A DNA stretch of 64,000 nucleotides from Actinokineospora enzanensis DSM 44649 (GTDB taxonomy: Bacteria; Actinomycetota; Actinomycetes; Mycobacteriales; Pseudonocardiaceae): the NCBI RefSeq assembly GCF_000374445.1, contig NZ_KB894404.1:186001-250000 (forward strand), given 5' to 3'. Shown here piece after piece: positions 1-64,000 of the stretch (within the stretch, counting starts at the first letter, position 1; each line of letters opens with the position of its first letter). A program made the position numbers and the translations under genes. Under the pieces are notes generated by a model that was not told where the DNA came from, made no database searches, and saw only the letters and a program-made list of their open reading frames with translations.

Positions 1-663
1 GGGACCGCCCCGTACACGTGGACCTCGACGGCGCTGCCCGCCGGGTTGACGCTGAACGCGAGCACCGGGGTGATCTCCGGCAAGCCGACCGCGACGGTGA
101 TCGACAGGTCGGTGACCGCGACCGCCACGGACCGGAACAAGCGCACCGGCACGGTCACCTTCCGGATGTTCACCACACCGCCGGGCTGGGCCTGCCCGTC
201 GAAGGGACAGAAGCTGCGCAACCCCGGCTTCGAGGAGGGGCGCGGGATCGGCAACGGCTGGGACCAGAGCAGGACGCTGCTGATCACCGACGACGCCGGG
301 GTCACCCCGCACGCGGGCAGGTGGGGTGCCTACTTCGCGGGCCTGGGCATGCCGTTCGGGGACACGCTGCAGCAGACCGCGACGATCCCGGCCGACTGCC
401 CGTACTCCACGCTGTCGTTCTGGGTGCGGACCACGACCGAGGAGCCGACCTCGGCCGGTCCGGTGGACACGCTGACCGTCACCGCGGACACGTCCCGGGT
501 CGCGGTGCTCTCCAACCTGGACGCCGCGCCCGGCTGGGTCCGACGCAGCTACGACGTGGGCTCGCTGGCGGGCAAGACCGTGCGGTTCACGTTCTTCGGC
601 CAGGAGGACTACGGCGAGCCGACCGGTTTCGACCTCGACGACGTCGCCCTGGACGTCGCCTGA
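1..663 (+). CDS. Secreted Ig-like / carbohydrate-binding-like protein, C-terminal part
   Basis: The reading frame is open from base 1, so the 5' end lies outside the window. The visible 220 residues begin with a putative Ig (He_PIG-like) fold: the phrase LPAGLTLNASTGVISGKPT is typical. A second beta-rich module follows, starting near NPGFEEG and ending FDLDDVALDVA, the layout of carbohydrate-binding-like or pre-peptidase domains at the C-terminus of secreted actinobacterial peptidases and hydrolases. Three cysteines, one in each part and one between, may pair. No catalytic residue is visible, so the enzyme class cannot be named; a secreted protease is the most common context. It converges on the exonuclease gene with almost no spacer. 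Confidence 0.75.
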   Translation, partial: GTAPYTWTSTALPAGLTLNASTGVISGKPTATVIDRSVTATATDRNKRTGTVTFRMFTTPPGWACPSKGQKLRNPGFEEGRGIGNGWDQSRTLLITDDAGVTPHAGRWGAYFAGLGMPFGDTLQQTATIPADCPYSTLSFWVRTTTEEPTSAGPVDTLTVTADTSRVAVLSNLDAAPGWVRRSYDVGSLAGKTVRFTFFGQEDYGEPTGFDLDDVALDVA

Positions 664-666
664 CGG

Positions 667-1587
667 TCAGCCGAGCGCGGTGAGCAGACGGTCCACGGCG
701 GACCCCAGGTTCCACCGCTCCTGCAGCTGCCGCACGCGGTCCACGTCGACCGCGTGCGGCACCTCCGGCGTTCCGGTCGCCTCGATACCCACATCGGTGG
801 CGACCCGCACCACCAGCGGTGCCTTGGCCAGGTAGTCGGCGTCGTGCGTGAACGCCTCGCGCACCTTGAGCGGGACGTCCTTGGAGCCTGCGTCGGCGGC
901 CTCGACGAGCGCGGCCAGCGAGCCGAACTTGGTGATCAGCTTGGCGGCGGTCTTCTCGCCGATGCCGGTGATCCCGGGCAGCCCGTCGGACGGGTCGCCG
1001 CGCAACACGGCCATGTCGGCGTACGCGAGCCCCTCGGCGGGCAGCCCGTAGCGGGCGGCGAGCTCCTCCGGCCCGACGACCTCGGCCTTCGACCACCCCC
1101 GCCCGACGTAGACGACGCGCACGGGGGTGGGGGTGTCGCGGACGCACTGGAACAGGTCGCGGTCGCCGGTGACGATCTCGACCGGGGCGTCCTGCTCGCG
1201 GTGGGCCAGCGTGCCGATCACGTCGTCGGCCTCGTACCCGGCGGCCTGCGCGGTGGCGATCCCGGCGGCGTCCAGCAGGTCGAGGATGATCGGCACCTGC
1301 GGCGTGAGCGTGTCCGGCACCTCCTCGGCGTTCACGCTGGGGTCGGCCACCCGCTGCGCCTTGTAGCTGGGGATCGCGGCCACCCGGAACGCGGGCCGCC
1401 AGTCCGCGTCCAGACAGGCCACGAGCCGCGACGGCTTCCGGTCGTTGAGGATCTGCGCGATCATCCCGGCAAACCCACGCACGGCGTTCACCGGCTTACC
1501 GTCCGGCGAGGTCATCGACTCCGGCAGGGCGAAGAACGACCGGAAGTACAGGCTGGCCGAGTCCAACAACACCACAGGTCCACTCAC
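667..1587 (-). CDS. 5'-3' exonuclease (PolI N-terminal exonuclease family)
   Basis: This 306-residue protein matches the stand-alone 5'-3' exonuclease/flap nuclease family related to the N-terminal domain of DNA polymerase I, and no polymerase domain follows. Metal-binding acidic clusters are visible: LLDSASLYFR near the N-terminus, ACLDADWRPAFR, GYEADDV and VTGDRDLFQ. The helix-hairpin-helix DNA-binding region reads GITGIGEKTAAKL. Length is normal for the family. Expected role is removal of flaps or RNA primers in DNA replication and repair, in the cytoplasm. The start codon is GTG. It is transcribed alone, towards the end of the preceding gene. Confidence 0.9.
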   Translation of the reverse strand: MSGPVVLLDSASLYFRSFFALPESMTSPDGKPVNAVRGFAGMIAQILNDRKPSRLVACLDADWRPAFRVAAIPSYKAQRVADPSVNAEEVPDTLTPQVPIILDLLDAAGIATAQAAGYEADDVIGTLAHREQDAPVEIVTGDRDLFQCVRDTPTPVRVVYVGRGWSKAEVVGPEELAARYGLPAEGLAYADMAVLRGDPSDGLPGITGIGEKTAAKLITKFGSLAALVEAADAGSKDVPLKVREAFTHDADYLAKAPLVVRVATDVGIEATGTPEVPHAVDVDRVRQLQERWNLGSAVDRLLTALG

Positions 1588-1667
1588 GGCCGAGAGCCTG
1601 CCACACCTGACCGCGCGGAGCCCGGCACACCGGGTACGGGACTCACTCCCGCCCGAACCCGCGCCGG

Positions 1668-1943
1668 TCAGAGCGCGAACGCGATCGACCGGAGAACCAA
1701 GGCCACGACGAACACGATCGTGAAGGCCAGGTCGATCCCGATGCCCCCGGCCCGCACCGGCGGCACCACCCGCCGCACCGGGGCGATGGCGGGTTCGGTG
1801 GTCGCGCGGGTGAAGGTCCGGGCACGGCCGACCCAGGCCGGGCCCCGGCCCGCCATCGCCGCCCAGTCCAGCACCATCCTGGCGACGAGCAGCAGGATGA
1901 ACGCCGTGAGGGCGTAGCCGACCAGTATTCCGATGAAGTCCAT
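1668..1943 (-). CDS. YggT family integral membrane protein
   Basis: The protein has 91 residues. Two hydrophobic segments (IGILVGYALTAFILLLVARM and a C-terminal IDLAFTIVFVVALVLRSI stretch) flank a polar loop that carries the family hallmark TEPAIAPVRRVVPP. I chose the ATG at 1943 over the upstream extension because GGGAGGAGC sits 5-10 bases before it. YggT proteins in actinobacteria usually lie near division genes and have been linked to the envelope or osmotic adaptation, but the molecular function is not established. No division genes are next to it here. Confidence 0.85.
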   Translation of the reverse strand: MDFIGILVGYALTAFILLLVARMVLDWAAMAGRGPAWVGRARTFTRATTEPAIAPVRRVVPPVRAGGIGIDLAFTIVFVVALVLRSIAFAL

Positions 1944-2025
1944 GTTCGCTCCTCCCGGGACCGATTGCGCCTGGTCAACGCATGCCATATCCGGAAAGTG
2001 CCCGAACGCCGGATTTCTCAGGTTC

Positions 2026-2613
2026 TTACCAGGTCCGGTGCCAGGTCGACGGACAGGACGTGCTGGATCGCGTGGGTGCCGGTCGGTGGCGTTGATCGGA
2101 AGTTCGGCCGACTCGCGGGACGCTGCGACCGGATGCCTTGCGTGTGCGTCCGGTGTGGATCGCTATGAATCGTTGGCGTTCGAGTAGTGCGGTGACGTGG
2201 GCGTCGACCTGGTCGGCGGGGACTTCCCCGGCCCTCGCGATGGCGGTAGCCGCCGTGAGTGCGCAGCAATGGCGGGATGAGGGGGTGTCGACGTCGTCGA
2301 CCTCGTCGAGAAGGTCATCGATTGATGTCAGGGCGTCTCGGATCGCGCCCACGGTGTCGACGCTGGCTTCCGCCACGGTCTGCGGCTGTCCGAGCAGACC
2401 GTCGAGATCGGTCCCCAACGCGCGCGCGATCCGGTGCAGGTAGGGCACTGAGGCGGTGTGCCGCTGCCCTTGCTCAAGCTTGCGGACCAAGTCGACGCTG
2501 ACCTCCGCCGCGTCCGCCAGCTCCTGTTGCGTCATGTGGCGGCCGCGGAGGTGCCGGATACGCGCGCCGATGCTCTCGTTCGCCTTGTCGCCCCGCCTTC
2601 GGCCGGTGCCCAT
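2026..2613 (-). CDS. XRE-family HTH regulator, possibly C-terminally shortened
   Basis: The N-terminal part is a clear helix-turn-helix of the Cro/C1 type: MTQQELADAAEVSVDLVRKL followed by ALGTDLDGLLG. The residues around it (GDKANESIGARIRHLRGRHMT) match a large actinobacterial regulator family whose members normally run to about 400 residues with a C-terminal TPR-like sensor. Here only about 195 residues remain, and the last 50 turn into low-complexity, basic sequence (TGRTRKASGRSVPRVGR) that looks out of frame. I therefore suspect a truncated or frameshifted gene, not proven from one sequence. The ATG at 2613 is preferred; an in-frame start at 2685 would add 24 residues. Confidence 0.6.
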   Translation of the reverse strand: MGTGRRRGDKANESIGARIRHLRGRHMTQQELADAAEVSVDLVRKLEQGQRHTASVPYLHRIARALGTDLDGLLGQPQTVAEASVDTVGAIRDALTSIDDLLDEVDDVDTPSSRHCCALTAATAIARAGEVPADQVDAHVTALLERQRFIAIHTGRTRKASGRSVPRVGRTSDQRHRPAPTRSSTSCPSTWHRTW

Positions 2614-3002
2614 CGCCAGCGCTCTCGGCCCGTCGACCAGGGACGTCGCACCTCGGCGGTGAGGCATCACCAGGCTAGCCGCCACTCGGGCCAGGCACGA
2701 CCGGGCGCACAGTTGTCCGTTTGCGCGGGACAGGCGCTGCGGGGGCAGCGATCCCTCTCAAGGCATAGCGAAATCCGTCTCGATCGAGACGGATGGGCCT
2801 GTTCCCGAGGATTGGCGATCATCCTAAGTGGACGCGAAACGGGACCCTGCGTTCGACTCCATGGCGAAGCCTGGACAGCCCGATGCCAAGTCGATCATGT
2901 CTGTGGATGATCGAGAAATCGGTGTGCACGCTTCGGGAGCCGGTGTGGTTCGCCCGTGCCGGGCGGGGTGGTTTGTCGGGTGGCGGGGTTAGGCTGGCCG
3001 TC
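2614..3002. other. Intergenic region between divergent XRE and M24 peptidase genes
   Basis: About 390 bases without a convincing gene. The distinctive element is the perfect palindrome at 2773-2794, listed separately. Around it are runs less GC-rich than the flanks, as expected for promoters of the two divergent genes. The frame upstream of the M24 start stays open to 2793, but that extension has no homology-like content and lacks a ribosome binding site. Confidence 0.5.
2773..2794. promoter_or_regulatory. 22-bp perfect palindrome, candidate operator
   Basis: The half-site ATCCGTCTCGA is followed directly by its exact reverse complement, with no spacer, giving a 22-base perfect palindrome in the divergent intergenic region. 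It has no loop and no following T-run, so it looks like a dimeric regulator site and not a terminator. The neighbouring XRE gene is the simplest candidate binder; this is inference. Confidence 0.5.
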
Positions 3003-4127
3003 ATGTCGACCATTGCCGCGAATGCCGAGTTGTTGCGGGCGCGCCTGGAGCGGGCACGGGGGGCCGCTGCCGAGCACGGGGCCGAGGCCCTGGTGATCGC
3101 GCCCGGGTCGGACCTGCGCTATCTGATCGGGGGCAGTGGGTCCTCGTTCGAGCGGTTGACCGCGTTGGTCGTCACCGCCGGGGAGGCCGTGCTCGTGGTG
3201 CCGAAGCTGGAGGCGCCCGGGTACGCGGGCGTGCCGTTGGCCGAGCTGGGTGTGCGGGTGGCGACGTGGGTCGACGGGGAGGATCCGTATCGGCTGGTGG
3301 CCGGGTTGCTCGGCGCGCCCGCGCGGATCGCGGTCGGGGATGTGTTGCCCGCGTTGCACCTCCTGCCGCTGCGGGACGCGCTGCCGGGGGTCGAGCAGGT
3401 GTTGGCCGGGTCGGTGCTGCGTGGGCTGCGGATGCGCAAGGACGCCGCCGAGGTGGCCGCGTTGCGGGCCGCGGGCGAGGCCATCGACCGGGTGCACGCG
3501 CGGATGGGGGAGTGGTTGCGGCCGGGGCGGACCGAGGCCGAGGTGGGGGCCGACATCTCCGCCGCGATCGTGGCCGAGGGGCACGCGCGGACCGAGTTCG
3601 TGATCGTCGGGTCCGGGCCGAACGGGGCAAGCCCGCACCACGACGTGTCCGACCGGGTGATCTCCGCGGGTGACGTGGTCGTGATCGACATCGGCGGGAT
3701 CACCGACGCGGGCTACAACTCCGACAGCACCCGCACCTACGCCGTCGGCGAGCCGCGCGACGCCGATGTGGCCGCCACCTACGCGGTGCTGGCCGAGGCG
3801 CAGCGGGCGTCGGTGGCCTCGGTGCGGCCGGGCGTCACCGCCGAGTCGGTGGACGCGGCCGCGCGCGAGGTGATCGCGGCCGCCGGGTTCGGCGAGTACT
3901 TCATCCACCGCACCGGCCACGGCATCGGGCTCGACGTGCACGAGCACCCGTACATCGTGGCGGGCAACGACCTGGTGCTGGAGCCGGGCATGGCGTTCAG
4001 CGTCGAGCCGGGCATCTACCAGCCGGGGCGCTGGGGTGCGCGGATCGAGGACATCGTGGTGGTCACCGATTCCGGTGTGGAGTCGCTGAACAACCGGCCG
4101 CACGAGCTCGTGGTGCTGCCCGGATGA
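3003..4127 (+). CDS. M24 family metallopeptidase (Xaa-Pro dipeptidase-like)
   Basis: This 374-residue protein has the creatinase-like N-terminal domain (LVIAPGSDLRYLIGG) followed by the pita-bread catalytic domain. All five metal ligands can be traced: the aspartates in VVIDIGGI and YNSDSTRTY, the histidine in HRTGHGIGLDVHE, and the glutamates in FSVEPGIY and ARIEDIVVV. It should cleave X-Pro dipeptides or N-terminal residues ahead of proline in the cytoplasm, using two Mn or Co ions. I start at the ATG at 3003, where the conserved domain begins (MSTIAANAELLRARLERAR). Its stop overlaps the next start by ATGA, so it is translationally coupled to the Lrp/AsnC gene. Confidence 0.9.
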   Translation: MSTIAANAELLRARLERARGAAAEHGAEALVIAPGSDLRYLIGGSGSSFERLTALVVTAGEAVLVVPKLEAPGYAGVPLAELGVRVATWVDGEDPYRLVAGLLGAPARIAVGDVLPALHLLPLRDALPGVEQVLAGSVLRGLRMRKDAAEVAALRAAGEAIDRVHARMGEWLRPGRTEAEVGADISAAIVAEGHARTEFVIVGSGPNGASPHHDVSDRVISAGDVVVIDIGGITDAGYNSDSTRTYAVGEPRDADVAATYAVLAEAQRASVASVRPGVTAESVDAAAREVIAAAGFGEYFIHRTGHGIGLDVHEHPYIVAGNDLVLEPGMAFSVEPGIYQPGRWGARIEDIVVVTDSGVESLNNRPHELVVLPG

Positions 4128-4576
4128 CCGGCGAACTCGAACCGATCGACAAGGCCATCGTCCGCGAGCTGTCCGCCGACGGCAGGCGCAGCTTCACCGA
4201 GCTGGCCGAGCGGGTCGGGCTCAGCGTGTCCGCGGTGCACCAGCGGGTGCGCAGGCTGGAGCAGCGCGAGGTCATCCGCGGCTACTCGGCGCGGCTGGAC
4301 TCCGAGGCCATCGGGCTGCCGCTGACCGCGTTCATCTCGCTGGCCCCGATCGACCCGGCGGCCCCGGACGACTACCCGCAGCGGCTGGAGCACATCCCGG
4401 AGATCGAGGCCTGCTACTCGGTCGCGGGCGACTACTCCTACGTGCTGCTGGTGCGGGTGCCCTCACCGGTCGGCCTGGAGGAGCTGCTGCGCAAGATCCG
4501 CGAGGCGGCCAAGGTGTCCACCCGCACCACGGTCGTGCTGTCCACCCCGTACGAGGGACGGTCGCCCGCGCTCTGA
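4124..4576 (+). CDS. Lrp/AsnC family transcriptional regulator
   Basis: The protein has 150 residues. An N-terminal winged helix (DKAIVRELSADGRRSFTELAERVGLSVSAVHQRVRRLE) is followed by the RAM/AsnC ligand-binding domain (GDYSYVLLVRVPS and the final STRTTVVLSTPYEGR). Members form octamers or higher assemblies and sense amino acids. The ATGA overlap with the M24 peptidase gene suggests this regulator responds to amino acids released by that enzyme, or controls the pair; that link is inferred from arrangement only. Length is typical. Confidence 0.9.
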   Translation: MTGELEPIDKAIVRELSADGRRSFTELAERVGLSVSAVHQRVRRLEQREVIRGYSARLDSEAIGLPLTAFISLAPIDPAAPDDYPQRLEHIPEIEACYSVAGDYSYVLLVRVPSPVGLEELLRKIREAAKVSTRTTVVLSTPYEGRSPAL

Positions 4577-4687
4577 CGCCGCGTTCGGTGGCCGGACGCG
4601 CACGCCCGGTGATCAAGATCGAACCCGGGGTCTCGAATCCGTAGCTTTCGCAGGTCCGGGCCGTTCCCGCCGGTAGCCTCCGACGCC

Positions 4688-7234
4688 ATGCAGGTCCCCT
4701 GGAGAGCCGCCCCCCGCGCGGCCGGGTCGAGCCCGATGACGGTGCTGGTGGCGTTCGTCGCCGCGCTGCTGCTCGCCTTCGTCGGCGCGGCGGCGGTGCT
4801 GCACGCGAACGCGGCGGGCAGCGCGGCGATCGGGTACCAGGCCGGTCGGCTGTGCGAGCAGACCGTGCCGCCGGTGGCCGACGGCAACCGCGTCGCCCTC
4901 GACGACGCGCAGGCCGTGCTGCGGCTGGCGCGGGCGAAGGGGCAGGCCAACGGGTTCCCCACGATGGTCGGCGCCGTCTACTCCGGGGTGCGGCAGTGGG
5001 ACTTCGGCGGGCGGCACCCGTGGTCGCAGTTCGGCTACCGCGACGGCGCCATGGACAACCTGACCGTGCTGGAGGGCGGCGGCCGGGACGGGCTGTGGGT
5101 GCCGCGCAGCCTCGCGGATATCGCCGGGATCAAGCTCGGCGACCGCGGCCTGCAGGGCACCCTGCCGCCGGTCACCGCGATCTACGCCGACGTCACCGAC
5201 CCGGCGCCCGCCTACTGGTGCGCCGAGGAACGGCGGGTGGTCGCCAACCCGCTGGCCCCGGAGGGCGCCACCGGGCCGATGGTCTGGTTCCCCACGCTGG
5301 AGTCGTTCGCCACCTCGATGGGCCCGGTCGTCGGCCGCAACAGCGCTGCGGTCACCGTGCGGTTCCCGGTCGACCGGCTGCCCACCACCGTCGACGAGGG
5401 CGCCGACCTGGTCGGCCGCGGGCAGCGGGTGCTCGACGGCATCTCGGCCGGGCTGCGCGCCGAGAACAAGACGCAGCTGGTGACCCTGGGCAACTACTTC
5501 GCCCGACCGGTCGACGTGGCCCGCGACGCGAGCGACACCGTGCGGGACGCGGTGCTGCCGTTGACCGTGATCAGCCTGCTCGTCGGGCTGGCGGGCGTCG
5601 GCGCGGTCACCGTGCAGTGGGCCCAACGCAGGCACGCCGAGCTGCGGCTGCTGTGGGCGCGCGGGGCCGGTCCGATCGCGCTCGGCTGGCGGGCCGTGCT
5701 GGAGCTGGCGGCTCCGTTGCTGTCGGGCGCGGTGGTCGGTCTGGTGGCCGCCCGGTTCACGATTTCCTGGTACGCGCCGTCGGACCAGCTGACCGACGGC
5801 GTCGTCCCGTTGGCCGCCGCCGTCGCCGGGGCCGTGCTGGTGGCGGCGTTGGTCGTGGTCGGCGTGGTGACCGCGTCGCGGGCGCACCGCACGTTCCAGG
5901 CGGGTGGCACGCGCCGCGCGGGCCGGGCCTGGCGGCTGGTGCCGTGGGAGCTGCTCACCGCGGGTGCCGCCTACCTGGCCTGGGCGCGCCTGCACAACAC
6001 GCCCACCAAGCTCGTGTTCGGGCAGCCGCTTCCGCAGACCGCCGACGCGGTCGGGCTGGCGTTCCCGCTGCTGGTCGTGCTCACCGTCGCCCTGGTCACC
6101 GTGCGGCTGGCCCGCTGGGGGCTGCGCGGCACGCACCGGGTCTCGCTGTGGCGGGTGCCGTCGGTGCAGCTGGCGCTGCGCAGGCTCGCCGCCGCGGCCG
6201 GGTCCGCGGTGGGCATCCTGCTGGTCGGCACGCTCGCGGTCGGCACGCTCACCGTGGGCGTGGGGGTCGCGGATGCGCAGAGCACGGCCCTGGACACCAA
6301 GTCCGGCCTGTTCATCGGCGCCGAGTCGACCACCCAGATCCCCACCGACGTCGGCCGCAAGGGGCTGCCGCCGGAGATCGCCGCGCAGGCCACGCTCGTC
6401 GGCGTGCTCAAGACCGACGACGGCATGATCCTGGTCGTCGACCCGGCCACCTTCGCCCGCTCGGCCTGGCTGGGCGACCACGACCCGGACGACATCGCCG
6501 CCCAGCTCGCCGCCCTCGCCCCGACCGGCGGCGGCGTCCCGGCCCTGCGGGTCGGCTCCGCCCCGGACGCGTCGCTGCGGCTGCAGCGGGTCGGCGAGGT
6601 CCACCCGATCGGCCGGACCGCCACGTTTCCGCTGATCGGCACCGGCCGCGGCTGGGTCGTCTCGCGCGCGGCCGTGCCGGACCTGCGGGAGATCGACGTC
6701 TGGCAGGCGTGGTCGTCGCTGCCGGGCGAGCGGCTGGTCGCCGGGCTGGACGCGGCGCACATCTACCACCTGCACCTGCGTACCCGCGCCAAGGCGCTGG
6801 ACGGGCTGCCGTTCCTGACGGTCACCTGGACCTTCGACTTCGTGACCGCCCTGGGTGTGGTCCTCGCCGTGGTCGCCGCCGCCGCGCTGGTGCTGGCGGT
6901 GGAGGTGCGACGCAGGCAGAACGCCCTCGCCGGGGCGTTGGCCACGCGCATGGGGCTGCGACAACGCACACTGGTCGCCAGCCATCTCACCGAACTCGGC
7001 TCCCTGGCCGGGATCTCGGTCGCGGCGGGCAGCGCGGCGGGCGCGGTGTGTGCGGCCGTGTCGGCGCCGATGCTCGACCCGTCACCGTGGCTGCGGCCGG
7101 TCGCGGGCGCGCCGGACCTGGTGCCGCTGGTGTCGCTCACGACCTCGGTGGCCGCGCTCGTGGTCGCGCTGGTGTGCTGGGCGGCGGTGCGTTCGGTGAA
7201 CACCGCCCGAGTGGGGGAGCTGATCCGTGGCTGA
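4688..7234 (+). CDS. FtsX-like ABC transporter permease
   Basis: An 848-residue MacB/FtsX-type permease. One N-terminal membrane segment (residues about 18-38) is followed by a 230-residue extracytoplasmic domain, then a core of several helices (about 295-480), a second extracytoplasmic domain (about 540-700) and three C-terminal helices. This is the duplicated FtsX layout, so one polypeptide may supply both halves of the channel. Such transporters usually work on envelope lipids, lipoproteins or peptides rather than import. The following ATPase gene overlaps the end by eight bases, and a second ATPase overlaps that one, forming a three-gene operon. Confidence 0.85.
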   Translation: MQVPWRAAPRAAGSSPMTVLVAFVAALLLAFVGAAAVLHANAAGSAAIGYQAGRLCEQTVPPVADGNRVALDDAQAVLRLARAKGQANGFPTMVGAVYSGVRQWDFGGRHPWSQFGYRDGAMDNLTVLEGGGRDGLWVPRSLADIAGIKLGDRGLQGTLPPVTAIYADVTDPAPAYWCAEERRVVANPLAPEGATGPMVWFPTLESFATSMGPVVGRNSAAVTVRFPVDRLPTTVDEGADLVGRGQRVLDGISAGLRAENKTQLVTLGNYFARPVDVARDASDTVRDAVLPLTVISLLVGLAGVGAVTVQWAQRRHAELRLLWARGAGPIALGWRAVLELAAPLLSGAVVGLVAARFTISWYAPSDQLTDGVVPLAAAVAGAVLVAALVVVGVVTASRAHRTFQAGGTRRAGRAWRLVPWELLTAGAAYLAWARLHNTPTKLVFGQPLPQTADAVGLAFPLLVVLTVALVTVRLARWGLRGTHRVSLWRVPSVQLALRRLAAAAGSAVGILLVGTLAVGTLTVGVGVADAQSTALDTKSGLFIGAESTTQIPTDVGRKGLPPEIAAQATLVGVLKTDDGMILVVDPATFARSAWLGDHDPDDIAAQLAALAPTGGGVPALRVGSAPDASLRLQRVGEVHPIGRTATFPLIGTGRGWVVSRAAVPDLREIDVWQAWSSLPGERLVAGLDAAHIYHLHLRTRAKALDGLPFLTVTWTFDFVTALGVVLAVVAAAALVLAVEVRRRQNALAGALATRMGLRQRTLVASHLTELGSLAGISVAAGSAAGAVCAAVSAPMLDPSPWLRPVAGAPDLVPLVSLTTSVAALVVALVCWAAVRSVNTARVGELIRG

Positions 7235-7949
7235 GTCCTTGTTCGACGCCGAGCCCTTGTTCGACGAGGTCGTGCCGCTATATGAACTGCGCGGCGCGCA
7301 CGTGGAATACCGGACGCCCGCCGGGGTGGTGCCTGCGGTGGAGGACGTGACGTTCGACGTGCCCACCGACGGGATCACCGTGCTGGCGGGGCCTTCCGGC
7401 TCCGGGAAGTCCACCTTGCTGCGCGTCCTGGGCCTGATCGACCGGCACACCGCCGGGGCGGTGGCCTGGCAGGGGCGCGACATCCGCAATCTGTCCCACC
7501 GGGCGCGGCGGGCCGTGCGCCGGGACCGGATCGCCATGGTGTTCCAGGCACCGCCGGACAACCTGATCGGCCACCTGACCGTCGCCCAGAACCTGCGCGC
7601 CGCCGCCCAGTCGGCGGGCCGCCCGGACGCCGACGACGGAATCCTGGAATGGCTGGGCATCCCCGGCACGGGCGACTGGAAGGTGGGCGCCCTGTCCGGC
7701 GGCCAACAGCAACGACTTGCCTTCGGGTGTGCGATGGCCCGCCGCCCGGCGGTGGTGTTGGCCGATGAGCCGACCTCCCAGCTGGACGCCGCCTCGGCCG
7801 CGCTGGTCCTGGATGTGCTGACCCGGCTGGCAGGGGAGGGCGTGGCGGTGGTGGCGGCCTCGCACGACCCGGACCTGGTCTCGTTGGGGCAGCGGGTGGT
7901 GCGGTTGCGCGAGGGGCGGGTCGAGGGCATCGAGGGGGTGGCCGCGTGA
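7227..7949 (+). CDS. ABC transporter ATP-binding protein, first of pair
   Basis: A 240-residue ATPase of the LolD/MacB class with Walker A GPSGSGKST, Q-loop region VFQAPPDNL, signature LSGGQQQRL, Walker B VVLADEPTS and switch histidine in AASHDPD. It starts inside the end of the permease gene and its stop overlaps the next start (GTGA), so the three products are probably made together. About 20 extra N-terminal residues precede the ATPase fold. Likely partner is the upstream FtsX permease. Confidence 0.92.
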   Translation: MAESLFDAEPLFDEVVPLYELRGAHVEYRTPAGVVPAVEDVTFDVPTDGITVLAGPSGSGKSTLLRVLGLIDRHTAGAVAWQGRDIRNLSHRARRAVRRDRIAMVFQAPPDNLIGHLTVAQNLRAAAQSAGRPDADDGILEWLGIPGTGDWKVGALSGGQQQRLAFGCAMARRPAVVLADEPTSQLDAASAALVLDVLTRLAGEGVAVVAASHDPDLVSLGQRVVRLREGRVEGIEGVAA

Positions 7950-8614
7950 ACAGCTCGACCGTGGTCGAGGCGGTGTTGGTGGCGCGGGGGCTGACCCGGG
8001 CGTTCGCGCACGCGGATGGGCCGGTGGAGGTGTTGCGGGGGGTCGATCTGGAGGTGGTGCCGGGCGAGGTGGTCACCGTGTCCGGGCGGTCCGGGTCGGG
8101 GAAGAGTGCGTTGTTCGCCCTGTTGTGCGGGTTCGACAAGCCGGACTCGGGGAGTGTCGAGGTGTGTGGGCAGGTGATGACCGGGGCGCCGGAGTGGGGT
8201 GACTGCGCGGTTCTGCCGCAGGCGCTCGGGTTGGCGCAGGAGCTGACGCTGGCCGAGAACGTGGCGTTGCCGTTGCGGTTGTCGGGGCGCAGGGACGTCG
8301 TGCACGAGCGGGTCACGGAGTTGTTCGCGGAGCTGGGCATCTCGCGGCTGGCCGACCGGTACCCCGGCGAGGTCTCCTACGGGCAGCAGCAGCGCGCCGC
8401 GCTGGCGCGGGCGATCGTGGGGCGGCCTCGGGTGTTGTTGGCCGATGAGCCGACCGCACACCTCGACCATGGCAGTGTCGCTGCCGTGTTGGCGCTGCTG
8501 CGGCGGACCGCGCAGGACGGTGCGGCGGTGCTGGTGGCCACCCACCACGATGAGGTGCATGCCATCGCGGATCGGCGGTTGGCGCTCGCCGATGGGCGGG
8601 TCGTCCCGGTCTGA
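7946..8614 (+). CDS. ABC transporter ATP-binding protein, second of pair
   Basis: A 222-residue ATPase with Walker A GRSGSGKSA (serine then alanine instead of the usual ST), signature VSYGQQQR (SYGQQ in place of SGGQQ), Walker B VLLADEPTA and H-loop ATHHDE. The altered signature and Walker A suggest a functional asymmetry, so this and the preceding ATPase may form a heterodimer under the single duplicated permease. Start is GTG in a GTGA overlap. Which ATP site hydrolyses cannot be decided from sequence alone. Confidence 0.9.
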   Translation: MNSSTVVEAVLVARGLTRAFAHADGPVEVLRGVDLEVVPGEVVTVSGRSGSGKSALFALLCGFDKPDSGSVEVCGQVMTGAPEWGDCAVLPQALGLAQELTLAENVALPLRLSGRRDVVHERVTELFAELGISRLADRYPGEVSYGQQQRAALARAIVGRPRVLLADEPTAHLDHGSVAAVLALLRRTAQDGAAVLVATHHDEVHAIADRRLALADGRVVPV

Positions 8615-8667
8615 CCGCTTCCGTCCGGACCGATACCGTGGGTCCAGGGGACGGCGAGGGGGACGCG

Positions 8668-9510
8668 ATGCTGGGGATGACCGAGGTGATCACCCGCGAC
8701 GGTGCGTGGGTGTTCGACTTCGAGACGGTGCGGATCACGCCGGGCTCGGGCGCGCACCCGCTGCGTCAGGCGCTCGGGGATCTGGCGGTGCCGTTGGCCG
8801 CGATCGAGACCGTGGTGTTCGAGTCCGACCGCAAGGGCGGCACCCTGCGACTACGCCCCCGGCGCGGCGCCGACCCGCTGGTCCAGGCCACCGGCGGCGC
8901 GCTCCCGACCGCCGCCGATCCGTACCGGCTGGCCGTCGATGCCGGGGCGGTCGCCACCGCGACGTCCTTCGCGGCCGGGGTGCGGGACGCGCGGATGGTC
9001 GCGGGTGTCCCGGTCGAGCCTGCGGCCGAGTACCTCATGCCCGGCCCGGACGTGCCGTTGTCCACCACGGGTGAGGACGGCACGGTCACTTTCGACGGCG
9101 AACGCGTCCGTCTGGAATGGGGCTGGGCGGCGTCGACGGTGAAGAAGTCCGCCGGTCCGCGCGAGCTGCTCCTGTCCGACCTGGTCGGTCTGGAATGGAC
9201 GACAACGCAACTCCGCTTCCGCACCGCCGACTCGACACCCGCGCCCGCCGCCGCCGAGGACCTGCACTGCCTGCGGCTATGGGGGTTCAAGAAGGACATC
9301 GCCCACTCGGCCCTGGTCGCGGCGGCCGTCCTGGCCCGACTGCCACACCCGAGCGTGCCACGGCCGGAGCCGGAAACCCCACCCGCGCCGGGTGAATCCC
9401 CCGACACCGTCCTACGCAGACTCCGCGAACTCGGCGACCTGCACCGCGACGGTGTGCTGACCGACGAGGAGTTCGCGACCGCGAAACAGGCTCTGCTGCG
9501 TCGACTCTGA
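8668..9510 (+). CDS. DUF4429 domain protein with C-terminal SHOCT motif
   Basis: A 280-residue cytoplasmic protein with two related PH-like beta modules: one begins DGAWVFDFETVRI, the second DGERVRLEWGWAAS. This is the DUF4429 pattern common in actinobacteria. The last 30 residues (LRELGDLHRDGVLTDEEFATAKQALL) are a SHOCT motif, a short helical hairpin found at protein termini. The function is unknown. I used the ATG at 8668 because a GGCGAGGGG stretch lies before it; the frame opens 30 bases earlier. Confidence 0.8.
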   Translation: MLGMTEVITRDGAWVFDFETVRITPGSGAHPLRQALGDLAVPLAAIETVVFESDRKGGTLRLRPRRGADPLVQATGGALPTAADPYRLAVDAGAVATATSFAAGVRDARMVAGVPVEPAAEYLMPGPDVPLSTTGEDGTVTFDGERVRLEWGWAASTVKKSAGPRELLLSDLVGLEWTTTQLRFRTADSTPAPAAAEDLHCLRLWGFKKDIAHSALVAAAVLARLPHPSVPRPEPETPPAPGESPDTVLRRLRELGDLHRDGVLTDEEFATAKQALLRRL

Positions 9511-9514
9511 CCCG

Positions 9515-9682
9515 CTAGGCGCTGTCCCGCAAGTCCGGCACGCGCTATCCGCGCCCGCGCGGCCTCCGGCCGCACGGGCGGAAAGCCCAAGTACAACCCG
9601 GTACGTGCGGCTTCCCGCCCGCACGCCCAGAGACCACGCGGATCACGGATCCCGCGCACCAGACTTACCGGACAGCGCCTAG
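9515..9682. mobile_element. MITE-like element with terminal inverted repeats and CTAG duplication
   Basis: CTAG at 9515-9518 and CTAG at 9679-9682 bracket 160 bases whose ends are inverted repeats. Reading inwards, 21 of the first 26 bases match, including GCGCTGTCC and AAGTC blocks. No open reading frame lies inside, so it cannot encode its own transposase. CTAG fits the YTAR target duplication described for the IS5 subgroup, suggesting mobilisation in trans by an IS5-type transposase. It sits between the DUF4429 gene and the SGNH hydrolase gene, 11 bases before the latter's start, so it probably supplies or replaces that promoter region. Confidence 0.7.
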
Positions 9683-9693
9683 ACTCACTCGCG

Positions 9694-10758
9694 ATGACGC
9701 GGTGGATGACTCGGTACCGGTGGCATGCGGCGGTCCTGGTGTTGGTGCTGGTGCTCGTGGGCACCACCCTGGTGCTGCTCCGGCCGGAGCCGCCGCCCGC
9801 CCAGGGCCCGCCGAACGGTCCCAGGGTGCTGGTGGCGATGGGCGACAGCACCGTCTCGGGAGAGTCGGCAGGCGACTACGAACCCGGCACGGACGGCACC
9901 GACGGCGACTGGTGTCACCGTTCGCGGAACGCGTCCATCCACCAGACCGGCCTGCGCGGCATCGTGGAGACGATCAACCTGGCCTGCTCCGGCGCGAACT
10001 CCGCCCAGGTCGGCTTGGGCGACACGAAGCAGTACACCGAGGGCTCGCAGACGGCTCGCCTGGCTGAACTGGCTCAGAAAAAGCGTGTGGTGGCGATTCT
10101 GGTGGCGGTCGGCGCCAATGACGACCCCGGCTTCTCGCATGTCCTGGACGACTGCGTGCAAGCGTGGTTCGACCAGGGCAAACCCGGCTGTGCGGACTCG
10201 GTGGGGCCCGACTGGCAGCGGCGGGTGGACGCGATGGTGCCCAAGGTGGACAAGGCGCTCGCGGATATCCGGTCGGTGATGTCGAAGGCCGGTTACCAGA
10301 ACTCGGACTATCAGTTGGTGTTGCAGTCCTACGCGGCGCCGATCAGTCCTGATATCCGGCCGGAGCTGCGGAATCTCAACGGGTGCCCGTTTCGGGAGGT
10401 GGATCTCCGATGGGTTCGGGAGGCGGCCGTTCCCAAGATCACGGCGGGGGTGCGGCAGGCTGCTCGGGACTCCGGGGCTCGGTTGCTGGATATCTCGCGG
10501 GCCGGGTTGACTCGGGAGGCTTGTTCTCGGGAGAAGCCGGAGGAGGAGTGGTTCAGTCGGTTGGCCGTGCGCTGGAACGATCTCGGTGACGATGATCGGG
10601 CCAGTCACGCGTTGCAGGAATCGTTTCATCCCAACAAGGCTGGGCATGCTCAGATCGGGCGCTGTCTGGGGGAGTTCCTGGGGACCGAGTCGCCCGCTGC
10701 CGCTTGTCTGGCGGGTGCGGACGGCAATCTCCATGCTGCCAATAGCATCGGGCCGTGA
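9694..10758 (+). CDS. Membrane-anchored SGNH/GDSL hydrolase
   Basis: A 354-residue protein with one N-terminal hydrophobic helix (residues about 12-29, VLVLVLVGTTLVLL) and then a secreted SGNH-fold domain. Block I is AMGDSTVSGES with the nucleophile at Ser52, block II has the conserved glycine in CSGANS, block III the asparagine in GANDDP, and block V reads ESFHPN with the catalytic histidine; the usual aspartate three residues before it is glutamate here. Expected activity is ester hydrolysis outside the membrane; substrate unknown. The start lies just after the MITE-like element. A strong hairpin follows the gene. Confidence 0.85.
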   Translation: MTRWMTRYRWHAAVLVLVLVLVGTTLVLLRPEPPPAQGPPNGPRVLVAMGDSTVSGESAGDYEPGTDGTDGDWCHRSRNASIHQTGLRGIVETINLACSGANSAQVGLGDTKQYTEGSQTARLAELAQKKRVVAILVAVGANDDPGFSHVLDDCVQAWFDQGKPGCADSVGPDWQRRVDAMVPKVDKALADIRSVMSKAGYQNSDYQLVLQSYAAPISPDIRPELRNLNGCPFREVDLRWVREAAVPKITAGVRQAARDSGARLLDISRAGLTREACSREKPEEEWFSRLAVRWNDLGDDDRASHALQESFHPNKAGHAQIGRCLGEFLGTESPAAACLAGADGNLHAANSIGP

Positions 10759-10814
10759 CGTGAGATTCGCGGTAGGTGTCGGTTTTCGACGGCCTGCCTT
10801 CGGTCCGCGCCTGG

Positions 10815-10851
10815 TTGGCGGTGCCGCGCCCGCCCGGCGCGGCACCGCCAA
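10815..10851. terminator. Bidirectional hairpin terminator
   Basis: Perfect 16-bp arms (TTGGCGGTGCCGCGCC and its complement) with a 5-base loop CGCCC lie between the convergent SGNH hydrolase and S37 peptidase genes. There is no T-run, as usual for actinobacterial terminators. Confidence 0.75.
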
Positions 10852-10859
10852 TCCTCGAA

Positions 10860-12314
10860 TTACAACAACGGGTAGCGTCGGTCGTTACGAGGCTCTGCCC
10901 GGTCCAGGTCGGTCAGACCATCGGTGCCGCGCGAGCTGACAGCAGGCGCGGTCACGTTCGCCCACCGAAGAACGGCGGCAGTGGCCGCATCCTTGTCGGC
11001 AGGGCTCAGCGCCGCGATATTCGCGCCGTGGTTGGCTCCGGGAGCCGTGTAGACGGATGAGTCGTGGCAGCTGGGTTGGAACTGCTCGGCTCCCCACGGG
11101 TCATTGCTCCCGTAGATGAACAGCATCTGCGAAGACTGCGTTCGTACCCACCGGTCCACGTCGATCATCGGTCGGGGGTCGTGCGGGCGACGCAGTTCCT
11201 TCGGCAGGTTGGAGTTCGCCTGGTAGAGCCCGGGGTACCGCAACAATCCGCGCAGGTGTTCGAACTTCGGTGCGGGCCACCCGAGCTGCGTCGCCGCCTG
11301 GTAGTAGTACGGGTTGTACTTGGTGATTCCCTGGTCGGCGTAGAAGGCGAACCCGGCGGTGGCGTCGATGAAGGCGTACAGCTCGTCATCGGACGCGGTC
11401 TTCACCGGCACGCTGGGACAATCGGACTGCAACGAGTACTGCCAGAAAGCCCATTCGGTATCGAGAACCGTCTCCTCGTAGGCCCGGTCGATCGACCCCA
11501 GGGTGTTGAAGGTCCACTTGTTCGCGTCGGCCGTCGCCTGGTACTTCGCGACCATGGCCGCGCGCCGCTTGAGAGCCTCCTTCTGCACGTCCTCCAACTT
11601 CGTCCGGCAGTCGCGGTCGCCGACCGTACGGAAGAACCTGTCGTAGGCCCGGTCCTCGGTGTTGATCACGTCGTTGGGGGCGACGTAGGCGACCACGCCG
11701 TCCACGTCGTGCGGGTAGAAGCGGCGGTGGTACACCGAGGTCATGCCGCCCTTGCTGGCCCCGGTGGAAATCCACCTGGCCGAATAGATGGGCTTCAGCG
11801 CCTGCACGATCAGGTGATGATCGGTGGCGGCCTGCCAGATATCCAGGTCATCCCAGTCGGCCGGATCGGGCCGGGACGGGGTGAAGAACCTCTGCTCCAC
11901 CGAGATCTGGTTCCCGTCGACCAACCGGGTCGGCTCCGACCGGAACGGGTAGTCGGGCATGTCGTACCCGGTGGTGTGCAGGATCATCGGCCGCGAAGTG
12001 TCCTTGTGCAGCAGCTGGAACCGCTGCTCGAACGTCGCGCCACGCGGGTTGTGGTGGTCGACCGCTTGTCTGAACGTGAGCATGAAGAACCGGTAGCCGT
12101 CGGTGGTCTGCGTGTCGGACACGATCGTCAGGCCGGGGATCGCGCGCAGCCGGTCGGCGATGTCCTTGGTGTTCTGTGCTGCGGTGTTCTGTGCTGCGGA
12201 CAGCGAGTCCGTCCTGGCCGGTGCGGCCTGCGCCGGGGTCGCCCCGACGACCAGGCCGACGGCGGTGGCGGCCGCCAGGACGGCGACTAACGCCCGGTTT
12301 CCGCGGTTGTGCAC
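10860..12314 (-). CDS. Secreted tripeptidyl aminopeptidase (peptidase family S37)
   Basis: A 484-residue precursor. A signal peptide (RNRALVAVLAAATAVGLVVG-type core, cleavage near AQA-AP at about residue 30) is followed by the S37 catalytic domain. The nucleophile is in STGASKGGMTS (GxSxGG), and nearby blocks such as VDHHNPRG, LHTTGYDMPDYPFR and GVVAYVAPND match the Streptomyces secreted prolyl tripeptidyl aminopeptidases. The acid and histidine probably lie in SNDPWGAEQF and APGANHGAN near the C-terminus. It should release tripeptides from extracellular protein fragments. Just after the signal peptide, SAAQNTAAQNT is a duplicated pentapeptide encoded by a tandem DNA repeat. Confidence 0.9.
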   Translation of the reverse strand: MHNRGNRALVAVLAAATAVGLVVGATPAQAAPARTDSLSAAQNTAAQNTKDIADRLRAIPGLTIVSDTQTTDGYRFFMLTFRQAVDHHNPRGATFEQRFQLLHKDTSRPMILHTTGYDMPDYPFRSEPTRLVDGNQISVEQRFFTPSRPDPADWDDLDIWQAATDHHLIVQALKPIYSARWISTGASKGGMTSVYHRRFYPHDVDGVVAYVAPNDVINTEDRAYDRFFRTVGDRDCRTKLEDVQKEALKRRAAMVAKYQATADANKWTFNTLGSIDRAYEETVLDTEWAFWQYSLQSDCPSVPVKTASDDELYAFIDATAGFAFYADQGITKYNPYYYQAATQLGWPAPKFEHLRGLLRYPGLYQANSNLPKELRRPHDPRPMIDVDRWVRTQSSQMLFIYGSNDPWGAEQFQPSCHDSSVYTAPGANHGANIAALSPADKDAATAAVLRWANVTAPAVSSRGTDGLTDLDRAEPRNDRRYPLL

Positions 12315-12478
12315 GGCCCAACTCCTCGGTCACGGGCCGCCCTGGCGGCGGCCGGGGGCCAGAGTCTTGCGCACCGCCGTCGGTGTCGGAAACCCGCTGA
12401 CAAACGCGCCACGACAGATGTCGGCGGCCGTTCGACGGGTGTCGTCCCGGTCGGCCCGGGAGCGGACACCCGTTCGGC

Positions 12479-12496
12479 CTAGTGGTGCACCACTAG
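12479..12496. promoter_or_regulatory. 18-bp perfect palindrome
   Basis: CTAGTGGTGCACCACTAG is a perfect inverted repeat in the 210-base gap between the KamA gene end and the S37 peptidase start. A shorter relative (CTAGTG, three bases, CACTAG) occurs at 34256-34270. It could be a regulator site, a small transcription-ending hairpin for the KamA gene, or a remnant of a mobile repeat; the sequence does not decide. Confidence 0.4.
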
Positions 12497-12524
12497 CACC
12501 GCCGGCTGTCCACAGTGGAGTCGG

Positions 12525-13943
12525 TTAGCCGAGGTAGTCCGGGTGCGCCTGCCAGTACCGCCTGCCCGATTCCGGGAGGGTGGAGATCGGGTCGAAGTAC
12601 GGGTAGCGGCGCTGCAGGATCTCGGCCTGGTCGCCGCCGGTCGCGCGTTCGGTGCCGGCCAGGTAGTTCTTCGTCCAGTAGGACACGCCCAGTTCGCGGT
12701 CGTACTCGGCGACCTGGTGCACCCAGCGTTTGCCCACGTACGGCACGTCGCAGATGATCCGGGGGGTGGCGTAGCCGGGCAGGTAGCCCATGATCGCGTG
12801 TTGCAGCGCCTGCGCCTCCCAGACGGCGACGCGCCAGTGTTCGGCGTTGGGGATCATGTCGCACATGTAGAAGTAGTAGGGGAGGATGTTCGCCTCGCCC
12901 TGCAACGCGAAGCACAGGTCCAGCAACGCCTCCGGGGTCGCGTTCACGCCCCGCATCAGCACGCCCTGGTTGCGCACGTCCCGCACGCCGACCTCCAGCG
13001 CGGTCCGGGCGGCCTCGGCCACCAGCGGGGTCACCGACTGCGCGTGGTTGACGTGGGTGTGGATGGCCAGATTGACACCGCGCCGCGAGGCGGTGTGCGC
13101 GACCCGTTCCAGGCCCTCCACCACCGACGGCTGCAACCAGTGCTGCGGCAGGCCCGCGAGCGCCTTGGTGGCCAGCCGGATGTCGCGGACGGTCTCGATG
13201 TCCAACAGCCGCATCAGGAACGACTCCAGCTGCTTCCACGGCACGTTCGCCACGTCGCCGCCGGAGACGACCACGTCCCGCACGCCCGGGGTCCGCCGCA
13301 GGTAGTCGATCATCCGGTCCTGCCGGTCCACCGGCTTGAGCGCGAGCTTGTGCTTGTCCACCTGCGGCGTCGAGTTGCCGACCAGGTCCATCCTGGTGCA
13401 GTGCCCGCAGTACTGGGGGCAGGTGGACAGCAGTTCGGCCAGCACCTTGGTGGGGTAGCGGTGGGTCAGGCCCTCCACCACCCACATCTCGGCCTCGTGC
13501 AGCGAGTCCCTGGTCGAGTGCGGGTGACTGGGATGGACCGGGTCGCGGTCGGAGCGCACCGGCAGCATGTAGCGGCGCACCGGGTCGGCCAGGAACGCCT
13601 CGGTGAACTCGCCGGGCGCGGCGTGCGGGGCCATCGTGTTGAGCATCTGCGGTGGCAGCAGCATCGACATCGTGGCCAGTTCGGCCTGGTCGGCGGCCAG
13701 GTCGGCGTAGAACGACTCGGTCAGCAGGTCACCGGCGACGCGGCGCAGCTGGCGCTCGTTCTTCACGCAGTTCGCCCGCTGCCACTGCGCGTCCCGCCAC
13801 TGCGCCTCGGTGACGTGCGCCCACCCGGGGAAGCGGCGCCAGTCGGGCTCGATCAGCTCGCGGCGCGCGTACTCGTAGGGCTGGCCGAACAGGTGGGCGT
13901 CCGACTTCTCGACCAACGTGACCATCTCGGGCATCGCAGTCAT
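12525..13943 (-). CDS. kamA: KamA-family radical SAM protein (lysine 2,3-aminomutase-like)
   Basis: A 472-residue member of the lysine 2,3-aminomutase family, which uses a [4Fe-4S] cluster, S-adenosylmethionine and PLP to move the alpha-amino group of lysine to the beta carbon. Cluster cysteines are Cys175, Cys179 and Cys182 in CPQYCGHC. The glycine-rich SAM region includes VVVSGGD. The PLP lysine motif, PGGGGK in characterised enzymes, appears here as PYVGK (Lys405). It faces the kdd-kamDE-kal operon across a 94-base divergent promoter region, the context expected for L-lysine to beta-lysine. A good AGGAGT site precedes the ATG. The altered PLP motif leaves substrate choice less certain. Confidence 0.85.
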   Translation of the reverse strand: MTAMPEMVTLVEKSDAHLFGQPYEYARRELIEPDWRRFPGWAHVTEAQWRDAQWQRANCVKNERQLRRVAGDLLTESFYADLAADQAELATMSMLLPPQMLNTMAPHAAPGEFTEAFLADPVRRYMLPVRSDRDPVHPSHPHSTRDSLHEAEMWVVEGLTHRYPTKVLAELLSTCPQYCGHCTRMDLVGNSTPQVDKHKLALKPVDRQDRMIDYLRRTPGVRDVVVSGGDVANVPWKQLESFLMRLLDIETVRDIRLATKALAGLPQHWLQPSVVEGLERVAHTASRRGVNLAIHTHVNHAQSVTPLVAEAARTALEVGVRDVRNQGVLMRGVNATPEALLDLCFALQGEANILPYYFYMCDMIPNAEHWRVAVWEAQALQHAIMGYLPGYATPRIICDVPYVGKRWVHQVAEYDRELGVSYWTKNYLAGTERATGGDQAEILQRRYPYFDPISTLPESGRRYWQAHPDYLG

Positions 13944-14037
13944 ATGTACTCCTAGCCGCTAGAGTGGCGTAAAGATATGCTGCCACAATGTCGCTGCGCC
14001 GTAAATTTTTCGGCCTGAATCTGGAGGGGGTGGGGCG
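13944..14037. promoter_or_regulatory. Divergent promoter region of the lysine aminomutase cluster
   Basis: A 94-base spacer between divergent kamA and kdd, unusually A+T-rich for this window (for example GTAAAGATATGCT and GTAAATTTTTCGG). It contains the inverted pair GTGGC...GCCAC (13963-13988 region) around GTAAAGATATGCT. It must hold both promoters; the specific regulator is not evident and no regulator gene is in the cluster. Confidence 0.45.
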
Positions 14038-15069
14038 ATGAGCGGGTTCCCGGTCGGCTCGCCGTACGGGCTGCACCGCGTGCTCGACCCGGTCGGCGTG
14101 CTGCCCCAGCAGGCCCGGCGCCTGGACCCCGACCCGCGCCCCTACGCCGACGAGGTCGTGGTCGACGTCGAGCGGCTCAACCTGGACGCCGCCTCCTACC
14201 GGCAGCTGTGCGAGGAGCACGGGGACGACGTCCGCGCGGCGGTGCTGGCGATCGTCGTCGAGCGCGGGAAGATGCAGAACCCGGTCACCGGCTCCGGCGG
14301 CATGCTGCTGGGCACCGTCCGCGCGGTCGGCCCCGACTCGCCGCTGGGCCTGCGCCCCGGCGACCGGATCGCCACCCTCGTCTCACTCACCCTCACCCCG
14401 TTGCGGATCACCGACGGCCTTGCCGACTGGGACGGCGCGAGCGAGCAGGTCCCGTGCGCGGGCACGGCTGTCCTGTTCGGCCGTTCCATCGCTGCCGTGC
14501 TGCCCGACGACCTGCCGGACGCGTTGGCGCTGTCCGTGCTGGACGTGTGCGGAGCGCCCGCGCTCACCGACCGTGTCGTGCGCGAGGCGGGGGAGGGGGT
14601 GTCGGTGTGTGTGTTGGGCGGAGGCGGGAAATCCGGGTCGTTGTCGCTGGCCGCTGCCCGCCGCGCGGGGGCGGATCGCGTGGTGGCGCTCGTGCCCACG
14701 GAAGCCGAGGCCGACGCCGTGCGCGCGGCCGGGCTGGCCGACCAGGTCGTGCTCGCCGACGCTCGTGACCCGGTCGCCGTGGCCGAGGCCGTGGGCGCGC
14801 CGGTGGACGTCACCGTGGTCTGCGTGGACGTGCCCGGCTGCGAACACGGCGCGATCCTCGCCACAGCCGACGGCGGCACGGTCGTGTTCTTCTCGATGGC
14901 CACCTCGTTCTCGGCGGCCGCGCTGGGCGCCGAGGGACTGGCCGCCGACGTGCGCATGCTGGTCGGCAACGGGTACGTCCCCGGGCACGCGGCGTTCGCG
15001 CTCGACCTGCTGCGCGCCGAGCCCGGGGTGCGGGCCCTGTTCGCCGCCCGCGAGACTCGGTCACCGTGA
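14038..15069 (+). CDS. kdd: L-erythro-3,5-diaminohexanoate dehydrogenase
   Basis: A 343-residue protein matching Kdd of the lysine fermentation pathway, which oxidises 3,5-diaminohexanoate to 5-amino-3-oxohexanoate with NAD. Characteristic segments are the start SPYGLHRVLDPVGVLPQQA, IVVERGKMQNPVTGSGGML, and the Rossmann motif VCVLGGGGKSGSLS. Length agrees with clostridial and environmental Kdd proteins. It heads the + strand operon and overlaps the next gene by GTGA. A GGAGGGGG stretch lies upstream of the ATG. Confidence 0.88.
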   Translation: MSGFPVGSPYGLHRVLDPVGVLPQQARRLDPDPRPYADEVVVDVERLNLDAASYRQLCEEHGDDVRAAVLAIVVERGKMQNPVTGSGGMLLGTVRAVGPDSPLGLRPGDRIATLVSLTLTPLRITDGLADWDGASEQVPCAGTAVLFGRSIAAVLPDDLPDALALSVLDVCGAPALTDRVVREAGEGVSVCVLGGGGKSGSLSLAAARRAGADRVVALVPTEAEADAVRAAGLADQVVLADARDPVAVAEAVGAPVDVTVVCVDVPGCEHGAILATADGGTVVFFSMATSFSAAALGAEGLAADVRMLVGNGYVPGHAAFALDLLRAEPGVRALFAARETRSP

Positions 15070-16652
15070 CCACCACACTGCTGCTCGGCGGCCGGGTCCA
15101 CTCGCCCGCCGACCCCGACGCCACCGCCCTCGCCGTCCAGGACGGGACGGTGGTCTGGCTCGGGCAGGACTCCGTCGGCCGCGCGCTGCACCCCGGCGCC
15201 GAGGTCGTCGAGCTGGACGGCGCGTTCGTGACGCCCGCGTTCGTGGACGCGCACGTGCACGCCACCTCGGCCGGGCTGTTGCGCACCGGGCTGGACCTCA
15301 CCGGCACCCGGTCGCTCGCGGAGTGCCTGGCCGCGGTGACCGCGCACGTCCGGGCCACCGGGGACACGCTGGTGTGGGGGCACGGCTGGGACGAGACGGC
15401 CTGGCCCGAGCGACGCCCGCCCGCCCGTACGGAGATCGACGCCGCCGCCGGGGGCGTGGCCGTGTACCTGTCCCGAGTGGACGTGCACTCCGCCGCGGTC
15501 AGCACCGCGCTGGTCGAGCGCGCCCCGGGCGTGCGCGACGCCGACGGCTACCACCCCGAGGGCCCGCTGACCCGCGACGCCCACCACCGGGCCCGGCGCG
15601 CCGCCCAGGACGCGATCAGCCCGGCCCAGCGCGCCGCCGCGCAGACCGGGTTTCTCCGGCACGCCGCCGCCATGGGCGTGGCCTGCGTGCACGAGTGCGC
15701 CGGTCCGGACATCTCCGGCCCGGACGATCTCGCCGAACTGCTGGGCCGCACCGGCGACCTGCCCGATGTGGTCGGGTACTGGGGCGAGCGGGGCTCGGCC
15801 GATCTCGCCGCCAAGCACGGCGTGCGCGGTTTGGCGGGCGACCTGTTCGTGGACGGCGCCCTGGGCTCCCGGACCGCCGCCCTGTGCGCGCCCTACGCCG
15901 ACGCGGACACCTCCGGCGCCCTCTACCTGGACGCCGCGCAGATCGCCGAGCACCTGATCGCCTGCACCGAGGCGGGCATCCAGGCCGGGTTCCACGTGAT
16001 CGGCGACGGCGCGGTGGCCGAGATCGTCGAGGGCTTCGCGCGCGCCGAGGCGGTCACCGGCCTGCCCGCGCTCGCCGGGTCCCGGCACCGGCTCGAACAC
16101 CTGGAGATGGTCACCGGCGAGCAGGCCGGGCGGCTGGGGCGCTGGGGCGTGGTCGCCTCGGTGCAGCCGCTGTTCGACGCGGCCTGGGGCGGTCCGGACG
16201 GCATGTACGTCGACCGGCTCGGGCCCGAGCGCGGCGTGGCGCTCAACCCGTTCGCCCGGCTCGCCGCCGCGGGCGTGATCCTCGCGCTGGGCTCGGACTC
16301 CCCGGTCACCCGCGTCGACCCGTGGGCGACCGTGCGCGCCGCCGTGCACCACCGCACGCCCGGGTCCGGCCTGTCGCCGCGCGCCGCGTTCACCGCCCAC
16401 ACGCGCGGCGGCTGGCGCGCGGCCGGGGTCGACGACGGTCTCACCGGGATGCTCGTGCCCGGTGCCCCCGCCACCTACGCGATCTGGGACGCGACGGACC
16501 TGGTCGTGGCCGCGCCGGATTCCCGGGTGCAGCGCTGGTCGACCGACCCGCGCTCCCGCGTCCCCGCGCTGCCGCCGTTGGACCCCGACGCGCCGCTGCC
16601 CACCTGCCTGCGCACCGTCCTGCGCGGACGCGTGATCCACAACCGGAGCTGA
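15066..16652 (+). CDS. YtcJ-like amidohydrolase
   Basis: A 528-residue amidohydrolase-superfamily protein. Metal ligands expected of the family are visible: the HxH pair in FVDAHVHAT, histidines in GFHVIGDGAV and HRLEHLEMV, and the aspartate in LGSDSPVT. The DGAL phrase (FVDGALGSRTA) is typical of the YtcJ subgroup. It is embedded in the lysine operon by a GTGA overlap with kdd and lies 19 bases before kamD, a position where other lysine-degrading organisms carry different genes such as kce. Its substrate is unknown. It could hydrolyse an acylated lysine derivative, or be an accessory enzyme; it is not homologous to Kce. Confidence 0.8.
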   Translation: MTTTLLLGGRVHSPADPDATALAVQDGTVVWLGQDSVGRALHPGAEVVELDGAFVTPAFVDAHVHATSAGLLRTGLDLTGTRSLAECLAAVTAHVRATGDTLVWGHGWDETAWPERRPPARTEIDAAAGGVAVYLSRVDVHSAAVSTALVERAPGVRDADGYHPEGPLTRDAHHRARRAAQDAISPAQRAAAQTGFLRHAAAMGVACVHECAGPDISGPDDLAELLGRTGDLPDVVGYWGERGSADLAAKHGVRGLAGDLFVDGALGSRTAALCAPYADADTSGALYLDAAQIAEHLIACTEAGIQAGFHVIGDGAVAEIVEGFARAEAVTGLPALAGSRHRLEHLEMVTGEQAGRLGRWGVVASVQPLFDAAWGGPDGMYVDRLGPERGVALNPFARLAAAGVILALGSDSPVTRVDPWATVRAAVHHRTPGSGLSPRAAFTAHTRGGWRAAGVDDGLTGMLVPGAPATYAIWDATDLVVAAPDSRVQRWSTDPRSRVPALPPLDPDAPLPTCLRTVLRGRVIHNRS

Positions 16653-16671
16653 TCGAGAGAGAGGAGCCGCG

Positions 16672-18246
16672 ATGCCGCTGCTGGACCTGGACCCGGCGGT
16701 GGTGGCGACCGCCCGGCGCCTCGCCGCGGCGGCCGCCGCCCCCGTGGTGGAGATCGCCCGCTCGCACACCACCACCTCGCTGGAACGCGCGACCCTGCGG
16801 CTGGCCGGTATCACCGGCGCGGACAGCACCCACCGCGCCGGTGACGTGCCGTGGGTGAACCGGGTCGTGGACACCGTCGCCGAGCAGTGCGGCCTCGAAC
16901 ACGGTGTGTGTGGCCCGGTCTTCCACGCGCTCCGCGAACACGACCTGACCAGCCTCACCGAACTGGCCGAGGCAACCGCCGCCGGACAAGTCCGGTACCG
17001 CGTGCCCACCGGCGCCGACGGCACCCGCGCGTACAAGGCCGCCCGCGCCGCCGTCGCCAAAGGACTCCGCACGGTCGACCGCAACCGCGCCCAGCGCGAC
17101 AAGCTGGTGGCCAGGCTCGGCGACCCGCCGCGGCGGCCGTGGATCTACCTGATCGTCGCCACCGGCGACATCGACGAGGACGTGGTCCAAGCCGCCAACG
17201 CCGCCCGCGCGGGCGCCGACATCATCGCGGTGATCCGCTCCACCGGACAGTCCCTTTTGGACTACGTGCCGGAAGGCGCCACGCACCACGGGTTCGCGGG
17301 CACCTATGCCACCCAGGAGAACTTCCGGATCATGCGAGCGGCCATGGACGAGGTGTCCAGGGAGGTCGGCCGCTACGTCCGGGTCACCAACTACGCCTCC
17401 GGCCTGTGCATGCCGGAGATCGCCGTGCTGGCCGGCCTGCAACGGCTGGACATGATGTTGAACGACTCCATGTACGGCATCCTGTTCCGCGACATCAACC
17501 CCATCCGCACCTTCGTCGACCAGCGGTTCTCCCGTCAGGTGCACGCCCGTGCGGGCATCATCATCAACACCGGCGAGGACAACTACCTGACCACGGCCGA
17601 CGCGGTCGACGCCGCGCACACCGTCACCGTGTCCCAGCTGCTCAACGAACACTTCGCGCACGAGGCCGGGCTGCCGGACGCGCTGCTGGGCCTGGGCCAC
17701 GCGTTCGAGATCGACCCGCGGGTGCCGGACTCGTTCCGGCTGGAGCTGGCGCACGCGCTGCTGGCCCGCGAGCTGTTCCCGGACGCGCCGCTGAAGTGGA
17801 TGCCGCCGACCAAGCACATGACCGGCGACGTGTTCAACGGCTACCTGCTCGACGGGTTCTTCAACCTCGCGGGCGTGCTCACCGGCCAGTCGATCCTGCT
17901 GGTCGGGATGATGACCGAGGCCGTGGTGACGCCGTTCCTGTCCGACCGCGACCTGGCCCTGGCCAACGTCCGCTACGTGCTGGCGGCCGCGGGCGGGCTC
18001 GCCGAGGACTTCCGGCCCGCCCCGGACGGCCTGATCGTCAAGCGCGCCCACCAGGTGCTGGGGGAGGCGGTCGACCTGCTCGGCCGGATCGTGGACGACG
18101 GCCTGCTCGCCGCCATCGCCGACGGCACGTTCGGGCTGATGAAGCGGCCGCCGGACCGGGGCAAGGGTGCCGACGGCGTGGTCGCCAAGGCCGACGACTA
18201 CCGCAACCCGGCGATCGACCTTCTCGACGAGGGGGCAGGCCGATGA
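16672..18246 (+). CDS. kamD: Lysine 5,6-aminomutase alpha subunit
   Basis: A 524-residue protein matching the large subunit of adenosylcobalamin- and PLP-dependent lysine 5,6-aminomutase, which moves the terminal amino group of beta-lysine (or D-lysine) to carbon 5. Family segments include [42 protein letters not shown] and [16 protein letters not shown]. Length is the family norm. A clear ribosome site (GAGAGAGAGGAG) lies just upstream, and the stop overlaps the beta subunit start by ATGA, as expected for a tight two-subunit complex. Confidence 0.95.
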
Positions 18247-18995
18247 CCGCCGAACCGCGGCACGTCCGCCCGTACGGCGACACCAGCGGCGACGGCATGG
18301 TGCAGACCTCGTTCACCCTGCCGGTGCCGCACGGCCCGCGCGCGGAGGGGGCGGCACTGCTGCTGGCGGCCAAGATGGGCATGGACCCGGCCATGGTCGT
18401 GCACTCGCACGCGATCGGGCCCGACTTCACCTTCTTCGTCGTCTACGGCTCGGTCACGCACATCGTGGACATGGCCGACGTGCACGTCGTCGAGCGCGAG
18501 TACCCGCTGCTGCCGCCCGGCGAGGTCAACACCGCGGTGAAACGGCTGCTGCGGCGCAAGCTGGTCGTGGTCGGCGCGTGCATCGGCACCGACGCGCACA
18601 CCGTGGGCATCGACGCCATCCTCAACATCAAGGGCTTCGCCGGGGAGAAGGGGCTGGAGTACTACCGCGAGCTGCGCGTGGTCAACCTCGGTGCCCAGGT
18701 CACCGTGCCCGAGCTGGTCAAACGCGCGCGCACGGAGAAGGCCGACGCGGTGCTGGTCTCGCAGGTCGTCACCCAGCGGGACGCGCACATCCTCAACACC
18801 CGGGAGATGTCCGCGGCGTTCCGCGAGGCGATGGGTGCGCGTCGGCCGCTGCTGATCGCGGGCGGTCCCCGGTTCGATCCGCGGATGGCAGGCGACCTGG
18901 GCGTGGACCGCGTGTTCGGGCGCGGCACCACCCCCGGCGAGGTCGCCAGCTATCTCGCCCACGCCATCACCGTCCGGAAGGAGCCCGCCGCGTGA
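18243..18995 (+). CDS. kamE: Lysine 5,6-aminomutase beta subunit, B12- and PLP-binding
   Basis: A 250-residue small subunit. The base-off cobalamin motif DxHxxG is DAHTVG with His119, and the PLP lysine follows 11 residues later as Lys130 in NIKGFAG, the same spacing as His133 and Lys144 in the clostridial enzyme. The C-terminal Rossmann-like half ([28 protein letters not shown]) holds the cofactor tail. All key residues are present, so the enzyme should be active if the cell has adenosylcobalamin. ATGA overlap upstream and GTGA overlap downstream place it mid-operon. Confidence 0.95.
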
Positions 18996-19411
18996 GCCCC
19001 GTCGAAGGTCTGTCGGTCACCCACCGCCGCTACGTCCCGCACGCACACGCCCACTACGGCGGCGGGCTGGTCGACGGCGCGTTCTCGCTCGGCCTGTTCG
19101 GCGATGTCGCGACCGAGCTGTGCGTGCGCACCGACGGCGACGAGGGCCTGTTCGCCGGGTACGCGTCGGTGGCGTTCCTGGCGCCGGTGCGGGCGGGCGA
19201 CGTGGTGGAGGCGACGGCGATGCTGACCAGGGTGGGTACCCGGTCCCGGGACGTCGAGTTCGAGGCACGGGTGGTGTGCCGGTCGGCGCCGGAGCGCGGG
19301 CCGTCGGCCGCGGACGTGCTCGACCCGCCACTCGTGGTGACTCGTGCGACTGGCACTGTCGTGGTACCCCAATCGGGTGAGAGTGCGTCGACTGTTGCGC
19401 CGAGTGAGTGA
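18992..19411 (+). CDS. kal: 3-aminobutyryl-CoA ammonia-lyase (hotdog fold)
   Basis: A 139-residue hotdog-fold protein. Its opening ([23 protein letters not shown]) and the [24 protein letters not shown] stretch match Kal, which removes ammonia from L-3-aminobutyryl-CoA to give crotonyl-CoA, the last specific step of lysine fermentation. I start at the GTG in the GTGA overlap with kamE; the open frame upstream is a shadow of kamD/kamE. The C-terminus has about 25 residues of low-complexity tail beyond the fold. A hairpin terminator follows, ending the operon. Confidence 0.85.
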
Positions 19412-19417
19412 TCTTGG

Positions 19418-19448
19418 GTGGCGCTACTCCGAATGGTGGTAGCGCCAC
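19418..19448 (+). terminator. Hairpin terminator of the lysine operon
   Basis: Ten-base perfect arms GTGGCGCTAC and GTAGCGCCAC with an 11-base loop, six bases after the kal stop codon and followed by TTGCG. Confidence 0.7.
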
Positions 19449-19578
19449 TTGCGTCGGTCGGGTGAACGCTGATAACAAGCCTGGGAACAGTCGCTTACCG
19501 ATCGATGGCCAGACCGATGTACCCAGGTGTCATCGCGTCGCCGGGCCCACGCCCCGGTCGCCCCGCTGACGGAGGACC

Positions 19579-21648
19579 ATGCCGACCGAGCTCGTCGAGG
19601 TGCAGCAGGTCCTCGACCACGCGCCGGACAAGGTCTGGGAGGTTCTCGGCGACCCCGGGCTGTACCCGAGGTTCGTCCGCGAGATCGCCTCGGCCGAGCG
19701 CGTCGGCGGACCGGCCAGACCCGGCCGCGGCCCCGTCTACCGGGTCCGGTTCAGCCCGCGCCGCGGCGACCCGGTCGCCGACCAGGTCGAGGTCCTGGTC
19801 AGCCGACCCGCCGAACACCTGGTGCTGGTCGGCCCGAACTGGGCGGGCGGGCACATCGCCATCCGGCTGGAACCGGCCGCGCGCGAGCGCACCCACGTCG
19901 AGGTCGTGGTGTCGCTGCCCGAGGACCTGACCGCGGGCACCACGCTCACCGCCGCCTGGCTGCGCAAGCGGATCCGCAAGGCGCTCGGCCGCGTCGACCA
20001 CCACCTGTCCGGCCGCGCCATCACCGTCTCGCCCGCCCGGCTCGACCAGGCCGCGCGCGGGCAGTCCACGCTCACCGTCGCGCGCACCCTGGCCCGTGCG
20101 GGCGTGCTCACCCCCGGCCGACCCGACCGGGTCGCCCGCCAGCTCAGCGCGCTCGCCCGCTGGGGCGCCACCCTGGTCGGCGGCTACCGTGCCGCGGCCG
20201 CCCGCGTGCCGGACGCGGTCGCGATCATCGACGAACGCGGCAAGCTCACCTTCGGCGAGATCGACCACCGCACCACCCGGCTGGCCAACGCGCTGGCCGA
20301 GCACGGCGTGCGCGGCGGGCGGCGGGTCGCGGTGATGTGCCGCAACCACGCCGGACTGGTCGAGGTGACCATCGCCTGCGGCAAGCTGGGCGCGGACGTG
20401 CTGCTGCTCAACACCGGCCTGTCCGCCGACCAGGTGGCCGACCTGGTGGAGGCGCACCGCCCGATAGCGCTGCTGGCCGACGACGAGTTCGCCCCGCTGT
20501 TCCACAACCTGCCCGCCACCCTGCCGTGGATCTCCACCTGGAGCGCGGGCCCGGGTGAGCTGACCGTCGACGCCCTGATCGGCGCCGCCCCCGCCACCCA
20601 GGTGCGCCCGCCGGATCGCCCCGGCAAGATCATCGTCCTGACCTCGGGCACCACCGGCACGCCGAAGGGCGCCCGCCGCCGCAACCCACCCGGCCTGGGC
20701 TCCGCGGCGGCGGTGCTGTCCCGCATCCCGCTGCGCGCGGGGGAGCGGATGCTGGTCTCCGCGCCGGTCTTCCACACCTGGGGCCTGGCAGGCGTCCAGC
20801 TGGCCATGCCGCTGCACGCCAGCGTCGTGCTGCACCGCCGCTTCGACGCGGAGGCGACACTCGCGGCCATCTCCGAACTGAGCTGCACCGTGCTGTTCGC
20901 GGTGCCGGTGATGCTCCAACGGATCATGGCCCTGCCCGAACGCGTCCGCGCCCGCTACGACACCACCAGCCTGCGCGTGGTCGCCTCCAGCGGCTCGGCG
21001 TTACCCGGCCCGCTGGTCACCGCCTTCATGGACGCCTACGGCGACATCCTCTACAACCTGTACGGCTCCACCGAGGTCTCCTGGGCCAGCATCGCCGACC
21101 CCGCCGACCTGCGCGCCGCCCCCACCACCGCGGGCCGCTGCCCGGTCGGCACCCGCGTCGGCATCCTCGACGCCGCCGGTGAACCGGTCGCCCCCGGCGC
21201 GGTCGGCCGCATCTGCGTCGGCAACGACATGCTGTTCGAGGGCTACACCAACGGCACCCACAACGAGATGCACGACGACATGATGGTCACCGGCGACCGC
21301 GGCTACCTCGACGCCGACAGCCGCCTGTTCATCTCCGGCCGCGACGACGACATGATCGTCTCCGGCGGCGAGAACGTGTTCCCCCGCCCGGTCGAGGAAC
21401 TCCTGCTGACCATGGACGGAATAGCCGACGCGGCCGTGGTGGGCGTCCCGGATCGCGAGTACGGCCAGCGGTTCGCGGCATATGTGGCCCTGGAACCCGG
21501 CGCCCGACTCGGCGCCACCGCCGTCCGCGACTTCGTCCACGACCACCTGGAACGCTTCTCCGTCCCCCGTGACGTGATCTTCGTACCCCGAGTACCCCGC
21601 AACGCCACCGGCAAGATCATGCGCCGGCTGCTGATCGAACAGGACTGA
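19579..21648 (+). CDS. SRPBCC domain fused to AMP-dependent acyl-CoA synthetase
   Basis: A 689-residue fusion. Residues 1 to about 145 resemble an SRPBCC/polyketide-cyclase-type ligand-binding fold (VEVQQVLDHAPDKVWEVLGDPGLYPRFV). From about residue 200 the protein is an acyl-adenylate-forming enzyme: phosphate loop LTSGTTGTPKG, adenine motif YNLYGSTEVSWA, then GDRGYLDADSRLFISGRDDDMI and the C-terminal lysine in NATGKIMRR. It should activate a carboxylic acid, probably a fatty acid, to acyl-AMP and acyl-CoA. The fused domain may present a hydrophobic substrate. It follows the lysine operon but is separated from it by a terminator, so a functional tie is unproven. Confidence 0.85.
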   Translation: MPTELVEVQQVLDHAPDKVWEVLGDPGLYPRFVREIASAERVGGPARPGRGPVYRVRFSPRRGDPVADQVEVLVSRPAEHLVLVGPNWAGGHIAIRLEPAARERTHVEVVVSLPEDLTAGTTLTAAWLRKRIRKALGRVDHHLSGRAITVSPARLDQAARGQSTLTVARTLARAGVLTPGRPDRVARQLSALARWGATLVGGYRAAAARVPDAVAIIDERGKLTFGEIDHRTTRLANALAEHGVRGGRRVAVMCRNHAGLVEVTIACGKLGADVLLLNTGLSADQVADLVEAHRPIALLADDEFAPLFHNLPATLPWISTWSAGPGELTVDALIGAAPATQVRPPDRPGKIIVLTSGTTGTPKGARRRNPPGLGSAAAVLSRIPLRAGERMLVSAPVFHTWGLAGVQLAMPLHASVVLHRRFDAEATLAAISELSCTVLFAVPVMLQRIMALPERVRARYDTTSLRVVASSGSALPGPLVTAFMDAYGDILYNLYGSTEVSWASIADPADLRAAPTTAGRCPVGTRVGILDAAGEPVAPGAVGRICVGNDMLFEGYTNGTHNEMHDDMMVTGDRGYLDADSRLFISGRDDDMIVSGGENVFPRPVEELLLTMDGIADAAVVGVPDREYGQRFAAYVALEPGARLGATAVRDFVHDHLERFSVPRDVIFVPRVPRNATGKIMRRLLIEQD

Positions 21649-22825
21649 CCCGCCGAGGCCGGGCCAGGGCCAGGAGGAACGCGCCCAGGCCTGCCATGAC
21701 CAGGCTCATCAGGTAGGAGTCGCGGTAGCCGAGCTTGGCCGCGACGCCCAGGAGGGGGCCCGCGATCATCGAGCCCGCCACGGTGGTGTTGGTGTAGAGG
21801 GTGGTCGCGGTGCCGGGGCGGTCCGGGGCCAGTGACTGGAAGTAGGAGATCCCGACTCCCGCCACCGACGCGATGACCACCGCGTTGAGCACCTGCGCCG
21901 CCGCCACCTGCCACAACGACCCGGTCAGGTACATGGCGGTGTGGTAGCCGAGTGCGACGACGGCACCGGTGAGCACGAGCAGGTGCTGGTCGGCCTTGAT
22001 GGCCAGCACGCCGAGCCAGATCATCAGCGGGATCTCCAGCGCCGCGCACAGCCCGAGGATCAACCCGGCGTCCGCGGGCCCGCCGCCGTGGTCGGCCGCC
22101 ACGAACAGCGGGAGCGTCATCACGCCGAGCGATCCGGCGCCCTGGATGAGGACGAACGCGGGCGCGGCGAACCACACCTGCCGGGGCAACGGGCCGGGGC
22201 GGACGCGGGGCTTGGTCGGGTCGTGCGCGACCGTCCCGGGGTCCGGCAGCCGGAACGTCAGCACGGTGGCGAGCGCGTAGCAGACGGCGACGGCCCCGAA
22301 CAGGCCACGGAATCCGCTGACCGCGACCAGCAGCGCGGCCAGCGGCGGTCCGGCGACCCAGGACACGGAGATCAGCGTCCGCAGGCCGCTGATGATCAGC
22401 GGGCCCTTGGTCGTCCCGGACCGCAGCACCGCGTGTCGGGCGAACGCGAACATCTGCGGGATCAGCGCGGACGCGACGGCGACGAGGGTGGTGGAGACGG
22501 CGAGCAGGGCCCAGTAGTCCCGCAGGAAGACGTAGAGCGAGTACCCGATCGCCCCGGCGACCCCGCCGACGCGCAACAGCAGGCGGCGGTCGGTGCGGGT
22601 GTCCGACAGCCGCCCGATCACCGTGCTGACGACCACCCCGGCGACCGGGGTGGCGAGCAGGAACGCGCCCAGCGGCACCGGCTGTACGCCGACGTCGCCG
22701 GTGAGGAACACCGACAGGAACGGCACGGCCAGCGCGTTGGCGACACCGACGGCGACGCAGGTCGCGCCAAGGGGGACGAAGGATCGGGGACGGACGGGGA
22801 CAGGGCTCTCGGCCACACCGGTCAC
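21617..22825 (-). CDS. MFS exporter, sugar efflux (SetB)-like
   Basis: A 402-residue membrane protein with about twelve hydrophobic segments. The early loop GRLSDTRTDRRLLLRVGG is the MFS signature between helices 2 and 3, and RHAVLRSGTTKGPLIISGLRTLISVSWVAGPPLAALL resembles sugar efflux transporters of the Set type. It would export a small polar compound using the proton gradient. I chose the GTG at 22825 because AGGA lies seven bases upstream; the frame stays open to 22903. Its 3' end overlaps the end of the convergent acyl-CoA synthetase gene by 32 bases. Confidence 0.82.
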   Translation of the reverse strand: MTGVAESPVPVRPRSFVPLGATCVAVGVANALAVPFLSVFLTGDVGVQPVPLGAFLLATPVAGVVVSTVIGRLSDTRTDRRLLLRVGGVAGAIGYSLYVFLRDYWALLAVSTTLVAVASALIPQMFAFARHAVLRSGTTKGPLIISGLRTLISVSWVAGPPLAALLVAVSGFRGLFGAVAVCYALATVLTFRLPDPGTVAHDPTKPRVRPGPLPRQVWFAAPAFVLIQGAGSLGVMTLPLFVAADHGGGPADAGLILGLCAALEIPLMIWLGVLAIKADQHLLVLTGAVVALGYHTAMYLTGSLWQVAAAQVLNAVVIASVAGVGISYFQSLAPDRPGTATTLYTNTTVAGSMIAGPLLGVAAKLGYRDSYLMSLVMAGLGAFLLALARPRRVSPVRSAAGA

Positions 22826-23012
22826 CCCAGCATCCTGACACCCGATCAACTCCCCGGTCCCCGCCCGTGAGCGAGCCCACGCGACGTTCGGGAGCGTTCT
22901 CACCGTGTGTGCGCGACTCGATCGATTCCGACCATCTTGACCGGGCGTTCCTCTCGATCGGCGAGACGCGAGACCGGCCCGGACAGCCGGGAGACCGCGG
23001 GAGCGTCCGGGG

Positions 23013-23912
23013 TCAGAGGACGGCGTAGGCGCGGACCGGGAAGGTGCCGAAGTCGACCACGGCCGGGGGTGCGGCGTGGAAGCGGAAGCCGGAGGTGGGG
23101 AGTTGGTCCAGGCCGCGCAGGTGTTCGACGACGGGGATGCCCGCGGCGAGCAGGGCGGTGTGGACCGGGCGGTCGGGGGCGTCGGTGGAGTCGATGTTGA
23201 GGCTGTCGATGCCGACCAGGGCCGCGCCGTTCTCGACCAGCCAGTGGGCGGCGTCGGCGGTCAGGTGGGGGTGGTCGGTGAAGTAGGCATCGGTGCCCCA
23301 GTTGGCGTCCCAGCCGGTGTGGACGAGCACGGCGCGGCCGGTCACGTCGAAGGGCAGCAGGGCCGCCTTGTCGATCGCGCGCAGGCCGTCGCCCGCCACG
23401 CGGACGACGAGGGCGTCCAGGTCGGCGAGGCGGTCCAGGGGCAGGCCCGCCAGGTCGGTGCCGTCGGCGTAGCGGTGGAACGGGCTGTCCAGGTAGGTGC
23501 CGGTGTTGGCGACCATGGTGATCCGGCCGATGTGGAACTCGGTGCCGGGGCCGTAGTGCGCCCGGGAGGCCTCGCGGGACAGGTGGTCGGACAGCTCCGG
23601 GCCGGGCACCCCGGGGTAGGTGATCATGCCTTCGCGAATCGGGTGGCTCAGGTCCACCAGCCGCCTGGTCGGGCGCTCGGCGGTCTCGACGCCGCGGGAG
23701 CCCTTGTGCGCCTCGGCGATCATCCGGGCGTTGGCCACCTCGACCGTGCCGACCATCAGCAGGCCGAGGTGGCGCACCAGCGTCTCGCCGACCGCCGCCT
23801 CGTCCAGGGTGGACGTGGGGGAGTCCAGGCGGAACCCGCGCACGCTCAGCGAGCCGCCGTTGCGGAAGGAGATCTCGGCGTCGAACTCGACGCGCCACTG
23901 CTGTCCGGTCAC
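23013..23912 (-). CDS. Cyclase family protein (kynurenine formamidase-like hydrolase)
   Basis: A 299-residue protein whose residues from about 85 match the cyclase/kynurenine formamidase family, which hydrolyses amides or lactones with a bound metal. The metal motif HxGTHxDxPxH appears as NTGTYLDSPFH, so the first histidine is asparagine and THxD is TYxD; the aspartate and last histidine remain. A second conserved block is VLVHTGWDANWG. The N-terminal 80 residues (VEFDAEISFRNGGSLSVRGFRL) form an additional domain seen in actinobacterial homologues. The changed ligands leave activity open. Confidence 0.78.
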   Translation of the reverse strand: MTGQQWRVEFDAEISFRNGGSLSVRGFRLDSPTSTLDEAAVGETLVRHLGLLMVGTVEVANARMIAEAHKGSRGVETAERPTRRLVDLSHPIREGMITYPGVPGPELSDHLSREASRAHYGPGTEFHIGRITMVANTGTYLDSPFHRYADGTDLAGLPLDRLADLDALVVRVAGDGLRAIDKAALLPFDVTGRAVLVHTGWDANWGTDAYFTDHPHLTADAAHWLVENGAALVGIDSLNIDSTDAPDRPVHTALLAAGIPVVEHLRGLDQLPTSGFRFHAAPPAVVDFGTFPVRAYAVL

Positions 23913-23992
23913 CTCGCGGACGCTAGCAGCGCCGTCCTGATCGATTCACCGCTGACTCTCCACTTCAGACTGAGACACCGCACACCCTCACG

Positions 23993-24009
23993 CTCAAGTC
24001 GAGCTTGAG
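23993..24009. promoter_or_regulatory. Candidate MerR/SoxR-type operator
   Basis: The inverted repeat CTCAAG-TCGAG-CTTGAG lies about 90 bases before the lnt start. CTCAAG...CTTGAG is the half-site pair of SoxR and related MerR-family operators, though the spacer is five bases here, not four. No MerR gene is in the window. Confidence 0.4.
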
Positions 24010-24097
24010 TGTTGCCTCTGACCTGGGCGGACGACCCACACAGGATGATCACATTCCCCACACAGAGGTCTCAGACCGCTGCCCGTACGCTGACCGC

Positions 24098-25720
24098 GTG
24101 GTCGCCCCCGCCGTGTCCCCGGAGCCGGGACTGAGCAGTTCGCCCGCCCCGGCCCGCGCCCGGTGGCTCCCGGTGACGCTGCGGTCGCTCGCCGCCGCGG
24201 CCGCGGGCGGCCTGCTGTTCCTCAGCGTGCCGCCGCGCCCCACCTGGTGGCTGGCGCCGCTGGCGTTCGCTGTGCTCGGCCTGCTGCTGCACCGCCGCCG
24301 GTTTCGCGGCGCGCTCGGCTACGGGTTCCTGTTCGGACTCGGGTTCATGACGCCGCTGCTGTCCTGGACCGGCATCTTCGTCGGCGCCGTCGCCTGGCTG
24401 CCGCTCAGCGCGCTGGAGGCGCTGCTGGTGGCGGTGCCGTGCGCGGCCATCGGCATCGTCACCCGGCTGCGCGGCGGGGTGCTGTGGGCGGCGCTGCTGT
24501 GGGTGGCGGGGGAGACCCTGCGCGCGCTGTTCCCGTTCGGCGGCTTCCCCTGGGGCAAGATCGCGTTCAGCCAGCCCGAGGGCCCGTACCTGTTCCTCGC
24601 CGCCCTGGGCGGCACCCCGCTGGTCGCCTTCGCGGTCACCCTCAGCGGCTTCGGCCTCGGCGAGCTGGTCCGTCGGCTGACCGCCCGGGAGCGCGCGCCC
24701 CGGCTGCTGGTCGCCCCCGTGCTGGCCGCGGTGCTGCCACTGGCCGCCGGGCTCGCCACGCACCCGCTGGTCGGCACCGACGCGCAGGCGGGCGAGGTCA
24801 CCGTGGCCGCCGTGCAGGGCAACGTGCCGCGCGCGGGCCTGGACTTCAACGCCCAGCGGCGCGCCGTGCTCGACAACCACGTCAAGCGCACCGAACAGCT
24901 GGCCGCGGACGTGCGCGCGGGCCGGGTGGCCAAGCCCGACCTGGTGATCTGGCCGGAGAACGCCTCCGACATCGACCCGCTGCGCAACCGCGACGCCTAC
25001 GAGCTGATCGACAAGGCCGCCAAGGACGTCGGGGCGCCGATCGCGGTGGGCGCGGTGCTGATCGACAAGGACGACAACCCGCGCAACACGGTGATCCTCT
25101 GGGACCCGGTGCAGGGGCCCATCGACCAGTACACGAAGCGGCAGCTGCAGCCGTTCGGCGAGACCATGCCGTGGCGCGGCTTCTTCCGGATCTTCAGCTC
25201 GGCCGTGGACCGCGCGGGCCGGTTCGTGCCCGGCACCGAACCCACCGTGTTCGCCATGGGCCAGGCCCGGGTCGCGCTGGCCACCTGCTACGAGGTCGCC
25301 TTCGACGGGGTCGTGCGCGACTCGGTGCGCAACGGCGCAAGCCTGCTCGCGATCCCCACCAACAACGCCACCTTCGGCCGCAGCGAGATGACCTACCAGC
25401 AGCTGGCGATGGACCGCGTGCGCGCCGTCGAACACGGCCGCGCCGTGGTCGTCGCGGCCACCAGCGGGGTGTCCGCGATCGTCCACCCGGACGGGACCGT
25501 GTCCCAGCGCACCGACCTGTTCACCCCCGCGGCGCTGGTCGAACGCGTGCCGCTGCGCACGGCGACTACCATGGCGGACCGATTGGGTGCCTGGCCCGAG
25601 TGGGTCATGGTCGCCGCCGCGCTCGCCGCACTGGTCGTCGGACTGGTCACGGCCCGCCGCGGCAGACGACCGACCGCCGCGGACGAGGCGCCGTCCGGTG
25701 CGGGGGAACCCACGAACTGA
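24098..25720 (+). CDS. lnt: Apolipoprotein N-acyltransferase
   Basis: A 540-residue enzyme that acylates the N-terminal cysteine of lipoproteins at the membrane. Six or so hydrophobic segments at residues about 20-230 precede an extracytoplasmic nitrilase domain. The catalytic triad is visible: glutamate in VIWPENASD, lysine in YTKRQLQPFGE, cysteine in LATCYEVAFDG. A final helix ends the protein. I start at the GTG at 24098; a TTG at 24005 would add 31 residues that do not look like lnt. It is followed 66 bases later by ppm1, the same pair that is fused or adjacent in mycobacteria. Confidence 0.9.
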   Translation: MVAPAVSPEPGLSSSPAPARARWLPVTLRSLAAAAAGGLLFLSVPPRPTWWLAPLAFAVLGLLLHRRRFRGALGYGFLFGLGFMTPLLSWTGIFVGAVAWLPLSALEALLVAVPCAAIGIVTRLRGGVLWAALLWVAGETLRALFPFGGFPWGKIAFSQPEGPYLFLAALGGTPLVAFAVTLSGFGLGELVRRLTARERAPRLLVAPVLAAVLPLAAGLATHPLVGTDAQAGEVTVAAVQGNVPRAGLDFNAQRRAVLDNHVKRTEQLAADVRAGRVAKPDLVIWPENASDIDPLRNRDAYELIDKAAKDVGAPIAVGAVLIDKDDNPRNTVILWDPVQGPIDQYTKRQLQPFGETMPWRGFFRIFSSAVDRAGRFVPGTEPTVFAMGQARVALATCYEVAFDGVVRDSVRNGASLLAIPTNNATFGRSEMTYQQLAMDRVRAVEHGRAVVVAATSGVSAIVHPDGTVSQRTDLFTPAALVERVPLRTATTMADRLGAWPEWVMVAAALAALVVGLVTARRGRRPTAADEAPSGAGEPTN

Positions 25721-25786
25721 CCAGGTGTGACAGGCTTGAACACTTGATCATGCCTGCGCCGAAGCACGGGGAGAGGAAACATTCGG

Positions 25787-26536
25787 ATGGACCAGGGGCG
25801 GCTCGAACCGGTACTGGTGGTGATCCCGACCTACAACGAGCGGGAGAACCTGGAGCCGATCGTGACGCGGCTGCACGCCGCGCTCCCGACGGCACACGTG
25901 CTGGTCGTCGACGACGGCAGCCCCGACGGCACCGGTGACCTCGCGGACAAGCTCGCCGCCTCGGACGACCGGGTCAACGTGCTGCACCGCACCGAGAAGG
26001 CAGGCCTGGGCGCCGCCTACATCGCGGGCTTCGGCTGGGCCCTGGAACGCGACTACGCGGTCGTGGTCGAGATGGACGCGGACGGCTCGCACGCCCCCGA
26101 GGACCTGCCCCGCATGCTGGACGCCCTGGGCGACGCCGACCTGGTGCTGGGCTCGCGGTACGTGCCCGGCGGCAAGGTCGTCAACTGGCCGTGGCACCGG
26201 CAGTTCATCTCCCGGGGCGGCAACGTGTACGCCCGCCTCGCCCTCGGCGCCAAGCCCCGCGACATCACCGGCGGCTTCCGGGCGTTCCGGCGGGCGGTGC
26301 TGGAGAAGCTGAAGCTGCACACGGTGGCCTCGCAGGGCTACTGCTTCCAGATCGACCTGGCCTGGCGGACGATCGAGGCCGGGTTCACCGTCGTCGAGGT
26401 GCCGATCACGTTCACGGAACGGGAACGCGGCGAGTCGAAGATGAGCGGGTCGATCGTGCGTGAGGCTTATCTTCGGGTGACGAAGTGGGGCCTGCGGCGG
26501 CGGGGTACCCAGCTGGTGAAGCTTTTCAAGCGCTGA
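25787..26536 (+). CDS. ppm1: Polyprenol monophosphomannose synthase
   Basis: A 249-residue GT2-family enzyme transferring mannose from GDP-mannose to polyprenyl phosphate on the inner face of the membrane, giving the donor for lipomannan, lipoarabinomannan and protein O-mannosylation. Motifs: [23 protein letters not shown] and the metal-binding [14 protein letters not shown]. It has no C-terminal membrane helices, as for stand-alone actinobacterial Ppm1, and probably relies on the upstream Lnt for membrane contact, as reported for mycobacterial Ppm1. GGGGAGAGG lies upstream of the ATG. Confidence 0.92.
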
Positions 26537-26551
26537 TCGGGATCTTCGACG

Positions 26552-26575
26552 GGCCCGCTGAGTCATCAGCGGGCC
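26552..26575. terminator. Bidirectional hairpin terminator
   Basis: Ten-base arms GGCCCGCTGA and TCAGCGGGCC with loop GTCA, between the convergent ppm1 and GGDEF-EAL genes. Confidence 0.7.
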
Positions 26576-26615
26576 GATCGGGGTGTTCTGTTGTTGGTGG
26601 TGCCGGAAGCGTGGT

Positions 26616-28361
26616 CTAGTGGTCCCGGGCGACCGCAGCCGGAGCCGGATCCGCCTGTTCCGGCATCACCGTGGGCCGCCGCATCCACACCCCATGCGGT
26701 CGAGCCAGTAGGTCAGCCAACGGCTCGGGCTTGCCGAGATGGAACCCCTGCGCCACCCGCACCCCCAACCGCGACAACGCCTCCACCTGGGTAGCCCGCT
26801 CAACCCACTCGGCCACCACCGACAGCCCCAACCCGCGGGCGATGTCCACTATGCCCTGGACCAGCACGGTGTCCCGGCTGCCGTAGTCGATCCCGTGCAC
26901 GAACTCGCCGTCGATCTTCAACCCGGTGATCGGCAGCTGCTTCAAATGGACGAACGACCCGAACCCGGACCCGAAGTCGTCCAACGTGATCCGGCAGCCA
27001 CTGGCCCGGAGCTGCTGGGCAAGACTCCGCGCGGCGTCCAGGTTGGTCACCGCCGCCGTCTCCGTGATCTCGAAACCCAGCCGCCCTGGCGCGACGCCTG
27101 CGGCGGTGAGCCGGTCCAGCACGAACCCGCCGAAGTCCTCGTCCTCCAGCGTCCGCCCGGACACGTTGACGTTGAACCGCAGTCCCGGATAAGGGTGCGC
27201 CACCAACGCCTCGATCGCCTTGTCCGCCACCCACCGGTCGATCTCGAAAACCAGGTCGCTGCGCTCGGCGGCCAGCAGGAACTCTCCCGGCCCCAGGTGC
27301 GGCTCGCGACCATCCTCCAGCCGCAGCAGCAGCTCGTGGCCGATCACCCGGCCACTCCCGAGCTTGACCATCGGCATCGCGTTGAGCACGAACCCACCGT
27401 GCTTCAACGCCGCACGAACACGCTCGATCACGGTCACGCGTAAAGCCGTGTCCTGGTAGTGGCCCTGCTCGTACACGGTGACCCGGTTACGACCGGCCGC
27501 CTTCGACGCGTACAGCGCCATGTCGGCGTTGGCCAGGACCTCCTGCCACCCCGCCCCCGAGTCGAACGTCGCGATGCCGACGCTGATGGTGATGCGGCTG
27601 GCGCCCGCGACGCCGGACATCGGGATGGCCGCGATGGCGTTGCGCAGGCGGTCGGCCGCCGCCACCGCCTCGCGTTCGTCCGTGTCGGCCAGGACGGCGG
27701 CGAACTCGTCGCCGGAGAGTCTGCCCAGGACCCTGCCCTCGCCGCCGCCCAGGCGGTCGCGCAGCAGGGAGGCCAGGGTGCACATGACGCGGTCGCCGGT
27801 GGGGTGGCCGTGCAGGTCGTTGATGTCCTTGAAGTGGTCCAGGTCCAGCAGCAGGAACGCGCCGCGCGCGCCCCTGGCCAGCTGGCGTTCCAGCTCGCGG
27901 GTCAGCGCGCGGCGGTTGGGCAGGCCGGTGAGCGGGTCCTCGTCGACCATGCGCAGGAGCTCGTCCTGGTGGGCGGCCAGGCCCGCCGAGTCCAGCTCGC
28001 GGGCGCGCCAGCGGGAGACGTCGATCACCCGGTAGAGCAGCTGCCTGCGCGGGCCATGGGTGCAGCGGATCTCCAGCCACCGGTAGCCTGCGCCGTCGGG
28101 CAGCGGGATGGACACCACCACGTCGGTGCCGCGCGGGCCGTCCGGGGCACCGGCCAGCAGGGCGGGCAGCGAGCGGTCCGTGGTCTGTTCGACGGTCAGG
28201 CCGAGCAGCGCGGCCATCGCCGGGTTGACCCAGCGGATGTGGCCGCGGTGGTCGGTCAGCGCGAACGCGGTGTCGGTCGCGGCGAGGACGTCGCCGGGGC
28301 CGTCCGCCCGGACGTCCGCGTCACCCGTGTGCTCGCTGGCCGTGCTCTCGCCGTGTGTCAC
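26616..28361 (-). CDS. PAS-GGDEF-EAL cyclic-di-GMP protein
   Basis: A 581-residue cytoplasmic protein with no membrane segments. A PAS sensor occupies residues about 25-115 (TDHRGHIRWVNPAMAALLG). The diguanylate cyclase domain (about 140-300) has the active-site motif as SGDEF (216-220), a tolerated first-position change. The EAL phosphodiesterase domain (about 315-570) reads ELL in place of EAL with Glu343 kept, plus NVNVSG, EITET, DDFGSGF, KIDGEF, AEWVE and AQGFHLGKP. Both activities are therefore possible. Start is GTG with GGAGGG six bases ahead. It probably senses a small ligand or redox state through PAS. Confidence 0.88.
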   Translation of the reverse strand: MTHGESTASEHTGDADVRADGPGDVLAATDTAFALTDHRGHIRWVNPAMAALLGLTVEQTTDRSLPALLAGAPDGPRGTDVVVSIPLPDGAGYRWLEIRCTHGPRRQLLYRVIDVSRWRARELDSAGLAAHQDELLRMVDEDPLTGLPNRRALTRELERQLARGARGAFLLLDLDHFKDINDLHGHPTGDRVMCTLASLLRDRLGGGEGRVLGRLSGDEFAAVLADTDEREAVAAADRLRNAIAAIPMSGVAGASRITISVGIATFDSGAGWQEVLANADMALYASKAAGRNRVTVYEQGHYQDTALRVTVIERVRAALKHGGFVLNAMPMVKLGSGRVIGHELLLRLEDGREPHLGPGEFLLAAERSDLVFEIDRWVADKAIEALVAHPYPGLRFNVNVSGRTLEDEDFGGFVLDRLTAAGVAPGRLGFEITETAAVTNLDAARSLAQQLRASGCRITLDDFGSGFGSFVHLKQLPITGLKIDGEFVHGIDYGSRDTVLVQGIVDIARGLGLSVVAEWVERATQVEALSRLGVRVAQGFHLGKPEPLADLLARPHGVWMRRPTVMPEQADPAPAAVARDH

Positions 28362-28490
28362 CTGACGCCCTCCACCGCGCGGTCACGCCCGCGACCGGCC
28401 ACCGCCGGTGCCGAGGCCCACCCGTCTGCCACTGTCCCATCACCCGTTGTCGTGGGGACATGTGCACGTAGCGTAGTGGACCGGTGATGG

Positions 28491-28877
28491 TCAGCGCAGG
28501 CGCTCAAGGTCTTTCGCGCCGACGCTCACCCGTCTGGCGAGAATGCCCAGCTCGGCGGGGGTGGCCCCGTCGTCGAGCGCGGTGGCCACGTCCTCGGCGG
28601 CGCAGCGCAGTTGGAACAGCCGGTCCTGCAGGTCGGCCAGCTCCGCGGTGGACAGCACGACCGCGTCCTCGGGCAGGCCCCCGCGCTGCACGGCCGACCG
28701 GCGCTCGTAGGCGCGTTGTCGGCACGCCTGTGCGCAGTAGCGGCGACGCCTGCCCGTGCGGTCCTCCGCGGGCAGCTGCGTGCCACACCAGCCGCAGGGG
28801 CGCGGTCGGCGGGCGGCGGCCTCGGGCAGCGGGTCGAACGAAGGCGTGTCAGGCAAAGGGACAGTGCCGGAAGACAT
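28491..28877 (-). CDS. Small zinc-ribbon-like protein of unknown function
   Basis: A 128-residue protein with a cysteine motif CGWCGTQLP (CxxC) and, 20 residues on, YCAQACRQRAYERR, giving four cysteines likely to bind one zinc. The second half is a predicted helical region (LSTAELADLQDRLFQLRCAAEDVATALDDG). This combination recurs in actinobacterial proteins annotated only as hypothetical. It may bind nucleic acid. I chose the ATG at 28877; the frame upstream overlaps the divergent GDPD region. It has no obvious operon partner. Confidence 0.65.
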   Translation of the reverse strand: MSSGTVPLPDTPSFDPLPEAAARRPRPCGWCGTQLPAEDRTGRRRRYCAQACRQRAYERRSAVQRGGLPEDAVVLSTAELADLQDRLFQLRCAAEDVATALDDGATPAELGILARRVSVGAKDLERLR

Positions 28878-28944
28878 GGTCGTGGACGCTATCCGGACAC
28901 CTCGGGTGCACCGCCACGCCACGCCGCTGAGGCACACTCAAGGA

Positions 28945-29736
28945 GTGCCGCTCACCCCCACCCACCACGGGTTCTTCGACGGGCCCCACCCGCGCGCGTT
29001 CGTGCACCGCGGGTGGCACTACGGCGACCTGGCGGGGATGGAGAACTCGCTCTCGGCGTTCCGGCGCGCGGCCGAGGAGGGCTACCGCTACCTGGAGACC
29101 GACGTGCACGCCACCGCCGACGGCGTGGTCGTCGTGCACCACGACGCCGTGCTGGACCGCACCACCGACGCCGCAGGCGCGATCGCCGCGCAGCCGTGGT
29201 CGCGGGTCGGCCGGGCCAGGGTCGCTGGCCGGGAGCCGGTGTGCAGGCTGGAGGACCTGCTGGAGGAGCTGCCCGAGGCCCGGATCAACATCGACGTGAA
29301 GGCCGCCGACGCGGTCGAGCCGGTGCTGGACGTGCTGCGCCGCACCGGCGCCAGGGACCGGGTGTGCCTGGCCTCGTTCTCCGAGGCGCGGCTGGCCCGG
29401 ATCCGCGCGCTGGCCGGGCCGGGCGTGCTGACCTCCATGGGCACCCGCGCCATGATCGGCTTCTGGGCGGCGCGCCGGTTGCCCGCGCTGCTCGCCCCGG
29501 CCTCGGGCAGGCCGCTGGTGGCGCAGGTGCCGGTGCGGCAGGGCCCGCTGCGGGTGGTCGACGCCGCCCTGGTCGCCGCGGCCCGCAGGCGCGGCGCGGA
29601 GGTGCACGTGTGGACCATCGACGAGCCGCAGGCCATGCGGGACCTGCTCGACCTGGGCGTGGACGGGCTGATGACCGACCGCGCCCAGGTGCTCAAGGAC
29701 GTGCTGACCGAGCGCGGACTCTGGCAGCCCGCCTGA
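28945..29736 (+). CDS. Glycerophosphodiester phosphodiesterase
   Basis: A 263-residue GDPD-family TIM barrel that cleaves glycerophosphodiesters to glycerol-3-phosphate and an alcohol. Catalytic blocks are FVHRGWHYGD (first histidine), YLETDVHATADGVVVVHHD (metal glutamate/aspartate and second histidine) and NIDVKA. No signal peptide, so it should act in the cytoplasm on lipid head-group products. I take the GTG at 28945, just before the domain; the open frame continues 189 bases upstream over the divergent zinc-ribbon gene. Confidence 0.88.
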   Translation: MPLTPTHHGFFDGPHPRAFVHRGWHYGDLAGMENSLSAFRRAAEEGYRYLETDVHATADGVVVVHHDAVLDRTTDAAGAIAAQPWSRVGRARVAGREPVCRLEDLLEELPEARINIDVKAADAVEPVLDVLRRTGARDRVCLASFSEARLARIRALAGPGVLTSMGTRAMIGFWAARRLPALLAPASGRPLVAQVPVRQGPLRVVDAALVAAARRRGAEVHVWTIDEPQAMRDLLDLGVDGLMTDRAQVLKDVLTERGLWQPA

Positions 29737-29807
29737 CCCCGGGCCGCGACCCGGACGTGACGTGATCGAGACTCCCCCGGACCACCCGCACGGGGCATCC
29801 TTGGCCG

Positions 29808-30635
29808 GTGACCGAGACACGGGAGGACCCGACGGGCCAGGCGCTCCGCGAGCCGGTCGACCTGGTGGGCGCGATCACCCGCGAGCTGGCGGGCACCGCG
29901 GGGCGGGTGGTGGTCGTGGGCGGCGACGCCGCGGCCGCCCGGGGCTTGCGCGCCGAAGGCGTCGAGATAGTGGCCGTGGACGACTCGGCCGCACCACCGA
30001 ACACCACGACACCGGGCAACGCGGCCGCCGCGAACAGAGCGGGCGGCGGGGGCTCGACGGCGGTGAGCGCGCTGTCGGCGTTCCGGATCGTGGTGCGCGG
30101 CCTGCCGCGCGCGCTGCCGATCCGGACCGGCGGCGCCGCGGCCGTGGTGGCCGCGCACCGGCTGCACGAGGCCGACGACGTGGACGCCGCGCTGGCCGAG
30201 TTCGCCCGCGTGCTGGCGCCCGGCGGCAAGGTCGTGGTCGCCGCCAACGCCCTTGGCGACCGCCGCGAGCTGCGCGGCCTGTGGGCGACGGCCGCGCGCG
30301 ACTGCGGGGTGCTCGACCCGCCGCCGCTGCTGGAGGCCGACTCCCGGTTCCCGCTCGACCACGCGCAGGCCTGGCTGTCCCGGCACTTCACCGATGTGCG
30401 GGTGGTCCCGCTGCGCGGCACGGTCGCGCTGGACGCCGACGCGGTGGCCGCGCTGCTGCGCGCGCAACGGCCCGCCGCGGCCGGGGTGACCTGGGACCTG
30501 CTCGCGTCGGTGGTGGAGAGCCGGGTGCGGGACGTGGCCGCGGCCGAGGGCGGGTTCACCCTGTCCACGCTGACCGGCCTGGCCGTGGGGATCCGCGGCA
30601 CCGGTCCGGACCCCGGTCCGCCGACCGCCAAGTGA
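29808..30635 (+). CDS. SAM-dependent methyltransferase-like protein
   Basis: A 275-residue class I methyltransferase-like protein. RVVVVGGDAAAARGLR resembles motif I and the segment HRLHEADDVDAALAEFARVLAPGGKVVVAAN matches the core around motif III of the methyltransferase_11 family. Motif I lacks the usual GxGxG, and part of the N-terminal half is low-complexity, so catalytic ability is uncertain. Substrate unknown. Start GTG. It lies 71 bases after the GDPD gene and could share its transcript. Confidence 0.6.
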   Translation: MTETREDPTGQALREPVDLVGAITRELAGTAGRVVVVGGDAAAARGLRAEGVEIVAVDDSAAPPNTTTPGNAAAANRAGGGGSTAVSALSAFRIVVRGLPRALPIRTGGAAAVVAAHRLHEADDVDAALAEFARVLAPGGKVVVAANALGDRRELRGLWATAARDCGVLDPPPLLEADSRFPLDHAQAWLSRHFTDVRVVPLRGTVALDADAVAALLRAQRPAAAGVTWDLLASVVESRVRDVAAAEGGFTLSTLTGLAVGIRGTGPDPGPPTAK

Positions 30636-30775
30636 ACGTTTGGACTCGACTACGGCCCGGAGTCCCCCGGTCGGGTGGTCCGGCCCAGTAATGTCCGCGC
30701 GAGACCGGCGACACACCCGGCACGGAACATCCCCCGGCCCGCGCCCAGGCGGAGTTGAGCGAGGCAGAGTTGAGC

Positions 30776-32200
30776 ATGGTGGACGAGGGCACCGGAACCG
30801 CGGACGCGGCCGCCCGCAAGCGGGTACAGCGAGGCTGGTGCTGGTACGACTGGGCGAACTCGGTGTTCCCCACGTCGGTCACCACCGTGTTCGGCTCGCT
30901 CTACCTCACCGAGGTGGCCGCCAACGCCGCGATGGCCGACAAGGCGACCAACGGGCCCAACCCGTGCCCGGCCGACGCGGCAGGCAACACCGACAAGCTG
31001 ACGAACTGCGACATCAGCGTGTTCGGCCTGCACTTCCCGGCGGGCTCGCTGTGGGGCTACCTGCTGTCGGTGGCCACCGTGGTCCAGGTGCTGATCGTGC
31101 CGCTGCTGGGCGCGATCGTGGACCGCACCGGCCGCAAGAAGCCGATGCTGGCCTTCTTCGCGTTCGGCGGCTCGGTGGCGACCGTGGCGATGTCGCTGGT
31201 CAGCGGCTCGAACTGGGGCCTGGGGGTGGTGCTGTTCATCCTCGGCAACATCGGCTACGGCACGTCGGTGGTGGTCTACTACGCCTTCCTCACCGAGATC
31301 GCCACGGCCGACGAACGGGACGGGCTGTCCGCGCGCGGCTGGGCGTTCGGCTACCTGGGGTCCGGGCTGGCGCTGGCCATCCAGCTGGTCGTCTACCTGT
31401 TCCGGGACAGCTTCGGCATCACCGCGGGCAACGCCGCGCAGATCGCCTACCTGCTGTCCGGGCTGTGGTGGGCCGGGTTCACCCTGATCCCGCTGCGCAG
31501 GCTGCCCAGCGTCACCGCGCGCCGGGCCGACGCCGAGCCGGTCACCGGCTCGGTGCTCTCCGCGGGGTTCCGCGAGCTGGGCGCCACGCTGCGCGAGGCC
31601 AGGGCGTTCCCGCTGACGCTGGCGTTCCTGGGCACCTACCTGATCTACACCGACGGCATCTCCACGGTGGCCAACGTGTCCGCCCAGTACGGCCGCGAGG
31701 AGCTCAAGTTCGAGGCCGACGTGCTGATCACCACGATCCTGATCGTGCAGTTCGTCGCCTTCCTCGGCGGCGTGCTGCACGGGCTGGTGGCGCGCCGGAT
31801 CGGCGCCAAGAAGACGATCATGATCAGCCTGGCGGTGTGGGTGGTGGTGATCGGCTCGGCGTACTTCGTGCAGGCCGGTCAGCAGCTCCAGTTCTACGCG
31901 CTGGCAGGCGGGATCGGCCTGGTGCTCGGCGGCACGAACGCGCTGTCCCGGTCGCTGTTCAGCCACATGGTGCCGGTGGGCAAGGAGGCCCAGTACTTCT
32001 CCGTCTACGAGATGGGCGAGCGCGCCACCTCGTGGATGGGCCCGGCGCTGTTCGCGTTCATGGCCGGGGCCACCGGCTCCTACCGGTACGCGATCATCTC
32101 GCTGGTGATCTTCTTCGCGGTCGGCCTCACGCTGATGTACTTCGTGCCGGTCCGCCGCGCGATCGCGGCCGCCGGCAACCCGGAGCCGAAGATCCTCTGA
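30776..32200 (+). CDS. MFS transporter, UMF1/Atg22-like
   Basis: A 474-residue permease with about twelve hydrophobic helices. The opening RGWCWYDWANSVFPTSVTTVFGSLYLTEVA is the hallmark of the UMF1/Atg22 group of the major facilitator superfamily. Loop motif DRTGRKKPML follows helix 3. Atg22 exports amino acids from the yeast vacuole; bacterial members are mostly uncharacterised. I prefer the ATG at 30776; an upstream in-frame TTG at 30755 lies too close to GGAG. The thymidine kinase gene follows 20 bases after the stop. Confidence 0.85.
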   Translation: MVDEGTGTADAAARKRVQRGWCWYDWANSVFPTSVTTVFGSLYLTEVAANAAMADKATNGPNPCPADAAGNTDKLTNCDISVFGLHFPAGSLWGYLLSVATVVQVLIVPLLGAIVDRTGRKKPMLAFFAFGGSVATVAMSLVSGSNWGLGVVLFILGNIGYGTSVVVYYAFLTEIATADERDGLSARGWAFGYLGSGLALAIQLVVYLFRDSFGITAGNAAQIAYLLSGLWWAGFTLIPLRRLPSVTARRADAEPVTGSVLSAGFRELGATLREARAFPLTLAFLGTYLIYTDGISTVANVSAQYGREELKFEADVLITTILIVQFVAFLGGVLHGLVARRIGAKKTIMISLAVWVVVIGSAYFVQAGQQLQFYALAGGIGLVLGGTNALSRSLFSHMVPVGKEAQYFSVYEMGERATSWMGPALFAFMAGATGSYRYAIISLVIFFAVGLTLMYFVPVRRAIAAAGNPEPKIL

Positions 32201-32220
32201 GTGCTCTAGGGTTTCGGCCC

Positions 32221-32982
32221 GTGAACCCCGCCGAGTCGACCGACCCCACCGACGCGCTGGCCGCCGTGCCCGCGGCCGGACAGCGCCGCGCGGTGCCCGC
32301 GACCGGGCAGCTGCGCTTCTACTACGGGCCGATGGACTGCGGGAAGTCCACGCTGGCCCTGCAGGTCGACCACAACCACGCCCGGCAGGGCCGCAAGGGG
32401 CTGCTGCTGGTGCGCCTGGACCGCTCCGGGCTGCCGCGGATCACCAGCCGGATCGGCATCACCCGGGCCGCGATCGAGCTGGACGCGGACACCGACCCGC
32501 GGGAGCTGGTGCGCGCGCACTGGGCCAGCGGGCACCGCGTGGACTACCTGATCGTCGACGAGGCCCAGTTCCTGAGCCCGGCCCAGGTGGACCAGCTGGC
32601 CGTGTTGGTGGACGACTCGCAGGTGGACGTCTACTGCTTCGGCATCGCCACGGACTTCCGCAGCACCCTGTTCCCAGGATCACAGCGGCTGGTCGAGCTG
32701 GCCGACGAGCTGCTCCCGGTGCAGGTGGACGTGCTGTGCTGGTGCGGGGCGCCCGCCCGGTTCAACGCCAGGGTGCAGGACGGCCGGGTCACCCGCGCCG
32801 GGGATACCGTGCTGGTCGCCGATACGGAACAGTCCCATGTCGCCACAGACGGTGACAATTCCCTTGCCGGCCCGTCAACCGTACCGGCTACGGTCCGTTA
32901 TCAGGTGCTCTGCAGGCGACACTTCCGCCTCGGCGAGCTCGGCGCGACCGCCGCGGCACCCGGCCAACTGGCGTTCGCCTGA
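32221..32982 (+). CDS. tdk: Thymidine kinase (type II)
   Basis: A 253-residue kinase phosphorylating thymidine for salvage. It has the P-loop FYYGPMDCGKST, Walker B VDYLIVDEAQF and the lasso/zinc region CWCGAPARFNARV with CRRHF near the C-terminus. The segment between these zinc elements is longer than in the E. coli enzyme. About 30 low-complexity residues precede the fold. Start GTG at 32221; the frame is open far upstream but overlaps the MFS gene and has no coding content. Confidence 0.9.
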   Translation: MNPAESTDPTDALAAVPAAGQRRAVPATGQLRFYYGPMDCGKSTLALQVDHNHARQGRKGLLLVRLDRSGLPRITSRIGITRAAIELDADTDPRELVRAHWASGHRVDYLIVDEAQFLSPAQVDQLAVLVDDSQVDVYCFGIATDFRSTLFPGSQRLVELADELLPVQVDVLCWCGAPARFNARVQDGRVTRAGDTVLVADTEQSHVATDGDNSLAGPSTVPATVRYQVLCRRHFRLGELGATAAAPGQLAFA

Positions 32983-33138
32983 TCGGCCGTTCTGCGGATA
33001 GCATCCCCCGAGTGGGTGAGATGTCGACGTCGTTCCCGCGATGACGCGTCACAATCCCGATGACGTGGCATCACTAAGGAGGATGCCGTTGTTGACGGGT
33101 GAAGCATGTCACCCTGAGCGATCGCGACGGGTGGAACG

Positions 33139-33164
33139 GGAATCCTGTTCTTGATCCACTCGTT
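33139..33164 (+). promoter_or_regulatory. Sigma-R-type promoter of rbpA
   Basis: GGAAT at 33139-33143, exactly 18 bases, then GTT at 33162-33164. This matches the consensus of the disulfide-stress sigma factor SigR, known to control rbpA in Streptomyces. It lies 58 bases before the rbpA start. Confidence 0.65.
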
Positions 33165-33221
33165 GCTCTGGGTAAGCGACACCCTGGCCCGTCCCGGCGG
33201 GCCCAGTGAAAGGACACCGCT

Positions 33222-33566
33222 ATGGCCGACCGTGTTCTCCGTGGTAGCAGGCTAGGTGCGGTCAGCTACGAGACTGACCGCAACCACGACCTCGCCCCCC
33301 GCCGTACGGTCTCCTACGCGTGCCCGAAAGGCCACGACTTCGAGGTGCCGTTCAGCGACGACGCCGAGATCCCCAGCATCTGGGAGTGCCGCCTGCACGG
33401 CACCGAGTCCAAGATGATCGACGGCTCCGACCCCGAGCCCAAGAAGATCAAGCCGCCGCGCACGCACTGGGACATGCTCCTGGAGCGGCGGACGATCTCC
33501 GAGCTGGAGGACCTGCTCACCGAACGCCTGACCGAGCTGCGCGGGCGGCGCAGCCGCACGGCGTAA
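33222..33566 (+). CDS. rbpA: RNA polymerase-binding protein RbpA
   Basis: A 114-residue protein matching RbpA, an actinobacterial factor that binds the principal sigma factor and the RNA polymerase beta subunit and promotes open-complex formation. The core has the zinc-site residues in YACPKGHDFEVPF and WECRLHG; the basic linker EPKKIKPPRTHWDML and the sigma-interaction helix LLERRTISELEDLLTERL follow. Length is typical. Transcription probably depends in part on the sigma-R-like promoter upstream. A very stable terminator follows. Confidence 0.96.
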   Translation: MADRVLRGSRLGAVSYETDRNHDLAPRRTVSYACPKGHDFEVPFSDDAEIPSIWECRLHGTESKMIDGSDPEPKKIKPPRTHWDMLLERRTISELEDLLTERLTELRGRRSRTA

Positions 33567-33580
33567 CACCGCCACGGACA

Positions 33581-33618
33581 GGACGGCCGCCCGGGAACCC
33601 CCAGCCGGGCGGCCGTCC
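33581..33618 (+). terminator. Strong hairpin terminator after rbpA
   Basis: Fourteen-base perfect arms, GGACGGCCGCCCGG and its complement, with a ten-base loop. It begins 14 bases after the rbpA stop and runs almost into the next reading frame. Confidence 0.8.
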
Positions 33619-33647
33619 GCATGCCCACCCAGGGCATGATGCCGCCC

Positions 33648-34259
33648 ATGCGCCTCGATCCCCGCACCAAGCTGCCCGCCGAGCGCGTGGTGCTGTTCAC
33701 CGACGCCGTCCTGGCCATCGCGATCACCCTGCTCGCCCTTGAGCTGCCGATCCCCACCGGGGAGACCAACGCCGAGCTCCTGCACTCGCTGGCCGAGCAC
33801 CGCGACCACTACATCGCCTTCGGCATCAGCTTCCTGGTCATCGCCGCCTACTGGCGCGCCCACCACCGCCTGTTCCTGCGCGTCGACGTGGTCACCCCGA
33901 GATTGATCGCGTGCAACACGGCCTGGCTGTTCGCCCAGATCGTGATGCCGTTCGCCACCGAGATCATCTCGGGGGACGGGGCGTTCGAGGCCAGGTTCAC
34001 GCTCTACGCGTGCGTGCAGGTGCTGGCGGGCGGGATGTTCCTGCTGATCGCGCGGGAGGCCGTCCGGGTCGAGGACGATGACGCGGACCTGGTGGCGTTG
34101 CGGCGGACCACTGCCGGGTCGGCGGTGCAGACGGCGGGGTTCCTGCTGTCGATACCGGTCGCGTTCGTGACGCATTGGGCTTACGCGCTGTGGGCACTGG
34201 CGCCGATGGCCCATTCCCTGTACGGCCGAATCCGGTACCGGAACACCACAGAGGACTAG
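33648..34259 (+). CDS. TMEM175-like potassium channel protein
   Basis: The protein has 203 residues and about six membrane helices. The first helix carries the family motif as RVVLFTDAVLAIAITLLAL, with FTD in place of FSD; the leucines and isoleucines after it line the pore in known bacterial TMEM175 tetramers. It likely conducts K+ across the plasma membrane. In-frame ATGs exist at 33621, 33636 and 33648. I use the last because the rbpA terminator hairpin ends at 33618 and would bury a ribosome site for the first. Confidence 0.8.
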   Translation: MRLDPRTKLPAERVVLFTDAVLAIAITLLALELPIPTGETNAELLHSLAEHRDHYIAFGISFLVIAAYWRAHHRLFLRVDVVTPRLIACNTAWLFAQIVMPFATEIISGDGAFEARFTLYACVQVLAGGMFLLIAREAVRVEDDDADLVALRRTTAGSAVQTAGFLLSIPVAFVTHWAYALWALAPMAHSLYGRIRYRNTTED

Positions 34260-34270
34260 TGCACCACTAG
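34256..34270. repeat. Short CTAGTG inverted repeat
   Basis: CTAGTG-CAC-CACTAG overlaps the stop codon of the TMEM175-like gene. It shares both arms and the GCACCACTAG half with the palindrome at 12479-12496. It may act as a small terminator or be a dispersed repeat. Confidence 0.35.
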
Positions 34271-34374
34271 GCGCGTCAGAATGTTTCGGTGCCGGTGTAG
34301 AGGAGCCTTCGATCGCTCCGTCATGGCTGTGAGAGCATCCCGTCGGGGTGCACCGGAGTGAGTGGAGCAGTCGG

Positions 34375-34743
34375 ATGAAGTTCGTCCTCATGATGCAGAT
34401 CAACAACGCCGTGCTCGACGCGCTGACCGAGGCGGAGCGGGAGGTCGTGATGAACGGGCACCAGGAGTTCATCCGGACCATCCAGGAGTCCGGGGAGATG
34501 ATCGGCACCCAGGCGCTGGGGGATGTGTCGCAGAGTGTGACGGTGGCGGCGCGCGGTGGTGAGACCGTGGTGACCGACGGGCCGTTCGTGGAGGCCAAGG
34601 AGTACCTGGGCGGCTACTACCTGGTGGACGTCGAGACCAAGGAACGCGCTGTCGAGCTGGCCAGGTTGATTCCGGACACCCGCATCGACGGGCTGGCTGT
34701 GGAGGTGCGGCCGGTGATGTTCTCCGCCGGTTCGGAGATCTGA
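34375..34743 (+). CDS. YCII-related DGPF-domain protein, partner of ECF42 sigma factor
   Basis: A 122-residue ferredoxin-like-fold protein of the YCII family with the signature VTDGPFVEAKEYLGGYY. DGPF proteins are the known genomic companions of ECF42 sigma factors, and this one ends directly against the sigma gene (stop at 34743, GTG at 34744). Its biochemical role is not known; it may be a target or a sensor. The ATG at 34375 is preceded by GGAGCAGTCGG. Confidence 0.88.
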   Translation: MKFVLMMQINNAVLDALTEAEREVVMNGHQEFIRTIQESGEMIGTQALGDVSQSVTVAARGGETVVTDGPFVEAKEYLGGYYLVDVETKERAVELARLIPDTRIDGLAVEVRPVMFSAGSEI

Positions 34744-35970
34744 GTGCGCGAGCGCGTCGAGGACCTGTTGCGTTCGTTGGGGCCGCGGGTTCTCGGCGTG
34801 CTTGTGCGGCATCATGGGCATTTCGATGTCTGTGAGGACGCCGTGCAGGAGGCGTTGCTCGCCGCTGCCACGCATTGGCCGCGGGATGGGGTGCCGGACA
34901 ATCCGACCGGGTGGTTGGTCACGGCGGCCGGGCGGCGGCTCACCGATCACTGGCGGTCGGAGAACGCGCGGCGGCGGCGGGAGGATGTGGTCGCCGCGCA
35001 GGCGGAGTTGTTGGCGCCCGCGCCGGATGTGCAGCGGCCGGGGGATAGTGATGACACGCTGGAGTTGCTCTTCCTGTGCTGCCATCCCGACCTGACGGCG
35101 GCCTCCCGGATCGCCCTGACCCTGCGTGCGGTGGGTGGGTTGACGACGGCCGAGATCGCGGCCGCGTTTCTGGTGCCCGAGGCGACGATGGCGCAGCGGA
35201 TCAGTCGGGCGAAGTTGCGGTTGCGGGGGGCAGCGTTTCCCCGGGACGCGGGGCCGGATCGGTTGGCTGCGGTGTTGCATGTGCTGTATCTGATCTTCAC
35301 CGAGGGGCACACCGCCACCGCGGGCGCCGATCTGCGTCGGGCCGATCTCACCGCGGAGGCCATTCGGTTGACTCGGGCGGTGCATCGGCTTCGGCCGTCC
35401 GATGGGGAGATCACCGGGCTGCTCGCGCTGATGTTGCTGACCGATGCACGCCGGGAGACCCGGGTGACGGCCGAGGGTGAGCTGGTGCCGTTGGCCGAGC
35501 AGGATCGCGCTCGCTGGGACCGTGCCGCCATCGCCGAGGGGGTCGCGTTGGTGACCGAGACGTTGACGACCGCGTCGCTGGGGCCGTACCAGGTGCAGTC
35601 CGCGATCGCTGCCATCCACGCGGAGGCGCTGACCGACGTGGACACCGACTGGGCCCAGATCCTGGTGTTCTATGACATTCTTGCTCGTATCGCCCCGAAC
35701 CCGATGGTCTCGTTGAACCGGGCGGTCGCCGTGGCCAAGGTCGCCGGGCCGCGTGCCGGGCTGGCTGAACTGTCCACTTTGGCCGAGGACAGGCGGCTGC
35801 GCGACCACCACCGGCTGGCCGCGGTCCGCGCGCATTTCCTGGAGCTGGCGGAGGATTCCGAGGCGGCGGTGGCGGAATACCGGCGGGCGGCCCGGTTGAC
35901 GCTCAGCCTGACCGAACGTCGTTACCTGGAGTCCCGCGCGGATCGGCTCGCTCGCGAGGCGGCTTCCTGA
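34744..35970 (+). CDS. ECF42-type RNA polymerase sigma factor
   Basis: A 408-residue sigma factor. Region 2 lies at residues about 10-85 (HHGHFDVCEDAVQEALLAA) and region 4 at about 110-165 (LTLRAVGGLTTAEIAAAFLVPEATMAQRISRAKLRLR). The remaining 220 residues form the helical TPR-like extension typical of group ECF42, which has no classical membrane anti-sigma factor and seems to regulate itself through that extension. Start is GTG immediately after the DGPF gene. A perfect hairpin follows. The trigger is unknown. Confidence 0.9.
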   Translation: MRERVEDLLRSLGPRVLGVLVRHHGHFDVCEDAVQEALLAAATHWPRDGVPDNPTGWLVTAAGRRLTDHWRSENARRRREDVVAAQAELLAPAPDVQRPGDSDDTLELLFLCCHPDLTAASRIALTLRAVGGLTTAEIAAAFLVPEATMAQRISRAKLRLRGAAFPRDAGPDRLAAVLHVLYLIFTEGHTATAGADLRRADLTAEAIRLTRAVHRLRPSDGEITGLLALMLLTDARRETRVTAEGELVPLAEQDRARWDRAAIAEGVALVTETLTTASLGPYQVQSAIAAIHAEALTDVDTDWAQILVFYDILARIAPNPMVSLNRAVAVAKVAGPRAGLAELSTLAEDRRLRDHHRLAAVRAHFLELAEDSEAAVAEYRRAARLTLSLTERRYLESRADRLAREAAS

Positions 35971-36020
35971 TTCGTGGCAACGGATCCGGGCGAGGTCGAT
36001 GCGTGTGGCCTGGAAAAGGT

Positions 36021-36050
36021 CGTGGCCCGGCGGGATTCCGCCGGGCCACG
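36021..36050. terminator. Bidirectional hairpin terminator
   Basis: Thirteen-base perfect arms CGTGGCCCGGCGG and complement with loop GATT, between the ECF42 gene and the convergent small membrane protein gene. Confidence 0.8.
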
Positions 36051-36061
36051 AACCTGTCCGC

Positions 36062-36217
36062 TCAGAGCGAGGCGATGATCACCAGGAGCAGGAGCACGCC
36101 GATGACGATGGCCACCAACGGAACGCGGCCGACCGGGGTGCGGTAGTGGCTGCGCACGGTCGTCGTTCGGAACCAGCTGCCCGGTGCTCTGCGGTGATGT
36201 CGTCGTACCCATGCCAT
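36062..36217 (-). CDS. 51-residue single-pass membrane protein
   Basis: A short gene with a proper ribosome site (GGGAGA, four bases before the ATG at 36217). The product begins MAWVRRHHRRAPGSWF, has a strongly basic N-terminal half of about 32 residues rich in arginine and histidine, and ends with one hydrophobic helix VPLVAIVIGVLLLLVIIASL and the stop codon. The arrangement predicts a tail-anchored or N-in small membrane protein. I do not recognise a family. Overlapping longer frames on this strand look non-coding. It stops next to the shared terminator. Confidence 0.6.
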   Translation of the reverse strand: MAWVRRHHRRAPGSWFRTTTVRSHYRTPVGRVPLVAIVIGVLLLLVIIASL

Positions 36218-36290
36218 GGTTTCTCCCGACGGGGTCCGGGGCCATTCCTGTTCGGATAGGTGCCCGTTCCGGCGGAGATCGAAACGCGGT

Positions 36291-36785
36291 TCAGGCGCGG
36301 GCGGCCTCCCATGACGGGCTGGGGTGGAAGTAGGTGTCGTAGCGTTCCTGCACTTCCAGCAGGCTTTCCGGCGGTACCTCGCCCTGCACGATCCGGTGCA
36401 GGTGGCGGAAGTACTCGAACCGCTCCACCCCGGGCGTGATCACCACCAGGAGGTCGGCGGTCGAGCCAGGCACGGCTGCGAACGCGTGCGTCGCGCCCGG
36501 CGGGACCACCACGAGGTCGCCGCGTTCGGCGGTGAGGACGTCCTCGCCGGAGAGCAGTTGGGCGGCGCCGTCGAGGACGTAGAACATCTCCGCCGAGTTG
36601 GCGTGGTGGTGCGGTTTAGCGCCGTCGGCGCCCTCGTCCAGGGTGACGCGCAGGGTGGACAGGGCGCCGCCGGTGGCGTTGCTGTCGGTCAGCAGCCGCA
36701 TGGTGATCGAGCCGTTGTCGATCTCCTCCAGGTCCGCGGCGCGGACCACCACCGACTTGTCGAAGCGCGGGATGAACAGCGACAT
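36291..36785 (-). CDS. Cupin-domain protein
   Basis: A 164-residue single-domain cupin. Cupin motif 1 is KPHHHANSAEMFYVLDG, supplying two or three metal histidines and a glutamate; motif 2 is RGDLVVVPPGATHAF with the last histidine. About 45 C-terminal residues (RFEYFRHLHRIVQGEVPPESLLEVQERYDTYF) are typical of quercetinase-like or small-molecule-modifying cupins. Activity unknown. Its start is three bases after the stop of the NmrA-like gene, so the two are co-transcribed. Confidence 0.85.
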   Translation of the reverse strand: MSLFIPRFDKSVVVRAADLEEIDNGSITMRLLTDSNATGGALSTLRVTLDEGADGAKPHHHANSAEMFYVLDGAAQLLSGEDVLTAERGDLVVVPPGATHAFAAVPGSTADLLVVITPGVERFEYFRHLHRIVQGEVPPESLLEVQERYDTYFHPSPSWEAARA

Positions 36786-36788
36786 CGC

Positions 36789-37655
36789 TCAGGCCCGCAG
36801 GCCCGCGTAGCTGTCCGGGTTCGCCGCCAGGAACTCGGCGAAGCTCTGCGCGGGGCGGCCGGTCAGCCGGGGCACGGTGTCGGACACCGTCGACAGCTCG
36901 CCGGTGGCGATGGCCAGGTACGAGGTGACCCAGCCCGCCACCTCGAACTCCGGGGCGCCGTAGTGCGCGCGGGACGCGTACGCCTCGGCCTCGGTCTCCG
37001 CCTGGTAGCTGATCGGGCGGCCGCTGACCCTGGCCAGCTCCTCGGCCGCCTCGGCGAAGCTGATCGCCGCCGGGCCGGTCACGTCCAGCACCTGACCGTC
37101 GTGCGCCTCGTCCCGGAGCACCGCGGCCGCGACGGCGGCGACGTCGTCCACCGACACGGCGCTGACCTTGCCGTCGCCCGCCGGGCCGCGCAGCACGCCC
37201 TCGGTGCCCGCCATGGAGGGCAGGCCCGACTGGTACATGCTGTCGCGCAGGGCCACGAACGGGACGTCGCTGTGCTTGAGGTGCTGCTCGGTGTGCCAGT
37301 GGTCGCGGCCGAAGGTGAAAGTGCAGTCGGGGGACGCGCCCAGGAACGACAGGTACACGATCCGGCGCACGCCGACCGCGACGGCGGCGTCGATGGCCGT
37401 GGTGTGTTCGTTGACGCGGTCGGCGGACTCGCGCGCGGAGATCAGGAGGAGTGTGTCGGTGCCCGCGAGCGCGGCCCGCATGCCGTCCGCGTCGGAGTAC
37501 TCGGCGCCGTGCGCGGTGTTGGCGTTGGGCAGGTCGGGCAGGGTCGAGGGATCGCGCGAGAGGAGGCGTTGGGCCACGCCCTGCGCCGAGAGCAGGCGGG
37601 CGACCCGGCTGCCGATGGTCCCGGACGCGCCGGTGATCGTGATGAGTGAGCCCAC
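36789..37655 (-). CDS. NmrA-like NAD(P)-binding oxidoreductase
   Basis: A 288-residue atypical short-chain dehydrogenase of the NmrA/quinone-reductase-like group. The Rossmann motif ITGASGTIGSRVARLL begins five residues from the start. VGVRRIVYLSFLGASPD follows, and the classical YxxxK is absent, as in NmrA-like proteins, which may reduce quinones or only sense NADP. GTG at 37655 has GGGAGG upstream. First gene of a two-gene unit with the cupin. Confidence 0.85.
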   Translation of the reverse strand: MGSLITITGASGTIGSRVARLLSAQGVAQRLLSRDPSTLPDLPNANTAHGAEYSDADGMRAALAGTDTLLLISARESADRVNEHTTAIDAAVAVGVRRIVYLSFLGASPDCTFTFGRDHWHTEQHLKHSDVPFVALRDSMYQSGLPSMAGTEGVLRGPAGDGKVSAVSVDDVAAVAAAVLRDEAHDGQVLDVTGPAAISFAEAAEELARVSGRPISYQAETEAEAYASRAHYGAPEFEVAGWVTSYLAIATGELSTVSDTVPRLTGRPAQSFAEFLAANPDSYAGLRA

Positions 37656-37742
37656 GGTGTGTGCCTCCCGTCGTAGACGAACGGGTTCAGCATTCCCGAT
37701 GGGCACGCGGCGCGCCGGGGTGGGGCGTCCCGTTCGGACGGG

Positions 37743-38951
37743 TCAGCCGGAGCCGGGCGCGGCCGACCAGGGTTTGTGGACGGCACCGGTCTGCCGCGGC
37801 GGCTCGGGTTCGGCGGTCGGGTCGGCGGTGGGCTCGGGGATCGGGACCGCGATCGTGGCCGTCATGTGCGCGGCCACTGCGGCCACCTCGCCCGAGCTGC
37901 CGCCGGGAACGCGGTCCAGGACTCGGCGGCCCAGCGCGAACAGCAGGTTCGTCACCAGGACCGCGGGCGCGATCACCGCCACCGCGCCGGGGAAGTCCGG
38001 TTCCAGCAGCAGTGCCAGCACGATCGCGGTCAGGCCGTTCTGCTGTCCCAGGGCCAGGCACCAGCGGTCGTAGCGGGGGAGATGACGCGACAGCGCCACC
38101 CCCATGACCATCTGGGCGGCGAACGCGGCCCCGCCCAGCGCGAGGCCCCGCAGCAGATCGGGCCACGAATGGGTGGTGACCGTGCCACCCAGGACCACAC
38201 CCAGCGCCGCGCCCGCCAAGAGCAGGGCGGCGGCCAGGGTCCGGTCCACCACCCAGTCCAGTGTGCGGAATGGACGGAAGAACAGGCCGCACGCCGCCAC
38301 GCCCAGCATCAGGCCGTATCGCACCGACACGACCGCGAACCCGGCCACCAGCAGCACCGCCACCACCGCGCCCACCACCCGGACCACGCCGGTGATGTGC
38401 TTCGACAGGAGGCGGGCGAGCCACCACAGCCCGGCTGCAACCAGGACGAACGCGCCGTTGAAGGCCAGGCCCTGCCAGAAGTCGGCGATGCCGTCGGAGG
38501 CCTCGCCGCCCAACGCGAACGCCGAGAGATACACGGTCAGCAGCACCGTGACCGGGTCGTCGAAGGCGGCCCAGGCGGACAGGATGGCCCGCGCCGAGTC
38601 CGACATCCGCCTGCTCAGCGTCGCTCCGACGGACAGCGGGTCGATCTGGGCGACCGCGACGCCCAGCACCAGGCTGATCGGCCGCGGGTGGATCAGGTAC
38701 ATGACCGCCGAGATCAGCGCCGTCTTGGCGAGCACGCCGACGGTGATGGCCAGCACCACCGTCCGCAGGTTCTCCCGCAGCTCGGACAGCTCGATGCCGC
38801 GCGTGCTGCCGTAGAGGCCGACGGCCAGCAGGGCGGTGATCGCCAGGTGGTAGGCGGGCGCGGTGTGTGCCTGCCAGCCCGCCAGCGCCGCGACCGCCCA
38901 GGCCACCAGGGTGACCGCGAGCGCGATCAGCGGTAGTCGGCTCGTGCCCAC
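37743..38951 (-). CDS. Cation/proton antiporter (CPA type)
   Basis: A 402-residue membrane protein with about eleven or twelve helices. The ion-binding aspartates of the family are suggested by AVAQIDPLSVGATLSRR and SAWAAFDDPVTVLLTVYLSA, and ALGQQNGLTAIVLALLLEPDF lies in a later conserved helix. It should exchange Na+ or K+ for protons. The last 35 residues are a proline-rich cytoplasmic tail (PIPEPTADPTAEPEPPRQTG). Start GTG with GGAG upstream. Confidence 0.82.
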   Translation of the reverse strand: MGTSRLPLIALAVTLVAWAVAALAGWQAHTAPAYHLAITALLAVGLYGSTRGIELSELRENLRTVVLAITVGVLAKTALISAVMYLIHPRPISLVLGVAVAQIDPLSVGATLSRRMSDSARAILSAWAAFDDPVTVLLTVYLSAFALGGEASDGIADFWQGLAFNGAFVLVAAGLWWLARLLSKHITGVVRVVGAVVAVLLVAGFAVVSVRYGLMLGVAACGLFFRPFRTLDWVVDRTLAAALLLAGAALGVVLGGTVTTHSWPDLLRGLALGGAAFAAQMVMGVALSRHLPRYDRWCLALGQQNGLTAIVLALLLEPDFPGAVAVIAPAVLVTNLLFALGRRVLDRVPGGSSGEVAAVAAHMTATIAVPIPEPTADPTAEPEPPRQTGAVHKPWSAAPGSG

Positions 38952-39057
38952 CGTGGCTCCCCGAGTCGGTGCGGTTCCGTACAGGATATCGCCGGGGGTT
39001 TCACGACTGTTGCCTCCGGGACACGGGGTATTCCCGGTCGGGCCGGGAAGACAGCAC

Positions 39058-39996
39058 TCATGAAGGTAGTTCGTCGGCGAGCCGGGCGAGTCGTGCGTCG
39101 GCCGCCGACACCTCGCTCTGGTTGAGCGTGACGCCGGTCAGGTAGTCGCCGACGCCGAGCCGGTAGTAGTAGACCGCGCCCTGTTCGACGTCGAGCACGA
39201 CGCGGCGCAGGTGGCCCGCGACGGTGGCCCGGACCAGGCGGCCGACCTGGCCCACGGTGGCGAACATGGCCTCGGCGAACTCGGCGTAGAAGGCCCGGCG
39301 CCTGCCCGCGTCGATGACCTTCAGGTACTGCCGCATGGTCGGCAGGTCGAAGCAGTCGTGGCCCTCGGTGTCCCGGCCCTGCCGGACCCTGGCGACCAGG
39401 TGCAGGTCGCCGTGCCGGACCGACTCGGCCAGGCCGGACTGGGGCGGCAGGCTGGGCGGCGCGGCCCAGCCGCCCGGATTCTGGTCCGGCAGCCCGAGCC
39501 GGTCGCGCAGACCGCGCACCAGGGTGGTGATCTCGCGGTCGACCCGGTTCACCGCCGCGTGCTCGGTGAGCGGGTCGGTGTGCGCGGCGGCGTCGTCGAG
39601 GAAGGCGAAGGCGACCACGTACTGGCCGGGCACGATCTGGTAGCAGAAGATCGCGCCGTGCTCGGCGTGCAGCACCACCCGGATGAGCCTGCCGGTGCCC
39701 ATCTCGGCCAGCCGGGCCTCCTGGGTGTCGGCGAAGATCGACACCAGCCGGGCGGCGCTCGCGCAGTTGGCGCGCAGCCGGTCCAGGCCCTCGGCGGCGG
39801 CCGGGACGTCCGGCAGCGCGGTGTCGAAGTCGTCCGCGTGGTAGTCCGCCACGCCGCCGCTGATCAGCGTGATCACCTGGACCAGGCGCGCGGCCACCAG
39901 CTCGCCGCACAGCTCCCACTCCGGCGGTTCCGCCTCCGCAGCCGGGTCCGGGGCCTGCCGCGGCTCATCCCCGGTCCAGGTCGCTCCAGTGCTCAC
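39058..39996 (-). CDS. Protein with duplicated roadblock-like domain, linked to FxsT
   Basis: A 312-residue cytoplasmic protein without recognised function. It contains two diverged copies of one alpha/beta unit: copy 1 around residues 105-140 (LIRVVLHAEHGAIFCYQIVPG) and copy 2 around 255-290 (LRRVVLDVEQGAVYYYRLGVG). The pattern of helix followed by strands resembles roadblock/LC7 proteins, which bind small GTPases, but this is a fold-level guess. It starts ten bases after the stop of the giant FxsT-like gene with GGAG six bases ahead of the GTG, so it belongs to the same operon. Confidence 0.55.
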   Translation of the reverse strand: MSTGATWTGDEPRQAPDPAAEAEPPEWELCGELVAARLVQVITLISGGVADYHADDFDTALPDVPAAAEGLDRLRANCASAARLVSIFADTQEARLAEMGTGRLIRVVLHAEHGAIFCYQIVPGQYVVAFAFLDDAAAHTDPLTEHAAVNRVDREITTLVRGLRDRLGLPDQNPGGWAAPPSLPPQSGLAESVRHGDLHLVARVRQGRDTEGHDCFDLPTMRQYLKVIDAGRRRAFYAEFAEAMFATVGQVGRLVRATVAGHLRRVVLDVEQGAVYYYRLGVGDYLTGVTLNQSEVSAADARLARLADELPS

Positions 39997-40006
39997 CGCA
40001 GACTCC

Positions 40007-43000
40007 TTATCCCAGCTCGACGCAGACCCAGGACCAGCACCGCTCCCCGACGGGCCGGTCGAACTGCCGGACGTTGTGCTCGGCCGCCGCGGCGGTCGGG
40101 TGGCTCGCGCCGAGGAACTCCAGCGCGAGGTCTCGGGCGGCGCGCGCGGCGGCGCCGTCCTCGGCGGTGGTGCCGGTGCGCAGCGCGGCCAGGTTCACCG
40201 CCGCGGCCAGCGCCCACGGGTGCAGCTCGTCCAGGCCGTCGCACAGCTGCCGGTGGCCGAGCTGTCCGATGTGGACGGCCTCGTCGCGCAGCCCGACCGC
40301 GTGCTGGAACACCGCCAGGTTCACCCGGGTGATCGCGGTGAACGGGTGCGTGTCGCCGAACTGCGGCAGCTCGGTGTGCGCGCGCAGGGCGACCTCGCCC
40401 AGCGTCACCGCCTCCGGGGCCAGGTCGGCGGCGAACAGGTCGACCGAGTGCGCGATCCGGCCGACGAACACCGGGCCGCTGTCGGCGACGAAGTGCCGGT
40501 GCACCCGGCGCAGCAGGTCCGCGCCCGCGGCCACGATCGCCTCCGGGCGGCGGGCGCCCATCCGGCGCTCCACCGACAGCTTGAACCGGCGCGCCAGCAG
40601 CGCCTCCTGGGCGTCCGGGTGCTCGCTGAGGGTGCGCAGCACGCCGTCGAGGTGCCGTAGCGCCTCCCGGTGCCTGCCCAGCTCGCTGAGCCTGCCCGCG
40701 AGCACCCGGCGGGACTGCAGGGTGAAGTTGTGTGCCTCGCCCAGCACCCGGACCCGGCGTGGGTAGCTCGCCAGCTCCAGGTCGAGCGCCTCCTGGGTGC
40801 GGCCCACCAGCCAGCGGGACATGCCCAGGTTGAACGCGACCTTCAGCGTCTCCGGGTGGTCGTGGCCGAAGGTGGTGCGGTAGCCGCGCCAGGTGGCCTC
40901 GTCCTCGGCCAGCGCCTCGTCGTAGCGGCCGACCGAGCGCAGGTCGCCGCCGAAGCGGCGGGCCGTGCTCAGCGTGCGCGGGTGGGTGTTGCCCAGCGCG
41001 CGCCGGTGGTGCGCGAGCAGCACCTGGTCGATCTCCAGCGCCTCGAACCGGCGCGACAGCTCCCGGCACAGGTCGGCGCGCACGCCGTTGAGCCTGCACA
41101 GCAACGGGTCGTGCGCGCCGAACGCGCGGGTCCACGCGGCGGCCACCGGGTCGGCGAACGCCAGCGCCTCGGCGGCGATCTCCAGGCTGTGCGTCAGGTA
41201 CAGGTGCGTGACCTGGTCGACCAGCCACCGGCGCACCGCCCACGCGCGGGAGCTCGGTGCGGTCGGGTCGCCAAGGCCGACGTCGTGGCCGAGGTCGACC
41301 GCCGCCACCTCGCACGGCACCAGGTGCCTCGCCAGCTCGGTGGACTCCGGGGTGAGCACGTCCAGGTCGCTCACCCGGGTGACGGCGAAGCGGGCCAGCG
41401 CGTACAGCACGTGCGCCCGCGCGCGGGCCAACTCCTCCGGCTCGGTGGCCGCGCGCAGCGCCCGTTGGGTGACCCGGTGCACGCGCAGCACCGCAGCGCC
41501 GTCCCGGTCGATCTCGAACAGCCCGAACCGCACGCCCGCCCACAGCACGCGCTCGATCTCGGCCTCGTCGGCCGCCAGCGGTCCGCCCGCCGGGCCCGCG
41601 AACGCGGCCAGCTCGTCCAGGAAACCCTGGCTGCGCACCAGCCGCAGGCTGATCCCGTCCGGCGCCAGGAACACGCACATCCGGGCGAGCGCCACGGTCA
41701 GCCGCCCGACGTGCGCGCCGAACTCGCCGTGCGCGCCGGGCAGCCAGTGCCTGCCGCTCAGCGTGGTGATCGTCAGCCGGACCATCCGCTCCAGCGGGTC
41801 GCGGCCGCGCAGCTCCGGCGCGGCCAGCCCGGCGCGCAGGTCCTTCGCGGCGCGCTGCACCGACTCGGCGGGTGCCAGGCTGCGCTGGTTGCCCCGCCAG
41901 GCGGCGCGCAGCCAGGCCGCGGCCAGGGTCAGCGCGACCGGCAGGTGGCCCAGCTCGGCGGCGATGTCGCGGGCCTCCTCGGCGCCCAGGTCGCGCACGC
42001 CCGCGACCGGGTGGCCGAGCAGGTCGGCCGCGTCGTCCTCGGCCAGTGGGCCCATCGACAGCACGGTGCGCACCGCGGCCCGGTCGCCCGGTGTCCGGTT
42101 TCCCGTTGCCCGGTCTCCTGTGGCCCGATCTCCCACTGTGCGCTCGGTCGTTGGCCGGTCGCCGGGGGGTGTGTCCGGTGTGGTGGGTCCGCCGGGGCCC
42201 GGCCAGGCGCCCGCGGTGATGATCACGTCGCCCGCGCCGCGCGCGGGCAGCAGGTCGCGCACCGACTCCTCGGTGGCGTCGTCGTAGATCAGCAGCCAGC
42301 GGTCCGGCGCGCCCGCGGACCGCCTGGCCAGGTGGGTGAGCACCGCCTCGGCGGGCTCGGCGCTGGTCAGGTGCAGGGTCGCGGCCAGCGCGGCCAGCCG
42401 GGCGCGCACCGCAGGCCGGTCGCCCGCCGGGATCCACCAGATCAGGTCGTAGGCGGACTCGAAGCGTTCGCAGTAGGCGCGGACCGCCTCGCTCTTGCCG
42501 ACCCCGGGCGCGCCGACCAGGACCACCGTGCGGCCCGCCGGGTCCGGCGCGGCGGTCAGCGGGCTGAGCAGGTCGCGGACGCGTTCCAGCAGGTCGTCGC
42601 GGCCGACGAAGCGGCTGCTCGGCCGCGGTCGGTCGCCGGCGTCCACCGCGCGCGGCTCGCTGTCGAACGCGGCAGCCGCGCCCAGCCCGGTGGTGTCCTG
42701 GGCCGGGTCGCCGTCGAAGACCCAGGCGGCCTCGAACAGCGCGCGGCGGGCGTCGGTGCCCGCGCCGGGCGGCTGGATCGGCAGGGTGACCGCGGTGGTG
42801 ACGGCCGGGTGCGTGTGCTCCTCGCCGGACCGCACGCCGACGATCCGCACGTGTGTGGGCAGCGCACGCAGCGCCGCGTCGGCCGGGGATCCCGCCAGCG
42901 CCGGGGTGAGCACGGCGATCACCGTGCGGTCGCCGGGATCCACGCCCACGTCGGTCAACCGGCGCGCCACGCACCCGGCGGTGCGGAGCTGTTCGGCGAT

Positions 43001-43951
43001 CCAGTCCGCGCGCAGGCGGTCGGCGGGGGCGTAGGCGAGCCAGATCGTGTCGGTCGGCTCGGCCAGCTTCAGCGCCACCAGGTAGCGCTCGCGCACGATC
43101 CGCGGCAGCGGCGGGAACTCGGTGATCGCGCCGCCGGTCATCGCGGTGCAGATCTGCTCGTAGGCGCGGACGAGGTCGTTGTCGTGGCCGGAGTCGTCCA
43201 GCAACAGCGCCAGCGCGCCGAAGCGGCCCTGCTCCGGCCGGTACGGGGTCTCGACGATCTGTACCGGGGCGGCGCCGTCGAACAGGTCGCTGAACGCGCG
43301 GCGCACCAGCGGTTCGGCGCCCGTGCCCGCCGGACCGCCCAGTCCGGCGGGCACCAGCACCAGGGCGGGTGGCGCGGGGGCGGCGGTGAGCGCGCGGGCG
43401 ATCTCGTCGGCCGGGCCGATGCCGTCGGTGAGGAAGCTGAGCACGGCCACGTCGCACAGGTCGGCCACGGCCGCGAGGTCGAGCCCGGCCGCGAGCGGGA
43501 GGTCGAGCAGCACGTGGTCGTAGCCCGCGGCGGCGGCCGCCTGCCCGAGCGCGGCGAGGTGTTCGAGGTCGACCGCGGTGTCCGCGGGACCGAAGTCCTC
43601 GTCGCCGACGACGTCCACCACCCCGGCCGCGGACGGTACCCGGTAGCGGGACATCCGCGCGGTCCACGGGCGGGCGTCGCGGGCGGTCGGGCGGCTCGCC
43701 GCGCCCTGGAGCGCGTCCTCGACGGCCTCGGGCACCGGCACCGCGGCCGCGGTGCGGAAACGCCGGAGGTAGTGGTGCGCGGGCGGGGGTTCCGAACCGA
43801 GGTCGACCACCAGCGGCGCGCGACCCGCGGCGGCGAGCAGGCAGGCCGTGTTGGCGACCAGGCGGGTGCGGCCGGTGCCCCGGGTCGGGGCCAGGAAGGC
43901 CACCAGCACCGCGCCGCCGTCCGCCCCGGGCGGACCGAATCCTGCAGCCAC
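40007..43951 (-). CDS. fxsT: FxSxx-COOH system protein FxsT: ParA-like, TIR-like, NB-ARC, TPR
   Basis: A 1314-residue multidomain protein of the FxSxx-COOH peptide system. Residues 13-250 resemble a ParA/MinD-type P-loop fold with a decayed Walker A (APTRGTGRTR). Residues about 303-375 look TIR-like (IWLAYAPADRLRADWIAEQL), without the EW catalytic glutamate, and recall the separate TIR-like FxsC protein of such loci. Residues about 447-720 are an NB-ARC STAND ATPase with FVGRDDLLERV and Walker A GAPGVGKS (480-487). The rest is about a dozen TPRs (for example LGNTHPRTLSTARRFGGDL). A low-complexity linker of GDRATGDRATGN type interrupts the ATPase. Partner of the precursor gene 62 bases upstream. 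Confidence 0.85.
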   Translation of the reverse strand: MAAGFGPPGADGGAVLVAFLAPTRGTGRTRLVANTACLLAAAGRAPLVVDLGSEPPPAHHYLRRFRTAAAVPVPEAVEDALQGAASRPTARDARPWTARMSRYRVPSAAGVVDVVGDEDFGPADTAVDLEHLAALGQAAAAAGYDHVLLDLPLAAGLDLAAVADLCDVAVLSFLTDGIGPADEIARALTAAPAPPALVLVPAGLGGPAGTGAEPLVRRAFSDLFDGAAPVQIVETPYRPEQGRFGALALLLDDSGHDNDLVRAYEQICTAMTGGAITEFPPLPRIVRERYLVALKLAEPTDTIWLAYAPADRLRADWIAEQLRTAGCVARRLTDVGVDPGDRTVIAVLTPALAGSPADAALRALPTHVRIVGVRSGEEHTHPAVTTAVTLPIQPPGAGTDARRALFEAAWVFDGDPAQDTTGLGAAAAFDSEPRAVDAGDRPRPSSRFVGRDDLLERVRDLLSPLTAAPDPAGRTVVLVGAPGVGKSEAVRAYCERFESAYDLIWWIPAGDRPAVRARLAALAATLHLTSAEPAEAVLTHLARRSAGAPDRWLLIYDDATEESVRDLLPARGAGDVIITAGAWPGPGGPTTPDTPPGDRPTTERTVGDRATGDRATGNRTPGDRAAVRTVLSMGPLAEDDAADLLGHPVAGVRDLGAEEARDIAAELGHLPVALTLAAAWLRAAWRGNQRSLAPAESVQRAAKDLRAGLAAPELRGRDPLERMVRLTITTLSGRHWLPGAHGEFGAHVGRLTVALARMCVFLAPDGISLRLVRSQGFLDELAAFAGPAGGPLAADEAEIERVLWAGVRFGLFEIDRDGAAVLRVHRVTQRALRAATEPEELARARAHVLYALARFAVTRVSDLDVLTPESTELARHLVPCEVAAVDLGHDVGLGDPTAPSSRAWAVRRWLVDQVTHLYLTHSLEIAAEALAFADPVAAAWTRAFGAHDPLLCRLNGVRADLCRELSRRFEALEIDQVLLAHHRRALGNTHPRTLSTARRFGGDLRSVGRYDEALAEDEATWRGYRTTFGHDHPETLKVAFNLGMSRWLVGRTQEALDLELASYPRRVRVLGEAHNFTLQSRRVLAGRLSELGRHREALRHLDGVLRTLSEHPDAQEALLARRFKLSVERRMGARRPEAIVAAGADLLRRVHRHFVADSGPVFVGRIAHSVDLFAADLAPEAVTLGEVALRAHTELPQFGDTHPFTAITRVNLAVFQHAVGLRDEAVHIGQLGHRQLCDGLDELHPWALAAAVNLAALRTGTTAEDGAAARAARDLALEFLGASHPTAAAAEHNVRQFDRPVGERCWSWVCVELG

Positions 43952-44013
43952 GTTTGTCGCCCTATCCGGCAGGCGGTCGGAAATGCGGTACCGGGACCGT
44001 CGGCCACTCGATT

Positions 44014-44214
44014 CTAGATAACGGATTGGTACTCTTGGTTCGGTGTCGGCTTTCTGTCCTCTTCGTCAAGGATCTGTCTGACCGTGTCCAGCAACGCCGA
44101 GTTCGGCAGCCGGTCCAGATCCGCCAGCGCGGCGATCTCCGGCAGATCCGAGCACAGCACGGCGATCTCCGGTCGCGACGGATCCGGGGTCCCCGGGTGT
44201 CCGGTCATCGACAC
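44014..44214 (-). CDS. fxsA: FxSxx-COOH precursor peptide FxsA
   Basis: A 66-residue peptide. The leader has an amphipathic segment DLPEIAALADLDRLPNSALL and a helix TVRQILDEED; the tail is EYQSVI, with the C-terminal motif aromatic-x-Ser-x-x. The family norm is FxSxx; here tyrosine replaces phenylalanine. In such systems the radical SAM maturase FxsB is classed as forming a three-residue cyclophane on the aromatic residue and the residue two later, so Tyr62 to Ser64 is the expected site. Starts at GTG 44214 or ATG 44208 behind AAGGG. Divergent from fxsB, upstream of fxsT. Confidence 0.8.
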   Translation of the reverse strand: MSMTGHPGTPDPSRPEIAVLCSDLPEIAALADLDRLPNSALLDTVRQILDEEDRKPTPNQEYQSVI

Positions 44215-44463
44215 TGCTCACCCTTCTGTCGGTGATCGCCATCGTAGCGGCCCCGGGCAGGGCGGGGACGCGGTATCCGCGCGGCGACCGACGACCGCGC
44301 GACGCTCACCCTGTTGGCCCAACACATAATCCGTGCGGGGGACGTGTCCTCGACAAACGCCCGCGGACTCGCGAGAGTTGTGCTGCGCGGTGGCTCGGAC
44401 TTCTGGGGCGGACTTCGAGAACCGGCGAAACGGTGTTCGTCCAACGGGAGGCGGTGTCGGCCA

Positions 44464-45600
44464 ATGGCCGGACGCACGGTCGCGTTCACGCAATTCGTGC
44501 TCAAGCTGCACAGCCGATGCGATCTGGCCTGCCGCTATTGCTACGTCTACACCAAGAACGACCAGAGTTGGCGCGACCGGCCGCGGGTGATGACCCGCGA
44601 GACGTTCGAGCAGGCGGCCGGGCGGATCGCCGAGCACGCCCGGCAGCACCGGCTGCCGGAGGTCGAGGTCGTGCTGCACGGCGGCGAGCCGCTGCTGGTC
44701 GGCGCCGAGCGGATCGGCCGCTGCGCCCGGCTGCTGCGCGCGCGGGTGGAACCGGTCGCCCGGCTGCGGTTACGCGTGCAGACCAACGGGACGTTGCTCG
44801 ACCGTTCGATGCTGGAGGTGTTCGACAGGCACGGCGTGCGGGTCGGCGTGAGCCTCGACGGCACGGCCGCCGCGCACGACCGGCACCGCAGGCACGCCGA
44901 CGGCACGGGCAGCCACGCCGCCACCGCCCGCGCGCTCGGGCTGCTCGCCGACGAGTACCGGCACCTGTTCGGCGGTCTGCTGTGCACGATCGACCTGGCC
45001 AACGACCCGGTCGAGACCTACGAGGCGCTGCTGTCCCACCGCCCGCCCGCGGTGGATTTCCTGCTGCCGCACGGCACCTGGAGCGCACCGCCGCCCGGCC
45101 GCGCGCCGGGCGCGGCGGAGACCCCGTACGCGGACTGGCTGATCGCGGTATACGAACGGTGGCGCGCTGCGCCGGTGCCGGAGACCCGGGTGCGGGTGTT
45201 CGAGCAGGTCCTGCGGGTGCTGCTGGGCGGCGAGTCGCGGATCGAGGGCCTGGGGATGGCGCCCAGCGGCGTGGTGGTGATCCAGACCGACGGCGCGATC
45301 GAGCGCTCCGACATGCTCAGCGTCACCTACCAGGGCGCGGCACGGACGGGGCTGTCGGTGTCCCGGCACAGCTTCACCGAGGTGTTGACGCTGCCGGAGT
45401 TCGCCTACGGGCGGGAGCTTGCCGAGACGTGCCTGTCGTGCGGGGTGCTGCGCCAGTGCGGCGGAGGTTTCCTGCCGCACCGTTACCGCGCGGGCCACGG
45501 GTTCGTCAACCCGTCGGTGTACTGCCCGGACCTGCGGCAGCTGATCGACCACTGTGGACGGACGCTGCACGCCGCGCTCACCGCGCCGCCTGCCGGGTGA
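44464..45600 (+). CDS. fxsB: FxsB-family radical SAM/SPASM peptide maturase
   Basis: A 378-residue radical SAM enzyme. The [4Fe-4S] site is CDLACRYC (Cys19, Cys23, Cys26) within FTQFVLKLHSRCDLACRYCYVY, the hallmark opening of FxsB proteins; HGGEPLL is the next conserved motif. Auxiliary-cluster cysteines of a SPASM domain appear near the end (ETCLSCGVLRQCGGGF, YCPDL, HCG). It should install a cyclophane crosslink in the divergently encoded precursor. Many homologues are fused to the HExxH module; here that module is a separate gene overlapping by GTGA. ATG at 44464 preferred, GGGAGG 12 bases upstream; the frame is open to 44314. Confidence 0.88.
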   Translation: MAGRTVAFTQFVLKLHSRCDLACRYCYVYTKNDQSWRDRPRVMTRETFEQAAGRIAEHARQHRLPEVEVVLHGGEPLLVGAERIGRCARLLRARVEPVARLRLRVQTNGTLLDRSMLEVFDRHGVRVGVSLDGTAAAHDRHRRHADGTGSHAATARALGLLADEYRHLFGGLLCTIDLANDPVETYEALLSHRPPAVDFLLPHGTWSAPPPGRAPGAAETPYADWLIAVYERWRAAPVPETRVRVFEQVLRVLLGGESRIEGLGMAPSGVVVIQTDGAIERSDMLSVTYQGAARTGLSVSRHSFTEVLTLPEFAYGRELAETCLSCGVLRQCGGGFLPHRYRAGHGFVNPSVYCPDLRQLIDHCGRTLHAALTAPPAG

Positions 45601-46817
45601 GCCCGCACCGGTTGCCCGCGTCGGCGCTGCTCGCCATCGGGCGCGGCGCCGCCGACGTGCCGACCCTGCTGGCCGCCGCGCGCGGTCGGGTGAGCCGGAC
45701 ATGGTTGCTGCTCAAGGCGATCGTGGTACTCGCCGAGGAACGTTCACACCCGGGGGCTGCTGCCGCCGCCGATGCCTTGGCGGCCTTGCGGGGGCTGTCG
45801 GCGACGGAGGTGTTGCGGTATCCGGAGGTGTCGTCGTGGGCGTCGGCCACTGTGCGTCGGCTGATGGGACCCGACTGGGTGACCGCGCGGGTGGATCGGC
45901 TGGCCGTGTTGCCCGCTGTGGCCGCGGTGTCGGGCGGGACGGACGTCGAGGTGTCGGTGCGGGCGGATCCGGAGGTGCGGTTGCCCGGACTCGGCCGGTT
46001 CGTGCTGCCGTCCCCCGGGCAGACGACGATCGTGGTCAGGGCGGGTGTGGCCGGTGTCGCGGGTGCCGATTGGCGGCCGGTGACCAGGATCGGGCTGGAT
46101 GATCCGGTGTGGTCCGTGGCGTTGGACGATATGTCGGATGTGTCCGGACCGGATCATGGTCTCGGCGGGGTGCTGCCCGCGGAGTCCTGGGAGTCGGTGC
46201 TGCGGGCGGGTTGGTGGGTGCTCGACGATCACCCGGGGGTGGCGGACACGGTGGCCGCGTTGGTGCGCACGCTGGTTCCGTTGCCGCACAGCACATCCGG
46301 CCCGGTCAGCGCGGCGCTGACCACCGCGTTCGGCGCGATCGCCCTGGTGCGGCCCACGAGCGGTGTCGCGTTCGCGCTGACGCTCGCGCACGAGTCGCGG
46401 CATGTGGCGATCACGGCCGTGGCCGACCTGTTCCCGCTGTTCAAGGACGGGGGAGAGGCCGTGTTCTACGCGCCATGGCGGAGTGATCCACGTCCGGCTT
46501 TCGGTGTCCTGCACGGCATCCACGCGCATCTGGGCGTCGCCCGGTTCTGGGCCCGCCGGCTGGCCGTCGGCGCCGATCCGGCGATCGCCGAGATCGAACT
46601 GGCCCGCTGGCGCTCCGCGGCGAGCCTGGCCCTCGACGCGTTGACCAGCGCGGCAGAACCGACCGAGGCGGGTTCACTACTGCTGACCGGCATGGCGGAC
46701 GAGGCCGCCGAGTTGGCCGATATTCCTGTCTCCGCGACAGCACGCGCCGAGGCCGACACGCGCAACCACGCCCATCTGGCCAGATGGGAACACGCACATG
46801 GTCCGGCCCCGCGCTAG
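45597..46817 (+). CDS. HExxH-motif peptide-modification protein (FxsH module)
   Basis: A 406-residue protein matching the HExxH domain that accompanies FxsB maturases. The motif is HESRH at residues 265-269. The N-terminal 250 residues are beta-rich with no recognisable domain. Proteins of this type are annotated as putative peptide-modification enzymes; they could cleave the leader or hydroxylate/modify the product, and the family has also been compared to metal-dependent oxygenase folds. Start GTG overlaps the fxsB stop. Its stop codon shares the four bases CTAG with the stop of the convergent ATPase gene. Confidence 0.8.
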   Translation: MSPHRLPASALLAIGRGAADVPTLLAAARGRVSRTWLLLKAIVVLAEERSHPGAAAAADALAALRGLSATEVLRYPEVSSWASATVRRLMGPDWVTARVDRLAVLPAVAAVSGGTDVEVSVRADPEVRLPGLGRFVLPSPGQTTIVVRAGVAGVAGADWRPVTRIGLDDPVWSVALDDMSDVSGPDHGLGGVLPAESWESVLRAGWWVLDDHPGVADTVAALVRTLVPLPHSTSGPVSAALTTAFGAIALVRPTSGVAFALTLAHESRHVAITAVADLFPLFKDGGEAVFYAPWRSDPRPAFGVLHGIHAHLGVARFWARRLAVGADPAIAEIELARWRSAASLALDALTSAAEPTEAGSLLLTGMADEAAELADIPVSATARAEADTRNHAHLARWEHAHGPAPR

Positions 46818-49243
46818 CGGAATGCGCGTAGTACCTCATAACGGACGTTCTCGCCCAGGGACTCGGCTTTCTGACGCAGGTCGAGCATGCGGTCCGCCCA
46901 GGTGTCCCGGTCCGCGGGCGTGGTCTCGTCATGCGGCAGGGCCACCGCGACGTCGACCACGCTGTCCAGGGCGTTCGCCGGGATGCGGTCGAAGGCCTGG
47001 TCGTATTGCACGCACAGGGCTTCCAGGTCGTGCCGGTCCGCGGCGGGCAGCCGCTTGCCGGGCTCCCGGGAGCGGCGGCGGAACCAGTCGTCCACGGCCT
47101 GGCGGAACTGCCGGACCAGGTTGTCCAGCACCCCCGCCACGCCCAGACCGGACAACGCGGCCGCGCCCCGGCCGGTCAGCGCCCACAGCGGGCCGAACCG
47201 CTCCGGCTCGGACACCGTGTGCGGGTCGTCGAACACCCGCTCCACCACCTGCGGCGCCCCGCCGAACGTGGCCAGCGCGCCCAGCGTGTCCTCGAACAGC
47301 CGCTGCACCGCGCCGGGCAGCGCCGTGCCCGCGGGGGCGGTGTGGCCCGCGCGGATCGACGCCCGGCGGACCTCGTCCAAGCCGGTCTGCAGGCGGTGCA
47401 GCACGTTCTCGATCCGTGACTGCTGGTCCTGCATCCACGAGATCGCGCCCTGCTGGGCGTCGCGCACCGCCTCCGGCAGGCTGCCCAGGGCGCGGACCTG
47501 CTCGCGCAGCTCGGCCAGCACGTCGCCGCCCTGGCGCCGTTCCAGCCGCAGCCGCATGGCCTTGACCACGCCGAACAGGTCCTCGTCGAAGGTGTACGGG
47601 TGGTAGGTCAGCGGTTCGCGGCCGAACGCCTGGCTGAGCAGGGCCGCCGGGGCGCTGCGCGCGATGGCCTCGCCGACCACCAGCAGCAGCTCCACCTCGA
47701 CCCGCTCGCGCGCGGCCGCCGCGCGGATCGCCTCGGCGCGCGCGACCAGCCGCTCGACGTCGTCGTTGTCGGTGACGGCCTCGGTGAGCACCAGCCCGCA
47801 GCCCGCCTCGGGGGCCGCGTCCAGCCAGAAGTCGACCCTGGTCTCCCGGGTGGCGCTGAGGTGGTAGTCGGCGCTGTGGTGCCAGTCCTGGTCGTTGAGC
47901 ACCCGCCGGATCGCCCGCGCGACCTGGCCGCGCTTGTCCACGCCGAACACCTCGTGCGCGGTCGCGCGCACCTCGGCGGGGGTGATCTCGTGCTCGACGC
48001 CGTCCTGGGTGGCCCGCGCGAACAGCCGCCTGCAGTACAGGCCGACCCGGCGCGGGTTGCCGTCGGTCACGCCCACCACGGTGTCCAGGGCTTCCTCGGT
48101 GAACGGTGCCAGCCCGGCGCGGCCGACCCGCTCGTGGCAGCGCAGCGCGAACCGCACCGTCTCGGCCAGCCCGAACAGCGGCACCCGCACGGTCTCGGCT
48201 ATCCGCGGCCGGATCGGGCCGAGCTGGTCGAACGCCTCGTCCACGCCCGCCAGCACCAGCAGCGCGCCGGACCTGGCCGCGGTCTCCAACAGCGACTGCA
48301 GGCGGCCTGCGGACGCGCGGCCCGCCGACCGCCGGGGAGTCCGGGCGGCGGGTACGGGGGGCGGATCGGTCGGGTCGGTCGGGTCGGGTCGGGTGGTGTC
48401 GGCGGGTTCGATGTGGTCGGGCTTGATGTCGCGGTGGAGCCGGGCGAACAGGCGGTCGGCCTCGTCCACGGCGATCACCAGCGGTTGCCCGGCGTGGCCG
48501 TAGAGGGCGGTGAGCGTGCCGAACGCGCGGGTGGCCGCGTCCTCGTCGTCGATCTCGCCGGTGATGCCGCGCTCGCGCAGTGCCGGGTCGGGGGCTCCGC
48601 CGAGCAGCCAGTTCCAGGCCCGGTCGTGGAAGGCCGGGCGCAGCAGCAGGGTCAGCACGTGCGCGACCTCGGCGTGCCTGGTCGCCTGGAACAGCCGGTC
48701 CTGCATCTCGGCCAGCAGCCCGACCTCGGCGAACCCGAGCCCGCCCGCGACCGCGAGCGGGTCGAGGTCGGGGTTGTCCAGCAGCACGCGCACGTCCTCG
48801 CCGAGCTTGCCCGCGCCGTCCAGCTGACCCACCACCAGGGCGGTCAGCACCGAGCGGACGCGGCGCAGCAGCTCGTCCGCGCCCAGGGCCTGGACCAGCC
48901 GCGAGTAGAGGTCGCGGATCGTGGTGCCCGCGTCCACCTCCACGCAGGTGACGCTGTCCGGGTCGGCGTCCCGCCGCGCCCAGGCCAGGTTCGCCAGGTA
49001 GGCGAGCAGGTGCGTCTTTCCCGCGCCGTAGTCCCCGACGACCGCGACCACCCGGCCGGGGGCCCGGCCAGGGGCGACGGACTCGGACGACCGCCCGCGC
49101 ACCGACTCCAGGTAACCGGACAGCAGGGCCTTGATCGTCTCGGTCGCGGCGGTCTCGACCGTGACCAGGTCGGCGCCCTCCACCACGGTGGCGATCGCGG
49201 TGGGCGAGAACGGGTTGGGCGGCGGCTGCGCTCCGGCGACCAT
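46814..49243 (-). CDS. Large P-loop ATPase of an unknown three-gene system
   Basis: An 809-residue AAA+/STAND-like ATPase. Walker A is GDYGAGKTH (70-78); Walker B is VIAVDEADRLF; a second VLAGVDEAFDQL segment and FTEEALDTVVGVTDGNPRRVGLYCRRL resemble ORC/Cdc6-type sensor and lid regions. The middle holds a nuclease-like alpha/beta segment (VDFWLDAAPEAGCGLVLTEAVTD) without a clear catalytic set; the last 300 residues are helical with coiled coils (VLHRLQTGLDEVRRA). A proline/aspartate-rich linker interrupts the ATPase domain. AGGAGG lies eight bases before the ATG. Adjacent to, and probably co-translated with, the smaller NTPase. Function unknown. Confidence 0.75.
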   Translation of the reverse strand: MVAGAQPPPNPFSPTAIATVVEGADLVTVETAATETIKALLSGYLESVRGRSSESVAPGRAPGRVVAVVGDYGAGKTHLLAYLANLAWARRDADPDSVTCVEVDAGTTIRDLYSRLVQALGADELLRRVRSVLTALVVGQLDGAGKLGEDVRVLLDNPDLDPLAVAGGLGFAEVGLLAEMQDRLFQATRHAEVAHVLTLLLRPAFHDRAWNWLLGGAPDPALRERGITGEIDDEDAATRAFGTLTALYGHAGQPLVIAVDEADRLFARLHRDIKPDHIEPADTTRPDPTDPTDPPPVPAARTPRRSAGRASAGRLQSLLETAARSGALLVLAGVDEAFDQLGPIRPRIAETVRVPLFGLAETVRFALRCHERVGRAGLAPFTEEALDTVVGVTDGNPRRVGLYCRRLFARATQDGVEHEITPAEVRATAHEVFGVDKRGQVARAIRRVLNDQDWHHSADYHLSATRETRVDFWLDAAPEAGCGLVLTEAVTDNDDVERLVARAEAIRAAAARERVEVELLLVVGEAIARSAPAALLSQAFGREPLTYHPYTFDEDLFGVVKAMRLRLERRQGGDVLAELREQVRALGSLPEAVRDAQQGAISWMQDQQSRIENVLHRLQTGLDEVRRASIRAGHTAPAGTALPGAVQRLFEDTLGALATFGGAPQVVERVFDDPHTVSEPERFGPLWALTGRGAAALSGLGVAGVLDNLVRQFRQAVDDWFRRRSREPGKRLPAADRHDLEALCVQYDQAFDRIPANALDSVVDVAVALPHDETTPADRDTWADRMLDLRQKAESLGENVRYEVLRAFR

Positions 49244-49245
49244 CG

Positions 49246-50226
49246 TCACCACCTCCTGCCGGTGGCGCTCTGTCGGCGCAGCACCTCGAACATTGCCTCG
49301 AACAGCTCGACGTAGTCGACGGAGTCGCGATCCCGGAACCGGTTGGCCGGGTCGGTACGGCTCGCGTAGACCTGTTGCAACGTGCCCAGGAACATGCCCA
49401 TGCTCAGCTGGCGGACGAGCGGCGAGCTCTGCAACTGCGTCATGGCACCCTCGGCGATGTCGGGCCTGGCGGCGTCCGCCCCCGGCCAAGCGTGCACCAC
49501 CTTGTCGGTCTCATCGGCTTCCAGGTAGCGCAAACTCACCCGGACGGGAGGTCTCGGTCGCCCGTCCGGTGGCGGTGGGCCGTGTCCGGCCGACGAGTAT
49601 TCCAGGAAGGTGACCACCCCGGGGCTGGTTTGGGCACGGACGCGCTCCAGTTCCGGCATCGGCAGATCCGGTTGCAGCGCGGGCGGGATGATCAGGAAGT
49701 AGGGGCGGTTCTTGTCCGTGCGGTGCAATGTGCCCAACCGGCCGTAGGCGGCGGTGAGGTCGGTGCCGGGGTCGGACAGGTCCCGCGTCCAGCCCTCCAT
49801 CTGGAACTCGTGCAGCCGCACGGTGATCAGCTGCGCGAGGTGCGCGAGGCGGTTGTCCACGGTCGGCGGCGCGGAGCCGTCGGACGGGCCAAGGTACGGG
49901 TTCTCGGAGAAGTCGAACACGTGCACGCGCTCGTCGCCGCCGAGCTTTTCCCGCAACCAACCGGCACATCGATGCAGCAGGGTGGATTTCCCGCACCGCT
50001 CCGGTCCGTCGACCACGACCACCAACCCGGCCGCGCACCGGCTCTCCGCATTTGCCAGCGCGGCCTTGAACCGGTCGAAACCGTCGGCGTGGCCGCCGAA
50101 ATCGCTGTACGGGTAGGGGCCGAGGTCCCGTTCCGCCGGATCCCACGGCCGGGGCGGGCGCGCGGGATCGAATTCGCGTCCGGGCAGCACGTAGGGGTTC
50201 CGCACCGGAGGCATGAGACCGGTCAC
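49246..50226 (-). CDS. P-loop NTPase, middle gene of the three-gene system
   Basis: A 326-residue protein with Walker A VDGPERCGKSTLL near residue 75, and VHVFDFSENPY as a possible following strand. The later half (YFLIIPPALQPDLPMPELERVRAQTSPGVVTFLEYSS) is alpha/beta, and a terminal helical part ends QSATGRRW. No Walker B is certain. It begins GTG in a GTGA overlap with the upstream lipoprotein gene, and stops three bases before the large ATPase start, so all three are one transcript. Four residues in, an ATG at 50214 is an alternative start. Confidence 0.7.
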   Translation of the reverse strand: MTGLMPPVRNPYVLPGREFDPARPPRPWDPAERDLGPYPYSDFGGHADGFDRFKAALANAESRCAAGLVVVVDGPERCGKSTLLHRCAGWLREKLGGDERVHVFDFSENPYLGPSDGSAPPTVDNRLAHLAQLITVRLHEFQMEGWTRDLSDPGTDLTAAYGRLGTLHRTDKNRPYFLIIPPALQPDLPMPELERVRAQTSPGVVTFLEYSSAGHGPPPPDGRPRPPVRVSLRYLEADETDKVVHAWPGADAARPDIAEGAMTQLQSSPLVRQLSMGMFLGTLQQVYASRTDPANRFRDRDSVDYVELFEAMFEVLRRQSATGRRW

Positions 50227-51023
50227 GACGCGACCTCGGCCGTGTTCGCGCGCAATTCGCCACGCCGGGCCCACGGGCGTTCCACGGCGGCGGCGAGCGC
50301 GGCCACATCCCGTTCCAGCTCGACCAGGGCCGTGCCGACGCGGTCGGTCTCGGCGCGGGTCCAGTCGGTGAACACCCGCGGCCCCAACGGGCCCGCGAGC
50401 CGGGTGAGCAGGTCGTTCGCCGTGGAGTGCGGGTGCAGGCGGGCGACCAGGCGCAGCTCGGTGGACAGTTCCGCGTGCCGTTGCAGTACCGCCGCGTCCG
50501 ACGGGTACCGGTTGCCGCGGCCGGAGTCGCCGACGAAGAGCCGGGCGGCGACGGCGAACTGGGTCGTCGCCGTGCGAAGGACCTGGCCCTGCCTGCGGGC
50601 GCGGACCGCGTACTCGCGCAGCGCGGCCGAGCCGTAGCCGATCACCGCGCCTACCAGCACGTTCAGCGCGGCCAGGAGCGTGGTGGTCCAGTCGTCGGGG
50701 GAGGTGTCGGTGGGGCGGATCGCGGCGCAGGCGCGGTCGAAGTCGTCGGGGTGGCGCTCGCGCCAGGTGGACATGTCGACCGAGGCGCCGTTGTCGAGCA
50801 CATGGGTGGGGTTCCCCGGATCGGGTTGGGCGACGCGCAGGGTGACGGCCGACCGGGCCAGGTCGCCGAGCTGGGCGGGGGACAGGCAGGCGACCAGGTC
50901 GCGGTCCGCGTCCGCGTCCGCGTCCGGGGCGGCGGCGCACGCGGTGAGCAGCAGTGGGGCGGTGACCAGCACGATGGCCAGGACGCCGGACGGCGACAGC
51001 CCGCCGGACCCCGTGAGCCCCAT
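50223..51023 (-). CDS. Lipoprotein with internal membrane helix, first gene of three-gene system
   Basis: A 266-residue protein. The signal peptide ends in a lipobox LLTAC (Cys29), followed by an aspartate/alanine repeat (DADADADRD) and a 95-residue outer domain, then one membrane helix around residues 115-133 (TTLLAALNVLVGAVIGYGSAAL) and a helical cytoplasmic part of about 130 residues. If lipidated, it would link the outside to the cytoplasmic NTPases encoded next. Not recognised as a family. ATG at 51023 is used (AAGGGTGAGAG upstream). Confidence 0.65.
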   Translation of the reverse strand: MGLTGSGGLSPSGVLAIVLVTAPLLLTACAAAPDADADADRDLVACLSPAQLGDLARSAVTLRVAQPDPGNPTHVLDNGASVDMSTWRERHPDDFDRACAAIRPTDTSPDDWTTTLLAALNVLVGAVIGYGSAALREYAVRARRQGQVLRTATTQFAVAARLFVGDSGRGNRYPSDAAVLQRHAELSTELRLVARLHPHSTANDLLTRLAGPLGPRVFTDWTRAETDRVGTALVELERDVAALAAAVERPWARRGELRANTAEVAS

Positions 51024-51326
51024 CGCTCTCACCCTTCCCGCCCCGCCGGTCACAGCCTGCCGGCGCGGACATGATCATGCTACGGCCAAGCGGCTACGCC
51101 GTGCGGCCGGTAGGGGATTCCCGCCATCGCGGCGAGTGCGCAGAGTTGACCGGGTCATCCCATGACCGCGCGCGAGCGGGAATTCCGGCCTCGGCTTTCT
51201 TTTGTGACACACAATCGGTGACCCGAACAGGACTTTCGGCGGTTCGGACTAGTCCGCCCAGCGGTACCCGAACGATGGTCGGCATACCACCATCCCGGCG
51301 GAGGGAGCACGGACACGGGGGATGAG

Positions 51327-52466
51327 ATGGTGGATTTCTTCACCGAATGGCACCGGAGAATCGACGTCAACAGCACGCTCGCGGTCGCGGCCTACGAACG
51401 CGAGATACCGGATTTCCGGCGGGTGGCGACCAATCCGGGAGTCCGCGCGGGCATGCTGGACATCGCGCGGTACCTGCGACAGCGCACGATCGCGCTGGTA
51501 CCCGAGGAACGCCCGTTCACCGGCGCGGACCTGGATTTCCTCGCCGGGGTCGGGTGGGAGCGGGGAAGCAAGGCGGTCTCGTTGGCCGCGCAACGCCAAG
51601 TGCTGCAACTGCACACGGCGCTGGTGATGCGCGAGGTGCACGAGATCGCGCGACCCGCCGATGTGGACCCGGTGATGAGCGCGCTGCGCTGGCTGCCACG
51701 GCTCGGCGCCCGCTCGCACGTCGCCTACACCACCGGCTACCTGCACGGCCTGGCCGACGCGCTGCCCGCGGTGGACCGGGTGGGCATGCTGGTGCGGGCA
51801 CTGCTCGCGGACGACCCGATGGCCGTGGACATGGCCGACGCGCTGGCCATGCGCCCGTCGGTGCGGTGCGTGGTCGTGGCGGTCCGGGTGCCGCGGGCCG
51901 GGGACTCGCCGCGCGCGGAGATGATCGCGGATCTGCTGGGGGCGCACTGGGTTCCGGTCGCGTGGACCGCTCCGGACGAGGTCGTCGCGGTGGTCGCGGA
52001 CGAGGAACGGGCGATGCAGGTGGCGCACGACCTCGGCGACCGGCTCGACCTGCCGTGCGCGGCCGGGGCCGCTCGCGGTGAGGTCGGCGCGTTGACGGCC
52101 GCGGTGGCCGAGGCCCGTGAGGTGTGCCGGGCCGCGCCGGTCCTCGCCCGACCGCCGGTGGCGCACTTCCGGGCGGACCTGTTCGCCGAGGTCGCGGCCG
52201 CGCGGGTCGCCCCGGTGGATGCCTGGCTGCGTGAGGTGGCGGCCCGGCTCGCGGCGGGGCCGGACCTCGTGGTCACAGTGGACACCTTCTACCGCAACGA
52301 CATGTCCCGGTTGCGCACCGCCGCCGTGTTGGGTGTGCACCCGCGCACGTTGGACTATCGGCTGCGCCGCGTCCACGAACTCACCGACCTGGAGCCGACT
52401 TCGGTGCGCGGTGTGCGCATCCTCAGCACTGCGGCGGCCAGATCCTTATCCGGTGCGTGGACATGA
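51327..52466 (+). CDS. PucR-like helix-turn-helix regulator, copy 1
   Basis: A 379-residue regulator. The C-terminal 60 residues carry the PucR/CdaR-type HTH (TFYRNDMSRLRTAAVLGVHPRTLDYRLRRVHELT). The N-terminal 170 residues are helical, RsbR/GGDEF-like sensing regions of such regulators, and the middle resembles the degenerate cyclase part. It overlaps the second copy by ATGA, and the two share the same layout, indicating tandem duplication. The pair precedes a BenE transporter, so control of aromatic-acid or purine uptake is plausible. Confidence 0.85.
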   Translation: MVDFFTEWHRRIDVNSTLAVAAYEREIPDFRRVATNPGVRAGMLDIARYLRQRTIALVPEERPFTGADLDFLAGVGWERGSKAVSLAAQRQVLQLHTALVMREVHEIARPADVDPVMSALRWLPRLGARSHVAYTTGYLHGLADALPAVDRVGMLVRALLADDPMAVDMADALAMRPSVRCVVVAVRVPRAGDSPRAEMIADLLGAHWVPVAWTAPDEVVAVVADEERAMQVAHDLGDRLDLPCAAGAARGEVGALTAAVAEAREVCRAAPVLARPPVAHFRADLFAEVAAARVAPVDAWLREVAARLAAGPDLVVTVDTFYRNDMSRLRTAAVLGVHPRTLDYRLRRVHELTDLEPTSVRGVRILSTAAARSLSGAWT

Positions 52467-53575
52467 CCGATTTGTTCGACAGATTCCGCCGTGCGGCCGC
52501 GGCCAACGGGCGGCTGGTGGTGGATACGTGTTCGGCCGAGCTGCCGGAATACGCGGCCACGATCGCGCGGGACCGGGACCAGGAGCGGATGCTGGAGTTC
52601 GCGGTGTTCATCCGCCGCCGGACAGCCGACCTCGCGCAGGTCGACGAGCCGTTGACCGCCGCAGATCTCGCCGTGGTGACCGAGATCGGCCGGGAAAGAG
52701 GTGACCGGGGCATGCCGCACTCGGTCTTGCCCCGGGTGTTGGCGGTGCACGCGGCGGCGACTTTTCGGGAGATCGAGACGGCCGCTGGTGGTGGTGACCT
52801 CACCGAGACCATCCAGTTGCTGGGGTGGCTGAGTACACAATCGACCATCGCCCAACGCGCGTACACCTCGGGCTTTCTGCAGGGACAGCAGCGATTCCTG
52901 TCCGAGGCAGGGCGGGCCCGGCAGTTCGCGGACCAGGCGCTCGCGGGGGAACCGGCGGCAGATCTCGGATTCCCGTTGGCGGGGGCGCAACGGGTGATCG
53001 TGGTGGCATCGGTCTCGTCGGTCTCGCTGGAGGTGGTCTGGAACCAGCACCGGGTGCCGGTGACCCGGGCCGCGTCGGGTGAGGTGGTCGTGCTGTTGCC
53101 CGCCGAGCAGGAGACGCGGGGCCTGACGGAGACCCTCGGGCGGGTGCCCATGGGGACGGCTGTCGGTGCGGTGGAGAACCTGCCGGAGACGTATGCGCTG
53201 GCCCGGGGGATCTGCCGGGTGGCGCGGACGCCCGGTCACCTGTCGACGGTCGGTGACGTGCTGTTGGAACTCGCCGTGGCGGACCTGCCGGAGCTGACGG
53301 GGTGGCTGGACGGCATCGCGGGCAGGCTGGTCGGGGGCGCGGACCTGCTGTCCACACTGGATGCCTTCTACCAGGCTGATCTGGACCGTGCTCGCGCCGC
53401 CGGGGCCCTGCACATCCATCCGCGCACACTGGACTATCGGCTCCGCAAGGTCCGGGAACTGACCGGTGTCGACCCTCGTTCGACTCACGGTATCCGCGTG
53501 CTGACCACGGTGATCGGCCGAGCCCCGGAGGTCTCCGGCCAGCGGTCCCACCCTGGACCGAGCCGAAATCCATGA
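52463..53575 (+). CDS. PucR-like helix-turn-helix regulator, copy 2
   Basis: A 370-residue paralogue of the preceding gene. The HTH (LDRARAAGALHIHPRTLDYRLRKVRELTGVDP) is closest; the N-terminal half has diverged. The ATG at 52463 lies in the ATGA overlap with the upstream stop; a GTG two codons earlier is an alternative. Co-translation suggests the two may form a heteromer. It ends 37 bases before benE. Confidence 0.85.
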   Translation: MTDLFDRFRRAAAANGRLVVDTCSAELPEYAATIARDRDQERMLEFAVFIRRRTADLAQVDEPLTAADLAVVTEIGRERGDRGMPHSVLPRVLAVHAAATFREIETAAGGGDLTETIQLLGWLSTQSTIAQRAYTSGFLQGQQRFLSEAGRARQFADQALAGEPAADLGFPLAGAQRVIVVASVSSVSLEVVWNQHRVPVTRAASGEVVVLLPAEQETRGLTETLGRVPMGTAVGAVENLPETYALARGICRVARTPGHLSTVGDVLLELAVADLPELTGWLDGIAGRLVGGADLLSTLDAFYQADLDRARAAGALHIHPRTLDYRLRKVRELTGVDPRSTHGIRVLTTVIGRAPEVSGQRSHPGPSRNP

Positions 53576-53612
53576 TCGAGGTCGGCGGGCCCGTGGGTAC
53601 AGTCCCCGGACT

Positions 53613-54830
53613 ATGAAGTCGCTGGTCCAGTTCGCGCGGCAGGCGCTGACGCCCTCGGCGTTCGTCGCCGGGCTGATCTCGGTGTTGGCGGGTACGACCA
53701 GTTCGGTGGCGATCGTGTTCGCCGCGGCCAAGGCGGCGGGGGCGACGTCCGCCGAGCTGGCGTCGTGGATGCTCGCGCTGGGGCTGGGTATCGGGGTGAC
53801 GTGTATCGGGTTGTCGCTGCGGTATCGGACGCCGGTGGTGGTGGCCTGGTCGACGCCGGGGGCGGCGGTGTTGGTCACCGGGTTGGTCGGGGCGACGATG
53901 GCGCAGGCCGTCGGGGCGTTCCTGGTGTCCGCGGCGTTGATCACGCTGAGTGGGGTCACCGGCTGGTTCGCGCGGGTCATGGACCGGATCCCGATGCCGT
54001 TGGCGGCCGGGCTGCTCGCCGGGATCCTCGTGCAGTTCGGCATGGGGTTGTTCAGCGCGATGCACGGCAGTTTCGCCGTGGTGTTCCCCATGTTCGCGAT
54101 CTACCTGCCGGGCCGCCGGTGGTTCCCCCGCTACGCCGTCCTCGCGGCCCTGGTCGTGGGGATCGTCGCGGCCGCGGTGACCGGGGCGATCCAGCCGCAC
54201 GAGGTGGATCTGGCGTTCGCGGTGCCGGTGTTCACCATGCCCGAGTTCTCCTGGCAGGTGATCCTCGGTGCCGGGCTGCCGTTGTTCGCGGTGACCATGG
54301 CGTCGCAGAACCTCGCCGGGGTGGCGGTGCTGCGCAACGACGGGTACCGGGTCCCGGTGTCGCCGTTGATCGGGTGGACCGGTGCCGCCAACTTCGTGCT
54401 CGCGCCGTTCGGCTGTTACGGGATCAACCTCGCGGCCATCACCGCGGCCATCTGCACCGGCAGCCAGGCGCATGAGGACCCGGACCGGCGCTACATCGCG
54501 GCGGTGTGGTCCGGGGTGTTCTTTCTGTTGCTCGGCGCGTTCGGCGGCACGGTGAGCGACCTGCTCGCGGCGCTGCCGATGTCGCTGATCGCCGGGATCG
54601 GCGGCCTTGGCCTGCTCGGCACCGTCATCAACTCGCTCACCTCGGCGCTCGCGGAGGAGCGCTGGCGGGAGTCGGCGGTGGTCGCGTTCCTGGCGACCGC
54701 GTCCGGGGTGACGCTGCTGGGGATCGGGTCGGCCTTCTGGGGGCTGCTCGCAGGTGTGCTCACCGCTCTCGTGACCCGCGGCAGGCGGCCGGTGGCACCC
54801 ATGGTCGAGGACAGCCGGTCGGTCGCCTGA
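53613..54830 (+). CDS. benE: BenE-family benzoate/proton symporter
   Basis: A 405-residue transporter with about twelve membrane helices. The family features are visible in FVAGLISVLAGTTSSVAIVFAAA, YRTPVVVAWSTPGAAVL and FGCYGINLAAITAAICTG. BenE carries benzoate or related aromatic acids with protons across the plasma membrane. It follows the two PucR-type regulators on the same strand, which may sense its substrate. No benzoate-catabolic genes are in the window. Confidence 0.9.
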   Translation: MKSLVQFARQALTPSAFVAGLISVLAGTTSSVAIVFAAAKAAGATSAELASWMLALGLGIGVTCIGLSLRYRTPVVVAWSTPGAAVLVTGLVGATMAQAVGAFLVSAALITLSGVTGWFARVMDRIPMPLAAGLLAGILVQFGMGLFSAMHGSFAVVFPMFAIYLPGRRWFPRYAVLAALVVGIVAAAVTGAIQPHEVDLAFAVPVFTMPEFSWQVILGAGLPLFAVTMASQNLAGVAVLRNDGYRVPVSPLIGWTGAANFVLAPFGCYGINLAAITAAICTGSQAHEDPDRRYIAAVWSGVFFLLLGAFGGTVSDLLAALPMSLIAGIGGLGLLGTVINSLTSALAEERWRESAVVAFLATASGVTLLGIGSAFWGLLAGVLTALVTRGRRPVAPMVEDSRSVA

Positions 54831-54978
54831 ACGGGGGACGGGGCTCAGCTGTGATCCGCCGTCGCCGAATGACAGGAGCGAGCCGATCACTCTGGGCGAC
54901 CGGTTAAGGTCGGATGCACGCCGACGCCGGGGGTGTCTTGTCGGTCGGATACGCCGAGAGGATGTCGCGGGCGCCGCC

Positions 54979-55830
54979 ATGAGCGATTTGGTCATCTCGA
55001 TTGTGCTGTGCGTCGCGGTCGCGGTCATCTACGCGTTCGCCGCCCTCATCCAGTCCCGGCACGGGCACCGGACCGTGCGCGAGCTGACGCGGATGCCGGT
55101 GTGGTGGGTCGCGCAGGTCCTCAACGCGGCGGGGGCCGCGCTGCACGTGTGGTCGCTCGGGTTCGGGCCGCTGTCGCTGATCCAGCCGCTCGGGGTGCTC
55201 ACGCTGGTCATCGCGGTGCCGCTGGCCGCGGCGAGCGCCCGGCGGCGGGTCACCGCGCAGGAGCTGGTCGGCATGGGGGCCACCGTGGTCGGGCTGGCCG
55301 GGCTCACGATGATCATCGCCACCGCGGGCCACGCGGACACCCTGACCAGCGACGAGTTGACCTGGCTGCTGGTCGCGGGCGGCGCGGTGCTGGTCGCGCT
55401 GATCGTGCGCGGGCACCGGCCAGGGGCCTCCGCGCTGTGGGAGGCGACCGCGGGCGGGCTCGCCTACTCGGTGTGCTCGGCGCTGTGCCAGACCGTGGTC
55501 CTGCACGTCGACCAGGAGGGCGCGGGCGTGCTGCTCCGCCCGGACACGATCGTGGCCATGGTGGCCATCGTCGCGCTGGCGATCACCGCCACCGTCGTCA
55601 CCCAACGCTCCTACCGCGACGGCCTTGGCGCGCCGCTGGCCGTGACCAACCTGGTCAACCCCGCCAGCGCCACCGCCATCGGCGTGCTGTTCCTGGGCGA
55701 GAGCCTGGCCGCCACCCAGCTTCAGGTCGTACTCGCGCTCGCCTGCGCGGCCACCGCCGCCTTCGGGGTCACCCAGCTGGCCCGCGCCCGCGACGCCGAG
55801 CGCGCGCCGGTGCTCGCGGCTGTGCATTAG
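54979..55830 (+). CDS. DMT superfamily (EamA-like) transporter
   Basis: A 283-residue membrane protein with about nine or ten helices in two repeats. The C-terminal repeat has the EamA pattern LVNPASATAIGVLFLGESLAATQLQVVLALACAATAAFGV. Drug/metabolite transporters of this size usually export small metabolites or are linked to Mg2+/NIPA-like uptake. No partner gene is apparent. The start at 54979 has a weak ribosome site. Confidence 0.8.
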   Translation: MSDLVISIVLCVAVAVIYAFAALIQSRHGHRTVRELTRMPVWWVAQVLNAAGAALHVWSLGFGPLSLIQPLGVLTLVIAVPLAAASARRRVTAQELVGMGATVVGLAGLTMIIATAGHADTLTSDELTWLLVAGGAVLVALIVRGHRPGASALWEATAGGLAYSVCSALCQTVVLHVDQEGAGVLLRPDTIVAMVAIVALAITATVVTQRSYRDGLGAPLAVTNLVNPASATAIGVLFLGESLAATQLQVVLALACAATAAFGVTQLARARDAERAPVLAAVH

Positions 55831-55955
55831 ACCGGGATCGGGTGAATCTCGGCCCCTGACGCCGTCCACATGGGCAAGACGGCGCGGGGCTCGTCAGGTG
55901 ATCGTGTCCTGCGTGCTGCGGGCGAGCGGCGCGGGGAGCACGAGGAGACGAGCAC

Positions 55956-57971
55956 ATGGCAGGCGATGTCAACCTCAACGAACAGGCGATGACGAGAGCG
56001 GCGCACTCCGGGCAGGGCGTCGCGCACGAGTACGGGCCCCGGGTGGTGGTCGCGGAGGTCGCGGCGGACCAAGTGGACGCCGCCGGGGTGGACGCTTTCG
56101 ATGTGGACGGCGCGGAGCTGGACGAGGTCGGCGCGCTGGGTCTGGCCGCGTTCCGGTTACGCGAGTCCGAGGAGTACGCGGCGGCGAAGGCGGCCCGGCC
56201 GTTGGACGGGGTGAACTGGGGCGATGGTGAGCCGCCGGACGCCCCTGAGGCGGAGGTCCGCACCGCGGACGTCGACGCGGCCGCGTTGTCCGCCCGGCTC
56301 ACCGGCCGGGTCGCGGTCGGCGTGGTGATCGTGGCCGGGCCCGGGGACCTGGCGTTCAGCGCGGACGAGCGCACCAAGGTCGTGGCCGAGGTGCAGAACG
56401 GCCTGAGCTGGTTGGGCGCGCAGAGTTCGCCGGACGGGATCACCTGGGCCTACGACATCCACACCGTGACGCTGACCGTCCAGCCCGACCCGAACACCGG
56501 GGTCGACGCCCTGGAGGGGGTCTGGCGCGACCCGGCGCTGGCCGCCCTCGGGTTCGGCGCGGGCCTGTCCGGCGCGGCGGCCTACGCCGGGAAGCTGCGC
56601 CAGGACCTGAACACCGACTGGGCCTACGTCGCGTTCTTCACCAAGTACCCGGTCCGGCACTTCGGCTACGCCTCGATCGGCGGCCCGCGCCTGGTGATCC
56701 AGTACGCCAACGACGGCTGGGGCCCGGACAACATCGACCGCGTGTTCGCCCACGAGACCGGCCACATCTTCGGCGCCCCCGACGAGTACGCGTCCAGCGG
56801 CTGCGACTGCGGTGGCTCCTGGGGCTACTTCGGCAAGCCCAACACCAACTGCGAGAACTGCGCGACCGGCGGCGGCGAGCCGTGCCTGATGAAGGCGAAC
56901 ACCTGGGCGATGTGCCCGCAGACCCCCTACCATCTGGGCTTCCCGCAGGGCCAGCGCTACTCCGGCGTGTTCACCGCGGGCACCGGCGGCCACGGCCTGT
57001 GGGTCGGCGCCGACTGGTCGCACTTCGTGGCGAAGTGGCGCGACTGGAGTGCGGGCGGGCTGCGCCTGGACGAGCTGGAGATCAGCCGACCGGGCGGCCA
57101 GTTCCGCTACTCGGGCGTGTTCAGCGCCGGGACCGGCGGTTACGGCCTGTGGGCGCTGGTCGACTGGAACAGCTTCGTGGCCAAGTGGCAGGAATGGAGC
57201 GCCGCGGGCCTGCGGCTGGTCGACCTCGACATCACCGAGGTCGACGGCCAACTCCGCTACTCGGGTGTGTATCGCGCGGGCAGCGGCGGCTACGGCCTGT
57301 GGGTGAACGCCGACTGGTCCAGCTTCGTCGCGAAGTGGCAGGACTGGAGCAGCCAGGGCTTGCGCCTCGACGACCTCACCATCACCAATGTCAACGGCCA
57401 GCTCCGTTACTCGGGTGTGTTCAACGCGGGCAGTGGTGGCTATGGCCTGTGGGCGTTGGCCGACTGGAACAGCTTTGTGACGAAGTGGAAGGAATGGAGC
57501 GCGTCCGGGTTGCGGTTGGTCGATCTCGACATCACCGATGTCGGCGGTCAGCTCCGTTATTCCGGGGTGTTTCGTGCGGGTTCGGGTGGCTATGGGCTGT
57601 GGGTCAACACGGCCTGGACGAGTTTCCTGTCGAAATGGCAGGACTGGAGCGCGAACGGTCTGCGACTGGTCGACTTCGACATCACACCGACCGGGATCGA
57701 ACCGTTCAGCGAACTCGACACGGGTTCCTCGGTGGAGGTCGCCGGGGAACTGGCGGAACACGCGCCGACCGGGTTCGGCTTCCACTCGGTGTCGCTGACG
57801 TCCATCGACGAGGACGCCGTGCACAACGCCCTCGACGACGTGCAGGACGAGAGCGCGCCGGGGGAGGGGTATCTGGCGCAGGAGGTGGGGCAGGGGGACC
57901 GCTCGGCTCCCGACGACCTGGTCCTCCCGGTCACCTCACCCGCGGGCGTGGGCGGCATGTCCGCAGGCTGA
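55956..57971 (+). CDS. Zinc metalloprotease with five BTRD1-like repeats
   Basis: A 671-residue protein. Residues about 95-330 are a metzincin-like protease: HETGHIFGAPD (266-276) fits HExxHxxGxxD, the snapalysin-type zinc site, followed by a Met-turn candidate in NTWAMCPQT and a cysteine-rich loop (GCDCGGSWGYF, NCENCATGGGEPC). Residues 334-583 are five consecutive 50-residue repeats (RYSGVF-AG-GG-GLW-WxSF-KW-WS-GLRL) resembling bacterial tandem repeat domain 1. No signal peptide is visible. A GAGGAGA ribosome site precedes the ATG. Substrate and export route unknown. Confidence 0.85.
   Translation: MAGDVNLNEQAMTRAAHSGQGVAHEYGPRVVVAEVAADQVDAAGVDAFDVDGAELDEVGALGLAAFRLRESEEYAAAKAARPLDGVNWGDGEPPDAPEAEVRTADVDAAALSARLTGRVAVGVVIVAGPGDLAFSADERTKVVAEVQNGLSWLGAQSSPDGITWAYDIHTVTLTVQPDPNTGVDALEGVWRDPALAALGFGAGLSGAAAYAGKLRQDLNTDWAYVAFFTKYPVRHFGYASIGGPRLVIQYANDGWGPDNIDRVFAHETGHIFGAPDEYASSGCDCGGSWGYFGKPNTNCENCATGGGEPCLMKANTWAMCPQTPYHLGFPQGQRYSGVFTAGTGGHGLWVGADWSHFVAKWRDWSAGGLRLDELEISRPGGQFRYSGVFSAGTGGYGLWALVDWNSFVAKWQEWSAAGLRLVDLDITEVDGQLRYSGVYRAGSGGYGLWVNADWSSFVAKWQDWSSQGLRLDDLTITNVNGQLRYSGVFNAGSGGYGLWALADWNSFVTKWKEWSASGLRLVDLDITDVGGQLRYSGVFRAGSGGYGLWVNTAWTSFLSKWQDWSANGLRLVDFDITPTGIEPFSELDTGSSVEVAGELAEHAPTGFGFHSVSLTSIDEDAVHNALDDVQDESAPGEGYLAQEVGQGDRSAPDDLVLPVTSPAGVGGMSAG
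56955..57704 (+). repeat. Five tandem 150-bp coding repeats
   Basis: Units of exactly 50 codons each begin with RYSGV(F/Y). Copies 1, 3 and 5 share WVxxxW, copies 2 and 4 share WALxDWNSF and K(E)WSA-GLRLVDLDIT, so they form an alternating A-B-A-B-A pattern suggesting duplication of a 100-residue unit. Confidence 0.9.
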
Positions 57972-57979
57972 CCCGCTTG

Positions 57980-58018
57980 GCGCTTGCCGGGGGGAGACTT
58001 GCCTTCCCCGGCAAGCGC
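57980..58018. terminator. Bidirectional hairpin terminator
   Basis: Thirteen-base perfect arms GCGCTTGCCGGGG and complement with a 13-base loop, between the convergent metalloprotease and Nudix genes; it ends at the Nudix stop codon. Confidence 0.8.
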
Positions 58019-58495
58019 TCAGGTGAAGAAAGGCGGTGCCGAGGGGGTTTTCGCGTGGTCGAGGCGGAGCCGGATCGAGGGGTGGATCGCGTCGTCGAGG
58101 TCGTTGAGCTCGGTCTTGGTCAGCCAGCGGGCTTCTTTGCTCTCGCTGCTGGTGCGGAGCTCCCCGCCGATCGCGGTGGCGCGGAAGCAGATCGAGAACT
58201 CCTGGCGGACCTCGCCGTCGGTGTAGGCGACGACGTGGTGGGGGTTGCTGTAGATGCCGATCAGGCCGGTGACCTCGATGTCGATGCCGGTTTCCTCCTT
58301 GACCTCGCGCACGGTCGTCTCGGTCATGGTCTCGCCGAGTTCGTGGGTGCCGCCCGGGATGGAGTACAGGTTGTTGTCGGTGCGACGGATCATGAGGACG
58401 CGTTCCTGGTCGTCTTCGACGTAGGCGCTGCACGCGATGGCGATGCTGTTCGGGTGGGGGGCGTTCGGGTCGTTGAGGTAGTCCGTGCGGGCCAA
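58019..58495 (-). CDS. Nudix hydrolase
   Basis: A 158-residue hydrolase with a perfect Nudix box (GGTHELGETM...REVKEETGI, Gly49 to Ile71), so Mg-dependent cleavage of a nucleoside diphosphate linked to another group is expected. Substrate cannot be read from sequence. The preceding gene stops nine bases before its start, so the two form an operon controlled by the HTH protein. Similar HTH-Nudix pairs recur in actinobacteria. Confidence 0.9.
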   Translation of the reverse strand: MARTDYLNDPNAPHPNSIAIACSAYVEDDQERVLMIRRTDNNLYSIPGGTHELGETMTETTVREVKEETGIDIEVTGLIGIYSNPHHVVAYTDGEVRQEFSICFRATAIGGELRTSSESKEARWLTKTELNDLDDAIHPSIRLRLDHAKTPSAPPFFT

Positions 58496-58504
58496 GAGGT
58501 CTCC

Positions 58505-59248
58505 CTAGAACTCGGCGGTGGTCGAGAGGTTCCAGACGGCCTCGAAGCTCTCGGAGTAGGTCTCGAAGAGGTCGCCAGCGGTGAGACGACGCAGGTGGAG
58601 GCTGGGGGCGTGCGCGCCCTGGAAGCCGTAGACGTGGGTGTTGACGATCATCTCGTCGTCGAAGCGGAAGATGCTGTTGTAAAGGGTCGTACGGTGGAAA
58701 CGCATCTCCACCCCGGATACCCCGATCAGCGGTCGGTAGAACGCCAGGGCGTTCCGGATGCGGGCCGCGAGGGTGCCGTCGCCCAGTTGTTCCTCCTCGC
58801 CCCGGCTCGCCACCTCAGGGCCTGCCGGGTCGCCGAACAGCAGCCGGACCCGGGTGCCGCTCGCGGCCTTGGCGGCCAACTGCTTGACGAATTCGGGGCG
58901 TTCCACCAGGAACAATGCCGCGTGCATCAGCAGGTCTACGTGTTCGATCGCGTCGCCGATGACCCGGTCCCACAGTTCGACGGGCACGGTGTTGCGGTGT
59001 GGGTAGACCTTGACCACCTCGGAGCAGGCGATCTCGGCCTTGCGCTCGGGTGCCACCGCGTCCGGCCATAGGTAGTTCTCCGTTTCCCGGACCAGGGCGG
59101 CGATGGTGTGCCGGTGCCTGGGGTAGGGGAGACGTCCCTTGGTGATCCACCGCTCGACAGTCTTGGGGTCCACGCCGGTGGCCTTGGAGACCCTGTCCAG
59201 GTCGAGGCCGTTGCGGAGCAGCGAGTCCCGGAGGCGTTCGTTGTGCAC
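58505..59248 (-). CDS. HTH regulator with C-terminal ligand-binding-like domain
   Basis: A 247-residue protein. Residues 1-60 form a Cro/C1-like HTH (LDLDRVSKATGVDPKTVERWITKGRLPYPRHRHTIAAL). The rest, from about residue 70, is an alpha/beta domain containing VRLLFGDPAGPEV and RFHRTTLYNSIFRFDDEMIVNTHVYG, a conserved block reminiscent of half of a phospholipase D-like fold. The GTG at 59248 is used since GAAGGAG ends five bases upstream; a GTG at 59254 overlaps that site. First gene of the pair with Nudix. Confidence 0.8.
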   Translation of the reverse strand: MHNERLRDSLLRNGLDLDRVSKATGVDPKTVERWITKGRLPYPRHRHTIAALVRETENYLWPDAVAPERKAEIACSEVVKVYPHRNTVPVELWDRVIGDAIEHVDLLMHAALFLVERPEFVKQLAAKAASGTRVRLLFGDPAGPEVASRGEEEQLGDGTLAARIRNALAFYRPLIGVSGVEMRFHRTTLYNSIFRFDDEMIVNTHVYGFQGAHAPSLHLRRLTAGDLFETYSESFEAVWNLSTTAEF

Positions 59249-59260
59249 ATCCACTCCTTC

Positions 59261-59309
59261 GGACGTGTAGGGACGTCTTTGTCTTACGTCAGGACGTCTT
59301 CGAACGTCC
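59261..59309 (-). promoter_or_regulatory. ACGT-core operator array before the HTH-Nudix operon
   Basis: Five ACGT cores at 59263, 59273, 59286, 59294 and 59304 lie within 45 bases, most inside GGACGT or ACGTCC. The last two form GGACGT-N6-ACGTCC (59292-59309). This immediately precedes the ribosome site of the HTH gene, so autoregulation is likely. Confidence 0.55.
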
Positions 59310-59563
59310 CGCCATGCGGTGCGCCCGTCCTCCCTTGAGGTCGAAAGTCAGGCATGTCAGGAGCTTGGCGGGAGTCTGGCCAGGAGGAACGACTCATGGT
59401 TTCGGTGGACGAGTGGCACTGATTCTACCGGCACAGCTCGGCAATCTACGGGCTGGTTGCGGAACGCGACAAGGGACATCCGAACGAAGTCCGGTATTGA
59501 ATGAAACGTGAGCAGGATAGAGCGGATATCAACGCTTTATCGGTTTGTGGCATGTCGCTGTCG
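59310..59563. other. Intergenic region with no gene seen
   Basis: Together with the operator array this makes about 315 gene-free bases between the HTH-Nudix operon and the end of the winged-helix gene. Short open frames on the + strand lack ribosome sites and familiar sequence. Composition is less GC-rich than the flanks. Confidence 0.45.
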
Positions 59564-60739
59564 TCAGGCGATCAGTTCTTGTTCGAGTGCGGTCCGTCCC
59601 CGGGCGCGGGCCGACAACCGGACGTCGCCCAGGACGGATACCCACCGCTCGGCTGCCTGTGCCACCGCTGCCTCGGCGGCCGAGTCGACGTCCTCCAGGA
59701 ATCGCCAGACGATCTCGCCGTCGGCTCGCTGGGCCCATCCGCCGACGACCTGGCCGTTCCACCACAGTGTCGGGCCCGCGTTTCCGAACTTGTCGAACAA
59801 TCGGGTCGCGTGTGCCCCGAGGTACCAGTCGCGGCGTTGCCAGCCCATCGTGGTCGGGTCCAGGGCGGGGAGGAGCGCGGCCCACGGTTCCAGGGCTGGT
59901 GGCTCGTCCTCGTCGGCGGTCAGCAGCACACCGACGCCCTCGTCCAGTTCGACCTCCGCGATGTCCACAGCGGACAGCGCGCGCCGGGTCTGGGTCTTGG
60001 TCCACCCCGTCCACCATTGCAGGTCGTCCGGCAGTGCGGGGCCGAAGGCGTGCAGCCAGCGGCGGGCCAGTTCGGCCTCGGCCTTCGGCTGGTCCCAGTC
60101 CTCCAGCCCGTCCGGGAGCCACGACCGCAGGGGCGACCATCGGTACTGGTGGGACGTCCAGGAGCCCCGCGGCCGGGCGCGCACCACGTGTCCCTCGGCG
60201 GCGAGCAGGAACAGCAGTCTGCTCGCGATGTTCTGTCTGCCCTCGTAGTCCTTGCCCTGGGACAGGACGACCTGGGTGGACAGTCGGGGGTGGTCGGTGG
60301 CCAGGTCGGCGGCGGTCGTCTCGCCGCGGGCGCGGAGTGCGGCCAGGGCCACCTCGCCCGTCTCGGCCAGCCAGGTCGGCGGGTCGGGGACGACGCCGTC
60401 CAGCATCTTCTCCAGCTTGCGCCGCTCCCGGGCCGCCACGCCGAGTGAACACCCGGCCTGGATGAGCGAGGCGTTCGAGTGGGACGCGACGAACACGGTC
60501 CGGCGCATGCCGAGCAGGCGGATGAGCGCGCGGTCGGTGTAGAGGGCGTCGCCGATGGCGGAGATGTCACCGCCTGTCATGCGGGCCAGGGCGGAGAGGT
60601 GGACCGAGGTCGGGTCCGTCCCGTGCAGGGCCACCACGGCGTCCGCCGCCGTCACCGGGTCGGCCGCCCTGGTCTCGGCCGCCAGCCGATGGCGGTGGCC
60701 GAGCCGTGCCCGCCGTGCGGCGGTACCGATGTGGCGCAC
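59564..60739 (-). CDS. Winged-helix DNA-binding protein (AlkZ/HTH_42-like)
   Basis: A 391-residue protein of the winged helix DNA-binding family that includes the glycosylase AlkZ. It has LHGTDPTSVHLSALARM, GMRRTVFVASHSNA, and ALLPALDPTTMGWQRRDWYLG, and the closing VWRFLEDVD region. The QxQ catalytic motif of AlkZ is not visible (LHGTDP in its place), so base-excision activity is uncertain. GTG at 60739 has GGAG seven bases upstream; the frame extends upstream to 61471 but overlaps the divergent envelope gene and is non-coding in character. Confidence 0.82.
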   Translation of the reverse strand: MRHIGTAARRARLGHRHRLAAETRAADPVTAADAVVALHGTDPTSVHLSALARMTGGDISAIGDALYTDRALIRLLGMRRTVFVASHSNASLIQAGCSLGVAARERRKLEKMLDGVVPDPPTWLAETGEVALAALRARGETTAADLATDHPRLSTQVVLSQGKDYEGRQNIASRLLFLLAAEGHVVRARPRGSWTSHQYRWSPLRSWLPDGLEDWDQPKAEAELARRWLHAFGPALPDDLQWWTGWTKTQTRRALSAVDIAEVELDEGVGVLLTADEDEPPALEPWAALLPALDPTTMGWQRRDWYLGAHATRLFDKFGNAGPTLWWNGQVVGGWAQRADGEIVWRFLEDVDSAAEAAVAQAAERWVSVLGDVRLSARARGRTALEQELIA

Positions 60740-61010
60740 GATGACACTCCGCTTCGGGTCGGGGGCGGGCTCGCGCACCATAACGCCCGGCACCGACAGT
60801 CGGCGGGACATGGGCGGTCGAACGACACCGTCGGTCGTCGTGGGCCGGGTGGGGGACGAATAGGTGGACGAATTCCCCGCGAGACCGGGACGGTTCATCC
60901 GTTGTTTTGCGACCGACCGTTCATCGTAACGCCATCTCCGCGCGGGACGATCTAACGTGTGCGTTTCCGGTGGTCCGCCTATGTCGGAGTTGTGCCGATG
61001 GGGGTTATCC

Positions 61011-62195
61011 GTGGTGACGACCGAGCCACTTCTGCGATTGGTGCCCGGCCCGCTCCCGGTGCGAAAACGGCGGCTGTTCCGGTGGGTTTTCCTGCCGATC
61101 TCGACATTCGCGCTCGGTGGAATATTACTGCTGTTGTTCAGCGGCACCGTCCTCGTGCCGTTCGAGGGAAACGAGCCGGTCGAGGGGATAACCGGCTCGA
61201 AGGGCGCGTTCTTCAACGACGACACCGTGAAGCGGGAACTGTTGCGCCACCACATCAAGGTGCACGTGACCGATGTCGGCTCCCGCAGCATCCTCGCCCG
61301 CGACTTCGCAGGCGTGGACTTCGCGTTCCCGTCCGGCGCGCCCGCCGCGCAGCAGATCAAACAGAAGGCGGCCGGGGCGGCGCGCGACCCGGTGCGGGTG
61401 TTCACCAGTCCGCTGGTGCTCGCGACCTTCCGCGAGTTCGCCGAGACACTGCAGGCCGCCGGGGTCGCCACGCCGCAGGACGCGGGGCCGGGGTCGTTGT
61501 ACTACAAGCTGGACATGGCGGCTTTCCTCGACCTGGTCGACGAGGGGAAGCGCTGGTCGACGCTGAGCGTGCAGGACCACAACGGCGGTCGCCGGATCGA
61601 CAACGTGATCGTGGCCCAGACGTCGGACTTCTGTTCGGCGAACTCCGCGTCGAGCTACCTCACCCTGGTCGCCTACGCCCGCGGCGCCCAGCGGGTGCCC
61701 ACCGACGTCCCGGCCGCCGAGCGGCTCGGCGGCGAGATCAAGAACCTGCTCGACGGGCAGGGCCGCACCGACGACGCGCTGGCGGGCACCTACCTCGCCG
61801 ACGCCAACGTGGCCAGGACGAAGCCGATCGTGGTGATCTACGAGCACCAGTACCTTGAGCACCAGATCCGGCGCAGCGCCACCCCCGCGGGTCTGGACCG
61901 CGACCGCGTCCTGCTCTACCCCGACATCCAGCTGATCGCCGAGCCCGAGTTCATCCCGCTGAGCGACCGGGGCGAGGCACTCGGCAGCCTGCTCGCAGGC
62001 GACGAGGTCCTGCGCACTCGTGCTGTCGAACTGGGCTACCAGCTCAACACCGTGCAGGGCGACGCGGAATCGCTCAACCGGCTGCTCGACGACAAGCACA
62101 TCCCGATCCCGCCGCAGATCAACTCCACCGTGGGCGCGCCCGGCCTGGACGAGCTGGAGGCCATGATCAAGGCGGTGTCCCCGTGCCGAAGCTGA
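61011..62195 (+). CDS. Membrane-anchored extracytoplasmic protein, first gene of envelope operon
   Basis: A 394-residue protein with one membrane helix near residues 25-45 (WVFLPISTFALGGILLLLF) and a large outer domain, possibly related to ABC solute-binding folds: FTSPLVLATFREFAETLQ, DNVIVAQTSDFCSANSASSYLTLVAY, and KPIVVIYEHQYLEHQ. The GTG at 61011 has GGGGG six bases before it; the open frame starts at 60957. The next gene overlaps its end by 13 bases. Not recognised as a named family. Confidence 0.7.
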   Translation: MVTTEPLLRLVPGPLPVRKRRLFRWVFLPISTFALGGILLLLFSGTVLVPFEGNEPVEGITGSKGAFFNDDTVKRELLRHHIKVHVTDVGSRSILARDFAGVDFAFPSGAPAAQQIKQKAAGAARDPVRVFTSPLVLATFREFAETLQAAGVATPQDAGPGSLYYKLDMAAFLDLVDEGKRWSTLSVQDHNGGRRIDNVIVAQTSDFCSANSASSYLTLVAYARGAQRVPTDVPAAERLGGEIKNLLDGQGRTDDALAGTYLADANVARTKPIVVIYEHQYLEHQIRRSATPAGLDRDRVLLYPDIQLIAEPEFIPLSDRGEALGSLLAGDEVLRTRAVELGYQLNTVQGDAESLNRLLDDKHIPIPPQINSTVGAPGLDELEAMIKAVSPCRS

Positions 62196-63742
62196 GGGTG
62201 CTCGGCGTCGTCGGCCTGCTGGTGGCGAGCGTGCTGGCCGGGTGCGGGGCGGACCCGCCGGAGGAGGAGCTGTCCGTGCTGGCCAGCTCCGAGCTCGCCG
62301 ACATGGGCCCGCTGCTGGACGACCTGCACAAGGACACCGGTGTCCGGCTGCGGATGGACTTCCAGGGCACGGTCGACGCCAGCAACGCGCTGGTGCCGCT
62401 CGGTCGTGACCGCCACCAGGCGGCCTGGTTGTCCACCGACAGCTATTTCCAGCTCAGGCTGGCGAAGTCCGGTTTCACCGGCGAGCCGCCGCTGGCCAAG
62501 CACACGATGGTGTCCTCGGTGGCCATCGGCGTGAAACCGGCCGTCGCGCAGACCCTGCGGTCGAGCGCCGCCGACGGGCAGGTGTCCTGGGCGGACGTCG
62601 CCGAGCTGGCGGCAGCCGGGAAGCTGCGGTTCGCCATGGCCGACCCTCGACACAGCGGCAGCGGGCTCACCGCGTTGATCGGCATCGCCACCGCCGCCGC
62701 GGGCACCGGCAAGCCGCTGCGACCCGAGGACGTCACCTGTGACCGGCTGCACGGCCTGTTCGCGGGCCACGCCGCCGCCGACACGGCGCAGGACGTGCTG
62801 GAGACCTACCGGCACGATGAGGACGGGCTCGACGGGGTGGTCAACTACGAGTCCACGCTGCTGTCCCTGAACGCGCGCGGCGGCCTGCGCACCCCGCTGG
62901 AGATCATCCGCCCGAAGGACGGGGCGGTGCTGTCGGAGTACCCGATGCTGCTGCTCGACCCGGCGAAACGGCGCGCCTACGACGCCGTCGTGGAGTGGCT
63001 GCTGCGGCCGGACAACCAGCGGAAGATCATGGAACACACGTTCCGCAGGCCGGTCACCGCCGACGTCGACCCGGTCGAGCAGCTGCGCGTGCCCATCGGC
63101 ACCGCCCTGTACTTCCCGGACCGCCAGGACGTCGTCGACCGGCTGCTGACCTACTACGAGACCGAGTCCCGGCCCCGCGACGTGATCTTCGTGCTGGACT
63201 ACTCCGGCTCCATGCGCGGCGCCTCGATCGCGGCGCTGCGGGCGGCGTTCGACGGGCTCAGCGGCGCGGACGACACCGACAGCGGCAAGTTCGCCCGGTT
63301 CGCCACCGGCGAGCAGGTGACCGTGGTGCGGTTCGCCCAGCAGGTCGCGGGCGAGCAGACGGTCAAGGTGACCAGGCCGGAGGACCTGGACGAGCTGCGG
63401 CGGTTCGTCGCGGTGGAGGACTTCGGCGAGGGCACCGCGGTGTGGGGGGCGCTGGAGCGCGGCTACCAGGTGGCCGCCGACCACCTGCGCGAGAACCCGG
63501 ACCGGGTGGTCTCGATCGTGCTGATGACCGACGGCCTCAACAACGCGGGCCCGACCGCCGACGACTTCCTGCACCGCTACCCGGACTTCCCGGCCCACGG
63601 CGTCCGCACGTATGCCATCCGGTTCGGCACGGCAGGCGCCGCCGAGCTCGACCGCGTCGCCACCGCCACCGGCGGCCACATGGTGGACGCGACCGCGACG
63701 TCCCTGCCCACCGCGTTCAAGGAGATACGAGGCTGTGAGTGA
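62183..63742 (+). CDS. Solute-binding/von Willebrand A domain lipoprotein
   Basis: A 519-residue lipoprotein with lipobox SVLAGC (Cys21). Residues about 30-330 look like an ABC extracellular solute-binding protein (LSVLASSELADMGPLLDDLHKDTGVRLRM and ADPRHSGSGLTALIGIATAAAG). Residues about 333-510 are a VWA domain with an intact MIDAS: DYSGS (339-343), threonine in GEGTAVWG and aspartate in LMTDGLNN. The VWA domain should bind a partner through a metal ion. Start GTG, overlapping the preceding gene by 13 bases. Confidence 0.85.
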   Translation: MPKLRVLGVVGLLVASVLAGCGADPPEEELSVLASSELADMGPLLDDLHKDTGVRLRMDFQGTVDASNALVPLGRDRHQAAWLSTDSYFQLRLAKSGFTGEPPLAKHTMVSSVAIGVKPAVAQTLRSSAADGQVSWADVAELAAAGKLRFAMADPRHSGSGLTALIGIATAAAGTGKPLRPEDVTCDRLHGLFAGHAAADTAQDVLETYRHDEDGLDGVVNYESTLLSLNARGGLRTPLEIIRPKDGAVLSEYPMLLLDPAKRRAYDAVVEWLLRPDNQRKIMEHTFRRPVTADVDPVEQLRVPIGTALYFPDRQDVVDRLLTYYETESRPRDVIFVLDYSGSMRGASIAALRAAFDGLSGADDTDSGKFARFATGEQVTVVRFAQQVAGEQTVKVTRPEDLDELRRFVAVEDFGEGTAVWGALERGYQVAADHLRENPDRVVSIVLMTDGLNNAGPTADDFLHRYPDFPAHGVRTYAIRFGTAGAAELDRVATATGGHMVDATATSLPTAFKEIRGCE

Positions 63743-64000
63743 CAGCGGACTGTGGTGGGCGGTGTGGTGGCCCTGGCTCGTGCTGTGGGGCGCGGTCGTA
63801 CTCCTGGTGGCGGCCGCCGTCGTGGTCCTCCTGGTGCTGGTGCGCACCCACCGCGCCCAGCTCGCCGACCAGGGCGCGCTGAGCCGCGGCCACGAGCACG
63901 GCCAGGTCTGGTACCTGGACAACGACGCGGTCATGGACATGTACCGGGGCAACAACTCGGCACTGCGCAGCGAGGTCGAACGGCGGATCACCAGCAGCAA
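63735..64000 (+). CDS. Membrane protein, start of third envelope-operon gene (partial)
   Basis: A GTG at 63735 overlaps the stop of the VWA gene; 88 residues are visible before the window ends. A tryptophan-rich start (SGLWWAVWWPWLVLWGAV) leads into one long membrane helix to about residue 36 and a cytoplasmic segment RTHRAQLADQGALSRGHEHGQVWYLDNDAVMDMY. Family not recognised. It completes a three-gene envelope operon with shared overlaps. Confidence 0.6.
   Translation, partial: MSDSGLWWAVWWPWLVLWGAVVLLVAAAVVVLLVLVRTHRAQLADQGALSRGHEHGQVWYLDNDAVMDMYRGNNSALRSEVERRITSS

Follow-up and report, generated by a model that had tools for sequence, protein, structure and literature searches.

The window, the whole stretch of DNA analyzed, comprises 64,000 nucleotides of Actinokineospora enzanensis DSM 44649 (GCF_000374445.1, NZ_KB894404.1, 186,001-250,000), and all coordinates given here are window-based. 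It contains two operons that diverge from a shared region of 249 bp, in line with the roughly 250 bases of the first-pass annotation. As also described there, the radical SAM enzyme (378 aa) and the HExxH protein (406 aa) are separate genes, the GTG start of the latter overlapping the TGA stop of fxsB as GTGA; the regional gene caller wrongly chose an antisense frame in place of the HExxH gene. All features first assigned to a locus at 39058-46817 are present, but the unit is longer, spanning at least 37743-50214 and perhaps extending to 51023. The precursor operon continues into the tandem-Roadblock and Na+/H+-exchanger-like genes, and the ATPase genes past the HExxH gene belong to the unit too (Table 1).

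Table 1. Features of the locus, in window coordinates
Feature	Position	Strand	Size and basis
Na+/H+-exchanger-like membrane protein	37743..38951	-	402 aa; PF00999; terminal gene of the precursor operon
Tandem Roadblock/LC7 protein (P0005)	39058..39996	-	312 aa; structure prediction
FxsT	40007..43951	-	1314 aa; MinD/Soj-like N terminus, TIR-like stretch (by eye), AP/NB-ARC-type ATPase, TPR
FxsA-like precursor	44014..44214	-	66 aa; position and orientation as in homologues
Core YQSVI	44017..44031	-	Tyr (i) and Ser (i+2), proposed crosslink partners; tail alignment with homologues
Divergent intergenic region	44215..44463		249 bp
FxsB, cyclophane-forming radical SAM/SPASM maturase	44464..45600	+	378 aa; TIGR04269
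aKG-HExxH-type peptide hydroxylase (putative), own gene, divergent sequence	45597..46817	+	406 aa; TIGR04267
ATP1, large AAA ATPase, weakly BrxD-like	46814..49243	-	809 aa; AAA_22
ATP2, second P-loop ATPase	49246..50214	-	322 aa; homologue beside ATP1 in other loci
MEM, putative membrane/lipoprotein, optional member	50223..51023	-	266 aa; homologue in some loci

The precursor gene has a GTG start preceded, 7 bases upstream, by an AGAAGG ribosome site, and its product ends in QEYQSVI before the stop codon, so that the tail is YQSVI, as first reported, and not F-x-S-x-x. Against the FxSxx-COOH model TIGR04268 the protein reaches 18.8 bits (E = 0.0014), below the curated cut-off of 28, and a profile of the leader alone, made from loci other than the window, matches it weakly (E = 0.0053). 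We call it a precursor mainly because of its position in the divergent slot next to FxsB: it is a small gene with the slot and orientation of its homologues, a precursor being found divergently and within 500 bp of FxsB in 48 of the 53 Roadblock-bearing FxsB loci (window included).

Alignment with the tails of homologous precursors bears out the view of this region as an FxsA/FxsB locus with Tyr at the family's Phe position, and it supports Tyr-x-Ser as the predicted crosslink site, given that the precursors found in the equivalent slot have F, H, W or Y at this position. We compared 124 distinct FxsB loci, left after removing three duplicates and biased toward relatives of the window enzyme; 21 of them have no assigned precursor. 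In the remaining 103, with cores partly assigned by patterns that require an aromatic residue or His, the ring position is F in 89, H in 8, Y in 5 and W in 1. This set was obtained with a precursor-finding profile that included the window, after dropping 4 pattern candidates and setting 13 cores by hand, and loci with several precursors were counted by the first only. At i+2 we found S in 70 cores, N in 23, A in 4, Q in 3, R in 2 and D in 1. Homologues without an aromatic-x-Ser end, which the first-pass annotation would have taken as contrary evidence, therefore do occur, to the extent that i+2 is other than Ser in 33 of 103; Gly is absent from this position in all 103, as expected if a ring carbon bonds the beta carbon.

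The aromatic residue changed at least seven times on the FxsB tree, showing that Tyr is one among several natural swaps at the ring position. It arose independently in at least two further lineages, and since it is found in two other places (PYESGL in L162 and PYKAGL in L163; KYQRAM in L134 and L140), the window is not alone in having it. In a comparison of non-Phe with Phe rows, we could link no FxsB column to the Tyr/His state. Gly at position 53 (7 of 14 non-Phe rows vs. 4 of 88 Phe rows) seemed common to six of seven non-Phe groups, an artefact of within-group ties, and was rejected as a determinant because no more than four supported, independent pairs are available; several other columns rank equal or higher naively, mostly residues of one clade. 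The natural F/Y/H/W series offers a ready panel for testing enzyme selectivity.

FxsB itself is a member of TIGR04269 (472.7 bits, curated cut-off 370), and the family models label it cyclophane-forming. It retains the cysteines of the radical SAM CxxxCxxC motif (C19, C23, C26) and of the SPASM domain (C323, C326, C332, C354), and agrees with its relatives at 91 of the 94 columns conserved in at least 90%, with three departures. It matches ChlB (9gm3) with E = 2.8e-78, and scores 346.7 bits against the YhhB model, under the cut-off of 445. The first-pass annotation had regarded a “split maturase” as a variant, a view that did not hold, as the split is the ordinary arrangement: the HExxH protein is a separate adjacent gene in 98 of the 124 loci, is fused in 8 and is neither in 18. 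In a broader phylum sample, whose eight matches were left out of the locus set, three of the eight further places contain open frames whose length, 776-813 aa, is that of fused forms.

The HExxH protein belongs to TIGR04267 (136.5 bits, cut-off 40), with HESRH at residues 265-269, and its structural-database matches include PDB 22nu (E = 2.3e-28) and ChlH (8s5f, E = 1.6e-4). It has A271 after the HExxH motif and H309 near the third His, positions held by K and Y, respectively, in 97 of 104 homologues each, and it shares no more than 37% identity with its best-scoring relatives, against 53% for a control locus. Given the two missing near-invariant residues and the low identity, the enzyme may be altered or inactive.

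FxsT falls within NF040586 (487.1 bits, cut-off 300) and has Pfam matches to AAA_16 and TPR. The model of its N terminus (pLDDT 82.5) matches Soj/MinD (best E = 5.1e-7), and the Walker-A Lys is replaced there, the loop reading GRT and not GKT; on this fold match and loop, FxsT corresponds to the AP-ATPase with an inactive MinD/ParA-like domain of a 2020 eLife paper (PMC7159879). The adjacent 312-aa protein had no Pfam match and one insignificant NCBIfam match only. Its AlphaFold2 model (pLDDT 88.1) shows the order a-b-b-a-b-b-b-a twice, and Foldseek related it to Roadblock proteins including MglB and Streptomyces avermitilis 3kye (best E = 7.8e-4, probability 1.00); judging by this model, it is a tandem Roadblock protein. 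It was found in 22 of 200 family genomes, all 22 of which bear FxsB.

The Roadblock, exchanger and ATPase genes, which the first-pass annotation overlooked, are co-inherited with the window's FxsB branch. The exchanger matches PF00999 (E = 2.3e-14), with D104, D131 and D132 retained in all 38 homologues, and is present in 39 of the 53 Roadblock-bearing FxsB loci and in none of the 71 loci without Roadblock. Of its 39 copies in 390 family genomes, all in genomes that bear FxsB, 37 are no more than 9 kb from that gene. Its place varies, adjoining HExxH in the HQS clade (L044, L045, L047, L051, L052) and Roadblock elsewhere. Its absence from 14 of the 53 Roadblock loci speaks against a cassette function, of which linkage is no proof.

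ATP1 matches AAA_22 (E = 2.3e-9) and, weakly BrxD-like, PF10923 (E = 1.7e-5). At equal flanks, and leaving the window apart, it is present in 40 of 52 Roadblock loci and in none of the 71 others; with extra flanks, fetched for 30 Roadblock loci and for none of the 71, the count is 48 of 53. These counts rest on direct matches and a profile, as single-linkage clustering of neighbours had placed ATP1 together with antisense frames in a group of 40 loci, a count that was discarded. Identity between loci is about 30%, and a whole-protein search of the 16 genus genomes at E ≤ 1e-60 recovered only the window's own copy (1 of 16), whereas a looser search found ATP1 in 13, exactly those that bear FxsB, each time within 12 kb of it. 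An ATP2 homologue lies beside ATP1 in 30 of the 30 fetched flanks and in 35 of the 53 Roadblock loci overall, many stretches ending before it. MEM, without a Pfam match, has a homologue in 12 of the 30 flanks and 14 of the 53 Roadblock loci.

Based on these data, we propose a model that we favor by a modest margin of confidence. FxsB would bind the leader of the precursor and join the Tyr ring through a C-C bond to the beta carbon of the Ser two residues further along, giving a C-terminal three-residue cyclophane (-2 Da); judged from sequence, such a Tyr-Ser cyclophane is plausible in the window peptide. The separate aKG-HExxH enzyme may then hydroxylate a core residue. We further infer that the mature peptide would act as switch or signal in a chromosomal conflict/signaling cassette rather than as a stand-alone antibiotic, with FxsT (MinD-like, TIR-like, AP-ATPase, TPR) as sensor, the tandem Roadblock protein as adaptor, the exchanger-like protein as membrane output and ATP1/ATP2 as a further NTP-driven module. 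The cassette, which has received little study, looks like a defense or signaling system. A bolder form, which we consider speculative, makes it an undescribed bacterial system of NLR-like immunity or stress response: a peptide tail locked by the cyclophane, its ring residue (Phe, Tyr, His) swapped under diversifying selection, would license the MinD/TIR/AP-ATPase sensor, and this would act via the Roadblock adaptor on a Na+/H+ exchanger dedicated to the system as its membrane effector.

Alternatively, the locus might serve plain triceptide biosynthesis, FxsB making a Tyr-Ser ring on a peptide exported as a small natural product, with the neighbours reflecting hitch-hiking synteny or regulation and self-protection. 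The core enzymes are textbook family members and the exchanger is absent from some Roadblock loci, but this exchanger stays in the cluster even where it shifts position between the HQS clade and the others, nearly all of its copies are near FxsB, an NLR-like ATPase such as FxsT is unusual in biosynthesis, and the proteins scanned included no recognizable exporter of peptides and no separate protease; we thus find this explanation rather unlikely. It is less probable still that this strain leaves the Tyr tail without a crosslink, either because drift affects the locus, leaving its precursor weak and its HExxH enzyme degenerate, or because the enzyme acts on another peptide. The sub-threshold precursor score, the A271 and H309 substitutions with low identity, and a GC3 of 0.85 in the HExxH gene vs. 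0.94-0.96 in those for FxsB, FxsT and Roadblock would fit such decay, but every reading frame is open, FxsB is almost fully conserved, and drift would not favor the separate origins of Tyr in other lineages. Least probable, and improbable in itself, is a role of the HExxH protein as a metallopeptidase releasing the peptide by cleavage and not as a hydroxylase, as section 24 of the eLife 2020 paper (PMC7159879) proposed and as the hydrolysis of a truncated substrate by the related PflC (PMC12636437) might suggest, since the best matches are aKG-HExxH proteins (TIGR04267, ChlH, 22nu), PWRxDPRP is retained, and a fused relative is a demonstrated hydroxylase (Morishita 2024, cited in PMC12636437).

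The preferred model, a crosslinked peptide acting in a cassette, matters in that triceptide bioactivities are described as not elucidated in a 2025 paper (PMC12257519). A fixed gene association that includes an NLR-like ATPase, a Roadblock protein as adaptor and a single dedicated ion exchanger offers a concrete, testable place for a cyclophane-peptide role, namely within the producing cell, at the membrane.

Among known systems, BREX, with its BrxC/BrxD ATPases, offers a partial likeness, ATP1 being weakly BrxD-like; it scores 24.6 bits against the BrxD model NF033438 (cut-off 350), and no BREX gene set was seen among the proteins scanned. In the subset of window proteins that we searched with Pfam, nothing matched vWA or MoxR, components of the VMAP-ternary conflict systems of the eLife 2020 paper. 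A PADLOC search of the cassette gave no model above noise except weak hits to viperin (generic radical SAM), BrxD and PDC-S01, and literature searches for this gene combination returned nothing relevant.

The InterPro entry of MscB is, we presume, that of the FxsB family. In the MscA/MscB triceptide system, MscB is a radical SAM/SPASM maturase like FxsB and the MscA core is Phe-x-Ser, joined by a C4(Phe)-Cb(Ser) bond (Nguyen 2020, cited in PMC11002830), whereas the window has Tyr for Phe and a larger gene context. A crosslink through Tyr, predicted here, is described for YxdB, which joins Tyr to Asp, and for YhhB, which joins Tyr or His to Arg, both through Tyr C3 (Sugiyama 2022, cited in PMC11002830); HaaB joins His to Ala (PMC11002830). 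The window FxsB belongs to a maturase subfamily other than that of YxdB and YhhB. The pair also resembles the cyclophane synthase ChlB and the aKG-HExxH hydroxylase ChlH, although ChlBH is a fusion (PMC12636437) and the window has two genes and an HExxH enzyme without the conserved K and Y. In composition the locus resembles the actinobacterial standalone FxSxx peptide-processing systems predicted in section 24 of PMC7159879, which share the peptide, the radical SAM enzyme, the HExxH protein and an AP-ATPase with an inactive MinD/ParA-like domain. The main text of that paper does not contain the words “roadblock,” “antiporter,” “exchanger” or “BREX,” and to the systems as presented there the window adds the Roadblock protein, the Na+/H+ exchanger and the ATPase pair. 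We read the cassette as an extended variant of these predicted “standalone peptide-processing” conflict systems.

Re-reading of the sequence confirmed all the coordinates and lengths given for the locus in the first-pass annotation, as well as its placement among FxSxx-COOH loci, with FxsB, the HExxH domain and FxsT scoring above the curated model cut-offs. The locus is real and was rightly assigned to its family. The precursor itself reaches 18.8 bits against TIGR04268, below the threshold of 28, and we identify it by its genomic slot: in related loci, a small gene with an alignable leader separates FxsT from the divergently oriented FxsB, with tails FQNxx, FQSxx, FQDxx, HQSSLSGG... or FQNIHGG..., and YQSVI in the window.

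Features of the locus and its neighbors in the window
Feature	Position (strand)	Description
Sigma factor	34744-35970	with DUF6596; ordinary neighbor
Exchanger	37743-38951 (-)	Na+/H+-exchanger-like protein (PF00999)
Roadblock	39058-39996 (-)	tandem Roadblock/LC7 protein downstream of FxsT; two domains predicted, pLDDT 88.1; Foldseek best E 7.8e-4, probability 1.00
FxsT	40007-43951 (-)	ATPase/TPR protein, 1314 aa
Precursor	44014-44214 (-)	FxsA-like, 66 aa
FxsB	44464-45600 (+)	radical SAM/SPASM maturase
HExxH	45597-46817 (+)	aKG-HExxH-type putative peptide hydroxylase, 406 aa; GC3 0.85, vs 0.94-0.96 in FxsB, FxsT and Roadblock genes
ATP1	46814-49243 (-)	AAA ATPase, 809 aa
ATP2	49246-50214 (-)	second ATPase
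MEM	50223-51023 (-)	putative membrane/lipoprotein
Regulators, transporter	51327-54830	two PucR-type regulators, then BenE benzoate transporter; ordinary neighbors
Repeat protein	55956-57971	671 aa, polyglycine-hydrolase-like repeats (BTRD1), weak metallopeptidase match

We compared 124 distinct FxsB loci, drawn from 16 relatives at genus to order level, 390 family genomes (58 FxsB-positive at E<=1e-60) and 54 named-collection loci. The HExxH protein is encoded by a separate, adjoining gene in 98 of them (the motif being absent from the L139 and L159 frames), fused to FxsB in 8, located elsewhere within the stretch in 2 and not found in 16, so that the split maturase, previously presented as a variant, is the ordinary arrangement. 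Three fused proteins (L096, L098 and L101) are without the HExxH motif; they are in keeping with the NCBIfam “inactivated hydroxylase extension” form. The fused form may be more frequent beyond this sample, since in a wider phylum sample (FxsB in 11 of 396 genomes) 3 of 8 further places hold fusion-sized frames, as judged by frame length. The available text of PMC12636437 describes fused enzymes as the largest network cluster.

The linked cassette is a more interesting fact than either the Tyr or the split maturase. Roadblock is present in 53 of the 124 loci, none with a fused maturase (50 split, 3 without HExxH), and the precursor is divergent and within 500 bp of FxsB in 48 of these 53, compared with 4 of the 71 others. 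The exchanger gene is present at 39 of the 53 and at none of the 71. Its 39 copies (E<=1e-30) occupy 38 of the 390 family genomes, all among the 58 FxsB-positive ones, and 37 copies lie within 9 kb of FxsB, the exceptions being in G189 and, as a second copy, in G201. The exchanger adjoins HExxH instead of Roadblock in five Actinokineospora loci whose cores are HQS; it has changed place yet remained in the cassette. With equal flanks, relatives of ATP1, which in the window converges on the HExxH gene, occur in 40 of 52 Roadblock loci; with extra flanks the count is 48 of 53 (not found in the sequence examined at L059, L070, L135, L147 and L149), and none of the 71 loci lacking Roadblock has one at its unextended flanks. 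Within the genus, ATP1 is found in 13 of 16 genomes, exactly the FxsB-bearing ones, each copy within 12 kb of FxsB. ATP2 adjoins it in 30 of 30 extra flanks, and MEM is present in 12 of these 30; the ATPase pair lies at the HExxH end in the window and at the Roadblock/exchanger end in the other placed loci, whose flanks were taken from that side only.

The window exchanger shares 60-63% identity with its HQS-strain counterparts and about 50% with the remaining ones, while maximal identities to the best-scoring relatives are 37% for HExxH, 35% for FxsT and 39% for Roadblock. The window cassette thus appears to be a mosaic, its exchanger nearest to that of the congeneric HQS strains and the remainder far from theirs; either sequence change is quicker at the peptide end than at the membrane end, or the cassette has exchanged parts. 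The HExxH protein is alignable with 22nu and ChlH and retains H265, E266, H269 and PWRxDPRP, with A271 and H309 at positions that are K and Y in 97 of 104 relatives. It shares 34-37% identity with its best-scoring relatives, where the A. iranica protein shares 49-53%; FxsB is less divergent (53-58% vs 57-61% in A. iranica). These replacements and this divergence point to a change in either substrate or activity, and a different history of the hydroxylase gene is possible given its GC3.

A precursor was assigned at 103 of the 124 loci. The ring position i is F in 89 cores, H in 8, Y in 5 and W in 1; i+1 is Q (40), E (25), N (12), D (9) or one of six other residues; and the proposed crosslink partner, i+2, is S (70), N (23), A (4), Q (3), R (2) or D (1). 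One locus, L046, carries five tandem precursors within 800 bp upstream of FxsB, with cores FGS, FTS, FNS, WSS and FGN. A leader-only profile, built without the window and without the last nine residues, retrieved 73 ORFs, 54 of which place an aromatic residue or His precisely five positions from the end (48 F, 3 Y and 3 H); all 73 contain [FYWH]x[SNDAQR] after the leader, a loose pattern that chance readily produces. At least seven changes of the aromatic state fall on the FxsB tree (102 rows), and Tyr occupies the ring position in three separate places: the window, the related loci L162 and L163 (tails PYESGL and PYKAGL, with Ser in one and Ala in the other at i+2), and L134 and L140. The latter two have KYQRAME tails with Tyr-Gln-Arg cores, and possess Roadblock and ATP1, with neither the HExxH gene nor the exchanger found within the stretch examined. 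Such repeated swaps fit an aromatic with a role in ring formation better than an invariant Phe. Tyr does stand in Phe's place, as proposed for a product variant, but it is not unique, being one among several natural swaps. No FxsB residue tracking the swap was found. The available text of PMC11002830 reports related maturases that crosslink Tyr or His and, for YhhB, Tyr joined to Arg.

Most likely, FxsB would tie the precursor Tyr to Ser, and the crosslinked product would serve an intracellular or cell-envelope signaling or conflict system. The predicted Tyr-Ser crosslink is likely by itself; the signaling or conflict purpose of the cassette is what we infer. The words “roadblock,” “antiporter,” “exchanger” and “BREX” are absent from the main text of PMC7159879, and a search of openly available main texts for the gene combination turned up no relevant paper, so that, as far as searchable text goes, the parts of the cassette beyond that 2020 description are unpublished. 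FxsT residues about 300-410 appear TIR-like from their sequence and secondary structure; the structure search did not confirm this among the 50 matches listed. Its first 280 residues are predicted to adopt a MinD/Soj fold in which the loop lysine is replaced (GRT), and in this FxsT is alike to the standalone systems that the available text of PMC7159879 describes as carrying an inactive MinD/ParA-like domain.
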